Of a DNA stretch of 64,000 nt, positions 1 through 64,000 are shown in pieces. Positions within the stretch are counted from its first letter, which is position 1, and every line of letters starts with the position of its first letter. Source of the stretch: Halorussus salinus (GTDB taxonomy: Archaea > Halobacteriota > Halobacteria > Halobacteriales > Haladaptataceae); assembly GCF_004765815.2 (NCBI RefSeq), contig NZ_SBIS02000013.1, positions 141,189 to 205,188 on the forward strand, written 5' to 3'. Position numbers and translations under genes: made by a program. The notes beneath the pieces are model-generated. The model was not told where the DNA came from and did not search any database. It saw only the letters and a program-made list of their open reading frames with translations.

Positions 1-22
1 CAAATATCAGCCCCGCAACGGC

Positions 23-310
23 ATGGCCAAAGTTACTGAGCGCGCCGAACGACTTGATGTCTACCTCGAAGTTGTTCCCGATCGTGACATTCCATGGAGT
101 AGCTATTATCTTGGCCTCGGGGCGGTCTCGCTCGCACTCACGTCCGCGGTCTGGGTTGACGCGATAATCATCTCCCAACTTCCGCCCGTCGCATGGATGA
201 CGTTCATTTCCGTAGCGATCGTCTTTTCGGCCGCAGTCAACGTATATTACCAGCGAGACGACCTCCTCGGCGAACACGAACGACCGCCGGAACTCAGAGG
301 TGACAATTGA
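23..310 (+). CDS. Small two-TM membrane protein
   Basis: This 95-residue protein has a polar N-terminus, two hydrophobic segments (about residues 28-46 and 53-73) and a charged, acidic C-terminal tail. Its stop overlaps the start of the following secreted-protein gene (TGATG), so the two are probably cotranscribed. The segment before position 23 is too short to exclude an upstream start. I recognise no family; a role as a membrane partner of the downstream exported protein is only inference from the coupling. Confidence 0.6.
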   Translation: MAKVTERAERLDVYLEVVPDRDIPWSSYYLGLGAVSLALTSAVWVDAIIISQLPPVAWMTFISVAIVFSAAVNVYYQRDDLLGEHERPPELRGDN

Positions 311-795
311 TGACTCACCGATGGCTATGGACTGCCATTGCACTGGTAGGTACGGTTCTACTCGTCACAGCAACCGGCGGCTTCAGCGCGGGCCAAATCG
401 ACCGACCGGTCTCAATAACAGTCGCTGAAAACCCCGAAAACGCCATCGTCGGGCTCTCGGGATCAGACAATGTCACGGTAACCTACGGAAGTTCGAACGA
501 CACAAAGCAGCCTACCGTAGAGTTGTTCACCGTCACAAACAACTTCGAGAGTTCGTTTGAATTCTCGATTCAAATCGTCGGCGATACAAATACCCCTCCG
601 GACCATCAGAGTCTCTCGGCAGAGAAATATTCGTTAGCACCCGGAGAAAGCACGAAAGTGACCGCGAACGTGGTTTGTAGTTCACAAGAAACCGAAACGT
701 GGACAATCTATCTCGAAGTCAGTAGTTCAGGAGTTGAGGCGGAGATTCAGCATGATATTTCTATAGTTTGTGCCGGGCCCACTTCCACAGGCTAA
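310..795 (+). CDS. Secreted beta-sandwich-like protein
   Basis: About 161 residues. The N-terminus is a Sec-type signal peptide (residues 1 to about 27, with a WLWTAIALVGTVLLV core). The rest is Thr/Ser/Asn-rich with the pattern of a CARDB/NEW3-type beta-sandwich, including an LAPGEST turn, and has two cysteines (in NVVCSS and SIVCAG) that could form a disulfide. A TTG at 307 is in frame, but the ATG at 310 overlaps the preceding stop and is the better start. Function unknown; likely extracytoplasmic. Confidence 0.6.
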   Translation: MTHRWLWTAIALVGTVLLVTATGGFSAGQIDRPVSITVAENPENAIVGLSGSDNVTVTYGSSNDTKQPTVELFTVTNNFESSFEFSIQIVGDTNTPPDHQSLSAEKYSLAPGESTKVTANVVCSSQETETWTIYLEVSSSGVEAEIQHDISIVCAGPTSTG

Positions 796-855
796 CCGAC
801 TTCTACCGAGCCCAATCCGACTACAAGAAATCGAGCAAAAATCCCTATTCTTTCT

Positions 856-2907
856 TTATGAGGTGATATAGGGATTGTTTGGAGATTCCGTCACGCTCGC
901 TGGGCTATACTCGAGTTTTCCATCTCTATAATGAGCCTCCGTGACTGTAGTTCCGTCTACAAACAGGGTAGCAGACGTTGTTCGGAGATTAGCAAAAGCC
1001 TGATCACCAGCGAGAATGGCTGCCTGACCTAGATTCATATTACCATTCGATTTGAGAGTAATGCTCTTACCGTTGTAATTCTCGTTGTTGACCTCTGCTG
1101 CTTGTGCGATTAATGCTCCGCCACGTGCATCAATCGTGACCGTACTCGACGCTAATATCTCTCCATTTGAAATATCAACCCCTTCATTTGCAGTGACCTT
1201 GATTTCTTGCCCATTTACAGCAGTGCTGTCTAACGTCGCTCCTTGAGCGGTCACTGACCCTCCTTGCGCATCAATCGTGATCGTACTCGAAGATTTGAAT
1301 ACAGAATCCTCAATATCTATAGCCTCATTTCCTCGGAGCGTGATTTTCTTCCCGTTTGTGCCAGTACTATCTACGGTGATATCCGTACTAGAGAGAGTGC
1401 CCTTTTTAGCGTCTAAGAGAATGTTCCCATTATCCGTCTCAAGATCCGTCTCAACTATTACACCCTCTCCCGCAAGGTCAATATTCCCATAACCATTAAC
1501 AGAAATTTCACCAATGCTGTCTGGAATCACTAATTGATCCGAGCCAGCATTATATTGACCATCGCTGACCTCTGCAGTCGGAATTTGTTGGTCAGTTCCA
1601 CTATCATAATTCCCGTCTTTATTCACGTCCCGATAGGCAAAGCCGGGGTCAGCAAGCCCAGAGTTTTGGTTCATGCCAGTTACGGTGATATTGATTGCAT
1701 CGCTAGTGCCACCGCTACCGACGTAAACACCGACTGTCCCATTTTTCTTCGCTTTCAGAGTTATTTCAGCTACTCCATTTGAGTCAGTCGCTTGGTCAGA
1801 TGAGGTGATAGTTGCCACTGACGAATTTGTGACTCCAAAGTGGACGTCCATCCCCTCCAATTGTGGCGTCGTAAGTGCGCTGAGAGCGAGTTTGTTATCA
1901 GAATCATTGTTAACATCCCAGTCGCAATTATCTGCGTCGCAATTAGGTTTCGTTCCTGATTGACTGGATGGATTCTGCCAATTGATTTCAAACGCGGTCG
2001 AGGAGTTGTCGCTGGTTTCGGTGCCAGAATGTGATACATTAACGTTTGGTGTCTGACCTGTACCAACAACTGCACATTGTACGTTCCACGTTGTATTGGC
2101 TAACTCCAATTGCACGCGTTGTGGGGCAGTCTGTTGGGCCGCCACAAAATTGGATTCACTTTCGAGGGCTTCTTCCCATTTGCCAGCTGGAAGTGCCGTC
2201 GGTATCGTCAATGTGACTGGTCCACTGACTTTCGTGTATCCTGTCTCTGCACCATAGAAATCGACCGATATCGGTCCACTCCGTGTTTGTGAGAACTCAT
2301 CTGAGAGTGGATAGAGGTTAATGGTAGACCCTTGGATGAGTGTAGGTTCGTTTTCAAAAATAATAGTCCCATCTGGCGTCTCTCGATAGAACACTGTATT
2401 TTCGTATTTAAATAACGGAGCTTCAGATCCAGACAGATAATTGTAATTCATTTTGAATTGAATTGATCGTGTTTGCACTGGCGCCTCACGCCCACAAACT
2501 TCGGCAATATCGAGGCTGGTTGAAGAGATCTCGCCACTAGACAACTTCTCTGCTTTGAGTTCGCCATACGGTGGTGGTGGGTTTAAAAAGAAAGCCCGTG
2601 TTGGGTACGTTGTACTGGCCTTGATTGTCGTTGAGCGAGTTGTTCCGGTTTCGGCTGCATTAACAAAATTCGATCGGAGTTGTGTCATATCTTCTTGGAC
2701 GTCAATGTAGTGAGCGAATTCACGCTCGGTATTCTCCGACGGCACTACTTGTGCTTGCCAAAGTGACATCAAGATAACTAGGACCGCAAAAATGAGGACA
2801 ACTCCGACTTGCTCACTTACTCCACGATTGTCCTCGCGAAATGACACAGGTCCCTGGTTTCTGTTGAGTTGATAAAATCCTATTGGTGTTCGTGTACTGC
2901 CAATCAA
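856..2907 (-). CDS. Pilin-like N-terminus with beta-helix-like C-terminal repeats; putative surface adhesin
   Basis: A 683-residue exported protein. Near residues 28-52 it has an archaeal class III (type IV pilin-like) signal: RGVSEQVG followed by a hydrophobic stretch VVLIFAVLVILMSLW. A haloarchaeal N-terminal region with the phrase FLNPPPPYGELK follows, then an Ig-like segment at about residues 300-410. Residues about 440-650 hold repeated units containing ITVDSTG, ITIDAQGG and VTIDARGG, with about 40-residue periodicity, resembling parallel beta-helix repeats of filamentous adhesins. The next gene upstream (2915-3283) ends 7 bp before this start, so the two form an operon. A surface or pilus-linked adhesin role is inferred. 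Confidence 0.65.
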   Translation of the reverse strand: MIGSTRTPIGFYQLNRNQGPVSFREDNRGVSEQVGVVLIFAVLVILMSLWQAQVVPSENTEREFAHYIDVQEDMTQLRSNFVNAAETGTTRSTTIKASTTYPTRAFFLNPPPPYGELKAEKLSSGEISSTSLDIAEVCGREAPVQTRSIQFKMNYNYLSGSEAPLFKYENTVFYRETPDGTIIFENEPTLIQGSTINLYPLSDEFSQTRSGPISVDFYGAETGYTKVSGPVTLTIPTALPAGKWEEALESESNFVAAQQTAPQRVQLELANTTWNVQCAVVGTGQTPNVNVSHSGTETSDNSSTAFEINWQNPSSQSGTKPNCDADNCDWDVNNDSDNKLALSALTTPQLEGMDVHFGVTNSSVATITSSDQATDSNGVAEITLKAKKNGTVGVYVGSGGTSDAINITVTGMNQNSGLADPGFAYRDVNKDGNYDSGTDQQIPTAEVSDGQYNAGSDQLVIPDSIGEISVNGYGNIDLAGEGVIVETDLETDNGNILLDAKKGTLSSTDITVDSTGTNGKKITLRGNEAIDIEDSVFKSSSTITIDAQGGSVTAQGATLDSTAVNGQEIKVTANEGVDISNGEILASSTVTIDARGGALIAQAAEVNNENYNGKSITLKSNGNMNLGQAAILAGDQAFANLRTTSATLFVDGTTVTEAHYRDGKLEYSPASVTESPNNPYITS

Positions 2908-2914
2908 CTGTTTG

Positions 2915-3283
2915 TTATTTCGATAAAGTTAGAAATGTCTGGAGGTCTTCAAGACTGGGGAGAGTGTATAGGAGCCAATAGAGAAGACAGAGAGTTCTGA
3001 AATAGTATGGTGTATTAGACAATACTGTCCAATCATCTATGAGTAAGAAAAAGCTAGCAAAAAGGAATCCAATGACTGTCGGCGCAATTGCCATTAGTCG
3101 AATACCTGACTTCCAGCTCGTTTGGTCGTCAAAGTTTATCGAGACTCGAAGCGGAAGCCATGACTGAACGCCGAATGTTGGCTGTCCTACTAAATACGCA
3201 ATGGTGAGATGTGTTGCTTCATGTAGAAAAATCACACTAACCCCAATTAATGTGAAAATTATAGCCGATTTAATTGTATTCAT
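2915..3283 (-). CDS. HExxH-containing integral membrane protein (putative metalloprotease)
   Basis: 122 residues with a hydrophobic N-terminal helix containing HEATH (about residues 22-26), which fits the HExxH zinc-binding signature of membrane-embedded metallopeptidases such as M50 or DUF3267-like families. Further hydrophobic segments lie at about residues 63-83 and 92-110. It is shorter than typical M50 proteases and I cannot identify a third zinc ligand with confidence. It lies 7 bp upstream of the pilin-like surface protein, so processing of that exported protein is an attractive but untested role. Confidence 0.55.
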   Translation of the reverse strand: MNTIKSAIIFTLIGVSVIFLHEATHLTIAYLVGQPTFGVQSWLPLRVSINFDDQTSWKSGIRLMAIAPTVIGFLFASFFLLIDDWTVLSNTPYYFRTLCLLYWLLYTLPSLEDLQTFLTLSK

Positions 3284-3547
3284 ATGAAATATTTGTTTGC
3301 GCTAAATTTTTATATTCTATTACTTATATGTTTGTCGGTCTTTGTATAAGATATCTGTGAGAGGGAGGTTGCTGATATCAAATCTCAGATAAATTAGACT
3401 CGCTCTGCGAGTGAATATCGATTTCGATGAACGTTTATATAAAAGGTATTACCATGTGAGTGTGGCCGTTGTAAAAGGAACTACTGCAACGAGTCACGCC
3501 ATATAACATAAATAGAGGCACTCGGATGGCAGTAAACGTGTAAGCTA
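3284..3547. other. AT-rich intergenic stretch
   Basis: This stretch lies between the start of the HExxH gene and the right end of the TnpB element. It contains AT-rich tracts around 3300-3340 that may hold the promoter of the minus-strand operon. I see no coding sequence. Confidence 0.4.
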
Positions 3548-3567
3548 CCACGGCCTAAAGGCCGTGG
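3548..3567 (-). repeat. Right-end hairpin of IS200/IS605-type element
   Basis: A perfect 8-bp stem with a TAAA loop (CCACGGCC, CTAAAGG centre, GGCCGTGG) lies just beyond the 3' end of the intact tnpB. Subterminal hairpins with this position and loop are the TnpA recognition signals of IS200/IS605-type elements and form the 3' end of the omegaRNA. Confidence 0.8.
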
Positions 3568-4799
3568 CATTCAGCATGGACTCCCACTCTAACCGAAGTC
3601 GGCACGGGAACGACCCCGTTCGTGGTCAACATCCCGCTGTTCAAGCGCACGCCTACGGGTGCGCCTCCCTCGCCCCCAGTTTGGTTGCGAAGGAGTTTCA
3701 GACCGATGTTCTTCGCCGCGTTGTAGTCCGCGTGGTTTTCGTATCCGCACGAGTGGCACGAAAACGTCTCTCGGTGGCGGTTATCCTCATGGGTAAATCC
3801 GCACTCCGAACACCGTTGGGACGTGTACTGCGGGGTAATCTGTTCGACCAAGATGCCACGTGCTTGGGCTTTGTACTCGACGTAACCGTATAAACGTCGG
3901 AACGCCCACTCGTGGAATTTTCGTGTCCGAGGCATCCGGTCACGAATGTCGGTCAGATTCTCAAACGCGATGTACGAACAGCCGTTCTCGACCGCTTCGG
4001 CGACAAGTTCGTTCGCTACTCGATGGAGATACTGTTCAAACCGCCCCGTTTCGGTGCGTCCAACCGATTGGACGTTTTCATGCGCCCATCGCGTCCCGCA
4101 TTCCTGCAACGATTTTCGGCGTTCGACGTACTCCGTTCGCCAATGGGTCAGTTCGTCGGTTGTCCAGAACGTCCCCGTCGAAGTGACGGCGATGTTCTCA
4201 ACCCCGAGGTCAACACCGAGAACCGTTCCGTTCTCGGGGCGGTCGGGGGCGTCCACATCCGCCTTTGTTCGGATGTGGAGGTAGAATGATCCATTGCGAT
4301 AATGGAGTGTTGCGCCCGTCGTCTCGTAGTTGTCGTTCAATAGATATCTCGATTGGGGCGTATCGCGGTGTTCGTCGGGCAACACGTACTCGGCGGTGAT
4401 GCGCCCATCGACAGTTGCCAGCGTCGCGTGGTCGTCGTTGAACGTCGCGTTTCGCGGGTTGTACTCGCAAGACGGCGTCGTGAACGTCGGCAACGAGGCG
4501 TACCTGCCTTGCTTCCATTTGGCGATGGTCGCTTTGAGTGCGTCTACGGCACGGTCGCGGGCCGATTGGACGTGGTTGCTGTGCAAGTCGGTTCGGTCAC
4601 GCACGTGGCTGTACGTCTTGTCGTGGAGAACCGATTTGCGAGTTTCGACCCATTCGCCCTTGGAGGCCACGTCTACGACGTAGTTCGCGGAATCGAGGAA
4701 CTGTTGTATCGTCTCACGAAGAAGGTTCGCGTCACTCTCGGTCACATCGAGTTTGACCGGGACAGTGCGCCGGACCTCCATATACATCACAAAACGCAC
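3555..4799 (-). CDS. tnpB: TnpB RNA-guided endonuclease (IS200/IS605, IS1341-type)
   Basis: 414 residues, full length for haloarchaeal TnpB. RuvC catalytic residues are all present: Asp197 in GVDLGV, Glu280 in IAFENL and Asp358 in HADYNAAKN. The zinc finger has CSEC (C330, C333) and CHSC (C348, C351). TnpB uses an omegaRNA from the element's 3' end to cut DNA next to a target-adjacent motif and so helps retain IS200/IS605 elements. No tnpA lies next to it, so it is a solo (IS1341-type) element. Start could also be Met5 or Met7. This is the only undamaged tnpB in the window and could act in trans on the relics elsewhere. Confidence 0.93.
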
Positions 4800-4875
4800 T
4801 ATGTACTTAAATATTAATATAGGGTTGGGGAATCAGCCAACCATCGCCAGTGGAATAGTCAATAGTTGTCGATTT

Positions 4876-4995
4876 CCTCCCGCATCTAAAGGTACGGGTA
4901 TCCACCTTGCGTCTCTATGACACAGCAGGTATGAGTTATCGGTGGACAAGCTCGGACTGCCGTTCTCGAACCGGAATCCCGGCCCGGTTCTCACA
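4876..4995 (-). mobile_element. Relic of a TnpB-element 3' end (orphan right end/omegaRNA-like)
   Basis: The segment holds an imperfect hairpin at 4879-4898 (CCCG stem, TAAA loop) like the right-end hairpin of the neighbouring TnpB element. On the minus strand it is preceded by a short stretch that looks like a TnpB C-terminal tail. No TnpB catalytic core remains. It is probably an old insertion trimmed to its 3' end. Confidence 0.5.
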
Positions 4996-5026
4996 CAATG
5001 TAGGTATACACAAACAGCAGAAACCA

Positions 5027-6130
5027 CTACTCCTTGACTACTCGCAAGTCCTCAATCCGAGGATTCGCTGAGACACCCGCTAATAAGACGAGTATCTTGA
5101 GTTGTGTTCCACCCTGCATCGGAGCATCACCACTTCGTAACTCTGTAGATGAAATCTCTTTGAAGAGCCACGCTCGGCCGTCAGCAATAGCCTCTCCATG
5201 AAGCCAAGCCGGTGGACCAGAAACAATCAATAAACCACTCTCTACAGTCGATAAATTACATTCCATGGTGAGTTTTCCCTTCACCGCTCGGCGTAGCGTG
5301 GTCTCAACTGCCTTAATCGCTTTTACATCATCAACGGCCTCATCCTCTTTCTCTGCACCAAGCAGACGTTCGCGAATATTATCTAAAATCGACCCAGTCT
5401 GTTTTTCGGAATCAGTTTGGAGGTCTTGCTTGGCATACCCGATTGTCGCCAGACCATTCTGTTCGAGTGTTGTAATAATCTCGCTCGCGTCGATGACGCG
5501 CTCACCGACAGCTGAAGCCGTTTCAGCTTCGCCAGCAGCAAAGAGCGTGCCGAGTCGTTCAGCCAGCACAGTGTTCAACTCAGCACTGTTCTCAGAGATT
5601 GTTTCGCCTCTCCCAATCCAGTTATCGTTATCAAAGACGATTTGGGCATCGGCGACTTCACCGAGCGTTTTGAGTCCACGAGCCGTGTTTTCAGACGGAA
5701 CCGATTCGCTACTAGCAGGAAGGACAGAAATAGCATAGAGTGGGATCTCGAAGATTTCTCGGAGCGCTTGCACCAAATGAGGTGTTGCACCTGAGCCTGT
5801 GCCACCTCCGAGTCCCGCCACAACAAAAATGGCACTAGTCTCAGACGTGATTGCAGTCCCAATTTCACGCCGTACTTCTGAGAGGTCCTCTTTGATGGCG
5901 GCAGTACCACTTTCCCGATCGCCATCTGTCCCAGTCCCATGTGTCTCAAGATGACCAAGTTTGTGGCGTGCCTCGTCGGGGATTGTCGTGAGCTCGGATA
6001 GAGCTTCAAAGTCGGTGTCGAGGACCTGAGCGGCCGTGAGATACGATATTGAGCGACGGTTATTATCTTGGGCGAGGGCATCGACAATCCGGCCACCTGC
6101 ACCGCCGACACCAATAGCTGCGACCTTCAT
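5027..6130 (-). CDS. cetZ: CetZ family tubulin/FtsZ-like GTPase
   Basis: 367 residues. The N-terminal GVGGAGG (residues 7-13) and the tubulin/FtsZ signature GGGTGSG (residues 108-114, in VAGLGGGTGSGATP) identify a GTP-binding protein of the tubulin superfamily. The length and lack of the long FtsZ C-terminal tail fit CetZ, the haloarchaeal cytoskeletal family known from Haloferax to affect cell shape and motility. This copy is likely an accessory paralogue, since primary FtsZ genes usually lie in other contexts. A TATA-like box 25 bp upstream suggests a leaderless transcript. Confidence 0.9.
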   Translation of the reverse strand: MKVAAIGVGGAGGRIVDALAQDNNRRSISYLTAAQVLDTDFEALSELTTIPDEARHKLGHLETHGTGTDGDRESGTAAIKEDLSEVRREIGTAITSETSAIFVVAGLGGGTGSGATPHLVQALREIFEIPLYAISVLPASSESVPSENTARGLKTLGEVADAQIVFDNDNWIGRGETISENSAELNTVLAERLGTLFAAGEAETASAVGERVIDASEIITTLEQNGLATIGYAKQDLQTDSEKQTGSILDNIRERLLGAEKEDEAVDDVKAIKAVETTLRRAVKGKLTMECNLSTVESGLLIVSGPPAWLHGEAIADGRAWLFKEISSTELRSGDAPMQGGTQLKILVLLAGVSANPRIEDLRVVKE

Positions 6131-6154
6131 TATACGTATCTGTTCGAGGAGTAG

Positions 6155-6162
6155 AACTTAAA
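6155..6162 (-). promoter_or_regulatory. TATA box for cetZ
   Basis: TTTAAGTT on the minus strand ends 25 bp before the cetZ ATG, the spacing expected for a leaderless haloarchaeal transcript. Confidence 0.5.
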
Positions 6163-6226
6163 CTCTCCCCGTGAACCGACATCTCATTTCTGGCCATCAA
6201 CCACCAGCTCAGATATTGTCACAAGA

Positions 6227-6790
6227 TTAGTCCGTGATACGACCCCAAATCGAATTGAGACCGGGCATTCCTGTAGCAATCCACACACAAATGGCTACTC
6301 CGAACAGGAGGAATTGCGCGATTACATATGGCTCAAAACTGAACGCCATGAAGTGCTCCATGAACGAGGTATCGCTTGGATACGGTGGTGACGGAAGCAC
6401 TGGCCAGAGGAGGTACGTCGTCCACTGCAGTTGACTCATATCGCCTTGGAGTAGTCCAAACACGACAGAAGGACCGAGATCAGCTAAACTGTGGGAGATG
6501 TAGCCAATTCCGAATGCGGTAACAATGTCTGTTCGACGGCGGTGTTGGCTGATCCAGTACGCTACGGCGAGGATGACTGCTGCAGTGAGAAGGGAATGTG
6601 CAAGGGAACGACCGGAGGGGAGAATGTCGAAGGTCCATGCAAGAGGTTTGTCGATGAGGTCGGGAAACTGTGTCCCAAATCCTAGAGCAAGGAGCGTCAG
6701 GAATGTCTGCTCACGGCGGTCGCTCCATTGAACCCAGAGGATGTAACATAGGTAGCCGACGCCAAGATGTCCCCATGGCCACATGGTCAC
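6227..6790 (-). CDS. YdjM/DUF457-like membrane-bound metal-dependent hydrolase
   Basis: 187 residues with about four to five hydrophobic segments. Polar motifs typical of the YdjM/DUF457 family are present: an N-terminal HLGVGY, a PDLID motif near residues 43-47, RSLAHS near 61-66 and SHSLADLGP near 98-106. These His/Asp residues are thought to bind metal in this family; the substrate is unknown. It lies 97 bp upstream of cetZ on the same strand with its own cetZ promoter between, so joint control is uncertain. Confidence 0.8.
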   Translation of the reverse strand: MTMWPWGHLGVGYLCYILWVQWSDRREQTFLTLLALGFGTQFPDLIDKPLAWTFDILPSGRSLAHSLLTAAVILAVAYWISQHRRRTDIVTAFGIGYISHSLADLGPSVVFGLLQGDMSQLQWTTYLLWPVLPSPPYPSDTSFMEHFMAFSFEPYVIAQFLLFGVAICVWIATGMPGLNSIWGRITD

Positions 6791-7041
6791 GTGTTTCTAA
6801 GACACCGTTGTGGTTCTTTCGTCTTCTTCTCCAGCAGCCTCTCCTAGTTCTCGGAGGCAATGGGTTGAGAACAGCATCCTGGAATACGGTGTAATCTAGT
6901 TAACTAAAAAAGGAAGATTTGAATACTCTAATAGGAAGAGGCCGGTATAGGGTTGATTGCGAAGACCTAATCTCGGTGCATATCGATTTTCCGCATCAGA
7001 ATCTTTGACATTGACTAAGTTAGCGTGTGGACTATAGCGGT

Positions 7042-7107
7042 CCGTACAATTCGTACGAGTCGCTCGATTTGTGAGGTTCGTGAGATTCGTACGACTCGTA
7101 CGATTCG
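7042..7107. repeat. Degenerate short repeat cluster
   Basis: The stretch is made of overlapping copies of ATTCGTACGA, GACTCGTACGA and similar GTACGA-rich words, several of them palindromic. It lies just downstream of the last permease gene of the ABC operon. It does not code a plausible protein in either strand. Confidence 0.6.
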
Positions 7108-7119
7108 GATAGAATGATG

Positions 7120-8358
7120 TTAGCTTTCGAGATGGGTTAATGGCCGAACCCGGCCGACTCGCCACCCTGCGACAAGCGAACCAATCATCCCAATCACCAC
7201 AGCGACAACGGCCCCAACGATGAATACGAGGTCTGGTGTCTGGACAAGTCCCTCAAATCCGACAAGCTGAGCTGCAAGAGCGTTCAAGCCAGCACTCGCA
7301 AACGGTGTAATGGCGAGACCCACGGCACCACCGAGTAGGCCGAGCATGAGTCCTTGACTTGCAGCAGTCCCAATGAGGACTGATGAGGAGATACCAAGTG
7401 CTTTGGCCGCAGCTAATTGCTGGCGTTGCTGGTAGACAAGCAACGCCAGCAGATTCGCAGTTAACGCAACGCCAGCGAGAACAGCTAAAATGACGAGTAC
7501 GAGACCACTTGCGAGGACGACCGCTTTGTCGGCGAGAATCGACTGTAACTGCTCTTGATTCGTCCGAACATCATACTGCGGATACTCTTGCTGAAGCTCC
7601 TGCTCGACAGCAGCCGTATCTACTCCCGACTCAAGATCAATTGTAATCATCGTTGCAGGATCTGTCTGCGTCGTGCCCGTAAGCTCTTGCAATTCACTCA
7701 GGCGGAGAATAACACTTGGGGTGCCGAGGAACCGAGAGAACGTCGGCGAAATCCCAATCACCGTAAACTCATTCTGGCGAGCACTCACAACTGTTCCCCC
7801 GAGATGGATTGTATCTCCTACAGAGACGTTAAGAAGTCGTGCTGTCCGTGGCCCAATGAGGACTTCACGGGTCATTGGCCCATCGTAATTGCCACTAGCA
7901 TAGTGGCGGTCATTCCCGGTCAATCCCTTTCCCTCTGTAATTTGGGCTGCCCCACTACTGCCAGTACCACGAACGCCAGTCCCTACGATTGTTTGGAGGT
8001 TGTCTGGGTTCGTCCCGACATAAACGGTTTGGAAAGCCATCGGCGTCGCGGTCCGGACGTCCTCACGACTAGTCAAATTCCTTGAGATGCCATGAGCATC
8101 CGTGAGTGTGTTCTCGAACCCACCCACGCTCCCAGGAGCTAACTGCACGGGTCCTCCGGTAATCCAGAGATCGCGGCCGGATGCGTCGAATTTCTGTTGG
8201 CCGGTCTCGACGACACCGTATCCGACACTCGCCAGCAGTGTCGTTGAGAGGACGGCAAGTGCAATTCCGAAGATGGCTAGTACGGTTCGTGTTCGTTCGT
8301 GGGTGAGCTGTGCGACCGTGATGCCGAGAACGGCGCGAAGTTTGGTGAGTGGACGCAT
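7120..8358 (-). CDS. ABC transporter permease, FtsX/MacB type
   Basis: 412 residues. A transmembrane helix near residues 22-48 is followed by a large extracytoplasmic MacB-PCD-like domain (about residues 50-270) and three C-terminal helices in the FtsX arrangement (about 280-305, 325-350, 375-405). It is the third gene of an ATPase/permease/permease operon and begins one base after the preceding permease stops. Such systems in prokaryotes extrude lipoproteins, peptides or drugs or transmit signals across the membrane; the substrate here is unknown. Confidence 0.88.
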   Translation of the reverse strand: MRPLTKLRAVLGITVAQLTHERTRTVLAIFGIALAVLSTTLLASVGYGVVETGQQKFDASGRDLWITGGPVQLAPGSVGGFENTLTDAHGISRNLTSREDVRTATPMAFQTVYVGTNPDNLQTIVGTGVRGTGSSGAAQITEGKGLTGNDRHYASGNYDGPMTREVLIGPRTARLLNVSVGDTIHLGGTVVSARQNEFTVIGISPTFSRFLGTPSVILRLSELQELTGTTQTDPATMITIDLESGVDTAAVEQELQQEYPQYDVRTNQEQLQSILADKAVVLASGLVLVILAVLAGVALTANLLALLVYQQRQQLAAAKALGISSSVLIGTAASQGLMLGLLGGAVGLAITPFASAGLNALAAQLVGFEGLVQTPDLVFIVGAVVAVVIGMIGSLVAGWRVGRVRPLTHLES

Positions 8359-8359
8359 G

Positions 8360-9628
8360 TTAGGTGTTGAGTTGGTCGAGGATCGACGTTCGCTTGGTGA
8401 GCCACAGAAGGTACGGCGCGGCGAGCAACCCGATCAAAATGGCGACACCAACGCCATACACCCCCAGCATGGGATGAGCAACGGCGATGGCAGTCGGTGC
8501 GATGTACTCCTGGGCGAGGTGGTTCGTTACCTCAATACCGAGATATCCTAATCCGAGTCCGAAGATTCCACCTACAATGGTCACCGTCAGTGCCTGTACC
8601 AACACAACGACGGCACGACTGCGCCATGGAAGCCCGAGTGCACCTAGTAACGCATACTGTTGTTGGTCAGCCGTAATCTCAAGTCCCATCGTCGTGCCGA
8701 CAAAGAGCGTGCCAACGATAACGGCCACACACAGGGCTGCCACGCTCATTGCAAGCGGGAGCCCCGAAGACATACTCTTTGCAGTAAGTCCACTCCGAGC
8801 CATCACTGTCGAGCGCGGATAGACATCCGCCAACTCGGATTTCACGTTACGCGAGTTCGTATCAACCAGGATTTGGTCTGCTTGGTCGCCATCTGTCGCG
8901 CCCGTCAACTGCTGAATCTCGCTCAGATGCACGAGGATGACGGGGAGTTGGCCCATCCCAGTACTCACATCCTCACTGCCAATCGAACTCACCGTGAGCG
9001 TCTGATTACCCTGTGCTCCTCGAGTGGGAATCAAGGACGTGCCATTCGTCGCACCGAGGAGTTCTGCGGCAGCAGGCGACACTACGGCTTCTTCAGTCCA
9101 CGTCCCATTGTAGGAGCCATTTGCGTAGTAGGGGTCACCAGGCGTTAATGGTCCAGCAGACAACCCAGCGACCTCCACGTCGGACTGTGCGACAACACCG
9201 ATGACGATGATGTACTTACTCTCGTCTTCACCACCGGGTGTGTGCATCTCCATTGCGTGCATGAGTACTGGCGTGGCATACGCAACCTCTTCGTTCCGAG
9301 TAAGCCGCTCGGTCGTCGCATGCACGGCACCGAACTGTGGGCCCTCTGTGGAGACAACCATGGTGGAGGTCGAGCCTGCTTCTGGTGTGATCCAATAATC
9401 GACGGAGTCACCACCCACAGTGGTCTGAGAGGACAGGCCGAGTGCAACACCGGTGACGATGAGCATGAGCGCGATCGCGATAGCAACACCACTGACGCTC
9501 AACGCTATCCGACGAGACTCGGTGACGAGGGCTTTCTCGCGGACACGGCGGAGTCCAACGCCAACGAGTCCGAGCCATCGCTTCACTCGCGACGGACGTC
9601 CGTGTGATGGGCCTGAGTTAGTCGCCAT
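8360..9628 (-). CDS. ABC transporter permease, FtsX/MacB type
   Basis: About 422 residues from the start at 9628. The open frame extends further upstream, but that part overlaps the ATPase gene and reads as its shadow. The ATG at 9628 overlaps the end of the ATPase gene by 11 bp, typical of translational coupling. An N-terminal helix (about 40-63), a long extracytoplasmic domain and three C-terminal helices match the FtsX fold, as in its paralogue downstream. The two permeases probably form a heterodimer with the ATPase. Confidence 0.87.
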   Translation of the reverse strand: MATNSGPSHGRPSRVKRWLGLVGVGLRRVREKALVTESRRIALSVSGVAIAIALMLIVTGVALGLSSQTTVGGDSVDYWITPEAGSTSTMVVSTEGPQFGAVHATTERLTRNEEVAYATPVLMHAMEMHTPGGEDESKYIIVIGVVAQSDVEVAGLSAGPLTPGDPYYANGSYNGTWTEEAVVSPAAAELLGATNGTSLIPTRGAQGNQTLTVSSIGSEDVSTGMGQLPVILVHLSEIQQLTGATDGDQADQILVDTNSRNVKSELADVYPRSTVMARSGLTAKSMSSGLPLAMSVAALCVAVIVGTLFVGTTMGLEITADQQQYALLGALGLPWRSRAVVVLVQALTVTIVGGIFGLGLGYLGIEVTNHLAQEYIAPTAIAVAHPMLGVYGVGVAILIGLLAAPYLLWLTKRTSILDQLNT

Positions 9629-10379
9629 TGGGTACCACGCGTCCATCCTGCAGGTCGATTCGCCGATCAGCAATCGCGAGCGTCGGGTCGTCATGCGATG
9701 CGACAACGACCGCGCGGTCGTCCGCAAGATCCTCGAACACCTCGAGAATCGCGCCCGCAGTCGTGGTGTCAAGCTCGCCGGTTGGTTCGTCTGCGATGAT
9801 GAGATCAGGATCTGTCGCGAGCGCGCGTGCGATAGCAACCCGCTGTTGTTCTCCACCACTCAATTCACCGGGCTTATGCGACGCTCGATCACCAAGGCCG
9901 ACCTTCTCTAGGAGGTCAGTCGCACGGTCGTGGCGCGCCTGTTTACCGAGGCCCTGCTCAACCAGTGGAAGGGCGACATTCGATTTTGCAGAGAGCGCGG
10001 GAAGCAGATGGAAGCGTTGGAAGACAATGCCAATTGTTGAGAGTCGGAGTCGTGTTCGCGCTCGACCAGACAGACTACCTGTATCTTGTCCATCGACGGT
10101 GACTGTCCCATCAGTTGGGGTGTCGAGTGCAGCAAGCAGGTGGAGGAGTGTCGATTTTCCGCTACCGCTCGGTCCTGCGAGCCCAATGATTTCACCACGA
10201 TGGACGGAGAGACTTACGTCTTCAAGGGCGGTCACAGTGGGCCGTTCGCTTGATGATGAACCGAAGAATCGGCGTGAGCCACCGCGTGTGTATGTTCGGG
10301 TGACGTTCTCACATTCTGCAATTACAGGGCCAGCGGTGTGAGTGTCCGATGTGGAGTTGGGGGCGTTTTGGTGTTGCAT
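9618..10379 (-). CDS. ABC transporter ATP-binding protein (LolD/MacB type)
   Basis: 253 residues from the start at 10379; the frame is open upstream, but that extension is Arg/Thr-rich and not ABC-like. Walker A GPSGSGKST (about residues 69-77), signature LSGGEQQ (173-179) and Walker B LIIADEP (about 193-199) are intact. The IGIVFQRFHLLPALSA Q-loop and closeness to two FtsX permeases place it in the LolD/MacB group. An insertion of about 15 residues (RGGSRRFFGSSSSERP) after the first strand is unusual but tolerable. It energises the adjacent exporter. Confidence 0.92.
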   Translation of the reverse strand: MQHQNAPNSTSDTHTAGPVIAECENVTRTYTRGGSRRFFGSSSSERPTVTALEDVSLSVHRGEIIGLAGPSGSGKSTLLHLLAALDTPTDGTVTVDGQDTGSLSGRARTRLRLSTIGIVFQRFHLLPALSAKSNVALPLVEQGLGKQARHDRATDLLEKVGLGDRASHKPGELSGGEQQRVAIARALATDPDLIIADEPTGELDTTTAGAILEVFEDLADDRAVVVASHDDPTLAIADRRIDLQDGRVVPNGD

Positions 10380-10794
10380 AGCTTGCTTAACGAATTGAGT
10401 GGGGGCTAGCGAAACCCTACAGTTCGGTTGTTCTGACCGTTTCGAGGAACCACAGTTAAATGTTACCGTACTGCTGGTTCGAGCATTGAGACGTCCTCGA
10501 TGTATCGGTTCTCGTTTCGTACTCGGTCTACCAACCACGGATTAACGGCGCCAACAGAGATGAATTCAATGCAGTCCGGTATACCAACCCAGCACTCATC
10601 CAATCAAACCGGCTCAATTTGACGCTAACAGGGGTGAGCCGGGGCTTAGCATATCTCAGGGCCCATACAACAAAACCCGGGTACGGCATGATATGATGCA
10701 TGCTTTCAGTGGGCCGTCTTCAACCACTCCTCGAAATAGCGAGCTGAAAACCACTGAATCGCCCCAAAGAATCCCCCGACATTCCAATTTACCA
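10380..10794. other. Intergenic region between divergent genes
   Basis: This holds the upstream regions of the ABC operon (minus) and the small membrane protein (plus). I see no gene, RNA or clear operator in it. Confidence 0.4.
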
Positions 10795-11052
10795 ATGGTC
10801 TCGAAATCGACGCTCAAGGAGGTTATCGAAATCCTCGGTATTTTCTCGATGTTCGCGCTTAGTGTCTTTGTCTACCTTGTGTGGTGGCTTGCCTTCTATC
10901 AAGGCGGCCAAGTTTCACTGCAAATTAACGTCTTTGAGGAGATGTGGTTTGAATACGTTCTCTGGCTCATCGTCACCCCTCTCATCACCCTCTCGATGTA
11001 CTATTACCTGAAAGAGGACGGACAATCCCAACCAACTCCTGACCAAGAGTAG
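10795..11052 (+). CDS. Small two-TM membrane protein
   Basis: About 85 residues if started at the Met at 10795 (MVSKSTLKEV); the frame is open upstream to 10693, but that part is polar and unlike the rest. Two hydrophobic segments (about residues 12-34 and 50-70) are linked by a short loop with an acidic NVFEEMW. No family recognised. It converges on the large surface protein gene at 11133. Confidence 0.55.
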   Translation: MVSKSTLKEVIEILGIFSMFALSVFVYLVWWLAFYQGGQVSLQINVFEEMWFEYVLWLIVTPLITLSMYYYLKEDGQSQPTPDQE

Positions 11053-11132
11053 CGCGAGAAGAGACTACCAGCTGACCACCGGAACTCCGAAAGAAGAACG
11101 CCGAGTCGAAGGGGGATTGCTGACTTTCGAGC

Positions 11133-13745
11133 TTAGCTACTGAGGTACATCTGGACCTCGTCGCGGAAGTAGTAGAGTCCACCACCGATGAGGCCGAGGA
11201 TGAGGAGGACGGCAATCGAGATGCCGAGAGCACCAATGCCACCGTCGTCATCGTCCTCTTCTTCATCCGGTCCAGCCGAGGTCGTCGTCTCATCGGAATC
11301 CGATCCGTCGGAATCCGAACCAGCATCGCCTTCCTCGACGACCGTGAGCGTGCCAGCGGAGGCATCGTCAACCGAAACCTCGAACTTGCCCGTCTCACTG
11401 GCTTCGTAGTTGAAGGTCACCGTCTTCGTTTCGCCGCCCTTGACAGTCACGTCTTTCGTCGCAACAACGTCACCATCGACAGTGAGTTCGGCGGTGTAGG
11501 TGCCTTCGCCATTGCCGTCGTTTGTGAGTTCGGCAGTCACGTCCACCGTCTCACCGACGGTGACTGTCGAGCGACCGAGTTCAGCACTCGAGACGCTAAT
11601 CGAGGGTTGCTTCTCGCCGATTGCGAACACCGAGAAGCCAGGTGTCACGGCCTCGAACTTGTACTGGCCGTTTTCTTGCCCGACGAACGTGGTTTCAAGC
11701 TCCTGCCACGAGCCGTCGTGGTAGCGGTACAGCACGACGTTGTTCGGCGTGCTGTACTCGCTCAATTGACTCGACGACAGGCCGAAGCGGAACGTCGCTT
11801 CTTCGATGTCAGCATTCGAGATGAGTTCCTTCTCAACTTGCAAATAGCCCTTCACTGTGACACCGGACGGATCCGACGGCACCGAAGAAGGCCTACTGGA
11901 GAAGGAATTGATGGCGAACTTGAAGTGCGCGTTTCCGTTCTTCAGCTTCACATTTAGACTCTCGAAGCTGACGCCGCTCACCTGCGTCGCCTGCTTGCTG
12001 GGGATGCTAATCTGAACATTGTCGCCTGCCTGACCGCCTCGGATGTCAGCAACGGCACTACCGTCGGATTGTTGAACTGTCTCAACGGACTGCGGCGGTT
12101 CAAGTCCTCCAGCGCCACCGCCGCCACCGGGGCTACCTGGATTACTGCCACCACCGCCGTCTTTAGCTTTCACAGTAAGGGTGTCGGTTGCGATTTTACC
12201 GTTGACTCGGATTTCATACGTACCCTTCTTCGGGATTGCACCAGTCAGGTCAACAGTCTTCGTTTCATCGGCATCGAGGTCGACCTTCTCGTCAGTGATT
12301 CGGTTCCAGTCGGTCGAGCCTTCCTTTCGGTACTCTAGCCACACATCTTCGTTAGTGAGCTTCTCGTTTCCGGTATTATGGATTTCGGCGCTGACGGTGA
12401 AGGATTTTCCAGCCTTGGGTTTCTTCGACGGCAACTGGATATTGGAGACACCAATGTACGATTTTTCTAGGTCGAACGTATCCGTCTTGGTCCGGATGTC
12501 ACCGTCTTCGTTGACTGCGACGTGAACCCAGCGGTAGGTGTCCGACGACCAGTTCGTCAGCGTCTGAACATTAATCGTGCTGTCTTTTCCAGTGACCGCG
12601 GTCACCGATCCGTCGAGAGTCGGATCGCCCGCTCCCGAGTCATGAATCGCCTCGGTCTCCGGAATTGTTCGGTCCGTATTCTCCTTTACGAAATCCATGA
12701 GTGAGGTAACCCCATATGAGCCCACGTTTCGCCGGGACACGTCCTTGTCAAAGAACGTAGTGCCGTCTTCAACATGGGCGACGCCGTTGACCTCACTAAT
12801 AGAGTGTTTGAGCGTCGTGCTTTCAGAGAGTTCGGAAATGGTCGACGGGCTCCCCTCAACGCGTAGTTTAAACATCTGGTCCTCAAAGCCAGTCTCCTCG
12901 TCGTAGACAAGGACAGCCTGCTGAACGTTGTCCCCATCCATTGAGGATATGTCGTTCATCTTGAACGTTAGAGTGTCACCGCGTGCAGGACTAGACGTTG
13001 AGAGTGACGCACTCGACGGCTGGTTGTGGACCATAGCACGCTCGACACCCACAATTGTCGGTTCACCGGTCACAGTAAGGTTCTTATCGTCGATTTTCAG
13101 CCCTGAGTTGGCTGGTTCCCCATTTGCGACAAAGAACACGTATTCACCGGACTTCGGCGGCGTGAACGTATAGGTGCCGAGACTATCGGTGTTAATTTCC
13201 AGGAGGCTTTTCTCGTAGAACGTGACATTTCTGTTCAGTTTTTCCTCCGTCGCACGGTCCTGCACATCATCCCGGGAGGTGGTATCGATAACCTCCATAA
13301 CATCCTCATAGGAGTTGATGCTCGGATACGTGGTCGTCGGTGAGGGACTGACTCGTGCAGCAACGATGGTCAGTTTTTCGCCTGCAAGGCTACCAGATTT
13401 CGAGGTATAATCCCCGTTGAACTCAACCGTGATTTCTTCCCCGGCTTTGAAGACACCAATCGTATCTTTATTGAGCGAAACACTGTCCGAACTGAAGTCG
13501 GAGTTGGGCCGTTCAATATACCACGCAGCATTGTCGATCTGCGTATCTGCGTTTGACGTATCAGTTCGGAGTGGGAGAATTGATTGCTCCCAAACGGATA
13601 CATTTCCGGCAGTCATTGTTTCGTCGTCGGGCACCGTCCAATTGGATGTAGCACCGACCGGCACTGTAAGCGGTGCAAGGACGAGCATCACAACCATTGA
13701 TAAGGTTATGAATTGACTCAATCCTTTGATTGGTTTATTGAACAT
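11133..13745 (-). CDS. PGF-pre-PGF domain surface protein with CARDB modules and C-terminal TM anchor
   Basis: 870 residues. A signal peptide (about 1-33) is followed by an N-terminal surface domain and a CARDB-like module (about 455-540). A Gly-rich linker comes next, then a region matching the PGF-pre-PGF type (EEATFRFGLSSSQL, YRYHDGSWQELET, TPGFSVFAIGE), and a second CARDB-like module. An acidic Asp/Glu/Ser linker leads to a transmembrane helix (about 842-862) and a short cytoplasmic tail. This is a cell-envelope protein. It ends in a normal TM anchor rather than a PGF-CTERM. It is transcribed divergently from the PGF-CTERM gene at 13925. Binding partner unknown. Confidence 0.82.
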   Translation of the reverse strand: MFNKPIKGLSQFITLSMVVMLVLAPLTVPVGATSNWTVPDDETMTAGNVSVWEQSILPLRTDTSNADTQIDNAAWYIERPNSDFSSDSVSLNKDTIGVFKAGEEITVEFNGDYTSKSGSLAGEKLTIVAARVSPSPTTTYPSINSYEDVMEVIDTTSRDDVQDRATEEKLNRNVTFYEKSLLEINTDSLGTYTFTPPKSGEYVFFVANGEPANSGLKIDDKNLTVTGEPTIVGVERAMVHNQPSSASLSTSSPARGDTLTFKMNDISSMDGDNVQQAVLVYDEETGFEDQMFKLRVEGSPSTISELSESTTLKHSISEVNGVAHVEDGTTFFDKDVSRRNVGSYGVTSLMDFVKENTDRTIPETEAIHDSGAGDPTLDGSVTAVTGKDSTINVQTLTNWSSDTYRWVHVAVNEDGDIRTKTDTFDLEKSYIGVSNIQLPSKKPKAGKSFTVSAEIHNTGNEKLTNEDVWLEYRKEGSTDWNRITDEKVDLDADETKTVDLTGAIPKKGTYEIRVNGKIATDTLTVKAKDGGGGSNPGSPGGGGGAGGLEPPQSVETVQQSDGSAVADIRGGQAGDNVQISIPSKQATQVSGVSFESLNVKLKNGNAHFKFAINSFSSRPSSVPSDPSGVTVKGYLQVEKELISNADIEEATFRFGLSSSQLSEYSTPNNVVLYRYHDGSWQELETTFVGQENGQYKFEAVTPGFSVFAIGEKQPSISVSSAELGRSTVTVGETVDVTAELTNDGNGEGTYTAELTVDGDVVATKDVTVKGGETKTVTFNYEASETGKFEVSVDDASAGTLTVVEEGDAGSDSDGSDSDETTTSAGPDEEEDDDDGGIGALGISIAVLLILGLIGGGLYYFRDEVQMYLSS

Positions 13746-13884
13746 CTATAGTCTTAGTGGATGTCTCAAAACGAACAACAATAAGGTTTTCTCTGTTAGA
13801 AAACACCACAAAACATCAAACGTTCTTTTCCAGAATTTCCATCACTATTCTTCTTTGCTCTCCAAGAGGCTCATCGCGATAGAA

Positions 13885-13893
13885 AAATATTTA
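13885..13893 (+). promoter_or_regulatory. TATA box for the PGF-CTERM gene
   Basis: An AAATATTTAT element sits about 32 bp before the ATG at 13925, which suits a leaderless or near-leaderless transcript. Confidence 0.45.
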
Positions 13894-13924
13894 TTTGCGG
13901 TTCCTCAGAACGGATTAACACGCT

Positions 13925-14992
13925 ATGAAACGTCATCTCATTTTTGGAATGCTGATATTAGGACTCTGTCTTAGTAGTGGAAACCCCGCCGCACTCACCG
14001 ACTCATATACGATTTCTGCATCTAGCAGTGTGGACACACCAACGAGGCAGGTGACCGTTGATGGTACCCAACACACAGTGTCAAACATCGCAAAAACAGC
14101 CCCCGGGAGAACACTATCCGTCTCGGTCTCTGCCCCAGATGAAACAGACTACACCATTCAACTCCGGAATCGGAAACGCCAGGTCACCACTGATAGAGAT
14201 GGGACGGGAGACAGTCAAGTCACCTTCGACTTCACCGGATACAAACCGGGGTCATACATGCTGCTCCTGTACAAGAATGGTGAGTACAAAGACATACTTC
14301 CGGTCGTCGTAAGTGGCTATGACATCAGTGTCGATGCTCCAAGCACAACCACACCAGAGTCTATAGTCACAGTCGACGTTTCAGCGACAAAGAGTGCAGA
14401 CGTAGAATCCCCAAACGCAGTCTATGTCGTCTTCACAACTGGTGAGAAAACAAAAAGAGTCCAAGCAGAAAAAAGAAGCTCAACGTCATATCAGGCATCA
14501 ATCTCGCTCGAAAATATTCCAACAGGCGACCACCGACTATATGCCTACGTGCAAGGGAGCAACACGGCATTCAAGGAAGGCAAGAAAGAAATCCTCGGGA
14601 TTAGTCACAGTAGTAGCCTGACTGTCCGCAAACAAGGGACAACGACGTCGACCACTAGTGACTCAAACAGTAATACCGGACAAACTGGATCCAGCTCTAA
14701 GTCTACAGATACGACCACAACCACACGGCCGACAACCACGCAGACAATAGAAAACCTGACCACCACAACGTCTCAGCAGTCACCGACTTCGACCCAAACA
14801 ACGACCTCCACGACCACCACTCAGACATCGACACCAACGAAGAAAACAACTAGTTCCTCACTCATCACGCCAAATAAAACGACGACAAATACGTCCACAA
14901 CGACGAATTCTCAAGAAGGAATTCCAGGGTTCGAGATTAGCACGGCAATAATGGCACTGGTGGCGATTGGAATACTTCTTTCCCGCCGATAA
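13925..14992 (+). CDS. Secreted PGF-CTERM surface protein
   Basis: 355 residues with a signal peptide (about 1-25), a beta-rich ectodomain, a Thr/Ser-rich stalk (about 235-325) suited to O-glycosylation, and a C-terminal IPGFEIST motif followed by a hydrophobic helix ending in RR. IPGF plus helix plus Arg is the PGF-CTERM signal recognised by archaeosortase ArtA, which replaces the C-terminus with a lipid anchor. The layout matches the protein at 59254. Substrate or ligand unknown. Confidence 0.85.
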   Translation: MKRHLIFGMLILGLCLSSGNPAALTDSYTISASSSVDTPTRQVTVDGTQHTVSNIAKTAPGRTLSVSVSAPDETDYTIQLRNRKRQVTTDRDGTGDSQVTFDFTGYKPGSYMLLLYKNGEYKDILPVVVSGYDISVDAPSTTTPESIVTVDVSATKSADVESPNAVYVVFTTGEKTKRVQAEKRSSTSYQASISLENIPTGDHRLYAYVQGSNTAFKEGKKEILGISHSSSLTVRKQGTTTSTTSDSNSNTGQTGSSSKSTDTTTTTRPTTTQTIENLTTTTSQQSPTSTQTTTSTTTTQTSTPTKKTTSSSLITPNKTTTNTSTTTNSQEGIPGFEISTAIMALVAIGILLSRR

Positions 14993-15156
14993 GAATTATC
15001 TTTCCTTTATCTGGAACAAATTCTTGTCTGCAGTCTTGACAGACGCAAATCATCTCTTGAGCCATATTTTAGATTTACAGACCTACTACTTGTTGATTAT
15101 AGCGAGGTGAATCAATCGTGAAAGTATGAACTCTTGGGCGTAAGTTCACGACAAGT

Positions 15157-15438
15157 TTATGATTCGATATTGTCTATTTCTTCAACGGTGATTTTGCCGT
15201 CTGCGTACACGGTGACGTGGCAGTCTGCGAGTTCGAATTTAATTAATCCTGAGTCTTGCCGTGAGAAGAGTGTGAGGAGTGCGTCTGGGTCGACTGCCTC
15301 GTTCAGTGGTCCAATTTCTCGCGGAGTTTGGCCAGTTACTGTTGTGAGGGCTGTGACCACCTCCGGGATGAGGTCGTTAGCTCTCTCCACATTTCTTTGA
15401 TATATTATGTCCTCCTCGCTTGGGTCGGTTATAGCCAT
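15157..15438 (-). CDS. HalOD1 output domain protein
   Basis: 93 residues. The pattern PREIGPLNEAVDPDALLTLF followed by a short beta-rich tail with VTVYADGKITVEE is characteristic of HalOD1 (halobacterial output domain 1), a small domain common in haloarchaeal signalling proteins. Here it stands alone. It lies near a putative DNA-binding protein on the same strand (15665-16747), so a regulatory role is plausible. Exact function is not known. Confidence 0.8.
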   Translation of the reverse strand: MAITDPSEEDIIYQRNVERANDLIPEVVTALTTVTGQTPREIGPLNEAVDPDALLTLFSRQDSGLIKFELADCHVTVYADGKITVEEIDNIES

Positions 15439-15664
15439 CAGTTATCTTCTCCTAGAAATAACCATACAATGATAAATAAAATAGTTTACTATATATCTGA
15501 TTTCTTCAGCCTATATTTTTCTTAGAAGAGAGGCTCCCACCGTTCATCTGAGGAATGTCACAGCGTGCCGTGAACTATCTCGTACAGAGAGTTATCCAGA
15601 AATTGATTACCTTGTCTTACCGCTCTCAAGGCTACTCGCCCCTCGCTCGTTGAGGACGGATAGT

Positions 15665-16747
15665 TCACACTTCATGGATTCGTTCTTTGATTTGAGCAAT
15701 AGTGATGTCTCTTTCATCGGCTTTGGCCATTCGCCCGCTCACAAATTCGAGTAAGTTTAGCTCTTGGAGGAGGCGTCGTGCTGTCGATCGATTAATCCGA
15801 AGTTCTCGTTGGACTTCGAACAATGTGTTCGACTGCTGGATGGCAGTACTGAAGTTCTCAACAGTGACCTGTGAGGGAACGTCAAGTTCGGAAGGGAACT
15901 CGACGTCCTTCGCCGTCGCTGATTCATCGTAATTTGCTTCAGTCGGACTCTCACCCTCGGTTGTGGCCTCTTCTAGGTCAGTTGTTGAATCTGTAGCTGG
16001 CTGGTCGACGTTCACCTCAGCCGGTTTTTCAGCCGAGCTTGACCGTGGATTTCCCCCCTCAGGAGGGCTAGCTTGATCTCGGTCTGCGTTCTGGGAGTCT
16101 CGTTCGCTCGACTTGCGGGTATCGTCCTCAGTGGTGTTTGGTTCGGTCTTTTTTGCGTTCGGCTGGTGGATGCCGTGATTGATCATGTGGTGGCGGACCG
16201 TCTGGGGGGTGACATCAACGCCAAGCGCCTCAGTCATCTCGGGAAACGTCTCATGTTCATTGTAGACTTCCCGAAGCCGCTTTGGGTTCCGATGGGGGTC
16301 GACTTCTTCATTGACTTCGGGTGTGCGTTCTTCTTCTCCTTGAGGGTTGGTGGGTTCGGGGGTGTCCTGATTTCGGTTGGCCGTCAGTGCGGGTTCGACG
16401 GTGACGTTTTGTGGGTAGTCTTCAGCAGTAGCTGTAATGCCACCGTCGGTGACCTGTTCTTTTTTTGTGACCTGGGTTTCCGTCTGTGGATTGATTTCGA
16501 CTGTGAGTGGGATTTCGATTTCATTCTCGTCCGCTTCAATCGTTGTGCCGTCTGGGAGCGTAATTGATAGTGAGCCGGTGATGTCTGTCGTTGAGAGTCC
16601 GCTGAGTTGGAGAGGAAGGGTTGCAGTGAGTGTTTTGCCGTCAATGAGGGTTGAGTTGGATTGTTCGACACCGCCGACCGATAGGGAAGTGTTCTCCATG
16701 GTCTCGATGAGGGTTGCGAGATCTCGGAGTGTTTGAGGAGTGGTCAT
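15665..16747 (-). CDS. Haloarchaeal protein with two putative helix-turn-helix segments
   Basis: 360 residues. The N-terminal ~95 residues are beta-rich. A segment at about 150-195 (RLREVYNEHETFPEMTEALG, then VTPQTVRHHMINHGI) reads as a helix-turn-helix. A long acidic, Ser/Thr/Pro-rich disordered linker (about 200-290) leads to a C-terminal region with INRSTARRLLQELNLL, a second helix-turn-helix-like segment. The arrangement suggests a DNA-binding regulator, but I recognise no named family. It is upstream of the HalOD1 gene on the same strand, about 226 bp away. Confidence 0.6.
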   Translation of the reverse strand: MTTPQTLRDLATLIETMENTSLSVGGVEQSNSTLIDGKTLTATLPLQLSGLSTTDITGSLSITLPDGTTIEADENEIEIPLTVEINPQTETQVTKKEQVTDGGITATAEDYPQNVTVEPALTANRNQDTPEPTNPQGEEERTPEVNEEVDPHRNPKRLREVYNEHETFPEMTEALGVDVTPQTVRHHMINHGIHQPNAKKTEPNTTEDDTRKSSERDSQNADRDQASPPEGGNPRSSSAEKPAEVNVDQPATDSTTDLEEATTEGESPTEANYDESATAKDVEFPSELDVPSQVTVENFSTAIQQSNTLFEVQRELRINRSTARRLLQELNLLEFVSGRMAKADERDITIAQIKERIHEV

Positions 16748-16958
16748 GTTAGTGATCTACGTAGAAACGTTAACTCACGGCCAAAAAACTTATTGTTAAG
16801 GTTCAACTAGCTGTGCTAAGTTATTAAAGAATTGACTGGCTTAGAAATACGTATAGCAACTACATGAAAAATGAAGCTCTCCAGTCTCATTTTCGGTTAA
16901 CACGTAGAATTCGGTGAACGCTTCACCTTGTTTGGGAACGGCAACAGCATATTGACAT

Positions 16959-16978
16959 CCTCCGGCTGAAGGCGGAGG
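16959..16978 (-). repeat. Right-end hairpin of a TnpB element relic
   Basis: CCTCCG/CGGAGG stem around a TGAA loop, followed in plus orientation by GGAATCC and preceded by TTGACAT. This is the form of IS1341-type right ends. It lies just beyond the C-terminal tnpB fragment at 17090-17365. Confidence 0.65.
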
Positions 16979-17089
16979 AATCCCGAGCGGTGGGATATTA
17001 GGGTTTGCAGTCTCCCTGCTCTCGTGTTGAACGACCCGCTCTCGCGGTCGAATAGGAAGACTCCAGGCTGTGCCAACCAGCCGGTACTC

Positions 17090-17365
17090 CTATCTCCCGT
17101 CGGGGGACTCTGAGGTATCTTTCGACGGATCACCGTTCGCGTCTGCGTTCATCGTCGTTTCGCACGGTGCACAGAGGTACAGACCGCGCTCCACACGGTT
17201 GCCATCACGGATCTGTCCGCAATACGAACACGTCTTGCTTGTGTTCTCCTCGTCTACACGGTCAACAAGGAGACCGTGTTTTTCCGCTTTGTATTTAAGT
17301 AGGTTCGTAAACCGGTCGAACTCCCAGCCGTGGAGTCTCTTATTGCGAACCCAGATCTCAGTGGT
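17090..17365 (-). pseudogene. TnpB C-terminal fragment
   Basis: About 91 codons remain open. They encode RLHGWEFDRFTNLLKYKAEK, then a zinc-finger half with KTCSYCG and LCAPCE, and NADANG, which corresponds to the third RuvC Asp region. The N-terminal two thirds are missing and the C-terminus after NADANG is altered. The right-end hairpin at 16959-16978 lies downstream. At 17380-17400 there is another right-end-like motif (CCACAACTTCAGTCGTGAG), so the fragment may be sandwiched between IS ends. Confidence 0.8.
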
Positions 17366-17473
17366 TCAAGTGGAAAGCCCACAACTTCAGTCGTGAGAGG
17401 TTGACAGTATGGACAGCCGGTCGAACCTAAAACTACCCCGTCATTTTATTATTGTGAACAATGTTTACTGATA

Positions 17474-17552
17474 TGCACCGCAAGGTGCAGTACCGAATTT
17501 GTCATTCGGTAATGGTTCAACTCGTCATCACGCCCACACCGGGCGTGATGAC
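17474..17552. ncRNA. Cluster of three perfect hairpins (possible structured RNA)
   Basis: Three perfect stems lie in 79 bp. They are TGCACC-GCAA-GGTGCA (17474-17489), TACCGAAT-loop-ATTCGGTA (17491-17511) and a 12-bp stem with loop ACACC (17524-17552). The first has a GNRA tetraloop. No reading frame explains them. They lie between a tnpB relic and a decayed DUF4350 gene. A non-coding RNA, a complex terminator or an IS end are all possible, and strand is unknown. Confidence 0.4.
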
Positions 17553-17641
17553 TCCTTTGCGAAAACAAGGGTTATCATTGCGCGAGAGCGTCTTACTACT
17601 AATTGATAAAGTACGGTGATCCCGACCTTGACACGTAGAGA

Positions 17642-18573
17642 TTAGTCTTCAGTCAGCCTTAAATCCGAGAAGTCACGGCGCGCCGCCACAATACGTTGAA
17701 TCTGTTCTTCATCCCAATTGGGGGTGTTCAGCGCGGAGATAGTCGCCCAGCTCCTCCTCGCTCACTTTGACTCCGTCTGGCGGTGACTGCGTCCCGTTCA
17801 ACCGCTGTTTAAGCGCCGTTAGTGCGTTAGTCTGGAGAACGCCAAGAATGGGCAGTGTGCCTAGTAGCCCGCCGACGAACTGCAAGGGATGACGTACTCG
17901 TGTGGGATAAAGAGCGCACGCACGAATGCACGATTATCCGACTGATCAAGCATCGTATCAATTAGGAGGCCTGGATCACCGACGACAATGACGTTCCTGT
18001 CCCCAAGTTCCTCGCTTGTCACAACTGAATACGAGCCAACCGTTTCATTCGAATCAAGTTCCGCATTCTGATTCGTATCGAGATATGCAAACTTGGAGCT
18101 GCTAACTAGGACTGAGACATTATTGGGGTTGACGGCAGTCCCGTGATTCAGAGTCACCGAAGAAACATTCACGAAGAATGATTGGTTTGTGACATCGTTG
18201 GCGACCGGCATCGCAGGGGAGCGATAGTTGATCTGTTCATCTCGCAGTGGCTGGCCGTCCAAGCGCGCTTCTGTGTCGAGACCAGCGAGGAGACAGTTTG
18301 TCTGGTCGGCATAATCACCAGCGATGATGAGTGTCCCTCCATTTTGAATGAAAGAGTCGATCCGCTGGCGTTCCTTAGGCGTATATGGTTGGTCCGGTGA
18401 GAGAACACCCCAATCGTTTCCGTTGGTAGTGTCTGACCGTAAGCGGTCGTCTCCCGTGCAATGGTCGTTGTTGCGCCAGTGGACGTACTTGCCGCAACAA
18501 AGAAGGTCACAACTGTGAGTACGGTGAATCCGATGAGAAGCCGTTTCGGCGAGAGGAATGACTCAGCCTGCAT
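17642..18573 (-). pseudogene. DUF4350 family membrane protein, frameshifted
   Basis: The gene reads as a DUF4350 protein only if three frame changes are allowed. These fall near 18405 (between ETIGV and LSPDQPYTPKE), near 17863 (between SSSAG and LLGTLPILG) and near 17716 in a C5 run (between AEHP and NWDEEQIQRIV). Recovered features are an N-terminal signal/TM segment, NGGTLIIAGDYAD, RLDGQPLRDEQINYRSPA, SSKFAYLDTNQNA, VVVGDPGLLI, a TM helix and the typical C-terminal HPNWDEEQ tail. It starts immediately after the stop of the gene at 18574. Three separate single-base changes argue for real decay rather than one sequencing error. Confidence 0.8.
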
Positions 18574-18870
18574 CTATATCACCCCTGGTGGAAGGATTGT
18601 AAGAATTCGACGGACGACGATGAGCCCAAAGACAAGCAGCCCAAAGCCAATAATCCACTTGAGACGTCGACGCCACTGTGGGGTAACCGAAAACGGAGCA
18701 GTCAACTCCACAGTAATCAGAAACCCAATCAATGAGAGGACGAAAACGAGTTCAAGGGTAACCGAGCTAAGGAGAGTAAGGACGAAGACCGCGAGGAGCA
18801 TCCACGCGGTGAATCCGTAAACGAATCGGAATCGCCGCTGTGTAGCATATAGGCTACGCAACCGAGCCAT
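18574..18870 (-). CDS. Small integral membrane protein in DUF4350 operon
   Basis: 98 residues with about three hydrophobic segments (18-38, 40-60, 70-90) and an Arg-rich N-terminus and loop (TPQWRRRLKW). Its stop (TAG) abuts the ATG of the DUF4350 pseudogene. In haloarchaea, DUF4350 genes sit in operons with MoxR, DUF58 and small membrane proteins, but none of the others is present here. The gene itself appears intact. Confidence 0.65.
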   Translation of the reverse strand: MARLRSLYATQRRFRFVYGFTAWMLLAVFVLTLLSSVTLELVFVLSLIGFLITVELTAPFSVTPQWRRRLKWIIGFGLLVFGLIVVRRILTILPPGVI

Positions 18871-19173
18871 TCATTACAAACATGTCGATCCCCGGTTTGA
18901 CATATAGACCATTATTATTTTATTATATAGTTATTTAATTTTTAATGATATAGATGGAGGCGGTATGGTTGATATCTTTTCATCATTTAAAACTAGTGAT
19001 TGCCCTATTAGCCTACCAAGAGTTGCGTTATGAGAGACAGGAATTCGACACACTCAGTCGCAAGCAGACAATGTCGAAAACATACTAACCCCAGTTGTAC
19101 GTAGCAAAGCAGCCGAAATAAGAGTCTACTACAGAATCGCTAAGCACAGAGATTCGATAGAGCGGTTAGGGTT
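18871..19173. other. AT-rich intergenic region
   Basis: This stretch separates the membrane protein gene from the pilin pair. The part at 18905-18955 is very AT-rich and probably holds the promoter of the minus-strand gene at 18870. No coding sequence is evident. Confidence 0.4.
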
Positions 19174-19659
19174 TTAGAGGTTGACTTCTGATTCACCGAT
19201 GACAGCTGTCTTGTCGCTCCCCTGAGCGGTCCAGATGATTTTTACGGCTTCACCGTCATCAATCGTGGAAGAGCTTCCATTATAAATTTCAACACGGTCA
19301 CCTGCACCGAGTTCACCGGCCCAATTAGTAGTGGTAGTAGCGTAATTGGAAGCACCGTCACTAGTCCAAGCAGTTTCTCCACCAATTTGGACCTTTAGTC
19401 GTGCAGAATCAATCGCGTCACCACCATCGTGTGTGATGTTTGCGAACTGTTCAGGTCCAGAATCTCCATCTATATCAATGCCGTTCGCGTAATCAAATGA
19501 CCAAGTCGTAGTGGGTTGTGCACTTTGCACACGGTCGCCAAGACCTAGAACAAAAGTTCCGATGACAGCTGCTAGAATTACTGTAATTGCAACCATTAAG
19601 ATAACACCAATAACAGGTGAGACCGCGTCGTCATCGGCGAAGAGTTCGTTGAGTTGCAT
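19174..19659 (-). CDS. Type IV pilin (Pilin_N/DUF1628 family)
   Basis: 161 residues. The N-terminus has the archaeal pilin signature: a charged leader with DDDAVSPVIG followed by the hydrophobic helix VILMVAITVILAAVIGTFVL. Cleavage by prepilin peptidase PibD before the helix yields the pilin subunit. The rest is a beta-rich head with an LKVQIGGETAWTSDG segment that matches the paralogue upstream. Its ATG overlaps the stop of that gene (TAATG), so the two are cotranslated. Such pilins mediate adhesion and microcolony formation in haloarchaea. Confidence 0.92.
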   Translation of the reverse strand: MQLNELFADDDAVSPVIGVILMVAITVILAAVIGTFVLGLGDRVQSAQPTTTWSFDYANGIDIDGDSGPEQFANITHDGGDAIDSARLKVQIGGETAWTSDGASNYATTTTNWAGELGAGDRVEIYNGSSSTIDDGEAVKIIWTAQGSDKTAVIGESEVNL

Positions 19660-20120
19660 TAGAGAGACACCTCAGATTCACCAATGACAGCCGTTTTGTC
19701 GCTGCCACTAGCAGTCCAAATGACCTTAACAGTCTCTCCATCTTCTATGTCACCATCTTCCTCATCGTGAATTTCGACAGTTGCGCCAGCGGTGATTTTC
19801 GATCCTGACCAAGTGTCGGTGCTCACATTCTTCGTCTCACCGTCAGTCCACATTGTATTTCCACCAATTTGGACAGATAGCTGGGACGATTCAACGCCTT
19901 CTCCACCGTCGTGCGTAATGTTTGTGAAGTCTGCGCTTCCATTGTTACCGTACTCAAAGCTAAATTGAGCATTGGGCTGTGCTTGGCTGACTCGGTCACC
20001 GAGTCCGAGGACGAATGTGCCGATGACGGCGGCCAGAATCACCGTGATCGCCACCATGAGGATGACGCCGATGACGGGGCTGACTGCGCCGTCGTCTTCG
20101 AAGAGTGCTTTGAGGTTCAT
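19659..20120 (-). CDS. Type IV pilin (Pilin_N/DUF1628 family)
   Basis: 153 residues from the Met at 20120 (MNLKALFEDDGAVSPVIG); the frame is open further upstream, but a pilin leader should be short. The hydrophobic assembly helix is almost identical to that of the downstream paralogue, while the head is diverged. Both end in KTAVIGESEV. The pair probably arose by tandem duplication and may form heteropolymeric pili. A strong TATA element lies about 170 bp upstream, implying a long 5' leader. Confidence 0.92.
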   Translation of the reverse strand: MNLKALFEDDGAVSPVIGVILMVAITVILAAVIGTFVLGLGDRVSQAQPNAQFSFEYGNNGSADFTNITHDGGEGVESSQLSVQIGGNTMWTDGETKNVSTDTWSGSKITAGATVEIHDEEDGDIEDGETVKVIWTASGSDKTAVIGESEVSL

Positions 20121-20290
20121 GTGTTGTGTTTCTCCGTTTTCCAGCACGTTCTCACGTGTGAGAAGTGGCCGCACCCTTTAAGCCGGATGACGAGAAACGG
20201 GTACTCGTCGGCAGGGGAGACCTGTCATGCCGCCCCGTCCGGCACTTCTCTATCGTTGTCACGTGCTTAGTTCGACCGTTCTCACCAATA

Positions 20291-20300
20291 GTATATAAAT
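20291..20300 (-). promoter_or_regulatory. TATA box for the pilin operon
   Basis: ATTTATATAC on the minus strand is the best TATA match upstream of the pilin pair. It lies about 170 bp before the first ATG, which would leave a leader of about 145 nt, long for haloarchaea. Confidence 0.45.
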
Positions 20301-20418
20301 ACTTCTTTACCTGAAAACGAGATTATCTATCTGCCACTTTGCCATAGAATAGACTCCCCGAAAGACTAAAATCCTCATCAAAAAACATACTTCGAAATAT
20401 CAATCATACAAAAGAGAG

Positions 20419-20427
20419 ATTTAAGCA
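20419..20427 (+). promoter_or_regulatory. TATA box for the repeat-protein gene
   Basis: GATTTAAGC ends 25 bp before the ATG at 20452, suiting a leaderless transcript. Confidence 0.4.
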
Positions 20428-20451
20428 AGCAGACCATCAAAGAACAACCAA

Positions 20452-21018
20452 ATGAGTCACCCAGCCACGCCCGGATCGGAGGACACCCTAGACCGAGATC
20501 GCCTCCGAGCCACACTGCAGGCCGTGGCCGCACGCACTGGAAAAACCCCCACCGTCGTCGACTTCCACAACGACGACCAGACAGACATTCACCCAAAACA
20601 GTACGTCGAAGAATACGACACATGGGAAACAGCCCTGAAAGACGCTGGCCTTGACCCCGAGGAAATGGGCTCGAAGCAAATTCCTGACCGTGAGCTCCTT
20701 GCAGAACTCCAACGACTCGCCAGTATTCTCGAGCGCTCGCCCACGCGCGCGGATATGAAAGAACATGGTCAATATTCAGATACGGTCTATCAGAATCGCT
20801 TTGGCTCTTGGAATGAGGCGCTTGAGCAAGCTATGCTTGGCACGCGTCGCCTTTCAGAGGACGAATTGAAACGGGAGCTCCGGCGGCTTGCCCGTGAGTT
20901 AGAACGAGTCCCCCGCGCGAACGATATGCAGGAATATGGTGCACACGCCCCTGTCACGTATCACCGGCGGTTCGGCAGTTGGTTGGACGCACTTGACGAA
21001 GCGAACTTACTGAGATGA
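20452..21018 (+). CDS. Homing endonuclease-associated repeat protein
   Basis: 188 residues with three ~55-60-residue repeats. The last two share the core SPTRADMKEHGQYSDTVYQN RFGSW-type pattern: a helix with ELxRLA, a P-T/R-x-D-M turn, a Y-x-x-R-FGSW motif and a W/ALxxA helix. This is the HNH-associated repeat found beside some homing endonucleases and in stand-alone haloarchaeal proteins, probably a DNA-binding module. No nuclease domain is present. Two paralogues lie at 49041 and 53065. Function unknown; a DNA-binding regulator is plausible. Confidence 0.8.
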   Translation: MSHPATPGSEDTLDRDRLRATLQAVAARTGKTPTVVDFHNDDQTDIHPKQYVEEYDTWETALKDAGLDPEEMGSKQIPDRELLAELQRLASILERSPTRADMKEHGQYSDTVYQNRFGSWNEALEQAMLGTRRLSEDELKRELRRLARELERVPRANDMQEYGAHAPVTYHRRFGSWLDALDEANLLR

Positions 21019-21189
21019 TATAGATTGCGAGCGCATACTTCCGTCTTCTGGCGGAGGTCACGCGGGAAGCCCGATGGAACTAACATCGTATTCTGCCATA
21101 GATGGGGTTTCAACTACAAACGTTAGGTATGTGTCCCGATCCGTCTCTTATAAACTGCTATGAACTCGGTGGGATGTCGACCCGAACTA

Positions 21190-21403
21190 CAAGGGGTGGT
21201 GAACTGTGTTAGTTCACCCGGCGATGACACGGAATTCGATGGGGCCTCATTGACCGGGCCACAGCCCTACGAGGGAGAAAGGGAGACCGTCGTCAGTGTG
21301 TCACGGGTTCCCTCCGAGTGCGGGTTGGAACCTCGAAGGTCACACGACCGAAATCCCGTGGCGGGATTCCACGCCGTTTACGGCGTGGAGGAGGTCAATA
21401 AGA
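21190..21403 (+). mobile_element. Orphan TnpB-element right end (omegaRNA-like), no tnpB
   Basis: A GC-rich, structured ~210-bp stretch. It includes a stem GGTGAACT/AGTTCACC (21198-21218) and ends in a perfect 8-bp hairpin with TTTA loop at 21369-21388, followed by GGAGGTCAA, the usual IS1341 right-end form. From 21228 on it clearly matches the segment at 35578-35754. No TnpB coding sequence precedes it. It resembles the omegaRNA/right-end part of an IS200/IS605 element left on its own. A further hairpin at about 21030-21050 followed by GGAGGTCA may be another relic. Confidence 0.6.
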
Positions 21404-21475
21404 TGGTATAGCCTTTTCAAGGCAGCAGATAGATAAACATGCTTTCTGAGGGTTTGCAATGAGACAGATTTGTAG

Positions 21476-21631
21476 CTAATTACGAGGTGTTCGTGTTTGT
21501 CGGACCTCTGCTCCGTCTCTGATGAGGTCTTCACATGACGGACACACTCGTGGTTTCTCGACCTCAGTTGGGGTGAATACTCTTACATATCGCTTGGTGA
21601 CGAATCCACCACAGTTCTGGCACTTAGGCAT
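21476..21631 (-). CDS. DUF7563-like zinc-ribbon microprotein
   Basis: 51 residues, with two CxxC pairs (CQNC near residue 4 and CPSC near 34) in a four-cysteine zinc ribbon, and the FVTKRYVRVFTPTEVEKPRV core seen in haloarchaeal DUF7563 proteins. Haloarchaea encode many such CPxCG-type microproteins, some of which affect swarming, biofilm and stress, but this one is uncharacterised. It is flanked by an orphan IS end and a broken tnpB. Confidence 0.8.
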   Translation of the reverse strand: MPKCQNCGGFVTKRYVRVFTPTEVEKPRVCPSCEDLIRDGAEVRQTRTPRN

Positions 21632-21761
21632 ATGCGCGACCTATCGTTGTACCTAAATATTCTTTGTGGGTAATTTCCATTTAGAGACATTCGAGTTTCC
21701 AAGTTAACTATAGGAAAATCTACAGTTGGTGTCATACCTACGCGTCTAGTCTTGGTCAACT

Positions 21762-21785
21762 GCCCCGCGCACGGTGGCGCGGGGC
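21762..21785 (-). repeat. Right-end hairpin of the broken TnpB element
   Basis: A 9-bp perfect stem GCCCCGCGC/GCGCGGGGC with a 6-base loop. The sequence just inside it (GGGCTTGTCAGTG) is shared with the right end of the element at 25137, so both belong to the same subfamily. Confidence 0.7.
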
Positions 21786-21817
21786 TTGTCAGTGAACTCG
21801 GCCTCTATCGACTGTGG

Positions 21818-23034
21818 TTAGTCGGACGGGACAAATCCCCGGTTCGGCGTCACCGTTCCTGACTTCAGGGCAAGTTGACTGTCGCCCGTCCGCCGCGAGG
21901 ACTGTAGCCCGCGACGGACAAACCGCCACCCAACATTCTTCGCACCCACATAATCTGCATTCTGAGTCGCGCCACACGACTCACACTCGAACTCAGCCTG
22001 CCGCACTCGGTTCCTCTCGCTCGTATGCCCACACTCGGGACACCGCCGACTCGTATTCTTCGGGTCTACAAACTCGACGCTAATTCCTTCGGCTTCAGCC
22101 TTGTACTCCACGACGTCAACAAGTTGTCGGTGCGCCCACTGGTGGAACATTTTCACTGGGGGCGAACGCTCTCGGATGTGATTCAGATCCTCAAACGCGA
22201 TATACTCGCAGTCGTGTGTCTGTGCTTCTTCGAGAATTCGGTTGGTGACTTGGTGGAGTTGGTCACGGAGATACCGTGACTCCCTCCCGCTCATCTGCTG
22301 AATTGTCCGATGGGCGGATCGTGTACCGGTCTGCTGGAGGTTGCCGCGAATCCGCTCGAACTCACGATGTCGGTGCCTGAGTTCCCTGCCGGATGCGAAG
22401 TACGCTGTACTGGTGGTGGCGATGTTGACGATGCCAAGGTCAACGCCGAGAACGGTCCTGTCCTCGTCGTCATCCTGTGTTTCGACCTGTTTCTCAGGCT
22501 CGTCTTTGCGGAACCCGAGGTGGAGGTAATACTCACCATCACGCTTTGACAGCGTGGATTCTGTTACTTCCCACTTGTCATCGGTGAGGTATTCGTGTTG
22601 ATACCCGTCTTCTTCACCGGGAAGTTCAGGTCACACCGAATCCAACCATCGACGGTGGAGAGCGAAACAGACCCGTCATCAGACAGCGTCATCGTCCGTG
22701 TATCGTATTTCATCGTGTTACTGGTGAACTCCGGTCGGGACGTTTTGTAGTGTTCGTCGAGGTCTTTGATTGCTTCGACACCATCGAGCGCGACTGCGGC
22801 TTGGTGGCTGGCGAGAATCGCGTGTTGACTTCCGAGACGTGTTTCATCCAACACCGGGTCGTAGGCGAGGTCTTGGAGGTAGGTTTTCCGCGTTTCACCG
22901 TGTTCCCATCCAATACGACTGCTGATGTTGCAAGCAGTTTTCCACTCGCTGATGGTAGTATCAAGCAAGTCCTGTTGCTCGGTGGTGAGGATGGGGCGGG
23001 TGATTGCGGTACGTCTCAGGTAGTCGTCTGCCAC
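21818..23034 (-). pseudogene. TnpB RNA-guided endonuclease, frameshifted
   Basis: Nearly full-length tnpB broken by one frameshift near 22628, where GACCTG-AACTTCC reads correctly if a G is restored (DLELPGEEDG). The N-terminal part is open at 22564-23034. The rest contains GVDLGI, IAFEDLNHI and NADYVGAKN, so all three RuvC acidic residues are present, and a zinc finger with CPECG and CESCG. Single-base damage suggests recent loss. The right-end hairpin is at 21762-21785 and a left-end candidate at 23100-23121. It lies between the DUF7563 gene and the replication origin. Confidence 0.85.
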
Positions 23035-23099
23035 GGGTTTCAGTAGATGGTAGAGGTAGTTAATAGCTCGTGGTTAGTGGCAACGAGTGTCGGCTTCAA

Positions 23100-23121
23100 C
23101 CCCGCCCACGGTGGGACGGGG
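23100..23121. repeat. Hairpin near the left end of the broken TnpB element
   Basis: CCCCG/CGGGG stem continued by CCC/GGG with a bulged A and loop ACGGT. It is followed by GGAATCCGCC, as in other IS1341-type end hairpins here. It marks either the left end of the element at 21818 or an independent IS relic next to the origin. Confidence 0.45.
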
Positions 23122-23201
23122 AATCCGCCTCACTACTTATTTGAATTCGTCAAGGAGGTCTTGGCGGCTAGTGCGGGAGTGTCAGCCTTGGAGGGTGAGA
23201 C

Positions 23202-23822
23202 ACCCCCCCCGCGTTTCATGAGAGTTTAGTGCGAGGCAACGAGTTGGTGTTTCGGGGGCCCCCGGTTTTCACGAGAGTTGTGTCAGTGCCAAGTCGGTTG
23301 GTGTCTCGTGAAATACGGGGTGTGGTATCGAAAGAGAGTACTTATCAACATCGGAAAACTCGCTGGTGTCCGTGAGGACGAGAACGGCGACTCAAAGAAC
23401 TGGGGCAAGCACGGGAAGATAGTGGGTTAGGAGTAACGTGGTTGTTGACGAGGATTTTGGGAATCAGTGAGAGAGATGCCGGTGTTGAGGAGTGGTTGGT
23501 TTGCCCCCCACCCCCCGTTTTTCACGAGAGTTGGTGTCGAAGACAGTGTAGACGAAATCATGTCTAACGCTCCTTCCTCTGGAAGCGACATAGAAATAAA
23601 CTGGCTGTGTTAGTTTGCGGATATGGTTTGTCTGGATCCGTCTTAAACTTTTCCTCATGTAAAGTTTGTTCTCGACCACCTCCCCGAGGTTCTGACGGGA
23701 ACACTCGTGAAATGTGGGGGGCGGGGGTCGAGGGTTACGTCCGTGCGCGTGGAAAAATTGTCTCGTTCCTCTCGTGAAGCGGTGGGTGTGTCTCGTGAAA
23801 CGGATGACTCTCGTGAAGCGGT
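23202..23822. other. Putative replication origin with ORB-like repeats
   Basis: Directly upstream of orc1 lie at least eight copies of the word TTTCACGAGAG or its variants, in both orientations. They start near 23213, 23265, 23303 (inverted), 23515, 23703 (inverted), 23769 (inverted), 23790 (inverted) and 23809 (inverted). Several are flanked by G/C-strings such as CCCCCCACCCCCC, located outside the TTTCAC side. Haloarchaeal origin recognition boxes are known to carry such an adjacent G-string. Between the repeat groups is a moderately AT-rich stretch (about 23580-23670) that could be the unwinding element. The arrangement, repeats plus adjacent orc1, is typical of haloarchaeal origins. Confidence 0.75.
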
Positions 23823-23858
23823 GGTTTTATGTCACACGCTGTGTCTGTCATCTATACG

Positions 23859-25154
23859 ATGGGCTTGGAACCGTTCTCTCCTGACTCGACGATTTTCCGT
23901 GATGAATCTGTCTTACGGGACGGCTATCAGCCCGACCGCCTCATCGAGCGCGACCAAGAACTCGATCAGTACCAGAGCGCGCTCAAACCCGTCATCAACG
24001 GGGCACCGCCGAAAAACCTGTTTCTGTACGGGCAAACTGGTGTTGGGAAGACACTCTCCTCGCGAATGGTCGTCGAGCGACTCACGGAAGATCAGGAGCG
24101 AATCGACGGTGTCGATATTCACGTCGTCGAACTCAACTGCAAATCGTTAAATAGTAGCTACCAGGTCGCTGCGAACCTTATCAATCAGTTCCGTCCGCCG
24201 GATGAACAGATTAAGCCGACCGGCTACCCGAGTGGCATGATTTATAATATGCTGTTCGAGGAATTGGAAGCGCTCGATGCAACGCACTGCTTGGTGGTGC
24301 TCGACGAAATAGACGCAATTGGGAACGACGACGATATTCTGTATAAACTCCCGCGAGCGAACGATAACGGAAATGTTGAGGAGACGTACGTTGGTGTTAT
24401 CGGTATCTCGAATGATTTCACGTTCCGCGATAACCTCTCTGCGCGGGTGAAAGATTCGCTAGCTGATGAGGAGATTCACTTCCCGCCGTACGATGCGAAT
24501 GAGCTCGGGAACATTTTGAAGCAGCGGGCTGGCGAGGCGTTCCACGGCACAACTGCTGAGCAACGTGATGATGGGAGTTACGAGTTACAGTCTGACATTT
24601 TGGAGGGGGATGTGATTCCATTGTGTGCGGCGTTCGCTGCACAAGATTCGGGGAGTGCTCGGCAGGCGCTGAAGCGGTTGTATAAAGCAGGAGATCTGGC
24701 TCGGGACCAGGAGTCGGAGGTGATTACAGAAGCGCACGTTAGACAGGCTGATGAAATTGTGGAGCGCGATAAGGTTCGTGAGGAGCTACGGCGATTGCCG
24801 ACGCAGAGCAAGCTGACGTTGTATGCGTTGTTGTTATTGGAACGGGACGGGAAGACCCCATCGAAGCGTAACCGGATTTATAAACGGTATGTGATGGCTG
24901 CGAAGCGGATTGATGCAGATGTGCGGACAGACAGAACGATTCACGATCGGTTGTCGCAGTTAACGTTGAAAGGGTTCCTCGATGTGGACGAACAGAACAA
25001 GGGCCCGAATGGAGGGTCGTATTACGAATACGAATTCTCAATTCGACCGGATCTTGCGCAGGAGGCGCTTGAGGAGGAAGAGCGGTTAGATGAGTTGTTC
25101 GATACTGGTGGGGCATCGACGACGCTCGACTCGGTGTCAGTTACCCACGACTGA
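23859..25154 (+). CDS. orc1: Orc1/Cdc6 replication initiator
   Basis: About 431 residues from Met at 23859 (MGLEPFSPDSTIFRDES). An in-frame ATG at 23829 adds ten residues, but the TTTTAT at 23824-23829 would serve as a TATA box for a leaderless start at 23859. AAA+ ATPase with Walker A GQTGVGKT, Walker B VVLDEID, sensor-1 GISND and a C-terminal winged-helix domain. It binds origin repeats and loads MCM. The ORB-like repeats immediately upstream are its probable targets. The last codons (THD and TGA) fall within the right-end hairpin of the adjacent TnpB element, so the C-terminus was probably altered by that insertion. Confidence 0.93.
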   Translation: MGLEPFSPDSTIFRDESVLRDGYQPDRLIERDQELDQYQSALKPVINGAPPKNLFLYGQTGVGKTLSSRMVVERLTEDQERIDGVDIHVVELNCKSLNSSYQVAANLINQFRPPDEQIKPTGYPSGMIYNMLFEELEALDATHCLVVLDEIDAIGNDDDILYKLPRANDNGNVEETYVGVIGISNDFTFRDNLSARVKDSLADEEIHFPPYDANELGNILKQRAGEAFHGTTAEQRDDGSYELQSDILEGDVIPLCAAFAAQDSGSARQALKRLYKAGDLARDQESEVITEAHVRQADEIVERDKVREELRRLPTQSKLTLYALLLLERDGKTPSKRNRIYKRYVMAAKRIDADVRTDRTIHDRLSQLTLKGFLDVDEQNKGPNGGSYYEYEFSIRPDLAQEALEEEERLDELFDTGGASTTLDSVSVTHD

Positions 25155-26435
25155 AGTCGTGGGCTTGTCAGTGGACTCCCCTTCTACCGTCGCATGGACG
25201 GAGGCGTTGTAATCGCCATTCAGGTTCAGCGTCCCTGACGGTAGCGCACACTGACAGGGTGCGCCTCCACCCGAAGACGTCTGCCCCGAGTGGAGCGTCT
25301 TGAGAAGTTTGCGAGCGATGTTCTTGCTCGCGTGGTAATCAGCGTTCAGTTCGTACTCACACTTCTGGCACACGAACTGGTGCTTCGACCGCCGATTGGT
25401 TTCGTGGGTAAACCCACACGAAGAACACCGCTGACTGGTGTACGCCGGACTCACCTGCTCGATCGAGATGTCGTATATCTCAGCTTTGTACTCGACGTAC
25501 TGGTAGAGGCGTCGGAACGCCCACGCGTGGAACCGCTTCGCACCAGCCATCCGATTGCGAATATCCGTCAGATTCTCGAACGCGATATGCGTACAGCCGT
25601 GGTCGAGGGCTTCTTCGAGAATCCGGTTCGAGGCACGGTGGAGTTCGTCCTGCATCCAACGGTGTTCGCGGTCTTTCATTGACTGAATCGACAAGTGTGC
25701 CGACCGCGTTCCAGTCTGTTGCATCGACCCGCGAGTCTTCTCGAACTCTCGGCGTCGATGATTCACCTCGTCTGCGTTCCCGATGAACGCGCCTGTGGAA
25801 GTCACGGCGAGCGAACCGTCCACGTTCAAGTCAACACCAAGGACTGTTCTGTGCTTGGCGGCAGAAGGAGTCGTGGACTGGCCTTGTTCGTCTGTGGTTC
25901 GGCGCATCCGAGCGTGGAGGTAGAACGACTCTGAGGCACGGTCGTACTGTAACGTGGACATTCGGAACTCGTAGTCCTCGTTTAGCAGGTACTCACCAAT
26001 TGGCGTCCCCTCTGAGTCGTCGGGAATCACGTAGTCGCACTCGACGCGACCGTTTACGGTTGAGAGGGAAACGTGGTCGCGGTGGAACGTCGCACTTCGC
26101 TTATCATAGACGACGCTCCACGCATCGAAGTGCGGCTGACTCGTCTTACCGCCTTTTTTGAGCCGGGCAACACCGCTTTTGGTGGCCTCGATAGCACGCC
26201 GAACCCCTTTCTGAACGAGGTTTGCAGTCAATTCCGTCTCGTTTCGGAGTTATTCGTAAAGGGCGTTCTCGGCGTTCTGTTTCGAGGTCACGCAGTAGTC
26301 GTTCGGGTGTCTCCACGCCCACTCTGCGGTGGTGTTCGCACAGTGGAGGAACTGGTCTTTGGTCTGATGGAGGTCGTCGCACCGCTCTGTGGGTACGTCG
26401 AGTTTGACTTTGACGGTGCGAATCACGTCCTCCAT
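25137..26435 (-). pseudogene. TnpB RNA-guided endonuclease with in-frame stop
   Basis: Reads as a complete tnpB except for an in-frame TAA at 26250-26252 (after NALYE, before LRNETELTANL). After it, [19 protein letters not shown] and NADYHASKN supply the three RuvC acidic residues, and CSSCG/CQKCE the zinc finger. Translation from an internal start would lack the N-terminal wedge part, so it is probably dead. Its stop lies inside the right-end hairpin (25144-25163) and overlaps the stop region of orc1 by 18 bp. The subfamily matches the element at 21818. Confidence 0.85.
25144..25163 (-). repeat. Right-end hairpin shared by orc1 and tnpB 3' ends
   Basis: Perfect 8-bp stem CCCACGAC/GTCGTGGG with TGAA loop. 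The orc1 TGA (25152-25154) lies in the loop region, and the tnpB pseudogene terminates on the other side. Confidence 0.75.
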
Positions 26436-26537
26436 CCGTATTTCACATATCGTGTTATCTATTTATAATGTCTGCGGTTGGCGTGGGGAGGCGGACTGCT
26501 ATCGCTCGTGGTTTGATTCGAGGTTTGTCGGATTCCT

Positions 26538-26605
26538 CCCACGGCTTCAGCCGTGGGCTTCCTCCTTGCAGCTATGTGAACCGCCTCGGGGTCACGCCCC
26601 GAGGC
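26538..26605. repeat. Two adjacent IS200/IS605-type end hairpins
   Basis: Hairpin one is CCCACGGC-TTCA-GCCGTGGG (26538-26557). Hairpin two is a 9-bp GCCTCGGGG/CCCCGAGGC stem (26583-26605) within a GTGAACCGCC context nearly identical to the segment at 62471-62501. They lie between the broken tnpB and the HTH gene and overlap the 3' end of the latter. They appear to be right-end relics of two IS families. Confidence 0.6.
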
Positions 26606-26973
26606 ACTCGGCCTGCTCCGCCTGTAGAGGATATCATCGATATCGTCCTCACCGACGGTTCGTGTTCGTCACCGGTGTGCGCCTCGGCCTCCCAGAACGG
26701 GTCGTCTAGGTTAATCTCGGCTATGGTGTCCTCGGTGTCGGTAAGCCACCAGACGACGGCGTTTGCTCCGACGGTGCGGCGTTCGACTCGGCCCTGTTCG
26801 TGGAGGGTGATTAGCTTCTGGCGGGCGGCTTCCGAGCTACAGTCGAGGAGTTCGCCGAGTTCTTTCGCGGTGGCGACGGGACTGTCGGTTTGGCGGATGG
26901 CTTCGACGACGTCCTCGAGGGAGATTGTCCCGACGTACTGGTCGTGGTCGTTCCGTTCACGGTCTTGACTCAT
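26572..26973 (-). CDS. Winged helix-turn-helix protein with altered C-terminus
   Basis: 133 residues. Residues about 15-75 (ISLEDVVEAIRQTDSPVATA, ELLDCSSEAARQKLITLHEQ, GRVERRTVGANAVVWWLT) form a winged helix typical of haloarchaeal regulators. The tail is odd: shifting frame near residue 108 would restore an acidic EDDIDDILY end, usual in such proteins, so a single-base change may have altered the C-terminus. The last residues read through an IS end hairpin. It starts 25 bp after the methylase gene upstream, so both may be cotranscribed. Confidence 0.7.
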   Translation of the reverse strand: MSQDRERNDHDQYVGTISLEDVVEAIRQTDSPVATAKELGELLDCSSEAARQKLITLHEQGRVERRTVGANAVVWWLTDTEDTIAEINLDDPFWEAEAHTGDEHEPSVRTISMISSTGGAGRVPRGVTPRRFT

Positions 26974-26998
26974 GACTACTCTTTAGGGCGGGGGGATG

Positions 26999-28051
26999 TC
27001 ACTCCGGTGCAAAATTGCAGATGAGGCGCTCATTGACGCCAGGTGAACTACGTCGCATCCGATGTCGGCTCTCCCGTTCCACGATAGTATATGACTGTAG
27101 CGCGTTGGGAACCTCGGAATAGGAGACCATCCAATCATTTTCGACCTCTCGGAGACACTCGGCGAACTTCTGGTGATTGAACTCCTCGCCATAGACGTCT
27201 TCTGCACCGAGATAGGGCGGATCACAGTAAAAGAGGACATCGACGGCAGAATCGTCGTAGTTCTCCAGAATCGCCTGGTAGTCTTGATTCTCGATGGTGA
27301 CCTGGCCAAACCGCTGGGCCAACGTCTGGATGCGTTGTCTAGCATTGTCGAACGTCCGCGCTGGCGAGCGCTTCGCCCGCGCCTTGAAGCCGTTCGGGGA
27401 GGAGGACTCGCCGACATACTGCATGTATCGTAGTGAGAAAAAGCGGCCTGCGCGTTCAATCGGATCGTCTGGTCGAATACCATCATAGAACTCCGTCACC
27501 CATTCTTCATACTGCGCCCGCGAGTACGGCACGGCCTGCAACCACTCTGCTAACTCACCTGGGCGATCGCGAAGTACGCGAAAGAACTGGGTCACGTCCT
27601 CGTTGTGGTCGTTGTAGATCTCGTACTTCGACCGTGGCTTGTTATAGAGTACCCCCGCTGCCCCACCGAAGACTTCGACATAGGTATCATGTGCAGGCAT
27701 CGTCTCAATAACCCATTCCGCGATGCTTCCTTTACCGCCAGGATACGGAAACGTGCCTGAATGAGAGCTCTGTTGAGGAGAGTATCCGCCGGGACTGTCG
27801 GCGACGCCTGGCTTCCGTGGATGAAATACGCGTGGCGCTCTGCCTGCCCCACCTTTGCTGCTAAGCAAACCTAACTCCTCCATCGCATCCAAAGTGTTCC
27901 GAACAGTCCGTTCTGCGGGCGGCTCGCCATCGATTGCCTCTTGCACATCAGTTGAGCGAAATGTTCGTTCAAATTCTAACAGGCGAAGCGCTGCATCCCA
28001 GATTCGATCGCGCTGAGTCGGCACTTGTTGGAACATATCTTCCAAGAACAA
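26999..28051 (-). CDS. Dam-family (D12 class) DNA adenine-N6 methyltransferase with N-terminal winged helix
   Basis: 350 residues. Residues about 1-80 form a winged helix (FRSTDVQEAIDGEPPAERTV, NTLDAMEELGLLSS). The methylase domain starts with FPYPGGKG (motif I, AdoMet binding), has YVEVFGGAAGVLYNKP, and ends with the catalytic DPPY in FYCDPPYLG. This order fits D12-class Dam-like enzymes. No restriction gene is adjacent, so it is an orphan methylase; the N-terminal HTH fusion suggests autoregulation or site targeting. The downstream HTH gene may be part of the same unit. Confidence 0.88.
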   Translation of the reverse strand: MFLEDMFQQVPTQRDRIWDAALRLLEFERTFRSTDVQEAIDGEPPAERTVRNTLDAMEELGLLSSKGGAGRAPRVFHPRKPGVADSPGGYSPQQSSHSGTFPYPGGKGSIAEWVIETMPAHDTYVEVFGGAAGVLYNKPRSKYEIYNDHNEDVTQFFRVLRDRPGELAEWLQAVPYSRAQYEEWVTEFYDGIRPDDPIERAGRFFSLRYMQYVGESSSPNGFKARAKRSPARTFDNARQRIQTLAQRFGQVTIENQDYQAILENYDDSAVDVLFYCDPPYLGAEDVYGEEFNHQKFAECLREVENDWMVSYSEVPNALQSYTIVERESRHRMRRSSPGVNERLICNFAPE

Positions 28052-28550
28052 GTCGGTTACGGACTCTATTTCTGTTGTTCAATTCATAGAGACTCCTCAT
28101 ATTTATCTGACTGTTATCAAATGAATCTGAAATACAGTTTCCCCTCGCCTTTTCTTTTGATTCGAAGTCCAAAACCACGACCTGGTCGTGAGTGCGACAG
28201 GAAGAAGCGAACGAGAGATAATCTGAAGCAGTTCCCGCTCACTGGTTCGTCGGAAAAACGCTTTACACCCCCACTAAACCCACAGTAGTCTAACTTCCAA
28301 CAGTGTTAGATTTGTTATCGCGATATATGGTTTATGAGTATTTTGGTTATTTCGCGGGTATTTCTGTGTTGTGTGGTTGTCCAAACCAGACAACCATGCA
28401 CCACAAATACTAATATTATTGATTGAATTGGCCTACCTGCCAGAAATCATGTCTTCAAAACCACTCTCAAACAAAGCGACTCAGCTTCTATCCAGAAAGC
28501 ACCTCCCCCAACGGGGAAATATAATGGAGGCAGAGTACGTATCTCAGAAT
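28052..28550. other. Intergenic region between methylase and MNT/HEPN genes
   Basis: About 500 bp with no convincing gene. An open frame continues from 28371 into the nucleotidyltransferase, but its first 50 codons show no conserved features. The AT-rich parts near 28320-28425 could hold promoters for the toxin-antitoxin/integrase operon. Confidence 0.45.
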
Positions 28551-28916
28551 ATGAATAGTGAGACCACTGGAGATGCACTCCCTGCTGGCGCGCACCGCGA
28601 GGCAGCGGGAGCTTTTGTTGAGCGCGCACGGTCTCACCACGCCGAGGTCCTTGTCGAATTGTACATCTTCGGGTCAACCGTCCGTGGCGAAGCAAGTGGT
28701 CGGTCGAGTGACGTTGATGTTCTCATCGTCCTCGAAGATACTCCCGACCAGGACGCTCTCGCTGACTCTCTACGCGATATCGCATACGACGTGATGCTTG
28801 AGTATGGGCCGCTCGTCGAACTCCACATTTTGGCCGAACCAACATTCAAACGTCACCGACGAGAGGGGAACCCATTCGTCCGAAATGTCCTCCGAGAGGG
28901 TCGTTCGTATGCCTGA
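28551..28916 (+). CDS. mntA: MNT-type nucleotidyltransferase antitoxin
   Basis: About 121 residues from Met at 28551 (another ATG at 28524 is possible). The minimal nucleotidyltransferase motif is clear: FGSTVRGEASGRSSDVDVLI, i.e. GS followed by the DxD metal-binding pair. Its 3' end overlaps the HEPN gene by 8 bp. In MntA/HepT pairs, MntA adds AMP residues to the HEPN RNase toxin and thereby silences it; the gene order and coupling here fit that type VII toxin-antitoxin system. The tyrosine recombinase follows directly. Confidence 0.85.
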   Translation: MNSETTGDALPAGAHREAAGAFVERARSHHAEVLVELYIFGSTVRGEASGRSSDVDVLIVLEDTPDQDALADSLRDIAYDVMLEYGPLVELHILAEPTFKRHRREGNPFVRNVLREGRSYA

Positions 28917-29310
28917 TGATGAAGCACCCAGTGATGCTGAAATCGAAGATCAACTCCAGCAGGCGCACCAAGCACTCGCTGACGCGGAAGGGGCACGAGA
29001 TGCAGGGCTCTCCGACGCAGTCGTAATCAACCGTCTGTACTACGCCTGCTTTCATGTCTCACAGGCCGCCCTATACGACCGAGGGTACGACCCCAGCACC
29101 CACGGCGGAGTTCTCACCCTATTTAGGTCTGAGATTGTTAGTGAAGGCGATGCATCGCGCAATGACGGCCGCTTCTTGAACGACCGTGAGGAACTCCGTC
29201 AGCAGGCCGACTACGGCTATGGAACTCTCGACGAGGATATCGATGCACTCCTCGCACGAACTGACAAGTTTGTCTCCAAAATGGAATCTTTGTGTTTAAC
29301 TGTCGACTGA
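28909..29310 (+). CDS. hepT: HEPN domain toxin (HepT-like)
   Basis: 133 residues from Met at 28909, mostly helical. The segment INRLYYACFHVSQAALYDRG carries an Arg followed six residues later by His, the Rx4-6H catalytic motif of HEPN RNases, on the expected hydrophobic helix. The gene overlaps mntA by 8 bp and ends one base before the integrase ATG, so the three are probably one transcript. The pair may stabilise the mobile element that carries the integrase. It resembles the longer HEPN group rather than the short HepT form; exact RNA target unknown. Confidence 0.8.
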   Translation: MPDDEAPSDAEIEDQLQQAHQALADAEGARDAGLSDAVVINRLYYACFHVSQAALYDRGYDPSTHGGVLTLFRSEIVSEGDASRNDGRFLNDREELRQQADYGYGTLDEDIDALLARTDKFVSKMESLCLTVD

Positions 29311-29311
29311 T

Positions 29312-30571
29312 ATGCCTAACTACGCTCAGTTCAATGACCTTGACGAGTTTGAGCAGTTCTATAGGGAGCAGATTATTCCAAAACTGCGTAACGACCCCGA
29401 TTTTGACGCCGACCCTCTTCAGGAGACACCAACGTACCGGTGGCTCAAGACAAACTTCTCGGGATTCGTTGAACGCCTTCGGCGCGACCACGCCCTCTCA
29501 CCTGGCGAGTTCTACGACACCGTCGGCCTTCCCCCGAATCCCACTGAATCAGACAATAACTGGCATATCTCCCACGAACCCACCGTTCGAGGCCTCGAAG
29601 ACTATCTTGAAGAACTAGAACGTGACCGAGGACGCGCTGAGACTACAGTTGGACCCCGGCGATCAAGATTGAAAACCTACGTCACCACATACCAGAAAGT
29701 CAATGAAACAGGCGACCTCCTCTCACCGCTACTGGACGAAAACGCGAAACCCGATGAAATTGCACGCGTACGAGACACATTCCGTGTCCTTGATGAAGAG
29801 TTGGGGACGCTTGCCTCGAAGAAGAAGTACGTCTCAGCGGTGAAAAACTGGTATACATTCCTCGAAGAGATGGGTCGTGGACTCTACAATCCGGCCGAGA
29901 ATCTCTTGAACCGCTTCGGATGGGATGAAGATCCTCGGTACGACCATCCCGCCCTCAGTCGCGACGAACTTGATCGGCTACTCGCCGCCGGCGACGACGA
30001 CGAGCGCTTCCTTCTGCTTGCGCTTGCCGGATGGGGACTCCGTCCCAGAGAGGCATGTGAACTGCACGTAGACCAGCTAGTCCTCGACCCCGCTGATGAG
30101 GATGTCCCCTACATTGAGTTTGAGGCAGGCCAGCGAAAGAACGCACGGCGTACTCGGAACACGGTTGAGCTTCTCGTCGGCGTTGACGCCATCGAAGACC
30201 GCATCAACGCTCTCGGTGAACACGACGATTGGACAGGCTATCTCTTTCCTGGACAGTCGATTGAACATCCGATATCGACGGAAACGGCGCGACGGTGGTT
30301 CCGTGATCTCGGCGAGCGCGCCGACGTCACCATCGCTGACAGCTACCCACTCCCGAAGATGGGGCGACGGACGTGGTATCGCCTTTATCGCCAGCAGCGC
30401 CCAACCATCGAAGCGGGAACAGCGGCTGTCGCAGCCTCGCAAGGAAGCCGCGATGCGTCCGTCTCCGAACGCAACTACCTCGACGAACGGACGCGACGGC
30501 AGGCTCGCGCCGACGCAATGCGTGACCTTGTGCAAGGCGAGTTTGCGGGTATTTTCGACGAGTACCTCTGA
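29312..30571 (+). CDS. Tyrosine recombinase/integrase (XerC/D-like)
   Basis: 419 residues. An N-terminal SAM-like DNA-binding region (about 90-215, with TTVGPRRSRLKTYVTTYQK) is followed by a catalytic domain with the first Arg in GWGLRPREACELH and a C-terminal part with KMGRRTWYRL and ASQGSRDASVSERNYLDERT, where the Tyr in NYLDE is the likely nucleophile. The HxxR motif is not evident in canonical form, so some divergence exists. It lies next to an MNT/HEPN pair and upstream of a tRNA-like segment at 30910, as expected for the integrase of an integrated element. Confidence 0.85.
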   Translation: MPNYAQFNDLDEFEQFYREQIIPKLRNDPDFDADPLQETPTYRWLKTNFSGFVERLRRDHALSPGEFYDTVGLPPNPTESDNNWHISHEPTVRGLEDYLEELERDRGRAETTVGPRRSRLKTYVTTYQKVNETGDLLSPLLDENAKPDEIARVRDTFRVLDEELGTLASKKKYVSAVKNWYTFLEEMGRGLYNPAENLLNRFGWDEDPRYDHPALSRDELDRLLAAGDDDERFLLLALAGWGLRPREACELHVDQLVLDPADEDVPYIEFEAGQRKNARRTRNTVELLVGVDAIEDRINALGEHDDWTGYLFPGQSIEHPISTETARRWFRDLGERADVTIADSYPLPKMGRRTWYRLYRQQRPTIEAGTAAVAASQGSRDASVSERNYLDERTRRQARADAMRDLVQGEFAGIFDEYL

Positions 30572-30738
30572 TTTTATACTGAATAAATGGACTCGCTGTT
30601 ATAAATTCCATAATGCTATACTGAACTGCTGAGCTGAAGATGGCAACGTCACTCTCAATCGCTTGGATTTGTCTAGTGAGTTGATTGTGTGCTAATTCTG
30701 TCTTGTGGGTAAATATGGGTAAAGTATAAGTGGGTAGT

Positions 30739-30894
30739 ATGACAGAGAGCATGACCGTGACGGTGTACCGAAACGATGGCGGGTGTAGGAACTGCGGACA
30801 CTACGTTGCCCGAGACGATCTGTTGGACTGCTATGGCGACGGAGAAAAGATGGACGAAGCTTGCCCGAACTGCTTCGTCCCACACTTCCAGTAA
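30739..30894 (+). CDS. Zinc-ribbon microprotein
   Basis: 51 residues, with CRNCGHY (about residues 16-22) and ACPNCF (about 41-46) forming a four-cysteine zinc ribbon. It opens the compact cluster of small genes downstream of the integrase. No close family named. Start ATG at 30739; a second Met at 30751 is possible. Confidence 0.65.
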   Translation: MTESMTVTVYRNDGGCRNCGHYVARDDLLDCYGDGEKMDEACPNCFVPHFQ

Positions 30895-30909
30895 CCCGCG
30901 TTGGCGTAC

Positions 30910-30934
30910 CGTGGTTCGATTCCACGGGCGGGCA
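30910..30934 (+). other. tRNA 3'-end-like segment (putative integrase attachment site)
   Basis: CGTGG-TTCGATT-CCACG makes a perfect tRNA T-arm (5-bp stem, 7-base loop with the TTCRANN pattern), followed by GGCGGGCA, a plausible 3' acceptor strand plus discriminator. A partial acceptor complement GCCCG lies at 30863, but no anticodon arm can be folded between, so it is not a complete tRNA. Such 3' tRNA fragments commonly mark att sites of tyrosine integrases, and one lies 340 bp upstream. Confidence 0.5.
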
Positions 30935-30945
30935 TGAGGTAAACA

Positions 30946-31239
30946 ATGAATACAGATTCGCCTACTGAATCGATGATCGAGACCCTCAACACCCTGAAAC
31001 AGATGGACGTGGACGCCGCTCGCGGTGTCCGTAACCAGACCGACCTTGACCGACGCCGCTTCAAGACGACTCACGAGCAAAATCCGGACTACATCGACGT
31101 GCTGCTCGCTGGCGACGGAATCATCGTCATCACCGACCGATACGAGAAAGAAGACTTTGCATGGTCCGGGCGGCTCGATGACCAAGAACTACTGGATAAT
31201 CTAGTCGAGGACGGCGTTCTTACGGAGGAAAAGCAATGA
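30946..31239 (+). CDS. Small acidic protein of the mini-gene cluster
   Basis: 97 residues, no TM segment or cysteine. Contains a helical N-half (MIETLNTLKQMDVDAARGV) and a central IDVLLAGDGIIVITDRYEK stretch that looks like a short beta-alpha element. It overlaps the next gene by ATGA. No family recognised. Confidence 0.6.
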   Translation: MNTDSPTESMIETLNTLKQMDVDAARGVRNQTDLDRRRFKTTHEQNPDYIDVLLAGDGIIVITDRYEKEDFAWSGRLDDQELLDNLVEDGVLTEEKQ

Positions 31240-31376
31240 AAGTCGAAGTCTCAGCCACCGATATAGACGAGAAGAAAGCAGACGACCGAGGGCGCGTCAC
31301 GCTCGGAAGCGAATACGCGGGGAAGACCGTGACAGTCGCAGTCGTAGAAGTCGAGGAGGAAAGTGAGAGCGAATGA
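31236..31376 (+). CDS. 46-residue small acidic protein
   Basis: Starts within the ATGA overlap of the previous gene and ends in an ATGA overlap with the next. The sequence contains VSATDIDEKKADDRGRVTLG and GKTVTVAVVEVEEE. The RGRVTLGSEYAGK segment resembles the AbrB/MazE-type swapped-hairpin start (GRVTLP-like), so it may be a tiny DNA-binding protein of that fold. This is a weak resemblance. Confidence 0.55.
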   Translation: MKVEVSATDIDEKKADDRGRVTLGSEYAGKTVTVAVVEVEEESESE

Positions 31377-31561
31377 CCTTCGGTTACTTTTCCCCCGGAT
31401 TCAATCCATTCTAGTGTCCGCCATGCAGCAGCAGTAGTAAGAATCGCTGCAACGCCGTCTGCTTCGATCCGATTGATGGGCCTCTGCTGGTCTTGGGGAT
31501 AGCCATTGCGGTATTGGGTTCAATAAGACTATTGCGGAGAATGGAGCGTGAAAACGAATGA
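31373..31561 (+). pseudogene. Small CxxC/TM protein interrupted by an in-frame TAG
   Basis: The frame begins with ATG in the ATGA overlap at 31373, runs 13 codons, meets TAG at 31412-31414 and continues in frame through CPPC, a second cysteine pair and a TM helix (LLVLGIAIAVLGSI) to a TGA at 31559-31561 that overlaps the next ATG. Removing the TAG gives a coherent ~62-residue protein with tight coupling on both sides. The simplest reading is a nonsense mutation, since neighbouring genes also look decayed; amber readthrough or pyrrolysine use cannot be excluded. Confidence 0.55.
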
Positions 31562-31663
31562 GCGGGGATGACCACGACGAGATACCGAAGCACAACAGGA
31601 GTCGGAGCCGTGTCGAGAATATCCCGGTTGCTGGTTGGCTTGATTCGGAAATAATGAGTAGAG
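31558..31663 (+). pseudogene. Truncated paralogue of the gene at 32214
   Basis: The N-terminus (MSGDDHDEIPKH) matches that of the protein at 32214 (MSGKEHDEMPKH), but the homology is then lost. The frame stays open to 31842, yet that part is the shadow of the membrane protein gene in another frame. It looks like a duplicated gene start that lost its body. Confidence 0.45.
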
Positions 31664-31852
31664 ATGGCGTGGGGTTGGCTTTCGCGGTCGGGGGTTGGTT
31701 ATCTCGGGGCAGGGATTGGGGCATTTACTGTCGTACATGGCGTAGACCCTGTTATCTACGGGGCGATATGGATAGCTGCTGGAGTGATTCTATCGTACCA
31801 CTCTATAATCAATCACGGTTCCGCCGTAAAAAGACTGAGTGAGAATGAATGA
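31652..31852 (+). CDS. Small membrane protein, probably frameshifted near its start
   Basis: From 31664 the open frame encodes 62 residues with two hydrophobic segments (GVGYLGAGIGAFTVV and GAIWIAAGVILSY) and ends in the ATGA overlap with the next gene. An alternative start at 31652 (MSRDGVGLAFAVGG) in another frame would join it smoothly at about 31695, which points to a one-base frameshift in a G-run. Either form would be a two-TM microprotein. No family recognised. Confidence 0.5.
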
Positions 31853-32085
31853 GTGATCCCGAACCGCGCACGATGGCAGATGAGAGGCAATTACAATCCC
31901 GAGTCCTAAAAATAGGCCGTGGGTTTGCCAAAGGGGGCGTATTCAGCCTCTTTATTTTCCCACTGGTCGGGGACCTCGCGGGGTACAGCTCACCGATCTA
32001 CACAATTGCAGTCATCACCACTGCACTTGCCGGGACATGGTTCGCGTACCGCTGGGAAACCTTGGAGGTGAACAATGCCCTGTAA
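31849..32085 (+). CDS. Small two-TM membrane protein
   Basis: 78 residues; a charged N-terminal half with RQLQSRVLKIGRGFAKGG and two hydrophobic segments (about 31-47 and 49-67). Starts in an ATGA overlap with the previous gene and overlaps the next by 11 bp. Function unknown. Confidence 0.6.
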   Translation: MSDPEPRTMADERQLQSRVLKIGRGFAKGGVFSLFIFPLVGDLAGYSSPIYTIAVITTALAGTWFAYRWETLEVNNAL

Positions 32086-32272
32086 GCGATGTGGGAGCGA
32101 CGACACCGATCTCGGCATATTCGATGAAAACGGCGTGATGCAAGATTATTGCGTCAAATGCGGCAAAGAGATGCTGTTCGGAAGCTCATCAGAAGATGAA
32201 CTCCGGGGAGAGAATGAGCGGCAAAGAACACGACGAGATGCCGAAGCACGTTACTGCCGAAGTCAATGTTGA
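32075..32272 (+). CDS. Zinc-ribbon microprotein
   Basis: 65 residues. CKRCGSDDTDLG and YCVKCGKEM make a classical four-cysteine zinc ribbon in the first ~32 residues. The Arg-rich tail (NERQRTRRDAEARYCRSQC) lies over the start of the next gene and may be a readthrough caused by loss of the normal stop. Part of the overlapping mini-gene cluster. Confidence 0.6.
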   Translation: MPCKRCGSDDTDLGIFDENGVMQDYCVKCGKEMLFGSSSEDELRGENERQRTRRDAEARYCRSQC

Positions 32273-32477
32273 GGCCCTGAAGAAAAACCTCGAAGGTAAC
32301 GGAATGCACCACGTCTTCGGGGAGGACGGCACCCAGTTTGTCATCCGCGAACGCGAGGGAGACACAAGCGACGTCACAGTCCAGCCGAAGTTCCAGATCG
32401 TAGCTGAAGACGGGAAACCGCGCCGTGTTCTTGACAGACTTCTAAAATATTCTGCTGAAGATACCAACACAATATGA
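32214..32477 (+). CDS. Small protein of the mini-gene cluster
   Basis: About 87 residues from Met at 32214. It contains VTAEVNVEALKKNLEGNGMH and FVIREREGDTSDVTVQPKFQ, a mixed alpha/beta small domain. Its N-terminus is duplicated at 31558. The stop overlaps the next start (ATGA). No family recognised. Confidence 0.55.
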   Translation: MSGKEHDEMPKHVTAEVNVEALKKNLEGNGMHHVFGEDGTQFVIREREGDTSDVTVQPKFQIVAEDGKPRRVLDRLLKYSAEDTNTI

Positions 32478-32761
32478 CCAAGTACATTTGCCCCGATTGC
32501 GACGAGACGTTCGAGTTGATTGGTGAGGTGATGAAGCACCGAGAAGCGACCAACCACTCGCCCCACATCGTGAAACACAAGTCTCGACCGGAATCCGGGG
32601 AGAACGAGCGGTCGTGGTGTTCCCGGTGTGGCGAACGAATGGAGTACCACGCGACCGCCGAGTACGACGGTGAGAAGCACTGGATTTGTCCGGTCGAGGC
32701 GCGGGCGGTAGACGACGAGGAACCGCAGGAGCAGTTGGGCGCTTTTGCCAACGCTGAATAG
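32474..32761 (+). CDS. Zinc-finger protein
   Basis: 95 residues. The N-terminus ICPDCDETFELIGEVMKHRE with a following HS/H is a C2H2-like finger (C..C..H), and CSRCGERMEYHA plus WICPVEA adds a second metal site. It closes the mini-gene cluster. Such small fingers are common in haloarchaeal viruses and plasmids. Confidence 0.7.
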   Translation: MTKYICPDCDETFELIGEVMKHREATNHSPHIVKHKSRPESGENERSWCSRCGERMEYHATAEYDGEKHWICPVEARAVDDEEPQEQLGAFANAE

Positions 32762-32864
32762 ACCTGTTGCTACAAATCAAGCCGTAGGGGGCTTCTCCCT
32801 TGTATTTTTCCACTCTGCCATAGCTAAGGCTTAAATACAAGCGCCATATTAGCTAGGCGCGTAC

Positions 32865-33248
32865 GTGTCCGCAACCAGATTCGCCCCGGCAGGTTCGCAC
32901 CCTATCTCGTTCGCCACCCACTGGCGAATCCCTGCCGAACACCAGTACGGCGACTGGGCGGACACACTCGCCGTCTACTACCTCCAACACGACAACCCGA
33001 ACGCGACACTCGGCGAGCTGGCCGCAGACATCGAGATCGGCCTGAACCCCGACGACGGCGACCCACACGAGTTCATCAACCTGCCCGACGACCGAGCGAC
33101 ATGGCACCGCAACTACACCCCACTTGAACCGTGGATTCGAGCGCACGTTCTCCGGCTCGCCAACGGCTGGAAGTCGAAGCGACTCGCATCCTACCTCGAA
33201 AACCACGCCAGCGTCACTCGAACCATGGGGTTCCGAGAAGCCTCGTGA
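32865..33248 (+). pseudogene. DDE transposase, N-terminal part
   Basis: 127 residues, open from 32865 (GTG start) and ending at TGA near 33248. The frame change between REAS and SLVKVAHDN near 33235-33245 joins it to the catalytic part in the other frame. The N-part contains helical regions with WADTLAVYYLQHDNPNATLG and WIRAHVLRLANGWKSKRLA, likely DNA binding. Reading depends on a frameshift, either mutational or programmed. Confidence 0.6.
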
Positions 33249-34741
33249 AAGTCGCCCACGACAACAACATCCCGGCACCAGACGACGTGTTCCAACCCGA
33301 GAAACAGGACGGTGAGTCTGAGCGGTCGGAGCGCCGGTTGACCGAGCGGAAGATGCGGGAGGTCTGGCACGAGGCGAAGCCGTTGGTGATGGATACCTTC
33401 CATCTCGATAGAGGCCAGAACGCCCAGATTCCCGAAGGGAGCTTCTGGGAAGTCCAAGCACTCGCGGGCACCCAGCAAGACACTTTCACCGAAGGCGGTG
33501 TCGAAGCCTTCCGAACCGCCACAACCCGCCCGGAAGACCAGAAACACACGGGGAGAACCCACCGCCACCACCTCCAGAAGCACTCCGTCGAGGAGGTTCG
33601 ACGGATGCTTCGGGATACAACCACCCGGCTGGTGCAACGCGCTCGGCATAACGGTGAGTTGCAGGGGAAGGTGTGGGCGGCTATCGACGTGACGAAGGGG
33701 AATCCGTGGGCTGGTGAGATAGAGTGGACTGACGACAACCATCCCGAGGACCCCTACATTCTCGGGTATAAGGACGACGAGGACCGGAGCGCCGACTACT
33801 ACTTCCAGTGGGCAACCATCCAAGTCGTCGGCCTCGACGTCCCACTCGTCCTCGACGCCTTCCCCCTCTCGCGTGGAACATCGAAGGCGGAGATCGTGGA
33901 CGAACTCCTCTCCGGCGGTCTCGACATTCTGCCGGACATCGAGTTGGTGATGATGGACCGAGAGTTCGACTCGGAGGGCGTGAAAAACGTCTGTGACGAC
34001 CACGGTGTCTACTACTTGAATCCGGCGCGGAAGAACACCCACGAACAGGTGATGTGTACGAAGCTCCGGAAGGCTGGGAAGAAAGTGCGGGTGGTGAAAC
34101 AGAGCGCGTTCGAAGGCCCATCGCGCAAGCGGCTGTACCTCCCCGCCCGCAACACCGACATTTTCGAACCCAGCGACACCGACGACCGCGACACTAGTGA
34201 CGGTGACAGTGGTGAGAAGAGTGAGGAGGAGCGTCGGGAGGGGTACCGGCAGAAGCACGCCCAAGCGTTCGTCGAGACGTTCGACGTGGACGTAGACGAC
34301 GAAGACGGCCACATGTTCAGCGGGGTTGTTGACGAGGTGCGCGAGCAGGAAGCCGCCGAGGACGACCGTGTTGATGACGAGGCTGTGGAGGCGTATGCGT
34401 TGTTCGAGACGAACCATCCGGCGCTGGACCCCGAGGACTCAGCGACCGAAGAGCAGTTGCTCGGACGAGTGCGTGGGTTTGTTGAACGGTACAGCCATCG
34501 CTGGGGAATCGAGAACGGCTACAAGCAAATCAAACAGTTCCGTGTCCGGACGACCTCGAAGGACCACCGGTATCGGTATTTCTGCTTCGCGTTCGCGTGC
34601 GTCCTGTATAACGTCTGGCGGCTCGTGGATTTGCTGGTGAAGCTGGCGTTCGAGGACGACCCGGACTACAGTCCGCGAGTGAGCGCGGGCGTGTTCTTGA
34701 CGCTCGCCAGCCAGAATCTCGGCCTCGACCCACCCGACTAG
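33245..34741 (+). pseudogene. DDE transposase, catalytic part (IS4-like superfamily)
   Basis: About 498 codons. The catalytic triad appears as Asp in AAIDVTKGNPW, Asp in VMMDREFDSEG and Glu in YSHRWGIENGYKQIK, the YREK-like C1 motif. A long acidic insertion (about 34150-34380) separates the second Asp from the Glu. This fits a haloarchaeal IS4/ISH-type transposase. I cannot define terminal inverted repeats. With the N-part in another frame it is probably inactive, unless -1/+1 frameshifting is used. Confidence 0.7.
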
Positions 34742-35143
34742 ACACCGCGTTTCTTCTGTAGTATTCCCACTCCGTAGAGGCGTCACTGTGCTGTACCCCT
34801 GTTTTTCGCGTCGAGTATCTGTCTAGACCGCCGGAGTCGTCTAGACGAGTCTCTACCGAGTTGGTTGCGACCGCAAGAAGCGTCTAGACAAGTCGAATCC
34901 AAGCGATTATCTGGCTACCTTGCTATCTCGTCGCTGAACACTGACGTTGAGACTACAGCGGGTTTAGCAGGGCCGTAAACTACCCCGCCCTACTCGCCGC
35001 CTTCGGCGGCCCCTCCACCGGGTCCGTTTTGGCCCCCGTGGAGTGTATCAACACTACACACGGAGGCTGTTACGTGTGTGCGAACGCGCTTCCTCCCCGC
35101 CCTGCTCGCGTCTCTGACGCTCGCTGAGGACGGGGCCTCCGCG
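34742..35143. other. IS-flanking region with three GTCTAGAC palindromes
   Basis: The 8-bp palindrome GTCTAGAC occurs at 34821-34828, 34839-34846 and 34882-34889. Downstream are GC-rich hairpins (GCCGCCTTCGGCGGC near 34992). I find no intact gene. The palindromes may belong to the transposon end or be a separate protein-binding array. Confidence 0.45.
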
Positions 35144-35335
35144 CTACCGCAAGGTGATTCGCTCGCGTTCGTAGAGTGCGACTGCAGCAGCAATACGCTC
35201 GTTTTCGTGATCTTCGAAGTATTCACGCACGAACTCTCGCAACGCATCGCTCTTCCCCCCGAACACACCAGCCTCGACAGCACCCTCGATGAGGAGGTCG
35301 AGGTCATTATGAACTGCGCCAGAATACCATATGCA
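35144..35335 (-). pseudogene. Fragment of a UPF0175/ribbon-helix-helix-like antitoxin
   Basis: An open stretch reads NDLDLLIEGAVEAGVFGGKS, then DALREFVREYFEDHENERIA and ERERITLR before a TAG. This resembles the N-terminal half of UPF0175-type antitoxins, whose ERITL is normally followed by an HTH-like segment that is missing here. No good start codon is visible. It abuts IS-like GC-rich sequence, so it was probably cut by an insertion. Confidence 0.45.
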
Positions 35336-35344
35336 GTGAGACGA

Positions 35345-35550
35345 CCGGCCTCAACTTCTGCTTAGGCTTGTGTGTATGGAGCCCAACGGCTGTACGACCT
35401 ACGACAAGCCATCGGAGACCTTCGCGACCTACCACAATGCCTGGTCGGAGATCGAGTTTGCCCTCACGGGCTCGGAACCGGCTGGCCACCTCTGGCTAAG
35501 CTACAGAAGTTCAAGGAGAAAGCCCACGGCTTTAGCCGTAGGAAGGTGTC
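35345..35550 (+). mobile_element. TnpB-element 3'-end relic with right-end hairpin
   Basis: The stretch ends in an almost perfect hairpin at 35523-35542 (CCCACGGC-TTTA-GCCGTAGG) followed by AAGGTGTCA, an IS1341-type right end. The upstream ~170 bp has the base composition and GACC/GGTC-rich structure of an omegaRNA but no TnpB core. Confidence 0.45.
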
Positions 35551-35574
35551 AGTTGCCCACATACCTGCTAGGGT

Positions 35575-35757
35575 ATAACACGGAATCCGGTGGGCCTCAT
35601 TGGCCGGGCCACAACTCCTCGAAGGAGAGAAACGAGAGTCCCCCGGTGTGTCGCCGGTTCCCTCCGTATGCGTACTGAAAACTTGCAGATCGAACGATTG
35701 AAACCCTGAGGCGGGATTCCGCGCCGTTTTCGACGTGGAGGAGGTCAATGGAACCAT
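35575..35757 (+). mobile_element. Orphan TnpB-element right end (omegaRNA-like), no tnpB
   Basis: Clear homologue of 21228-21403: the shared phrases include ACGGAAT, GGGCCTCATTG, CCGGGCCACA, GGTTCCCTCCG, GGCGGGATTCC and GTGGAGGAGGTCAAT. The terminal hairpin is imperfect here. Conservation of the RNA-like part in two copies without tnpB suggests short non-autonomous derivatives. Confidence 0.6.
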
Positions 35758-35796
35758 AGCTATTAGTCAGACCAACGATAATGTGAGATTCAATTA

Positions 35797-36762
35797 ATGG
35801 CCCGGCCAACCCGCCAGCAAACCAATAATAGTGACCACACGATAGAAACCGAGGAAGACGAAACTGAGAGTCAGAGCTGTCCGGAGTGTGACTCCGAGAA
35901 TCTCACTACAAATGGCGAAAGTAGCGAAGTTGTCTGTGAGGATTGTGGACTCGTCATCGAAGAGCAGATGATTGACCGCGGACCAGAATGGCGTGCGTTC
36001 AATCATAGCGAACGACGAGACAAGAGCCGTGTCGGCGCGCCGACCACGCAGACGATGCACGACAAAGGATTAACTACCCAAATCGACTGGAAAGACAAAG
36101 ACGCCTATGGGCGGTCCCTTTCCTCCGAGAAGCGCAGTCAGATGCATCGCCTCCGCAAGTGGCAAGAACGCATCCGCACGAAGGACGCGGGTGAACGCAA
36201 CCTCCAGTTCGCACTTTCAGAAATCGACCGCATGGCTTCTGCACTCGGCGTCCCGCGCTCAGTTCGTGAGGTTGCGTCGGTCACGTACCGACGTGCCCTC
36301 AAAGAGGATTTGATTCGTGGTCGGTCCATTGAAGGCGTCGCCACTGGCTGTCTCTATGCAGCATGTCGGCAGGAAGGGATTCCCCGAAGTCTCGAAGAGG
36401 TCTCCGAGGTCTCTCGTGTTGACCAGAAGGAAATCGGCCGGACGTACCGGTATGTCGCAAAGGAACTCGGTCTGAAAATGAAGCCAGTAGACCCCAAAGA
36501 GTACGTGCCACGGTTCACGTCCGAACTGGATGTCAGTGAAGAGGTGAAATTGAAGGCGAACGAGATTATTGATGAGTCGACAGAGCAGGGCCTTCTTTCC
36601 GGAAAATCCCCGACAGGCTTCGCAGCTGCCGCCATATATGCGGCGTCACTCCTCTGTAATGAGAAGCAAACTCAGCGTGAGGTTGCCGAGGTTGCACAAG
36701 TGACCGAAGTCACAATCCGAAATCGATATCAAGAGCAGATCGAAGCATTCGGCATCTATTGA
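35797..36762 (+). CDS. tfb: Transcription initiation factor TFB
   Basis: 321 residues. N-terminal zinc ribbon with CPECDS and CEDCGL (about residues 28-50), then the B-reader/linker with [13 protein letters not shown], and two cyclin-like repeats (about 125-215 and 225-315, with [20 protein letters not shown] and [12 protein letters not shown]). TFB bridges TBP and RNA polymerase at archaeal promoters. Haloarchaea encode many TFBs; the location among IS relics suggests an accessory paralogue. Full length and apparently intact. Confidence 0.95.
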
Positions 36763-36821
36763 GCACTGAAAACAGAACTCAGTCACGCTCAGGGCCTTTG
36801 ATTTAGCAACTATCAATTTAT

Positions 36822-36980
36822 TCACCTGAATACCAGAGTATAGTAGCAGTAGTACGTAGTGTGAGTACCGCTTTCGTCACGGCGGAGAATGCCGTCATCG
36901 ACGAAGTGTTTGAGGGCGCGCTTGGTCGGCTCGTGTAACCAGCCCGCTTCCGAGGATATCGGGAACGTGTGTCCTGTAAT
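36822..36980 (-). pseudogene. C-terminal fragment of a winged-helix repressor-like protein
   Basis: About 52 codons open without a start: ITGHTFPISSEAGWLHEPTK, then KHFVDDGILRRDESGTHTTY and Y-rich end. This matches the C-terminal wing of small haloarchaeal PhiH1-repressor-like HTH proteins. The N-terminal helices are missing, so it is a remnant. Confidence 0.55.
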
Positions 36981-37094
36981 TTATATATGGGTGATATTTC
37001 ACCGTCCAATTAGGACCCGCTTGAAGCGTCGTAGGCGGCCCCTACGAACTGTTCTAATTCTCCCAGAAATACCACAGATTGCTCATAACAAACT

Positions 37095-37104
37095 AAGTAT
37101 ATAT
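37095..37104 (+). promoter_or_regulatory. TATA box for the cohesin/dockerin operon
   Basis: AAGTATATAT lies about 195 bp before the ATG at 37299 and is the strongest TATA match upstream. It implies a 5' leader of about 165 nt. Confidence 0.4.
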
Positions 37105-37298
37105 TGTTTCGGAGAACGATGGCGCTGTATCGACCGCTTAGGCGCGACAAGAGGACGTTAAGTCCGCTCCAACCAAGGTTAGCAGTCATTTGTCGAGCTG
37201 TTGGTCAATCCTTACAGAGCAAAAAGTGCGCGAATAGTCGGTCGTCAGCGCCAGACCAGACGCATGACCAGAGACAGATCACCGCAGGAAGGGGTAGG

Positions 37299-40200
37299 AT
37301 GAATAGTACACGAAACACGACACGACTCTTAGCAGTCATATTTTCGATGCTGCTAGTGACATCGGCAGTAGGAGCCGGCGCGCTGTCGAGTGTCGGGGTA
37401 ACGCAAGCACAGCAAGCCAGCGACGTGCTGTACCGAGTGAACGCCGGCGGCAACACCGTGACACCATCGAATGGCCCGGACTGGTCCGGAAGCTACAACC
37501 AGTACGTGACCGGCGGATCATCGTACGGCTCGTACAGTGGCACAGTGTCTCTCGACAGTTCCGTGCCGTCAGGAACGCCGACGGACATTTTCGGCAATGA
37601 AGTGTACGGCGACCAAAACTGGACCTTCTCTGACAGCATCCAAAGCGGCCAACAGTACGAGGTCCGTCTCTACTTCGCCGAAATATACCACGGCGTGACC
37701 AACAACAATGGCGCGGACGCACGAGTCTTCGACGTCGCCATCGAGGGCCAGACGGTACTGAACGACTATGACATCGCCGCCGACGTCGGAACAGAGACCG
37801 GCGTGATGAAGTCGTTCACCGTCACGCCCTCCGACGGCACTCTTGATATTGACCTCACGACTGAGGTCGACAACGCCAAGATTTCGGCAATCGAAATCGT
37901 CGAAGCACAGCCCGAACCAAATACACTCGGCGGTCCGTCGAGCGTCAACTTCGGGCAAGTCATCACTGAGAGCTCAGCGACAGAAACGGTCACCGTGACG
38001 AATCTCGGTGACGACGGTGACCCGAGCATCGACATCTCGGATATCTCCCTCTCGGGCTCGGACACAGACGCGTTCTCGGCAGGGTCGGTGTCTCAGACGT
38101 CGCTCGCACCTGGCGAGTCCGCCAACATCCCGGTGACATTCTCACCGTCCGCGGTCGCCGTCGAAAGCGCAACGCTCGAAGTCAGCCATAGTGGGTCGAA
38201 CACGCCGCTGACAGTCGATCTCTCCGGCGAGGGCGCAAGCGCGGTGGAGCCCGACTTCCAGAAGAGCAAACTTCAGGGCTTCAGCGCGGGCAACCCGACG
38301 GCCATCGACTTCGGGCCTGATGGGCGAGCCTACGTCTCGACGCAGGGTGGCACGGTGTACGCACTCAACATCACTCGGACCGGCGACAACAGCTACACGG
38401 TCGAAAACGAGGTCCAGATCGACGCCATCAAACAGATCCCGAATCACGACGACACCGGTGATTACAACCCCGGCGAAAACAATCGCCAGATTACTGGTCT
38501 AACCGTTGGCGGAACCGTCGAGAATCCAGTAGTGTACGTCTCCTCATCTGACCCGTCTATCGACGTCGGGCAAGATGACGATGACACGGACACCAACTCT
38601 GGAGCGATTTCGCGACTCGAAATCTCGCCTGGAAGCGATGGCGTGCTCGAAAGTAGCGAAATCAACCACGACGTATTGGTCATGGGGCTGCCTCGTTCCG
38701 AGGAGAACCACGCGACCAATGGGATCGATCTCTCGGCCGACGGCGATACGCTGTACGTCGCACAGGGCGGTCACACCAACAAGGGCGCGCCCGGCGACAA
38801 CTTCGGTCATACGCCCGAATACGCGCTCTCGGCGGCCATCCTCGAAATCAACATCGCACAAATCGAGAACAACTACCAAGCGAAGGACCTCGCGACCTAC
38901 GACCCGCAGGGTAGCGATCAGTCGTACCCGGCTCTCGACTTCTACTACGCCATTCCCACCATCCAGAACGACGATGCCACGGACGGCGACGACCTGCCGT
39001 TCGGCGGCAACGACGGGATCAACCAAGCGAAGCTAATCGAGGGCGGGCCGGTGCAGATTTACTCGGCCGGGTATCGCAACCCCTACGACCTGGTCGTGAC
39101 CGAAAGCGGCCAGATTTACGCCGCGGATCATGGTCCGAACGGCGGCTGGGGCGGCCAGCCAGCTGACGCGAACGGGAACATCGTGGCCGACGCCGCGTCG
39201 GTGACAAACCACCCCAACGAGGATGGCAGCTTCTCGACCAACGACCAGCTCGTCAAGGTCGATGAGGGCGACTACGGCGGCCACGCGGCGCCGATCCGTG
39301 CCAACCCGACCGAGGCGGATATCTACGACGCGAACGGGAACATGATCTTCGACATTACAGCGTCGAACTCCCCCGTTCCGGAGAGCATGGTGAACCCGGT
39401 CGAGGCCGACTACATCCCGCCGACGAGCGGGTCACCCGACCCGGGCGCCCCGGCGGGCAGTGCGAACACGATGGAGACCGAGAGCGGTGACAAAGTCTTG
39501 TTCGGCCCGACCGGCGGAACGGCCGAGTACACCGCCTCGAACTTCGGCGGCGCGATGGAGGGCGACCTCCTGCAAGTCGAACTCGGCGGTGATATCGAGC
39601 GCATCGAACTGAGCGCCGACGGCTCAACGGTCACGAACGTCGAGACGCTCGCTAACACCGGCGGCCCGCTTGGCATCACCGCACAGGACGACGACGAAAC
39701 GTTCGCCGGGACGGTGTGGACCGCGAACCATGGTGGTAACGACGTTACCATCCTTGAGCCGGTCGACTACGGCGATGACAGCGACGGCGGTGACGGCCAG
39801 CAATGCAGCGGCGCCGACGACGCCTCGCTTGACGAGGACGGCGACGGCTACGACAACGCTGATGAACTCGACGCGGGTACCGACCCATGCTCGGCGGCCT
39901 CCACGCCCGCCGACTTCGACGGTGACAGCACCTCGAACGTCAACGACCCCGACGACGACAACGACGGGCTTGCTGACACCGACGACCCGTTCGCGGTTGA
40001 CGCGAACAACGGCATCGACACCACGCTCCCCGTCCAGCACGACCTGTCGGAGCTCAGCCTGTTCGGCGAGAACGGCCAGGGCTGGACCGGGCTAATGACC
40101 AATGGAACCGACTACCAGGACCTCTACGACACATCCCAGATGACGATTGGCGGCGCGGCGGAGGTCCTGACGGTTGAGCAGGTCCCGCCGGGTGACGCGT

Positions 40201-43200
40201 ACTCGGACACGAATACCCAACAGTACGCGTTCCAGTACGGCGTCAATCCGCCGGACGAACCGTTCGTCGTCGAGACGACGGTGAGTAGCTTCCCGGACGA
40301 CCCGGCGAACTACCAGTCCGCTGGTCTGTACATTGGCACTGGTGATCAGGCGAACTACACCAAGCTGGTCGTCGCGGCCGACGGTGGCAACGGCGGTATC
40401 CAGTTCGCGAAGGAGGTTGAAGATACCTTCAGCAGTCAGCCAACCGTCAGTGACAGCGCGGTCACGACGTCGAAGACAACGCTCCGCCTGACGGTTGACC
40501 CGACGACCGATCCCGCACCAGACAACGATGTCGACGAAGTCGCGGTGACTGCCGAGTATGAGGTCAACGGGAACGCAACTGAGGTCGGAACCACGGCCGT
40601 CCCGGCGACGTGGCTCGACACGTCCGACGGCGTCGCGCCCGCGGTGGGCGTCATCGCGACGTCTAACGGCGCGAGTCCGTTCCCGGCGACGTGGACCGAC
40701 ATCTCGGCCGAGTACGTGACTCCGCCTGTGAACCAGCCGCCGACGGCTTCGTTCACTTACTCGCCGAGTCAGCCGAACGCCACCGAACAGGTGACGCTCG
40801 ATGCGTCCGGAGCGAGTGATTCGGACGGCTCTATTGCGAGCTACAAGTGGGACTTTGACGGCGACGGTCAGACCGACGCGACCGGCCAGCAGGTCACTCA
40901 CGCGTTCGAAGCGGCAGGCGACTACCCGGTCACGCTAAACGTCACTGACGACGACGGCGCGAACGACTCGACGACCCAGACGGTCTCGGTCGTCGAGGTA
41001 CCAAGCAAACCCCAGTCGGTCGCCGCGATTGTCGCAAGCCAGAGCGACGGTCCCGACGCGAACGACAGCAAAATCGACCTCCAGGAGATTCAGACCGCAA
41101 TCGATTGGTGGGCTGAGGACGACCCCGTCCCAGGCACCGACGGCCAGACGCTGGGCCTCCAGGAGATTCAACAGCTCATCGATATGTGGGCTGAGGACGA
41201 ATCGGTCGACGGTGGCGAGGGCGACCAGCCTGCCGCCACTGGCTCCGCGCTGGTCGAGATCACGCCCGACACGGGCCTCGAAACCAGCACCTACGGCAGC
41301 GGCTCCTACCAGGTCACGAACACCGGCGAGAAAAACATCACGTCGGTCTCCTTCGACCTGAGTAGTACTACACTCCCGGACATGGTGTTCGACCCGCAGG
41401 GCACCGCTGGTGACCCGACCGGTGAAGGCCTCAACATCGCGAGCGAGGGCGACACCAATATCCTCACCGAGCCCGGCACCGGCGAGGCGTTCAGCCAACC
41501 CCACAACGGTCAGAACGCCGACGACGGCTACGACGTGATGACCGTCGAGTTCGGCGACTTCCAGCCCGGTGAACAGGCCACCTTCTGGGCCGACAATGAC
41601 CCAACCTCCATCAAGGGCGCGACCATCGGCTCCCAGGAGGCTGGCCCGGTCTCCGGACTGGAACTGGCCCGCGCGACGGTGACGGTTACCTACGAGGACG
41701 GCACCACCCAGACCACCCAGCTAATGGGCGACGGGAGCGACGGCGGCGCGACCGCCGTCGTCAACGGCAACGAGGCACCGGCGCCGACCATCGGTGCCCA
41801 GGACGTCTCGCTCGATTCGAGTGCGCTCGACGACTACCACAGCGCGGCGACGGTCTCGTCAGCCAGCCAGACCATCACGGTCACCGGACAGCCTGGCGAG
41901 ACGGTCACGCTGGTGCGCGTCGAGGGCGAACTCACGCTGAAGAACGTCCCGGAGTACGATGGAACGACCGGCTACAACGTTGAGGCCTACGAGGCCAACG
42001 ACGCCGAGGCGGTCGAGTACTACACGGCCACGCTCGACTCGAACGGCGAGGCGACGATTCCGGTCACGCTGACCAACACGACCGGCGATGAGGATGCGGG
42101 CAACGCGGGTTACAACTACTTCGTGGCCGCGCACGGTGAGGCCTCCGGCAACATGGGCCTCGCGTCGAACGTCGCAGTCCTGAAGTACGAGGAGGGTGCT
42201 GACTCCGGCGGTGACACCGGTTCCGCCGACTTCGCGGTCACTGCCAACAGCGGCGTTGACGCGAGCACCTACGGCGCCAACTCATTCGAGGTCACGAACA
42301 CTGGCGATAAGCAGATTACGTCGGTCACCTACGACCTGAGTTCAGCGGCGTTCCCTGACGTCGTCTTTGACCCGCAGGGGACCGCCGGCGACTCGGGCTC
42401 GAAGGGCTTCACGCCCGACAGCGGCTCAAGCACAACCGGTCTTCAGGGCGGTTCGTTTGCCGCGCCACACAACGGCCAGAACGCTGACGACGGCTACGAC
42501 GAGCTAACTGCGACGTTCAACGACTTCCAGAACGGCGAGACATTCGCCTTCTCGGTTGACATCGACCCGACCAGCATCAAGAACGCCCAGGGAACCGGCG
42601 CTGCGGGCTCGGTCTCCGGGCTCGAGATGTCGGGCGCGACGGTGACTGTTGCGTACGCTGACGGCACCACCCAGACGACCCAGTTGTTTGGTGACAGCAG
42701 CGACGGCGGCTCGCAGGCGACCGCGAAAGCGGACGTTGCGAGTGCGCCCAGCCTAGCCGTCGACGGCGTCTCACTCGACGCGAGCGCCCTCGACGGCCAG
42801 CACAGCGCCGCAACCGTCTCATCGGCCAGCCAGACTGTCACGGTCTCCGGTCCTGCGGACGCGACCGTGGAACTGCTCCACATCGAGGGGCAGCTCGAAC
42901 TCGCCAACCAGGCCGACGGCTACGACCTCGAGGCATACGAAGCCAACACCGCCGAACAGGCCAGCTACCAGACCGTTCAGCTCGGCAGCGACGGCCAGGC
43001 CACGGTCGACGTGACCCTGACCAACACCTCGAGCAGCGGCGCCGAGGGCGGGTTCAACTACTTCGTCGCGGCCGTCCAGGACGCCAGCGGCGACACCGGC
43101 CAGACCTCGAACGTGGTCGCGCTGAAGTACGACCAGAACGCCGACTCCGGTTCGGACGACGGCGGTTCGTCGAGCCAGCAAGTGCTCCACCGCGTGAACG

Positions 43201-43706
43201 CCGGTGAGGGGACGACGCTCTCCGCTACGGACGACGGTCCCGACTGGACCGGCGTTGCGGACACGAGTTCGCAGTACCTCGCCTCGGTCGCCGAATCAAG
43301 CGCCGGGAACTACTGTGGCGGCGCAAACATCACACCCACCGAGTCGGTTCCGTCGAATACCCCTGACGCGGTGTACGATTGCGAGCGGTACGGCAACTCC
43401 ACGTGGCAGTTCTCAGTGGATCCTGGTCAGGAGGTTGAGGTTCGACTCTACCACGGTAATCAGTTCTCCGGTGCCAGCAACCCTAGCGACCGCCAGTTCA
43501 ACGTCTCTATCGAAGGCCAGCAGGTCCTAAGTCAGTACGACCCCGTAGCCGACGTCGGCCATGCGAACGGGACGATGAAGAGCTTCGTCGTCACCGACGA
43601 TGGAGACGGCATCATCAGTGTCACCTTCGAGCAGGGAGCGGCCGAAAATCCGCAGGTGAACGCCATCGAAATCGTAACAAACGACGATTCTAACGGAGGG
43701 AGCTGA
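37299..43706 (+). CDS. Giant secreted malectin/ASH/beta-propeller/PKD protein with dockerin-like module
   Basis: About 2135 residues from Met at 37299; the frame is open upstream but without a signal peptide. Order: signal peptide (1 to about 40); malectin-like domain (about 45-202, LYRVNAGGNTV); ASH/choice-of-anchor domain (208-314); sorbosone/PQQ-dehydrogenase-like beta-propeller (328-824); calcium-binding DxDGDG repeats (846-906); LamG-like domain (907-1140); PKD domain (1145-1235); Trp-rich dockerin-like module (1238-1306, with IDLQEIQTAIDWW and LQEIQQLIDMW); two ~310-residue tandem repeats (1315-1632, 1643-1946); second malectin-like domain (1960-2131). No membrane anchor. It is probably carbohydrate-binding and tethered through its dockerin-like module to partners in the operon. 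Confidence 0.85.
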   Translation: MNSTRNTTRLLAVIFSMLLVTSAVGAGALSSVGVTQAQQASDVLYRVNAGGNTVTPSNGPDWSGSYNQYVTGGSSYGSYSGTVSLDSSVPSGTPTDIFGNEVYGDQNWTFSDSIQSGQQYEVRLYFAEIYHGVTNNNGADARVFDVAIEGQTVLNDYDIAADVGTETGVMKSFTVTPSDGTLDIDLTTEVDNAKISAIEIVEAQPEPNTLGGPSSVNFGQVITESSATETVTVTNLGDDGDPSIDISDISLSGSDTDAFSAGSVSQTSLAPGESANIPVTFSPSAVAVESATLEVSHSGSNTPLTVDLSGEGASAVEPDFQKSKLQGFSAGNPTAIDFGPDGRAYVSTQGGTVYALNITRTGDNSYTVENEVQIDAIKQIPNHDDTGDYNPGENNRQITGLTVGGTVENPVVYVSSSDPSIDVGQDDDDTDTNSGAISRLEISPGSDGVLESSEINHDVLVMGLPRSEENHATNGIDLSADGDTLYVAQGGHTNKGAPGDNFGHTPEYALSAAILEINIAQIENNYQAKDLATYDPQGSDQSYPALDFYYAIPTIQNDDATDGDDLPFGGNDGINQAKLIEGGPVQIYSAGYRNPYDLVVTESGQIYAADHGPNGGWGGQPADANGNIVADAASVTNHPNEDGSFSTNDQLVKVDEGDYGGHAAPIRANPTEADIYDANGNMIFDITASNSPVPESMVNPVEADYIPPTSGSPDPGAPAGSANTMETESGDKVLFGPTGGTAEYTASNFGGAMEGDLLQVELGGDIERIELSADGSTVTNVETLANTGGPLGITAQDDDETFAGTVWTANHGGNDVTILEPVDYGDDSDGGDGQQCSGADDASLDEDGDGYDNADELDAGTDPCSAASTPADFDGDSTSNVNDPDDDNDGLADTDDPFAVDANNGIDTTLPVQHDLSELSLFGENGQGWTGLMTNGTDYQDLYDTSQMTIGGAAEVLTVEQVPPGDAYSDTNTQQYAFQYGVNPPDEPFVVETTVSSFPDDPANYQSAGLYIGTGDQANYTKLVVAADGGNGGIQFAKEVEDTFSSQPTVSDSAVTTSKTTLRLTVDPTTDPAPDNDVDEVAVTAEYEVNGNATEVGTTAVPATWLDTSDGVAPAVGVIATSNGASPFPATWTDISAEYVTPPVNQPPTASFTYSPSQPNATEQVTLDASGASDSDGSIASYKWDFDGDGQTDATGQQVTHAFEAAGDYPVTLNVTDDDGANDSTTQTVSVVEVPSKPQSVAAIVASQSDGPDANDSKIDLQEIQTAIDWWAEDDPVPGTDGQTLGLQEIQQLIDMWAEDESVDGGEGDQPAATGSALVEITPDTGLETSTYGSGSYQVTNTGEKNITSVSFDLSSTTLPDMVFDPQGTAGDPTGEGLNIASEGDTNILTEPGTGEAFSQPHNGQNADDGYDVMTVEFGDFQPGEQATFWADNDPTSIKGATIGSQEAGPVSGLELARATVTVTYEDGTTQTTQLMGDGSDGGATAVVNGNEAPAPTIGAQDVSLDSSALDDYHSAATVSSASQTITVTGQPGETVTLVRVEGELTLKNVPEYDGTTGYNVEAYEANDAEAVEYYTATLDSNGEATIPVTLTNTTGDEDAGNAGYNYFVAAHGEASGNMGLASNVAVLKYEEGADSGGDTGSADFAVTANSGVDASTYGANSFEVTNTGDKQITSVTYDLSSAAFPDVVFDPQGTAGDSGSKGFTPDSGSSTTGLQGGSFAAPHNGQNADDGYDELTATFNDFQNGETFAFSVDIDPTSIKNAQGTGAAGSVSGLEMSGATVTVAYADGTTQTTQLFGDSSDGGSQATAKADVASAPSLAVDGVSLDASALDGQHSAATVSSASQTVTVSGPADATVELLHIEGQLELANQADGYDLEAYEANTAEQASYQTVQLGSDGQATVDVTLTNTSSSGAEGGFNYFVAAVQDASGDTGQTSNVVALKYDQNADSGSDDGGSSSQQVLHRVNAGEGTTLSATDDGPDWTGVADTSSQYLASVAESSAGNYCGGANITPTESVPSNTPDAVYDCERYGNSTWQFSVDPGQEVEVRLYHGNQFSGASNPSDRQFNVSIEGQQVLSQYDPVADVGHANGTMKSFVVTDDGDGIISVTFEQGAAENPQVNAIEIVTNDDSNGGS

Positions 43707-43708
43707 CG

Positions 43709-44041
43709 ATGCAGGCTCCTGATGATTGGGTTTGGACGCACAGTACGGGCGTCTCAATCACGCCCGTTACTTCGGCCGGACAGCGTACTGCAACGGCTCC
43801 TGTCCGGACCGAACGCTGCAGCTCAAACCCATTCCCACTCGGCGATACTGACGGTGAGCATCCACTAGCTCACGTCAGCATCGGGCAGTCTGCTGGATCG
43901 AAGGCACGCTTGACAGCCGTCGACGGTACCATCTCGAAATCGCGGGGTACGTCGACCGTCCGTACGATTGAGAGAGAATCGACTGCGGCGTTCGGTGTCG
44001 CAATCACAACCAACACGATCTGTACAGGTGGTAGACAATGA
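43709..44041 (+). CDS. Small protein between secreted-complex genes
   Basis: 110 residues starting 2 bp after the giant gene and overlapping the next ATG (ATGA). It has no signal peptide or TM segment and is rich in Thr/Ser/Arg, unlike its acidic secreted neighbours. Tight coupling supports a real gene, but composition and lack of a known family leave room for a chance frame. No function can be given. Confidence 0.45.
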   Translation: MQAPDDWVWTHSTGVSITPVTSAGQRTATAPVRTERCSSNPFPLGDTDGEHPLAHVSIGQSAGSKARLTAVDGTISKSRGTSTVRTIERESTAAFGVAITTNTICTGGRQ

Positions 44042-46329
44042 AAACGGACAACACGCAGCGGTTCACACAGTTCACAGCTGTGAGTCTCGCGCTGTTGGTC
44101 CTGTTCTCGGCGTTCACGCCGGTCGGGACCGTCGGCGCGCAGTCAGCAGTATCGATTTCTCAGACAGCGACGACCGCCACGACTGTCGCGCCCGGCGACA
44201 CCGTTATCCTCGAAACGACGGTGTCCGCCCCCGACGCGAACGGACCGGCGATCGACGTCGACCTACCTAACGGCTGGACGATTACCAATCCGTCATCCGA
44301 TGGCGGTACGTACAAGTCCGCTGTGAATCAGTGGGTCTGGCTCTCGGGCAGCCATACAGTAACCTACACTGTACAGGTACCCGAGGACGCCGCTGAGGGC
44401 GACTACATCGTCTCCGCCGAGGGGTCGGGTATTGATCCGGCAACGGACGAGCGGCTGACCGACACAATACAGACTACGATAACGGTCGATGAAAACCAGG
44501 CTCCGACCGCTGACGCAGGGAGTGACCAGACAGTCGACGAGGGCGCGACGGTCACGCTTGATGGCGCAGCGTCAAGCGACCCTGACGGGGACGACCTGTC
44601 GTATTCCTGGACTCAGACTGGCGGGCCCGACGTGACGCTAGGCGGCTCGAACACGGCGACGCCCTCATTCGACGCTCCAGCCGAACCACCACAGACCCAG
44701 ACGTACACCTTCGAGCTTACCGTCTCTGACGGGCAGGCTAGTAGCACCGACACAGTAGACGTAACGGTCGAACCGGTCAACGATCCGCCGACCGCCGACG
44801 CGGGCGACGACCAGACGGTCACCGAAGGCAACTCGGTCCAGCTGTCGGGCGCAGGGAATGACGTGGACGATTCGTCCCTGTCGTACTCCTGGACTCAAAC
44901 CGGCGGCCCTGTCGTGAGCCTCTCGGACGCGTCGGCTACCCAGCCGTCGTTCACTGCCCCGTCGATCGATAGCACGAGCACGCTGACCTTCGAGCTCACC
45001 GTTTCCGACGGGCAAGCCAGTAGTACTGATACGGTGACAGTCACCGTCCAGCCAACTGCCCCTGTGAATGACCCGCCGACCGCTGATGCGGGCGACGATC
45101 AAACGGTTCAAGAGGACGACCCGGTTAGTCTGGATGCTACAGGGTCTAACGACCCGAACGGCGACGACCTATCGTACTCGTGGACCCAAACTGGCGGTCA
45201 GTCGGTGACCCTGAATGACGCCGACACGGCGACCCCGACGCTCACTGCACCGAACGTCGACGCTGACGAGACGCTGACCTTCGAGGTTGCGGTTTCCGAC
45301 GGCCAGACGACTGACACCGACACGGTGACCGTGACGGTAACCGCCGTTAACCAGCCACCGACCGCCGACTTCGACGCCGAACCGAGTTCACCCATACCGG
45401 GTGAGCCGGTTACCTTCGACGCTAGCGCGTCGAGCGACGACGGCGCCATCACGAGCTACGAGTGGACTATCGAGACGACGGGCGGCCAGAGCCAGCAGAC
45501 GCTCCTTGCGTCGGACTTCGAAAGCGGGTCGCTTGTGACCGACGGCTGGACCCATGATGCGATGGGTACCGAAGCAAGTGCGGGCGTCGACGCCAGCACC
45601 TCGAACTCCGGCAGTCAGTCGGCCTACCATCACGGTGGGCAAGGAGCTATTGTTTCGCCCGCGCTTGATGCGGGTGATGCTGGCTCGCTGACGGTCTCGT
45701 ACTGGATTCAGAAGGGCGACGAGGCGTTCAGTGAGAATCCTGACGCGAATAGTGGCGAGGATCTGATCGTCGAGTACCTTGACGCGAATGGAAACTGGGT
45801 TGAGGTCGACCGCATTGAAGATAGCGTCGAACCTGGCGCTGAGACCACCGAGAGCGTGACTATCGACGCGGACGACGCACTCCATGATGGTTTCCAGCTC
45901 CGGTTCCATCAGGAAGGCGCGTCGGTCGCATCGGGCGATTACTGGCATGTCGACGATGTGTCCGTAGTTGCGACCACCGATGCAGGGTCCGGCATAGTCC
46001 AGACGTCGGGCCAGACCGTCTCGCACACGTTCGACCAACCCGGCAACTACGAGGTGACCCTGACGGTCACCGGTGACGACGGTGCGACGGACACGGTGAT
46101 CAAGACGGTTGAGGTGTCCAACCAGCAACAGTCGCTGACGATTCCGGAAGCAGTCGCCGGTCAAGACGGCCAGCTTAGCACGTCCGACATTCAGCAGGCG
46201 ATTAGCTGGTGGACTAACGACGAGGCTGTGCCTGGCACTGACGGCGGAACCATCGACACGCAAACAATGCAGGAACTCATCGACATGTGGGTTGAAAACG
46301 AACCAGTCGGGAACGGAGGTGGCGCATAA
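44038..46329 (+). CDS. Secreted multi-PKD protein with nested domain and dockerin-like module
   Basis: 763 residues. Signal peptide (about 1-35); a beta-sandwich (about 38-150) with VAPGDTVILETTV and LPNGWTI that is shared with the next protein; three PKD/Ig-like repeats (about 152-435, each with PPTADAGDDQTV and LSYSWTQTGGP). A fourth PKD domain follows (about 437-694) and is split by an inserted jelly-roll-like domain (about 487-655, with DFESGSLVTDGWTHDAM and YWHVDDVSV). The C-terminus is the Trp-rich dockerin-like module (about 700-755, STSDIQQAISWW and TMQELIDMW). No TM anchor, so it is probably held by a cohesin partner. Confidence 0.85.
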   Translation: MKTDNTQRFTQFTAVSLALLVLFSAFTPVGTVGAQSAVSISQTATTATTVAPGDTVILETTVSAPDANGPAIDVDLPNGWTITNPSSDGGTYKSAVNQWVWLSGSHTVTYTVQVPEDAAEGDYIVSAEGSGIDPATDERLTDTIQTTITVDENQAPTADAGSDQTVDEGATVTLDGAASSDPDGDDLSYSWTQTGGPDVTLGGSNTATPSFDAPAEPPQTQTYTFELTVSDGQASSTDTVDVTVEPVNDPPTADAGDDQTVTEGNSVQLSGAGNDVDDSSLSYSWTQTGGPVVSLSDASATQPSFTAPSIDSTSTLTFELTVSDGQASSTDTVTVTVQPTAPVNDPPTADAGDDQTVQEDDPVSLDATGSNDPNGDDLSYSWTQTGGQSVTLNDADTATPTLTAPNVDADETLTFEVAVSDGQTTDTDTVTVTVTAVNQPPTADFDAEPSSPIPGEPVTFDASASSDDGAITSYEWTIETTGGQSQQTLLASDFESGSLVTDGWTHDAMGTEASAGVDASTSNSGSQSAYHHGGQGAIVSPALDAGDAGSLTVSYWIQKGDEAFSENPDANSGEDLIVEYLDANGNWVEVDRIEDSVEPGAETTESVTIDADDALHDGFQLRFHQEGASVASGDYWHVDDVSVVATTDAGSGIVQTSGQTVSHTFDQPGNYEVTLTVTGDDGATDTVIKTVEVSNQQQSLTIPEAVAGQDGQLSTSDIQQAISWWTNDEAVPGTDGGTIDTQTMQELIDMWVENEPVGNGGGA

Positions 46330-47900
46330 TGACGCAGGCTGACGGCATCATGGTTACGGGGGTAACTGCACTCACCGTCGCCCTGCTCGTCGCTGTCGCC
46401 GCTTTCGCACCCGTCGCCGCGGTACCACAACCTGACGACAGTATCGGCCTCCAACAGTCTGTCGCTGGTGACGCGACAGTCATACCTGGTGACACCGTCA
46501 CGCTCGAAACCACGGTCAACGCGACGGGGTACAATGCGCCCGGCGTTGATGTGGCGCTCCCTGATGGCTGGACTATCCAGAGTCAGTCGACCAACGGGCC
46601 GTTCACCTACAAGGCGAGCACCACTGAGTGGGTTGGGCTCTCCGGCGGCGAGTACACCATCACCTACACTGTCGCTGTTCCCAATGATGTCACCGCTGGC
46701 GACTACACCATTAGCGTCGACGGGTCGGCCATCGACCCTGACACTGACGAGTTCGTCACCCAGAGCGACGGTTCCACGATAACTGTCCAAGACGACTCTA
46801 CCACAACCGTCGAACCGCCGACCACCACGACGGAGGAGCCACCGACCACCACGACCACCGAACCGACGACGACCGTACCGGGCGAGATGTCGGTGAGTCA
46901 GTCGGCTGACGGCCCCGTCGCGCCTGGCGGGACGGTCACGATGACCGCGCAAGTGGACACCACTGGTCTTGACGCGCCTGCGCTTGACGTCAACCTGCCC
47001 GACGGCTGGAGTGTTCAGAGCCAGACCGCTGACGGGCCCGCGAGCTACAAGCCCAGCACCAACGAGTGGATATGGGCCGCTGGCGACGTTGACCAGGTCT
47101 ACACTGTCGAATACGTCGTTGCGGTTCCTGATGACGCCAGCGAAGGCGATTACACGATTACGGCCGATGCCTCCGCGTTGGACGCCGACGACAATCAAGT
47201 GACAGACTCAGCCGTGACGAGCGTCACAGTTGCTGGCGACGGTGGCGGCGAGCAGCCAACCGGGCCAACGAGTGAGGTAAACCTCTCGCCAGCCAGCGAG
47301 CTGACAGGCCTCGACCAGACGACTACATTCGACGTCGTCGTGACGGACGTCGACGGCGGAATAGGCGTCTATGATCTCACTGTTTCGCTTGACGACACCA
47401 ATGTCGGGACGATCACCGATGCGACTGTGGTAAACAGCGGTTCGTCCGCGCTAAGCGACGTTCAAGTCGCGGATGACGGCGCGTCAGCGACGCTCGAAGT
47501 CGTGCTTGCCGACACCGCCGACACTGGGGCAGTGACAGTCGCAATTGTTACTGTCGAGACCGCTAACGAGGGCACGACCGATCTAAACCTCGACGTTGCG
47601 GAACTCGGCACCGAAGGCGGCTCGGCATACGAAGTGACTGCGACCGACGGCGCGACGCTTGAGGTTTCGCAACTCGTGGTTGGTGACTCGGCGAACCCCG
47701 CGGCCGATGGTGATGGCGACGGACTCTACGAGGACATCAACGGCGACGGGAGTGTCACAATGAACGACCTGCAGACGCTGTGGAGTGCCCGGAACAGCGT
47801 GACGATCGCGAACAACCCTGAGGCCTTCGACTTCAACGGCGACGGCCAGTTCACGATTCTCGACATCCAGGCACTCTACAGCCAGGAGCTATCGGCCTGA
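46329..47900 (+). CDS. Secreted cohesin-like plus dockerin protein
   Basis: 523 residues; its ATG overlaps the previous stop (TAATG). After a signal peptide (about 1-34) come two copies of the ~115-residue beta-sandwich seen in the previous protein (about 38-155 and 188-302), separated by a Thr/Pro/Glu linker. A cohesin-like domain follows (about 314-454, with TTTFDVVVTDVDGGIGVYDL and VAIVTVETANEG), then a type I-like dockerin (about 458-522) with two F-hand calcium loops, DINGDGSVTMNDLQ and DFNGDGQFTILDIQ. Having both partners of the cohesin-dockerin pair, it could bridge or polymerise components. The cohesin assignment is by motif and predicted strand pattern, not by search. Confidence 0.82.
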   Translation: MTQADGIMVTGVTALTVALLVAVAAFAPVAAVPQPDDSIGLQQSVAGDATVIPGDTVTLETTVNATGYNAPGVDVALPDGWTIQSQSTNGPFTYKASTTEWVGLSGGEYTITYTVAVPNDVTAGDYTISVDGSAIDPDTDEFVTQSDGSTITVQDDSTTTVEPPTTTTEEPPTTTTTEPTTTVPGEMSVSQSADGPVAPGGTVTMTAQVDTTGLDAPALDVNLPDGWSVQSQTADGPASYKPSTNEWIWAAGDVDQVYTVEYVVAVPDDASEGDYTITADASALDADDNQVTDSAVTSVTVAGDGGGEQPTGPTSEVNLSPASELTGLDQTTTFDVVVTDVDGGIGVYDLTVSLDDTNVGTITDATVVNSGSSALSDVQVADDGASATLEVVLADTADTGAVTVAIVTVETANEGTTDLNLDVAELGTEGGSAYEVTATDGATLEVSQLVVGDSANPAADGDGDGLYEDINGDGSVTMNDLQTLWSARNSVTIANNPEAFDFNGDGQFTILDIQALYSQELSA

Positions 47901-47906
47901 GCAATC

Positions 47907-48761
47907 ATGATGGGAAACAACAAGTCACGATTCAGCGCGTCGCAGGCGATAGCGATCGCCCTCGTGAGCCTTATTGCGTTCGGGTCGCTGACCGCAGCGG
48001 CTGGACCCACAGCTAGCACGGCAGTCAGCCTATCGTCGACAAGCGAACAGGTCACTGTCGGCGATACCACGACGTTCGAGGTGGTGGTCGAGAGCGCCGA
48101 TGATGGCGTCGGCGTCTACACGGCGAACGTGACACTTGAGAACCCGTCGATCGCGTCGATAACGGGCGTTGAAGTCGCTGGTGACCCTCGAATCAAGGAT
48201 GTGAACATCACCGACGATGACTCGTCGGTTCGCATCGATGCTGCGCTGATGAACACGACTGATACTGGGTCGGTAACCATTGCGACTGTCACCGTTGAAG
48301 GCGATGCAACAGGCAACAGTGACGTATCGCTTTCCATAGCGGAACTCGGCGACGAGGATGGTAACGCCTACACGGTGACAGAGACACCGGACGCGACGCT
48401 TGATGTTCAAACGAGTGGCGATACGAACAATGATGACGATACCGATGGCGGGAATAGCAATGCAGACAGTAGTGACCAGGGTAACGCGATGAGTTCAGAC
48501 GCGACGACAGCCAACACGACGTCCGGTGTGTCGGATACCGAGCATTCAGACACGGTGGCTGCCGGGACTACGACCGGTGTGCCGGGTAGTGGTGATAATG
48601 AGTCCTCGAGTACTGTTGCTGATGGGGAGAAAGTGGACCGAAGCGACGATTTGACGGCTGCAGCCACCGACTCGGGGCCAGGACTTGTGGCCGTCTCCCT
48701 GCTTGTCGTCACCCTGGCGGCTCTCATAGCCGGTCTAATTGTCGCGTTCCGACGCCGCTAA
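47907..48761 (+). CDS. Membrane-anchored cohesin-like scaffold protein
   Basis: 284 residues (ATG at 47907 or 47910). A signal peptide (about 1-37) is followed by one cohesin-like domain (about 38-175: VTVGDTTTFEVVVESADDGV, GVYTANVTLENPSIASITGV, VTIATVTVEG) homologous to that in the previous protein. A disordered Asp/Ser/Thr-rich stalk (about 176-250) leads to a transmembrane helix and RRR tail (about 255-284). It is the only anchored protein of the operon and could dock the dockerin-bearing proteins at the cell surface. Last gene of the operon. Confidence 0.85.
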   Translation: MMGNNKSRFSASQAIAIALVSLIAFGSLTAAAGPTASTAVSLSSTSEQVTVGDTTTFEVVVESADDGVGVYTANVTLENPSIASITGVEVAGDPRIKDVNITDDDSSVRIDAALMNTTDTGSVTIATVTVEGDATGNSDVSLSIAELGDEDGNAYTVTETPDATLDVQTSGDTNNDDDTDGGNSNADSSDQGNAMSSDATTANTTSGVSDTEHSDTVAAGTTTGVPGSGDNESSSTVADGEKVDRSDDLTAAATDSGPGLVAVSLLVVTLAALIAGLIVAFRRR

Positions 48762-48884
48762 CTCTCAGCCGATTTTTTGAAGACTGGAAAATCATGCTAG
48801 ATATATGGTGGTGCAGATAGTTGTATAAATAAAATTATATTTTAATAATCGAAATATATATAGCGAATGGTGGATATGGATGTT

Positions 48885-48905
48885 CCGCAGGCAGAATGCC
48901 TGCGG
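48885..48905. terminator. Hairpin after the operon
   Basis: A 9-bp perfect stem CCGCAGGCA/TGCCTGCGG with loop GAA lies about 125 bp after the operon's last stop. It could be a terminator or an IS-type end hairpin, as no U-tract follows directly. A TTTTTT run at 48772-48777, right after the stop, may also end transcription. Confidence 0.4.
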
Positions 48906-49040
48906 ACTGAATGCGACTCTGAAGACTGTGACGATACCACCGGTCACCTGCCAGTCGTGTTCTAGGACCCGAGTAGTACACGGAAAATCCGTGGGCGACA
49001 CACGTTGACCGTTGATTGTCGCCATCGGGACTTTCCCCCT

Positions 49041-49592
49041 TCAATTTAGTTTGAGATTAGCTTTGGAGAGAGCTTCGTTCCACGATCCAAAGCGGTCATG
49101 ATAGACATCACTTGAGTAGGGGCCTTTTGTGTCCATATCGGATTGCGTTGGCGGTCGTCCGAGCTCACGAGTGAGTTGATGAAGGGCTCGGAGCAGTTCT
49201 TTGCGGTCAATTCTCTGGGACGATTGCTGGCTTTCTTCGTCGAGTCCCGCTTTTTCGAGTGCTGCTCTCCAAGAGCCGAATCGCCGACGATATGTGCTCG
49301 GGGAAAATGGACCGTGTGTCGCCATTTCTTCTTTTCGTGGTGAGTGACCAAGCTCATCTGCCAACTTCTGAAGTTCGGTCAGCAGTTTCTCCTCGGGTAT
49401 TTTTTGTCGATATTTTGGCTTTAGCTCTGCATGCTTGAGAGCGGCAGTCCAAGATCCGAATTCACGATAATATGGTGTCGCCGAATACTTACCATCGGCT
49501 TCCATCTCACCACGTGTCGGTGGCCGTCCAAGCTCCCCTGCCAGCGCTTTGAGAGCTGCTAGAAGATCTGTTTTCGAGATCGGACGGGTCAT
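49041..49592 (-). CDS. Homing endonuclease-associated repeat protein
   Basis: 183 residues made of three ~58-residue repeats. Each has a helix (LAALKALAGELGRPPTRGEM pattern), a YSxxxYxxxFGSW segment and a WxAALxxA helix. The same repeat family occurs at 20452 and 53065. No nuclease domain. Probable small DNA-binding protein; role unknown. Confidence 0.8.
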   Translation of the reverse strand: MTRPISKTDLLAALKALAGELGRPPTRGEMEADGKYSATPYYREFGSWTAALKHAELKPKYRQKIPEEKLLTELQKLADELGHSPRKEEMATHGPFSPSTYRRRFGSWRAALEKAGLDEESQQSSQRIDRKELLRALHQLTRELGRPPTQSDMDTKGPYSSDVYHDRFGSWNEALSKANLKLN

Positions 49593-49711
49593 TGGCCGTA
49601 TGAGTACAGAGTCAGCAACCCCGTGTAAGAATTTCTATTTCAATCATCTACCACCACTTAAATAATCTGTTCGTCTTCCTTCTTAGCAGACGGCCGCATA
49701 TATTCCATTTC

Positions 49712-50587
49712 TTATACCTGCTCTGTAGGCTTAGTGGTTTCCGTATCCATTTTCTTCGTGAGTGGTGAACAGAGATCTTTAGCGAGTGACGAGGCCAAAA
49801 ATAGCGAATCAGGGTTAACTTCGACAGGAGAATCGTCGGCAGCGAATTCAAAAATTCGTGCGAGCGACTGGAGGTACTCAGCAGACCGGTCTTCATGCCG
49901 GACCACAAAGCCATCCTCCCAGGCCCAATATTGAGCCGTATTTGCTAAATACGTCTCTGCAAATGTTCGAGCATGACTGCGTACCTCATTAGTTGTCATA
50001 CTTTCCTCCGATTCGGCGCTGGAGGGTGGTGTGAGATACGTGGGAAGGGTGGTGGCATCTTCACGGGGTCCGAGTGGTGCTCCTAGCAAGAACAGGAGTC
50101 GGCCAACAATGGTACGGTGTTCCGAAATCCGGGCTTCTGTGGCTCGGTCTGTTGACTCTTCGTGATACCACGTGTAGTTGATATCTAGCGTATCGAAGAT
50201 TCCAGTGAGTCGCTCTCGCTCATCTTCATGGTGACAGGTGAACATCGGGGCGTATTCAGCCTCCGAAATTGAGCCTCGAGAAAAAATCCACGCTACAAGC
50301 CGATTGAACGATGGGAAGAGGCCATCATCGGTACTGAGTGGCAGCCACTCGTGTTCTTCTGCGATCTGAATCGCCCGAACGGGAGCCGGACGACTCCCAT
50401 TCATCCATGGATGGACACGACCACGGGGGAGATTGAAATTCGAGGCAACTGCCGACGACCCCTTGTTCGGATGCCGACCAGTGTACTCTAAGATTCGCTG
50501 GTAATCCTCGACGGTCTCCCAAGCATCTTCGTACGATTGGGGATTGTATGTCCGAGCTAAATCGGGAGGCGAGACAAGTACGGCCAT
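49712..50587 (-). CDS. Haloarchaeal conserved protein with an HTH-like N-terminus
   Basis: About 291 residues from Met at 50587 (MAVLVSPPDLARTYNP). An upstream in-frame start at 50638 is less likely. The N-terminal part, with DYQRILEYTGRHPNKGSSAV and LPRGRVHPWMNG, could be a helix-turn-helix with strong positive charge. The middle, with SFNRLVAWIFSRGSISEAEY and a following HHEDERERL, recalls parts of intein/homing-type proteins of haloarchaea. No TM segment. Function unknown. Confidence 0.55.
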   Translation of the reverse strand: MAVLVSPPDLARTYNPQSYEDAWETVEDYQRILEYTGRHPNKGSSAVASNFNLPRGRVHPWMNGSRPAPVRAIQIAEEHEWLPLSTDDGLFPSFNRLVAWIFSRGSISEAEYAPMFTCHHEDERERLTGIFDTLDINYTWYHEESTDRATEARISEHRTIVGRLLFLLGAPLGPREDATTLPTYLTPPSSAESEESMTTNEVRSHARTFAETYLANTAQYWAWEDGFVVRHEDRSAEYLQSLARIFEFAADDSPVEVNPDSLFLASSLAKDLCSPLTKKMDTETTKPTEQV

Positions 50588-50662
50588 TGCTCTTAGCTGG
50601 CCACTCACAAGTCTGGTGGGAAAAGGTTTCGACACCATCGGGCCGAATACCCGAACACGAGG

Positions 50663-52615
50663 TCAAATCGTGCCGAGCTGCGTGACAACAACGAGATTAT
50701 AGGCCGCGTGAAGGAGTGTCGCACACACAAGCAGGCCCGCATACCAATAGCGGGTTTGGCGTGCGCCGTAGGCAGTAAGCGTCGCGGTCACCACGTGCAG
50801 GCCAAGAGGAGCGAACAAAAGCCCGAGGAGTACAATCGGTGATTGAGACACACCAAGGCCGGTCGCTGTGCCGAACGCAGCACGACCGAGATCAAGCTGC
50901 GGTAGTCCTACTAGTTGGGCGACCGCGGTCGCTTTTTCACCGAGGAAAAAGCCGAGTCCAGATAGACTCCCGAGGAGGCCGACTGTCCGGAGCGACCGAT
51001 CGAAGCGGTCGTGAGCGAATCCAGCATAAATGTGTGCGCTTTTCGCCAGTTCCTCGATTGCCGCGATGACCACCAAGAGAACAGGCAGTGAAAGCTGGAT
51101 TGGCAGGGCGAATAAGATTGCGACCGCGAGTAGTTCGCCGACGAAGACAAACGGAATCGAAAGCGCGCTCAGTTTTGCGACACTCCGTGGCCCCGTAAGT
51201 TGACTATTGAGTGCGTCAAGGAATTTCAGGGGGACTGGACGCTGAGTGAACATATCCTCTTCACGGTAGACGCCACGGCCGAGTGCGAACAGCACGCCCG
51301 AACTCAAGAATAATGGGAGCGTCGAGAAGGCATAGTCACCGAGAGAAACACTGGTTTCTCGGAGCGTATGGACGACGAGTGTCAGCGGTGAGATTGCGGC
51401 AATCGGATGGACGTTTGTGAAGATCGCGGGGATGAACGCATACGACGTCAGGAACACGGAGAGCGAGACCGTGACAAAGGTGAGTTCCTTGAACGAGCGA
51501 GCGAACATCGCGCTGACGAACGCACTGCCGAGATACAGGAGTGCAATTGGAATCACCGCCAAGACTGCTGTGATGACCGCAGCAGACCCAGCAATAACTC
51601 CACTCGCACCGGCGGGCGTCGCTACGAGAATTCCAATCGCAGTGACTGTCGCAATCACCACCATTCCGAGCAAGTACGGCAGCGTCTTCCCAGCGATGAT
51701 ATCACCGGGTGAGACTGGCGATACCAGTAGCAGTTCACCTCGGTCATTGATGCGTTCATCCATGATGCTGCTTGCGTACGCTTGAATCACGAAGTTCATC
51801 GGCAGGATGAACGCAAACGCGAGCACCAACGATTCGAATGGGAACGGTGGCGTAATACCGGATGGCGTTCCCGCTTCGCCATTATCGCTGAACAACGAGC
51901 CACCGCCACTGCTACCGCCATCCGAGGCAGGAAGCGACCCATTCGACGATTGAGCCCCAGCGTTCTCCCCATCCGTGATACCGCTTTGAGTCGTTGGACT
52001 CCCTTCGGTCCCAGACGCTGTTCCCTCAGAGACGCTTCCTACCTGTGTCGTCTTCGTCCGAACCTGTGTCGCTGAGTCGTCTTGGTTCGTCTGCTGGCTA
52101 TCGCTGGCAGTTGTCCCTGGATTCGCTGTTTGTCTATCCGCTTGAGTGTCCCCTATCTGGGTTTGTGGATTCTGCTCAGCGTACTCAAGCGAGACCTGTA
52201 CTGGGAACGCAGCAGCCTGATCCTGCTCACCCCTCATTTGCTGGTCGTTATACCGCTTGACCGTGTCCCGGAACTCGGATAGTGCAGCCCTCCCTTTCGG
52301 CGTATCACTAATCACCACCTGTTTTTCGGAGACGATGAGGATATCAATCGCATCGGCTTGAAGTTTCTCTGCACTCGGTTCGACAACTGTGAACGTTGGG
52401 TCCTGTGAGGCGATGTCGTAGTATCGGCTATCTTCAGACACGCCGACACGGTATATTCCCTGATCGACAGTGACTCCTTGCCCCGCAACCATCGGCAATA
52501 AAATCGCTAACAGCAGGAGGAGAATTCCACCAACCGCCAACGTCCGGCGATCAAACTGCCCGCTGTTCCGTGTTATCTCCCACTTTGCAATCCGCAACAC
52601 ATTGTCCTTATCCAT
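50663..52615 (-). CDS. ABC-2 permease fused to a PrsW-like intramembrane protease
   Basis: 650 residues. The N-terminal half is an ABC-2/NatB-like permease: TM at about 28-45, a polar extracytoplasmic insertion rich in Gln/Ser/Thr (about 130-255), then about five TM helices (262-440) with MDERINDRGELLLVSPVSP. The C-terminal half (about 450-650) has the PrsW signatures EELAK in AAIEELAKSAH, a His in APLGLHVVTATL and a His in LLHAAYNL, likely metal ligands. PrsW proteases cleave anti-sigma factors in bacteria; in haloarchaea such fusions are known but uncharacterised. The usual ATPase gene is not found upstream. Confidence 0.82.
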   Translation of the reverse strand: MDKDNVLRIAKWEITRNSGQFDRRTLAVGGILLLLLAILLPMVAGQGVTVDQGIYRVGVSEDSRYYDIASQDPTFTVVEPSAEKLQADAIDILIVSEKQVVISDTPKGRAALSEFRDTVKRYNDQQMRGEQDQAAAFPVQVSLEYAEQNPQTQIGDTQADRQTANPGTTASDSQQTNQDDSATQVRTKTTQVGSVSEGTASGTEGSPTTQSGITDGENAGAQSSNGSLPASDGGSSGGGSLFSDNGEAGTPSGITPPFPFESLVLAFAFILPMNFVIQAYASSIMDERINDRGELLLVSPVSPGDIIAGKTLPYLLGMVVIATVTAIGILVATPAGASGVIAGSAAVITAVLAVIPIALLYLGSAFVSAMFARSFKELTFVTVSLSVFLTSYAFIPAIFTNVHPIAAISPLTLVVHTLRETSVSLGDYAFSTLPLFLSSGVLFALGRGVYREEDMFTQRPVPLKFLDALNSQLTGPRSVAKLSALSIPFVFVGELLAVAILFALPIQLSLPVLLVVIAAIEELAKSAHIYAGFAHDRFDRSLRTVGLLGSLSGLGFFLGEKATAVAQLVGLPQLDLGRAAFGTATGLGVSQSPIVLLGLLFAPLGLHVVTATLTAYGARQTRYWYAGLLVCATLLHAAYNLVVVTQLGTI

Positions 52616-53064
52616 CGTTCTACATCTCCGGCGCAGGGTTTTCTTTTTGCGTTAAGATTGCAATCCCATTCTCCACAGAAATGGTATTCAACAAGCGTGG
52701 TCCACGCGAGTTTGCCTTTGGCTTGCGATAGGTAACAGAAATATTCGTTCGCGCGCACATAGCCATTGGTTGAGTAAGCGTGACTCTCCCCCCAAGGTAC
52801 TTTATTTTATCCATAGGAAGGACAAACGAGAGTGCCGAGAGTATTAACCAACAAGTGAACGAGGAGCCCGCCTCATGTTGGTTAACTCAGTCGGGTATTT
52901 GATAAGCGGGGACCCCACTATTTCCGCTAATTCGCATACATGATGGACGGGTGGTTATATCCGTCTACTCTCCCCACTGCTTCCAGTGAAAAGTGGTTGC
53001 AAATGCTCGCTTTTGCATGAAAGTAGCTAATCTGAACAAATCCGTCCCTGACTGGCACATCTCG
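52616..53064. other. Region upstream of the ABC-2/PrsW gene
   Basis: I find no ATPase or other clear gene. A 64-codon frame (52620-52814, minus) ends 5 bp before the permease start and is preceded by a TTTATTTTATCC AT-rich element, but shows no family features. It may be a leader or a remnant. Confidence 0.4.
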
Positions 53065-54006
53065 CTACCGCTTCCATGCATCATCCGAATTGTATCCTGC
53101 TTCCCTGACAGCATGAGTCCACGAACCGAACTTAATAAGGTATAATTCAGGGTTGAGTTTGCCTTGCTGACGCATCTCTGCGGGAGTTGGTGGCCGCCCA
53201 AGTTCCGCCTTGAGTTGTCGAAGCTCCGTAAGTAAGGCATCTGCCGGAGGGAGTGACGACGCTCTCGTCGATGTGAGCCCTGCTTTTTCGAGTGCGTCAT
53301 TCCAGCTGCCAAACCGCTTGCGATACGTATCTGCTCCGTGCTTTCCGATTGTATTCATTTCACGGGTAGTCGGTGTTTCCCCGAGATCTGTTGCTAACTC
53401 ACGGAGATGAGTGAGTAACTCATTGGTTGAGTAGGTCGGCGCACCATGCATAGAGTGTTCTGTGAGACCTGCGAGTTGCAGGGCGTCATCCCATGACCCG
53501 AATGCCGAACAATAAATCTCGCTTGCAAAGTCCCCATATCGATCGAGTTCATCCTCTGATGGTGTGCGGCCGATTTCATCAGCGATGTTGACGAGGAATG
53601 TTCGGAGTCGATTGTGTGTCACTGTTGCTTCTGCAGGCGACGTCCGCGGCACAATATTGAAACCGGCGCGTTCGAGCGCTGCCCGCCACGATTTGAAATT
53701 ATCAACAAACACCCATGGAGAGAGTTCGCCCTCCTCTTTGAGGTCAGCACGAGTCGGCGTCCGACTAAGTTCGTCACCCAAGTCTTGGAGATGGCGTTGC
53801 AGACGTGGCTGAGAGAGATTCGGTTCCCTACGGTCAGCGACCCCTGCAGCCTCAAGTGCCGCTACCCACGAACCAAACCGATTCATGTATGTCTCAGCGG
53901 AATACCGCCCAATAGTCTGCATATCCTTTGCTCGTGGAAGCCGCTGCAACCGCCACGCAAGCACCCCTAATTCTTCAATCAACTCCTCATCCGACAAATG
54001 CGGCAT
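53065..54006 (-). CDS. Homing endonuclease-associated repeat protein, five repeats
   Basis: 313 residues with five tandem repeats (about 55-65 residues each). Each has the LPRAKDM/TPTRADL/TPSEDEL/TPTTREM/PPTPAEM turn and a Y-x-x-x-FGSW or FKSW motif. It is the longest of three paralogues in this window (others at 20452 and 49041). The varying repeat number suggests expansion by unequal exchange. Likely DNA-binding; function unknown. A more distant start is unlikely because residues 1-10 are already the first repeat helix. Confidence 0.8.
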   Translation of the reverse strand: MPHLSDEELIEELGVLAWRLQRLPRAKDMQTIGRYSAETYMNRFGSWVAALEAAGVADRREPNLSQPRLQRHLQDLGDELSRTPTRADLKEEGELSPWVFVDNFKSWRAALERAGFNIVPRTSPAEATVTHNRLRTFLVNIADEIGRTPSEDELDRYGDFASEIYCSAFGSWDDALQLAGLTEHSMHGAPTYSTNELLTHLRELATDLGETPTTREMNTIGKHGADTYRKRFGSWNDALEKAGLTSTRASSLPPADALLTELRQLKAELGRPPTPAEMRQQGKLNPELYLIKFGSWTHAVREAGYNSDDAWKR

Positions 54007-54151
54007 CTACAAACTGACTGGCAAGCGAAACAATAAAAATCTATGGCTATTCCAGTCCAGTTATGTATAGTGTTTCTGATGGACGCTCGTATCTCCCGAT
54101 TAAACCAAATTCTAAATGGGTACGATGAAACGGTCCTTCTAGCGACAAACG

Positions 54152-55789
54152 ATGGAAGGGCCCACCCAAAGTAATATCCCCGTAGTTGGCCTGATTGGTG
54201 ATCTTATCGGTCTCCTCTGTATTGCTGGTGGACTAGCCGGAATTCATTTTGGGGTGCCTACGCACGTGCGCGCGAACTACATATTTGTTCACTCTGAGCC
54301 TTCTCTCATCACGATATGGACCTCAGCATTTGTTCATCAATCGACTTCACATCTGTTGGGAAACCTCATTGGGTACGCGATAGCCATTCTCCCCGCATGG
54401 CTTCTTGCGGTAGCCCAGGATAATCGCCGACGCTTCTGGATGTGTGTCGTTGGTATCCTACTATTGTTCCCGATTCCGCTTGCGATTGCGACTGATCTTG
54501 GGTTCACTCATTTAGTTGCCGGAATCACAGCACAGAGCTCGCTCGGATTTTCCGGCCTTGTCGGCGCATTTGCAGGCCTCTTATTCGGATTTCTCACTTG
54601 GTATTTTGTCACCCGACACAGTGGCCAACCAGCACTAATTGGAACTTTGCTTGTTGTGTTGTCACTGTTGACGGTTCTCATTCAGTATCATCGCCCATCA
54701 GGACTCCTTTGGATAAAGGGCTTACTTGGCGGGAGTATCGCACTCGGTTGTGGAGTGCTCTTCGTCGATTTACGTAGTCGAAGCGAAGGTGAAGACTCTG
54801 GTATTCGGAGTTGGCTGTGGAACCATGGTCCTGCAGCCGGTCTCATCCTCGGGGGTTGGGTCGCGCTCGCTGCACTCACAATTTTGCTGTTCCCTCGTCC
54901 GGACTCTGTCGCAGGTGTTCCTAATATCATCGTCCATGGTGTCGGTCTTGGTGGCGGCTACACATTCACGCTCATCGTGCACGGTGGCGTTCTTCTCCAT
55001 ACGGAGTCGATAGAGAGCATCCGACGGAACACGGTCGGTTTCTCGGGAGAAAACGACGGTCGGAAACCCGGTCAGGTGCTTCGTGAGTCCGTCACAATTG
55101 GACTTACCCAGTCCATTGTTCCCGAACGACTGCCTCAGTCTCGGCTTCCTGTTGAAACACAACAGGCGTTCGTCCGACCTGTCTTGAGACATTACCTCCA
55201 GTTCGATTACGACCCAGCGATTGGTCCACTGGAAGTCCAGATGACGTTACAGCCAACACCAGAATCAGAACATAACCAATCGGTTTCAGGGACGATTTCT
55301 TTGCTTAGCTCTGAGGAAGATTGGCAATCTGTCTCGATTCCAATTGCCGACACGTATCTTAGCACTACTTTCGTTCCGCGGTCTCGAGTACTGAACCCTA
55401 AGACCGAACAGAAAATCGCAAACCAGGGTTCGTTCTCCATGCCCACAACTCCTGATGGAACAATTCGAACTCGACCATCTGGCAGTCCTGATCATTTCGA
55501 CTATCAAACCTACACATGGCTACGTGCCAGCGATGAAACCGAATTTGAGACTTCGTCTTCGCCAGTACAGCCACGAGAACACCGTCGATTACCATCGACA
55601 GAGTATGTGCTTACAGTTCAAATACAGAAACCGATGGTGAACCAAGACTACCTACAGCAATTCCAACTTAGTCTCTCTGATCAGCCGCGTGTATCCTCAC
55701 CTCAACTCTGGATTCCAGAATGGGAGAAATATCAACCACTACCAATACTCTTCAGGACTATCATGAGTCGGTACTGTAGAGATATTTAG
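54152..55789 (+). CDS. Rhomboid-family intramembrane protease with long C-terminal domain
   Basis: 545 residues. About seven TM helices occupy residues 1-290. Rhomboid signatures are present: HQSTSHLLGNLIGY (around residue 60-75), the nucleophile serine in SLGFSGLVGAFAG and the catalytic His in NIIVHGVGLGGGYT. The remaining ~250 residues are soluble, with a repeated beta-rich pattern (LQPTPESE, DQPRVSSPQLWIPEWEKY), and have no family I recognise. Rhomboids cleave transmembrane substrates; in Haloferax one affects N-glycosylation and adhesion. Substrates may include the surface proteins nearby, but that is inference. Confidence 0.85.
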   Translation: MEGPTQSNIPVVGLIGDLIGLLCIAGGLAGIHFGVPTHVRANYIFVHSEPSLITIWTSAFVHQSTSHLLGNLIGYAIAILPAWLLAVAQDNRRRFWMCVVGILLLFPIPLAIATDLGFTHLVAGITAQSSLGFSGLVGAFAGLLFGFLTWYFVTRHSGQPALIGTLLVVLSLLTVLIQYHRPSGLLWIKGLLGGSIALGCGVLFVDLRSRSEGEDSGIRSWLWNHGPAAGLILGGWVALAALTILLFPRPDSVAGVPNIIVHGVGLGGGYTFTLIVHGGVLLHTESIESIRRNTVGFSGENDGRKPGQVLRESVTIGLTQSIVPERLPQSRLPVETQQAFVRPVLRHYLQFDYDPAIGPLEVQMTLQPTPESEHNQSVSGTISLLSSEEDWQSVSIPIADTYLSTTFVPRSRVLNPKTEQKIANQGSFSMPTTPDGTIRTRPSGSPDHFDYQTYTWLRASDETEFETSSSPVQPREHRRLPSTEYVLTVQIQKPMVNQDYLQQFQLSLSDQPRVSSPQLWIPEWEKYQPLPILFRTIMSRYCRDI

Positions 55790-55954
55790 CATAGGAACGG
55801 ACAGAACGGGATGCTCGTTCATTGTCCGGCTATTTCCATCGCTTATCTTGAATATGTGAATAGTTGAATTGTTCGGATTATCATCGCTGATATTCGACCT
55901 ATAGTTATTTGTGCCTCCTGTCTAAAGAGCGAGATAGTCAAGCATCCGACCAGG

Positions 55955-57361
55955 ATGCTTGTGAGAATAATGATACGAGATACACTCAAAAAACCGTTCG
56001 AGCGGATCGACGACCGCCTCCCCGACACATGGGAACGCGGTCAAGTGGGTATCGGCACCCTGATCGTGTTCATCGCTATGGTACTCGTGGCCGCAATCGC
56101 CGCGGGTGTCCTCATCAACACGGCAGGCTTCCTACAATCCAAATCACAGCAGACCGGCGAAGAAGCAAGCTCACAAGTCACGAACCAATTGCAGGTTGTG
56201 AGTAAGACCGGTGTGGTGACGGCAAGTGCGACTTCAGAGAACTCTGAGGTGCGAGTGGAACTGACCGCTGGTGGAAGTGGCGGTCATGTCGTCGGAGAAA
56301 CGTCAGTGACTCTCGCGGAAAGTACGGGTTCCGCCGGAGACGTGGTGCTGACTACTTCTTCGAGTACCACAGAACTCACGTTATCACAAGGCTCTCAGGA
56401 GTCGTTCACTGTTAACCCAATTAACGAAACAGCCTTTGAGCTTAACCATAATGGAAAGACCCTACTGATTGAAAGTGGCGATGCACTTCAGAACACTGGT
56501 GGCGGTACATTCTCCATCCCAGTTGAAGGTACAAGTAACGTTGAAGGTGTGAGCGGTTCGGCTGTGACTGGATCCCCCAGCTTCAGCATCGAAGAAGTTA
56601 CGGCAGAGTACACTATCGAGTCAGGGTCGTCCTCCATCGAAATTCTCGATGGTGGCGAATTCACTGTCTCGTCACAGTCTTCCTCGGTGTCGCTGCGAGA
56701 AGGTAGCGGTGGCGAGACGCTTCAGTTAGATACTGATGGCGACTCAGTGACCGTGGAAGTCGAAATCCTCGACGAAACCGGTGTGATCGGTTCGTTCCAA
56801 GGCGGTACCGCTGGTGAAGAGAAAGTTAAGTTCACCGGCCCGAACGGGAACTCGATCACTGTCGACTCCGACTCAACTACGGACAACGTGCTTCAGTTCA
56901 CAGAGAACGTAGTCCTGGAAAATAGTGGCGAATCTGTCTCCGTGGCCTCTGGGACTCCCGCAGCGACTCAGACCCTCGCATATCGGGCGACTAGCGAAAC
57001 GGACACGTCCGCTCAAATCTCGGAGGTCAATCTCGTCGTTCTCCGCGGTGCCGGTGCGGGCGATATCGACATGAGCGGAACGATCATCTCGTTCACCGCG
57101 CCCGACGGCAGTCACTCGCTGACCTACAGTTCCGACGCAGCACAAGAGGACGAGTCGTTCACGATCAGCGCGGTTCAAGATGACGACGACACGGCGCCTG
57201 TCCTCTCCTCCGGCGACCGGTTCAAGCTTACGGTCAACCCTGGAACCCTCGATGCAGGTTCGACGGCGACGCTAAAGATTACGACGCAGTCTGGCGCGAC
57301 GAAGGTCGTGCAGATTCGCGTGCCGGATTCGCTGGCAAACAAGGAAGCAGTCAACCTGTAG
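55955..57361 (+). CDS. Archaellin (archaeal flagellin) with enlarged central region
   Basis: 468 residues (Met6 at 55970 is an alternative start). The N-terminus has an unusual long charged leader ending WERGQ, then the archaellin helix [21 protein letters not shown] and [15 protein letters not shown]. The C-terminal ~130 residues ([31 protein letters not shown]) are typical archaellin. Between them about 200 extra residues rich in Ser/Gly/Thr/Glu (about 95-320) have short beta-type repeats. Haloarchaeal archaellins are often near 200 residues, so this one is more than double. No archaellum motor genes are nearby. Confidence 0.85.
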
Positions 57362-57496
57362 CCTGCTTTCTGCCTTCCTTTCGACTCTCATTTTATTGGC
57401 TGGCAATTATTCAGATGTTTCATACAACTTGACTGAACGTCACCGTCTAGTTTTCCTTCTCAACCGGCGTTGTTCAGCGAGCGCTGGGTGCGGTCG

Positions 57497-57930
57497 CTAG
57501 AAATTATAATAATGGACGAACGATGCAAGCCACTGGCGGACGCTCCGCTGATTGACCACCAACAATGAATAAAAACGATTGATCCGCATCTGCAGGGTAT
57601 GAAACCACTTTTCGATGAGGTTTCGGTCCGCATAGCCAAGCCGCCCGCTCAGTCTTAATCGAGAGAGGGCAGTTTGATAACCAAAGCCATCGGCGAGAAC
57701 CGCAGTTTCCGAACAATCGTGTTTCTTGGTGAGACCGTGGAGGAACGCAACCACCGGATTGGTGCCTCGTCGTCCAAACACGTGGCATCGAGCAGCACTC
57801 TCGTGTCGAGGTCGATTGCAGCATATACCCACTATCACTCACCGTTAATCCGGACAGTGGTCTCGTCGATTGCGACGCGCGTCGGCTGCGCCGACAGCGA
57901 GTCAGAAACGCTGTCAGACAGCCGATGTAC
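57497..57930 (-). pseudogene. IS6-type transposase relic
   Basis: Recognisable pieces in different frames on the minus strand: VAIDETTVRING, VYAAIDLDTRVLLDA, CHVFGRRGTNPVVAFLHGLT, LIEKWFHTLQMRINRFYSLL. These are the DDE core and C-terminus of haloarchaeal IS6-family transposases. Two in-frame stops follow VRINGE and there are further frameshifts, so it is inactive. The N-terminus is missing. Confidence 0.75.
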
Positions 57931-58592
57931 TGTATTCAGCATTGGATTTCCTTCTTTCACTCAAAATTTGGCAATTGCTAGATCCTATGTTGATTATCAA
58001 TTATAGCTATGGGGATGACACTCATGGTTCTAACCTTTGAGAACACGATCTTAGATCTCGCCATACCCACGGCCAGTATATTTATAATTAAAATATTTTA
58101 TATATATCCAATATAATAATTAGAATGACGTAAGAAGTCTAAACTTATAGTATTTGTTTTAAATATACATTGTTCCAATACGGTAGTAGCGAAGTGCAGC
58201 TTACCCCAAGAAATTCTTCCTTGACTGTTAACAAGGCAGGCGGTGTTGACGCATCCACTCCATACCACCTGCCGGGAGAAGATGAGACGCTCATAACCAC
58301 GGCTAGCTGAGGTGAGAAAAACGTCACCTGATCATTTCTCGGGCGATTCTTTCAAACCTACAGGAACCCATAGGACTTTGCTACCTACTTAATAGCTGAG
58401 ATTAATTTGCCCGTATTTAAGAGCTACAACATGGTAAAACTTCCTGTGAAGACTCGTTAGCGAATATAAACGCGATTAGTCTATGACTTCCCCCTAACCT
58501 TTTAGACAACAAATTGTTTTAAGTACTTAAATGAATATCCGCATAACTACACAAGGGGCAGGCTTTAGTACTTTGACTTTGATGCCGAAGAT
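57931..58592. other. Gene-poor region after the IS relic
   Basis: No convincing gene is seen. The stretch is AT-rich around 58080-58120 and 58505-58535; the latter (TTTTAAGTACTTAAAT) is a likely promoter element for the gene at 58593. A minus-strand 60-codon frame at 58145-58327 shows no support. Confidence 0.4.
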
Positions 58593-59132
58593 ATGAACAT
58601 AAAGACGGGATCTCTCATCGCGTTCCTTTTAGTGGCTACCTTCTTGGTTTCTGGGTCAGGAGTGGCTGAAAAGTCTTGTACTACGGAGAATTCTTCTAAA
58701 GTGTGTGTAAATGATTTGTCCGTATCACCTGGAATGTTATTAGTAGGCGAGAAGGGAAATATTTCGGTTGTTCTCGAAAATAAAGGGTCAGAGCCGGTGT
58801 CGGCGGTTGTGACTTTGAATACGGCTGGGCCGAATAATACAACCAGTATCTATCAGCTTGGCAAACCGACGCTTATGCCTGGAGAGACACGTACTGTCTC
58901 GACATCGTTGAATGGGTCTACGCCGGGTATTCATGGATTCCGTGTGCTGGTCTCTGATGCTGATTCCGGCAAAGTATATGGTACTTCTGAGATTGAGACT
59001 ATTGAGGTCCGGTCAGAGCCTCCTGTTGAGCTTGGCGGCCCGTTTGACCGAAGCGAATTTGCACTCTTTGCTCTCCTCTTTTCTGTGTCTGTAGTCGTTG
59101 GCCTAATTTGTCGACAGTACAGGAAGAGTTGA
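58593..59132 (+). CDS. Secreted CARDB-like protein with C-terminal TM anchor
   Basis: 179 residues: signal peptide (1 to about 24), a CARDB-type beta-sandwich (about 35-140, SVVLENKGSEPVSAVVTLNT and LMPGETRTVSTSLNG), then a transmembrane helix (about 153-172) and a basic CRQYRKS end. Two cysteines near the N-terminus (SCTTENSSKVC) could form a disulfide. It stands upstream of a PGF-CTERM gene on the same strand with 121 bp between. Confidence 0.7.
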   Translation: MNIKTGSLIAFLLVATFLVSGSGVAEKSCTTENSSKVCVNDLSVSPGMLLVGEKGNISVVLENKGSEPVSAVVTLNTAGPNNTTSIYQLGKPTLMPGETRTVSTSLNGSTPGIHGFRVLVSDADSGKVYGTSEIETIEVRSEPPVELGGPFDRSEFALFALLFSVSVVVGLICRQYRKS

Positions 59133-59253
59133 GAATAGTCGGCGGTGCCTCTCATTTACTATCGGAGCGATATGTGAAATAAAGCGCCTACTACTCAGTT
59201 AGTAACACTTAGATTTACATACTCCGGTTGTATAACTACCAGACAGATAGACA

Positions 59254-60954
59254 ATGAGTTCTTTACTGAACATGCGCTTTACTGTGTTATTTATCGCATG
59301 TATGATTGTTGCTGCCTCGGTATCTCCTCCTGTTATAGCTGGATCGACGAGTGAAACTCCTAATCAAGCTTCTCTGAGTGTGCCAACTGGAAGTTTCTCC
59401 GAGACGGTAGTTCGGGGTACCCGTGGAGAAAAAATTAACATTTCGGCGGCAGCTGACTCTCAGGCCACATTGAATCTTGGGTCGCCTGAGAACGGATTCT
59501 GGGTGCAGATGAATTTTAGTGGATCTACCGAAGTCACTCTTGACACGTACCAGACAAATATAGATGATATAGTCTCAGGTGGCCAAATTGAACAGACTGC
59601 CCGCCGTCAGTTTGGCAGACCACTTGCGGCGACGACGTACGATATGAATATTACTATTAATGGGCGTGAGGTCGCCCGCGGGAAGTTTATTATCGAACCA
59701 TATGGAGAGTCGAAATTTGTTGATGACATTGATACGTGGATTGCTCCGGCCTCGAATGGAATGAAAGACGTAGAACGGCCGAGTGAGTTGTCGAATGCTA
59801 TTCCTATTGATGCCGGTGAAAACGCGACTGTGCCACAGGGTCGGTGGGTGGCATTTCGGGTAAATACCTCTGGGTTCAATGATGGTTTCCTTCGGAGTGG
59901 TGCGAATGCCTCAGATCTATTCTCAGCGACGTTCACCGAGGTGAATCCAGATATAAATAAGCAGCCTCATACATTCGATTCGAGCGAGGTTAGGACGTTT
60001 GAGAGTGTCCAGCAGGAGGATGCGCTGTATCTCTTTGTGAATACTGGTCGTCATGGGATTAATGCTGGCTCGACTTATCGAGTGAACGTGAGCGCCAAGG
60101 GGAATTCTCCTTTTATTGAGTACCCTGAATCAATCACGACTAACTTCACAGTAATTGAGCCACAGGTAAACGTTGAATACTCAAGTAATCCGATGGTTGT
60201 TAATTCAACAGCAACCCTTCGGGGGACGACGACACTCCTTCCGGGCGAGACAATTAATGTCACTGCAAAATACGATGGTGTCCCACCAATCCTTGAGACG
60301 AAAGAAACTGAAGTGCGAATGAATCAAACGTTTGCCGTCACGTTCGACCTGAGTAACGTACGGCGTGGTGATAGGGTCATATTCACGCTTCCGGACCAAA
60401 AGAAATCCTATAAGGCTGTCCGAGCGTGGGACGTGCGACTCAACTATACTGGCGACAGTATCAATCTCCAGGAGGACGCGAAGATTGCGGGTGAAGCTAA
60501 ACTAGAACCGGGATCTCAATTCGAGGTGCAAGCGAAGTACAAAGAAGGGGCTACGCGGTTCACGAAAACGAAACAGGTTGTGGTGACGCAGACTGGTGAG
60601 TTCGCCGTCAACTTCGATCTCAGTGACGCTTCACCGAAGGGCAACCTCTCAATTCGGATTCCGGAGTACAACAAGACGGTACCCGCAGTTCTCACTGAAA
60701 CACCGCCGACAATCACGACGATTAGCACCGTCTCAACACCAACTACAACAACGACGACCCAGACCACAACTAAGACCACGGCCACTACTCAGACACCGAC
60801 TACTACGACAAAAGACGTGATTACTCAGCGGGCGATAAATGAATCGCTCACGCAACGGCCAAAAGAATCCGGCCAGAGTATCCCCGGGTTCACAGCTATG
60901 AGTTCACTGGTGGGACTGTTGAGTGTACTACTCCTTATGCTGCGCCGTGCGTAG
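59254..60954 (+). CDS. Secreted PGF-CTERM surface protein
   Basis: 566 residues. Signal peptide (1 to about 28), an N-terminal surface domain resembling haloarchaeal BGTF/DUF7827-type domains (TLNLGSPENGFWVQMNFSGS, VTLDTYQTNIDDI), two beta-sandwich modules (about 300-390 and 395-475), and a Thr-rich stalk (about 480-525). The C-terminal SIPGFTAMSS is followed by a hydrophobic helix and RRA. The IPGF helix Arg pattern is the archaeosortase A signal for lipid attachment. Similar to the protein at 13925 in layout. Probably S-layer-associated. Confidence 0.85.
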   Translation: MSSLLNMRFTVLFIACMIVAASVSPPVIAGSTSETPNQASLSVPTGSFSETVVRGTRGEKINISAAADSQATLNLGSPENGFWVQMNFSGSTEVTLDTYQTNIDDIVSGGQIEQTARRQFGRPLAATTYDMNITINGREVARGKFIIEPYGESKFVDDIDTWIAPASNGMKDVERPSELSNAIPIDAGENATVPQGRWVAFRVNTSGFNDGFLRSGANASDLFSATFTEVNPDINKQPHTFDSSEVRTFESVQQEDALYLFVNTGRHGINAGSTYRVNVSAKGNSPFIEYPESITTNFTVIEPQVNVEYSSNPMVVNSTATLRGTTTLLPGETINVTAKYDGVPPILETKETEVRMNQTFAVTFDLSNVRRGDRVIFTLPDQKKSYKAVRAWDVRLNYTGDSINLQEDAKIAGEAKLEPGSQFEVQAKYKEGATRFTKTKQVVVTQTGEFAVNFDLSDASPKGNLSIRIPEYNKTVPAVLTETPPTITTISTVSTPTTTTTTQTTTKTTATTQTPTTTTKDVITQRAINESLTQRPKESGQSIPGFTAMSSLVGLLSVLLLMLRRA

Positions 60955-61058
60955 TTCCAGAAACGTTTAACGACATATGTTTACATCATATATTTAACCT
61001 CTTAATTTCCATAATCAGTACATTCACATTGGCCTAGTTCAGAAGTAGCCATATGCAC

Positions 61059-61108
61059 GGAAGATTAGTAACTATGCTGATGGAACCAACAGCAGTTACT
61101 AATCTTCC
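61059..61108. repeat. Long perfect inverted repeat
   Basis: GGAAGATTAGTAACT (61059-61073) and its exact reverse complement (61094-61108) form a 15-bp stem, extended after a 2-base bulge by GCTG/CAGC. It lies between the PGF-CTERM gene and the small archaellin-like gene. It could terminate the former or regulate the latter. Confidence 0.55.
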
Positions 61109-61273
61109 ATCGATAACTAATCGCCCTTCCTTCTCTAAACTCCAACTCTCCCATTTGCACAAATATAGTCGATCTCGACTCTCGTCGTTCCCGTCTCAGA
61201 CGAGCCATCGAAAAGAGACGGTACAGAGAACTGAGCATGGACGAACGCAGAGTACAACCCCTTTCGATTGTGA

Positions 61274-61900
61274 ATGAGGACAACGAAAGTCCTCGAAAAA
61301 TGTCGTCAAACAGAGGGAGAGACTCATGAGAGTCCGGCGTTACGGGCGCAAGTGAGTATCGGTGCGCTTGTTCTTTTGATTGCGGCATTACTTATTGCAG
61401 CGACGACCGCAGGCGTGTTTTTTGAAATGACTGACGTTCTGCAATCTCAAACCGGCCAGACTAGTGGCGATGTGAACCAGCAACTAACAAACCGTGTCTC
61501 GGTAGTTGCTGTAACGGGGGTAGTGAATTCAAGCTCGCAACCAGCGACCGTTGAGACGATCCGGATTATCGTGAAGAAGGGCTCGGAGTCGGATGCAGTT
61601 AGCCTCGGGAACTCGACTGTCCGAGTTACTCAACCTAACGAAACGTCAATGGTAACGTATGCAGATGGCCCAGCGCCCACGAAATCTACGTTTGGGGTTG
61701 AAGCACTTCGAGACTCCGATCGGTCGGTTCCGGTTCTTACACAGTCTTCAGACCGATTTGCTCTGGTAGTGGATTCTGGTGTTCTCCATTCAAATACAAC
61801 CGTTACTGTCGAGATTATCTTGCCGTCTGGAACACAGCAATCACTCCGATTTACCGTTCCGTCTTCACTTAATGGCGAAAAAAGAGTTTCATTAGACTAG
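61274..61900 (+). CDS. Small archaellin-like protein
   Basis: 208 residues. A charged leader (about 1-25) ends in ALRAQ before the helix VSIGALVLLIAALLIAATTAG and FFEMTDVLQSQTGQTSGDV, the archaellin N-terminal pattern in reduced form. The C-terminal half (RFALVVDSGVLHSNTTVTVE, PSGTQQSLRFTVPSSL) aligns with archaellin C-termini. It lacks the canonical [12 protein letters not shown] motif, so processing may differ. No archaellum operon nearby. Confidence 0.7.
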   Translation: MRTTKVLEKCRQTEGETHESPALRAQVSIGALVLLIAALLIAATTAGVFFEMTDVLQSQTGQTSGDVNQQLTNRVSVVAVTGVVNSSSQPATVETIRIIVKKGSESDAVSLGNSTVRVTQPNETSMVTYADGPAPTKSTFGVEALRDSDRSVPVLTQSSDRFALVVDSGVLHSNTTVTVEIILPSGTQQSLRFTVPSSLNGEKRVSLD

Positions 61901-61955
61901 ACCCATGAACTAAGTAAGTTTTATTTCGAGCTAGAAAGATTGTCTCGATATACTC

Positions 61956-62429
61956 GTGCCACGACCGCCCTCGGATGTGAATCTCGATTATCTTTCGGAG
62001 CACGGTCCGACTCCGCGAGATGAACTTCCACGTTCGCCAACCCAGAGCGACAAAGAACGTGGTGTCTTCACCTTCCAAATCCGTGCTGGAACCGGCTCAG
62101 CAACTCCTCTCGGGGGGAAACCGACGCCGGTTTGTTATCTTGAGTGCCATACAAGGGATGCCGTTCTTCGTGCGTTCTTAGACTCGAATCCACAATTAGT
62201 CGAGGCAAAGTCATCTAGTGGTCTTGTCCAAGCTCTCGGCGGACAAGGTCTAAAATGGCAAGACATGGCCCGCGATGTTGTCCCTTCATATTACGATGAG
62301 GAGGTGTCTTCCTCCGAGTTCAGGGGTTCACGATACGACGGCGAGTCAAAAACGTGCGACTTCTGCGGGAACACAGTCTTAGGATCGAAGTTTGCACACC
62401 ACTTAGCGAATGACTGTCCGGAAGTTTGA
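61956..62429 (+). CDS. Haloarchaeal protein with C-terminal zinc finger
   Basis: 157 residues. An acidic/neutral N-terminus, a central region with FTFQIRAGTGSATPLGGKPT and CYLECHTRDAVLRAFLDSNP, and a C-terminal CDFCGNTVLGSKFAHHLAND followed by C, a CxxC..HxxxxC zinc finger. The start may be GTG at 61956. No named family. Probably a DNA- or RNA-binding accessory protein. Confidence 0.6.
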   Translation: MPRPPSDVNLDYLSEHGPTPRDELPRSPTQSDKERGVFTFQIRAGTGSATPLGGKPTPVCYLECHTRDAVLRAFLDSNPQLVEAKSSSGLVQALGGQGLKWQDMARDVVPSYYDEEVSSSEFRGSRYDGESKTCDFCGNTVLGSKFAHHLANDCPEV

Positions 62430-62478
62430 ATCTGTTTGCTGTCCAGCCTTCGTTTCTTACCCGTAAGCATCGTGAACC

Positions 62479-62501
62479 GCCTCCGGGTCAAGCCCCGAGG
62501 C
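62479..62501 (-). repeat. Right-end hairpin of TnpB relic
   Basis: GCCTC/GAGGC stem extended by GGG/CCC, in the same GTGAACCGCC context as 26583-26605. It marks the right end of the IS relic whose tnpB fragment is at 62641-62845. Confidence 0.55.
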
Positions 62502-62640
62502 TTCTATCTTCCCGCAGTTTAATCGGACACTCCCACCGTCCTTGACGCCGCACCTCGAGATGGGTAACGGTTGTCTCGGCCAGACGAGTGGGTTGCGGTC
62601 GGGGCGTCCACGGCCCCCGATGCCTGCCGTCGTACCTTCC

Positions 62641-62845
62641 TCACGGTGGGAGGCTGTTGAGAGCAGGCACATTCCAGTCCTGATGTGTCTCGAAGTCCTT
62701 CACGGCGATGTTGACGCTTGCACCACGGTCGCTATGGTCTTGATGCCCGCAAGCCGTGCACTTGAACCGCTTCTTGTTCCTGTTCGCTTGCTCTGTGTGT
62801 CCGCATAGCAGGCATCACCGACTTGTGTACTCGGAGTCAATACAG
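62641..62845 (-). pseudogene. TnpB C-terminal fragment
   Basis: Open apart from one TGA: IDSEYTSR, then CLLCGHTEQANRNKKRFKCT and ACGHQDHSDRGASVNIAVKD. The zinc finger (CLLCG, CTACG) and the third RuvC Asp (HSDRGASVN) are visible, the rest is missing. It joins directly to an orphan PGF-CTERM tail in the other orientation, marking the insertion or deletion boundary. Confidence 0.75.
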
Positions 62846-63012
62846 CCTCGGCTACTAACTCCGACGGAGAAGGCACGACTGATACTGCCCAGAGCGATGG
62901 CAGTACAACGCAGAGCGAAGGTGACGGAGGAAGTATTCCGGGCTTCGGACTTCCCCTGACCGTCTTTGCTGTGTTTGCTGGCCTCCTCGTCGCCCACTGG
63001 CGAGAAGAGTAG
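62845..63012 (+). pseudogene. Orphan C-terminal fragment of a PGF-CTERM protein
   Basis: Open stretch encoding ASATNSDGEGTTDTAQSDGS, a Ser/Thr/Asp stalk, then GSIPGFGLPLTVFAVFAGLL and a WREE end. This is a complete PGF-CTERM signal with stalk but no ectodomain or start. The 5' part was lost at the junction with the tnpB fragment. Confidence 0.7.
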
Positions 63013-63432
63013 CCTGCTCTTCGCCACGTGCCGCTGGCGTTCTTCGCGACCTCTTGAGGACAGGGGAAAGGGAGTGGTATGTGACGAAGGAGGGCGGCAG
63101 AGCAACATGCGGTGGCACGCGTTGAGCACAGGTTGTCTGATTGCCGCCAGCCAACTCTTACCACATTTATTTAATAAGGCTTCTGTTATCGCCTTCATCC
63201 CATCAAGAGACAGTGAAATAGTTAATCTATCATCGCCTACTCCAGACAATACCGCCCATCTAACCATCGAGACGAACACCCGTTTTCGATTTTCCAGAGG
63301 TGATATCCTCCCCGAGGTAACGGCAAGACCTCCTACATAGTAGGAATACGGTTTAGCAGGTTACAGGCCGAGTAGGCCGTGAGCCTCATCTGCGAAGATT
63401 TCTCGCTTGTCTCATGGTGGACTATGGCGCTG
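63013..63432. other. Region between gene relics
   Basis: No convincing gene is seen. The plus- and minus-strand frames here lack conserved features. Sequence near 63290-63360 has GATATCCTCC and GTAGGAATACGG like IS-end flanks. Confidence 0.4.
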
Positions 63433-63715
63433 TCAGGGCGCTTCAATCCTGAGGGGAGCCATCGCGTCCGGGTTCCCAACGGACGTTCTCTTCCCAGATC
63501 GGTTCGCGTGACTGACGATATTCTCCGCCAGGTTGACATCTGCTTGGAACTCCGAGACGCGATAATCGTCATGTGGACACACGAATTCCGTTGTAATCCT
63601 GCCGACCGAGGCGGTTGCATGCATGGCACATCTGTGAAGGGTACGCCGCGTTAACGTACTCGACGTGAATCCCTGTCTCGGTAGCTTTGTCTTCGAATCG
63701 GCCCTATCTTTTTTC
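63433..63715 (-). pseudogene. TnpB C-terminal fragment, frameshifted
   Basis: Two frames together read FEDKATETGIHVEYVNAAYP, SQMCHACNRLGRQDYNG, then HDDYRVSEFQADVNLAENI and a tail. One zinc-finger half and the third RuvC Asp (QADVNLAEN) are present. The N-terminal part is absent, cut where the tnpA element's left-end hairpin begins. Confidence 0.7.
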
Positions 63716-63726
63716 AAGGCGAGAAT

Positions 63727-63744
63727 CCCGCCCTTTAGGGCGGG
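63727..63744 (+). repeat. Left-end hairpin of the tnpA element
   Basis: Perfect 7-bp stem CCCGCCC/GGGCGGG with TTTA loop, about 105 bp upstream of tnpA. IS200-type TnpA recognises such subterminal hairpins. Confidence 0.65.
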
Positions 63745-63849
63745 CATGAAGCCGACAACTCCTACACGAACCACGGTCGGTTGCAGGCCGAATACCCCAC
63801 GACAACGAACCTTTATTAGAATTGGGTATATAGAAATCAGTACGGCCAA

Positions 63850-64000
63850 ATGAAGTACAATCTCGAAACTGGGTCGCACACGGTCTACGCGCTCCAATAT
63901 CACTTCGTGACCGTCACGAAGTACCGCGCAGACCTACTCACCGACGAAATCGCAGAACGAATCGGTGAGATTGCCAGCGACATCTCCGAGGACTTCGGCG
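63850..64000 (+). CDS. tnpA: IS200/IS605 TnpA transposase (HUH/Y1), partial
   Basis: Fifty codons are inside the window. The start MKYNLETGSHTVYALQYHFV followed by TKYRADLL matches the N-terminus of haloarchaeal IS200-type Y1 transposases, whose first strand precedes the HUH motif. The rest, including HUH and the catalytic Tyr, lies beyond the window edge. It is the only tnpA seen and could mobilise the TnpB-element relics in trans. Confidence 0.85.
   Translation, partial: MKYNLETGSHTVYALQYHFVTVTKYRADLLTDEIAERIGEIASDISEDFG

Follow-up and report, generated by a model that had tools for sequence, protein, structure and literature searches.

Background

The bacterial cellulosome is built from an anchoring scaffoldin, an adaptor scaffoldin and a dockerin-bearing ligand. 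Noncellulosomal cohesin and dockerin modules were reportedly treated by Peer et al. in 2009. ANME archaea have both kinds of module, according to PMC9012536. In haloarchaea, dockerins have been taken as substrate-binding modules, and the main texts of the papers concerned (PMC10963439, PMC13260240) do not use the word cohesin. A search of open-access literature (subscription papers and supplements lay outside its scope, and priority is unproven) yielded no archaeal cellulosome and, apart from a biotechnology review, nothing on cohesin-dockerin systems in halophilic archaea.

The locus described here, four genes of Halorussus salinus, is by its sequence a real and conserved haloarchaeal cohesin-dockerin operon, with the binding itself predicted. 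It quite probably builds a small cell-surface complex through such predicted contacts. Like the bacterial cellulosome, it combines the cohesin fold, a type-I dockerin, exported proteins and the tiers of anchor, adaptor and ligand. It differs in having one cohesin per scaffold protein and no multi-cohesin scaffoldin, in lacking a glycoside hydrolase and a Pfam CBM, in the ligand module, which we call DocB, and in its likely anchor, a C-terminal transmembrane segment. Because it contains no glycoside hydrolase, the operon is scaffold-like and not itself a cellulosome. The small surface scaffold of anchor, bridge and ligand that a sequence-only reading of this DNA had proposed is supported.

Compared with the noncellulosomal modules of Archaeoglobus fulgidus (2xdh) and of ANME archaea (PMC9012536), three features are different here: a conserved ligand-adaptor-anchor operon, a cohesin family that the Pfam model PF00963 does not see in 50 of 74 genomes, and the interchange of DocB and dockerin on the ligand. 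The haloarchaeal glycoside hydrolases in the main text of PMC10963439 share with our operon the type-I dockerin on exported proteins, but candidate cohesin partners are identified only here.

Organization of the operon

The window, i.e. the whole stretch of DNA analysed, comprises the final 64 kb of contig C8 in a genome of 4.75 Mb and 11 contigs. Genes 1–4 all lie on the + strand at 37299..48761 of the window, with the following features:

37299..43706, + strand: gene 1, predicted ligand, 2135 aa from the ATG at 37299
38241..39749, + strand: glucose/sorbosone dehydrogenase-type (GSDH-type) domain of gene 1, PF07995 match
41016..41228, + strand: DocB dockerin-like module inside gene 1
43709..44041, + strand: small ORF (P0002), probably not a gene
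44038..46329, + strand: gene 2, predicted second ligand, 763 aa
46135..46326, + strand: C-terminal DocB dockerin-like module of gene 2, AlphaFold2 pLDDT 90, helical
46329..47900, + strand: gene 3, predicted adaptor or bridge, 523 aa
47271..47669, + strand: cohesin domain of gene 3
47712..47882, + strand: type-I dockerin of gene 3, PF00404 E 2.1e-8, two EF-type loops
47907..48761, + strand: gene 4, predicted anchor, 284 aa
48015..48410, + strand: cohesin domain of gene 4, AlphaFold2 pLDDT 95, cohesin fold
48681..48758, + strand: hydrophobic segment followed by RRR at the C-terminus of gene 4, read from the translation

Genes 2 and 3 overlap by 1 base, and a gap of 6 bases separates genes 3 and 4. 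A signal-peptide-like stretch, read by eye, stands at the start of all four genes (4/4), in line with the exported products that had been claimed. The sequence-only reading had counted five coupled genes, of which we retain four. The ORF at 43709..44041 was dropped because it has no family in the domain scan, because its GC content by codon position (0.54/0.64/0.56) deviates from that of genes 1–4 (0.59–0.64/0.48–0.52/0.63–0.81) and because it shows no similarity (11.9 bits) to the ORF at the equivalent place in Halobellus sp. DFY28.

In the arrangement that we infer, gene 4 would be a membrane-anchored cohesin and gene 3 an adaptor whose dockerin plugs into the gene 4 cohesin. Genes 1 and 2 would be ligands whose DocB modules plug into the gene 3 cohesin, and their task would be to bind, perhaps to oxidise, extracellular carbohydrate; malectin, PKD and sugar-dehydrogenase-type domains are the reason for assuming this task.

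The malectin and PKD domains, as claimed before for the two ligands, were recovered in the domain scans. Gene 1 consists of a signal peptide, a malectin domain, a choice-of-anchor D/HYDIN Ig domain, the GSDH-type domain, PKD, DocB, two copies of an unnamed domain (DufX) and a second malectin domain, so that one malectin domain lies near each end. PF07995 is not matched when the whole protein is scanned. Scanned alone, the GSDH-type domain reaches E 8.4e-6 (25.7 bits vs a cut-off of 25), and PF07995 matches it in 6/6 gene 1 orthologues at E<=0.1; a comparison with PDB sequences gave no match. DufX has no usable match, with a weak SusC-type one at E 0.0088. Gene 2 carries a signal peptide, a NEW3-like Ig domain, PKD repeats and the C-terminal DocB. 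No Pfam glycoside hydrolase (GH) family and no Pfam CBM was matched in genes 1–4.

Cohesins and dockerin of the scaffold proteins

Gene 3 encodes a signal peptide, two NEW3-like Ig domains, one cohesin and a dockerin. The dockerin scores 34.6 bits with PF00404 (Dockerin_1; cut-off 22.9), and both of its calcium-loop/helix repeats are visible in the sequence of the window (alignment A4). By a loose pattern, at least one EF-type loop is present in 15/15 dockerin rows of that alignment. The expectation of one protein with both a cohesin-like domain and a canonical dockerin is thereby borne out. Gene 4, which had been described as an anchored cohesin-like protein, has the matching parts: a signal peptide, the cohesin, an acidic linker and, at the C-terminus, a hydrophobic stretch that ends in RRR and is likely a membrane anchor.

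The predicted model of the gene 4 cohesin shows the cohesin beta-sandwich fold across the whole domain, and not an unrelated beta-sandwich, which would have spoken against the sequence-only reading. The fold search also matches 9ifr, a domain from a fibrillar adhesin, and 7wrk, a protein of Thermus. The search of the cohesin-like regions against PF00963, which the sequence-only reading had named as a check, came out negative: genes 3 and 4 have no match at E<=1, and the genome as a whole has 0 matches. Among relatives, 3/20 gave sub-threshold matches (best E 0.015). Given the predicted fold, the domains thus appear to be cohesins that lie outside PF00963 as modelled. When the cohesin profile was compared with the sequences of solved structures, nothing significant was found, the two hits being a designed protein (E 0.59) and the scaffoldin 5m2o (E 0.81). 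A protein search with P0005 gave at least 8 rows including itself (7993 candidates scored); because these were so few, genome loci were used for the alignments.

The dockerin-like module DocB

The claim that the ligands carry dockerin-like modules holds for both genes 1 and 2, but the modules are not canonical dockerins. Both stay below the PF00404 cut-off, have no dockerin-marking Pfam match and no NCBIfam match, and are therefore named dockerin-like. Neither of the two copies in the window fits the EF-type calcium loop pattern (0/2), and we rejected DocB as a plain dockerin on these grounds. Among relatives, a full first EF loop is kept in 5/17 aligned rows. In a comparison of profiles, hhalign joins DocB to dockerins with E 3.3e-4 and a probability of only 38. 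The DocB alignment (A5) scores 22.3 against A4, a value reached by 0/300 column shuffles; with the 7 closest rows alone, the score is reached by 3/200 shuffles. The fold-search matches of the predicted gene 2 DocB model are weak. Taken as a whole, DocB is probably a new docking module of the ligand side.

Conservation and probable mobility

A search with gene 4 in 59 genomes, including its own, gave matches in 12. Regions were fetched for 11 other genomes and for a second locus of the own genome, and 10/12 of them also hold a dockerin. The cohesin matches in G025 and G046 are partial, with no dockerin nearby, and both count as misses here. G008 (probably Halorussus marinus LYG-36) has all four genes in this order, and a plasmid of Halobellus sp. 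DFY28 carries a copy of the operon, again in identical order. The annotation of the DFY28 copy lists just malectin, PKD, dockerin and hypothetical proteins. In the variant on a plasmid of Haloarcula sp. JP-L23, the ligand bears a true dockerin, and two adaptors with the order cohesin-cohesin-dockerin are accompanied by a protein with three cohesins. In G067, ligand and adaptor are present without a recognised anchor cohesin, and the L103 adaptor lacks a recognisable one of its own. The order ligand, adaptor, anchor, whose conservation the sequence-only reading had named as a check, is kept in other haloarchaea, and anchored cohesin, cohesin-plus-dockerin bridge and ligand recur there together.

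We also scanned named genomes with the GSDH-type domain. The best 80 of 416 relatives correspond to 78 loci, 18 of them haloarchaeal; the other 60, bacterial by their titles, served as a control. Among these best 80, 16/18 haloarchaeal ligands carry a dockerin-type module: 12/18 loci have DocB (L100–L104, L107–L109, L111–L114), 3/18 a true dockerin (L106, L117, L119) and 1/18 a split ligand (L110), with no module in the remaining 2/18 (L105, L116). Cohesin genes follow downstream in 14/15 judgeable module-bearing loci of this set; L107 was excluded, as it ends inside the gene. L112 has DocB on the ligand and no cohesin in the 5.6 kb fetched downstream of it. The two ligands without a module have no cohesin gene in the ~5.0 and ~3.2 kb fetched downstream (0/2). 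The bacterial relatives are 38–44% identical (best segment). They share the related domain, but the 60 bacterial loci among the best 80 gave no cohesin, dockerin or DocB match with the haloarchaeal models.

The operon had been noted as GC-richer than its surroundings, which is correct (0.624 vs 0.525 in the remainder of the window), and separate acquisition had been suggested from this. We rejected GC content as a sign of acquisition, since five stretches on the large contigs C1–C4 are even richer (0.647–0.679), whereas three other stretches on the AT-rich contig C8 have 0.473–0.568. It is the neighbourhood and not the operon that is odd. The window also holds an Orc1/Cdc6 gene, an integrase, a TnpB-type gene and a TFB gene; because of these and its AT-rich composition, contig C8 is probably a plasmid or an integrated element. 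The plasmid copies in two other genera make it likely that the operon is mobile, and they support this better than GC content does.

Probable pairing of cohesins and dockerins

A tree was made of 58 cohesins from 19 operons (L101 was dropped as a duplicate of L021). One clade (99/89) comprises 14/16 adaptor cohesins of operons whose ligand bears a true dockerin, plus one anchor cohesin (L100); in L022 and L119 the second adaptor cohesin lies outside it. This clade has an adaptor cohesin from 5/5 true-dockerin-ligand operons and adaptors from 0/12 DocB operons, with L103 (no recognised adaptor cohesin) and the split L110 left out. The anchor cohesins of both operon types have clades in common. 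On orthologous ligands, DocB and true dockerin stand in for each other: in a tree of the ligand's own domain the ligand type switches twice, and the adaptor cohesin switches along both times. Two independent events are too few for this coupled change to be significant (sign test p 0.5; several rows are near-copies).

The dockerins themselves fall into two sequence classes. DAQ occurs in both repeats of 8/8 dockerins of ligands and upstream adaptors in true-dockerin operons, and D[VIL]Q in both repeats of 18/19 anchor-facing adaptor dockerins, the exception being L087; some of the rows counted are near-copies. In Halogranum rubrum (L110) the ligand is encoded as two proteins. ORF1 (9074–13453) is 68% identical to residues 82–1457 of the L111 ligand and has a dockerin at its end; this dockerin has DVQ and stands outside both counts. 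ORF2 (from 13629) has a signal peptide, a cohesin, DocB and the remainder, and is 70% identical to residues 1537–2028 of L111. A dockerin and a cohesin thus sit at the break point of a chain that is continuous in other species.

From the clade switching, the two dockerin classes and the Halogranum split, we infer a likely wiring in which the anchor cohesin would hold the dockerin of the adaptor, and the adaptor cohesin would hold the DocB or dockerin of the ligand.

Other explanations

Cohesin and dockerin might bind each other as proposed while DocB is a structural or substrate-contact element, the ligands being held otherwise (by malectin or PKD contacts or at the S-layer). Such a role would fit the window copies without dockerin EF loops, the weak fold-search matches, the hhalign probability of only 38, L112 with DocB and no cohesin in the fetched stretch, and the 3/12 DocB genomes without a cohesin of the haloarchaeal family. 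However, 0/300 column shuffles reach the A5 to A4 score of 22.3, 5/17 DocB relatives have a full EF loop, and the adaptor cohesin changes too where DocB and dockerin are swapped on orthologous ligands. We regard a non-docking DocB as unlikely.

It is quite improbable, in our view, that the genes encode adhesins which attach cells to each other or to surfaces by their Ig-like, PKD and cohesin-fold domains, with no specific cohesin-dockerin assembly. The many Ig-like repeats would suit adhesins, as would the matches of the cohesin fold to 9ifr and 7wrk, but a true dockerin adjoins the cohesin fold, ligand module and adaptor cohesin change together, and the two dockerin sequence classes follow the position in the chain. 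We give hardly any credence to the idea that haloarchaeal dockerin-like modules bind the polysaccharide substrate instead of cohesins. This was proposed for haloarchaeal glycoside hydrolases in the main texts of PMC10963439 and PMC13260240, and the 16/89 dockerin genomes without a recognised cohesin (see below) agree with it; the strong co-occurrence and linkage of cohesins and dockerins, the split ligand of Halogranum, whose two halves bear a dockerin and a cohesin respectively, and the cohesin fold of the predicted structure all speak against it.

Cohesins and dockerins across the order

A survey of the order covered 195 genomes: the cohesin model matches 74/195 and the haloarchaeal dockerin model 89/195; Pfam dockerin matches 72/195 and DocB 12/195, several of the latter weakly. 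A dockerin is present in 68/74 cohesin genomes vs 21/121 without cohesin (Fisher p 2e-26, relatedness ignored), and a cohesin in 9/12 DocB genomes vs 65/183 others (Fisher p 0.008, relatedness ignored). PF00963 matches 46/195 genomes, missing the 50 mentioned above. Neither a PF00963 nor a haloarchaeal-family cohesin was found in 16/89 dockerin genomes, so dockerins may have other roles as well.

A conspicuous set was seen in G030, a single contig of 2,723,120 bases inferred to be Halococcoides cellulosivorans HArcel1, which PMC10267330 describes as a cellulose specialist. It has 71 dockerin ORFs and 19 cohesin matches. In 68/71 of these ORFs, no more than 10 residues separate the dockerin from the C-terminus. 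GH5 is found in 22 of the 71, GH10 in 5, GH9 in 3, GH43 in 2 and GH11 in 1 (25/44 families listed). The cohesin proteins have up to 3 cohesins each, and among those examined one of L083 and one of L085 have a hydrophobic C-terminus. As read from its genes, G030 holds the parts list of a cellulosome, whose assembly into one complex is predicted; to our knowledge this would be the first archaeal cellulosome. The operon is likely a small cousin of such larger predicted haloarchaeal systems, which reach cellulosome size in G030. More than 20 cellulase-type enzymes of G030 carry the same type of dockerin as the operon, in a genome whose cohesins also belong to the operon's family; this would make the operon a relative, within the archaea, of the bacterial cellulosome.

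On balance, we lean towards a cohesin-dockerin world of the haloarchaea's own, with a cohesin family mostly missed by Pfam: mobile three-tier scaffolds with an exchangeable dockerin or loop-less DocB at one end of the range, and a cellulosome with about 70 dockerins in Halococcoides cellulosivorans at the other. The main value of the operon is the cohesin family that it exposes, a candidate partner for haloarchaeal dockerins that makes the haloarchaeal attack on insoluble polysaccharides directly testable. Salt-stable docking pairs for protein engineering may follow, perhaps one without the usual calcium loops. Elsewhere in the survey, G107 encodes a protein with eight Pfam-grade cohesins beside dockerin-bearing subtilases.

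Further cohesin and dockerin loci

The Halorussus salinus genome encodes a second cohesin-dockerin locus and a third module resembling DocB, the dockerin-like module of operon genes 1 and 2 that lacks canonical calcium loops:

C9:37001-57000 (L032), second cohesin-dockerin locus
C9:111890-112054, third DocB-like module, in a 336-aa open frame

At L032, a cohesin protein of 448 aa adjoins a subtilase of 1307 aa with a dockerin at its C-terminus, and the stretch also carries a very long dockerin protein of at least 2891 aa, which is truncated by the edge of the stretch.

We could also observe such modules in other genomes of the order-wide survey. The genome inferred to be Halococcoides cellulosivorans, a cellulose specialist, harbors 71 dockerin ORFs, many with GH5, GH9 or GH10 domains; in 60 of the 71, the N-terminal 70 residues include a twin-arginine-like motif. 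The same genome gives 19 cohesin matches. The loci of this genome and of three further ones (G034, G107 and G178) are:

L028, L080-L086 and L189-L226, dockerin/cohesin loci of the inferred H. cellulosivorans (G030)
L029 9459-12080 (G034), PhoX-type alkaline phosphatase domain, cohesin and dockerin in one protein
L092 16565-19999 (G107), protein with eight Pfam-grade cohesin repeats
L095 (G178:C23:1-15000), five-cohesin protein, ended by the contig end

The PhoX fusion is adjoined by a small cohesin protein, and cohesin pairs of similar size also occur in other genomes of the same family. The neighbors of the eight-cohesin protein include several subtilases (Peptidase_S8) that carry dockerins or cohesins; this set looks like a protease counterpart of the cellulosome. 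Close to the five-cohesin protein are GH5 proteins bearing dockerins.

Genes around the operon

Downstream of the operon, an ABC-2 type permease gene is flanked on both sides by genes for HNH_repeat proteins (homing-endonuclease-associated units):

49041-49592, minus strand, HNH_repeat protein
50663-52615, minus strand, ABC-2 type permease protein (Pfam)
53065-54006, minus strand, HNH_repeat protein

The C-terminal part of the permease contains an EELAK motif, which we take to be reminiscent of PrsW-type membrane proteases; its Pfam hits include no PrsW-type match.

Four other genes of the window are signs of a plasmid or an integrated element:

3555-4799, TnpB/OrfB-type gene
23829-25154, Orc1/Cdc6 gene
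29312-30571, phage-type integrase gene
35797-36762, TFB gene

The operon also shares its contig with a CetZ tubulin-like gene:

5027-6130, minus strand, CetZ tubulin-like gene
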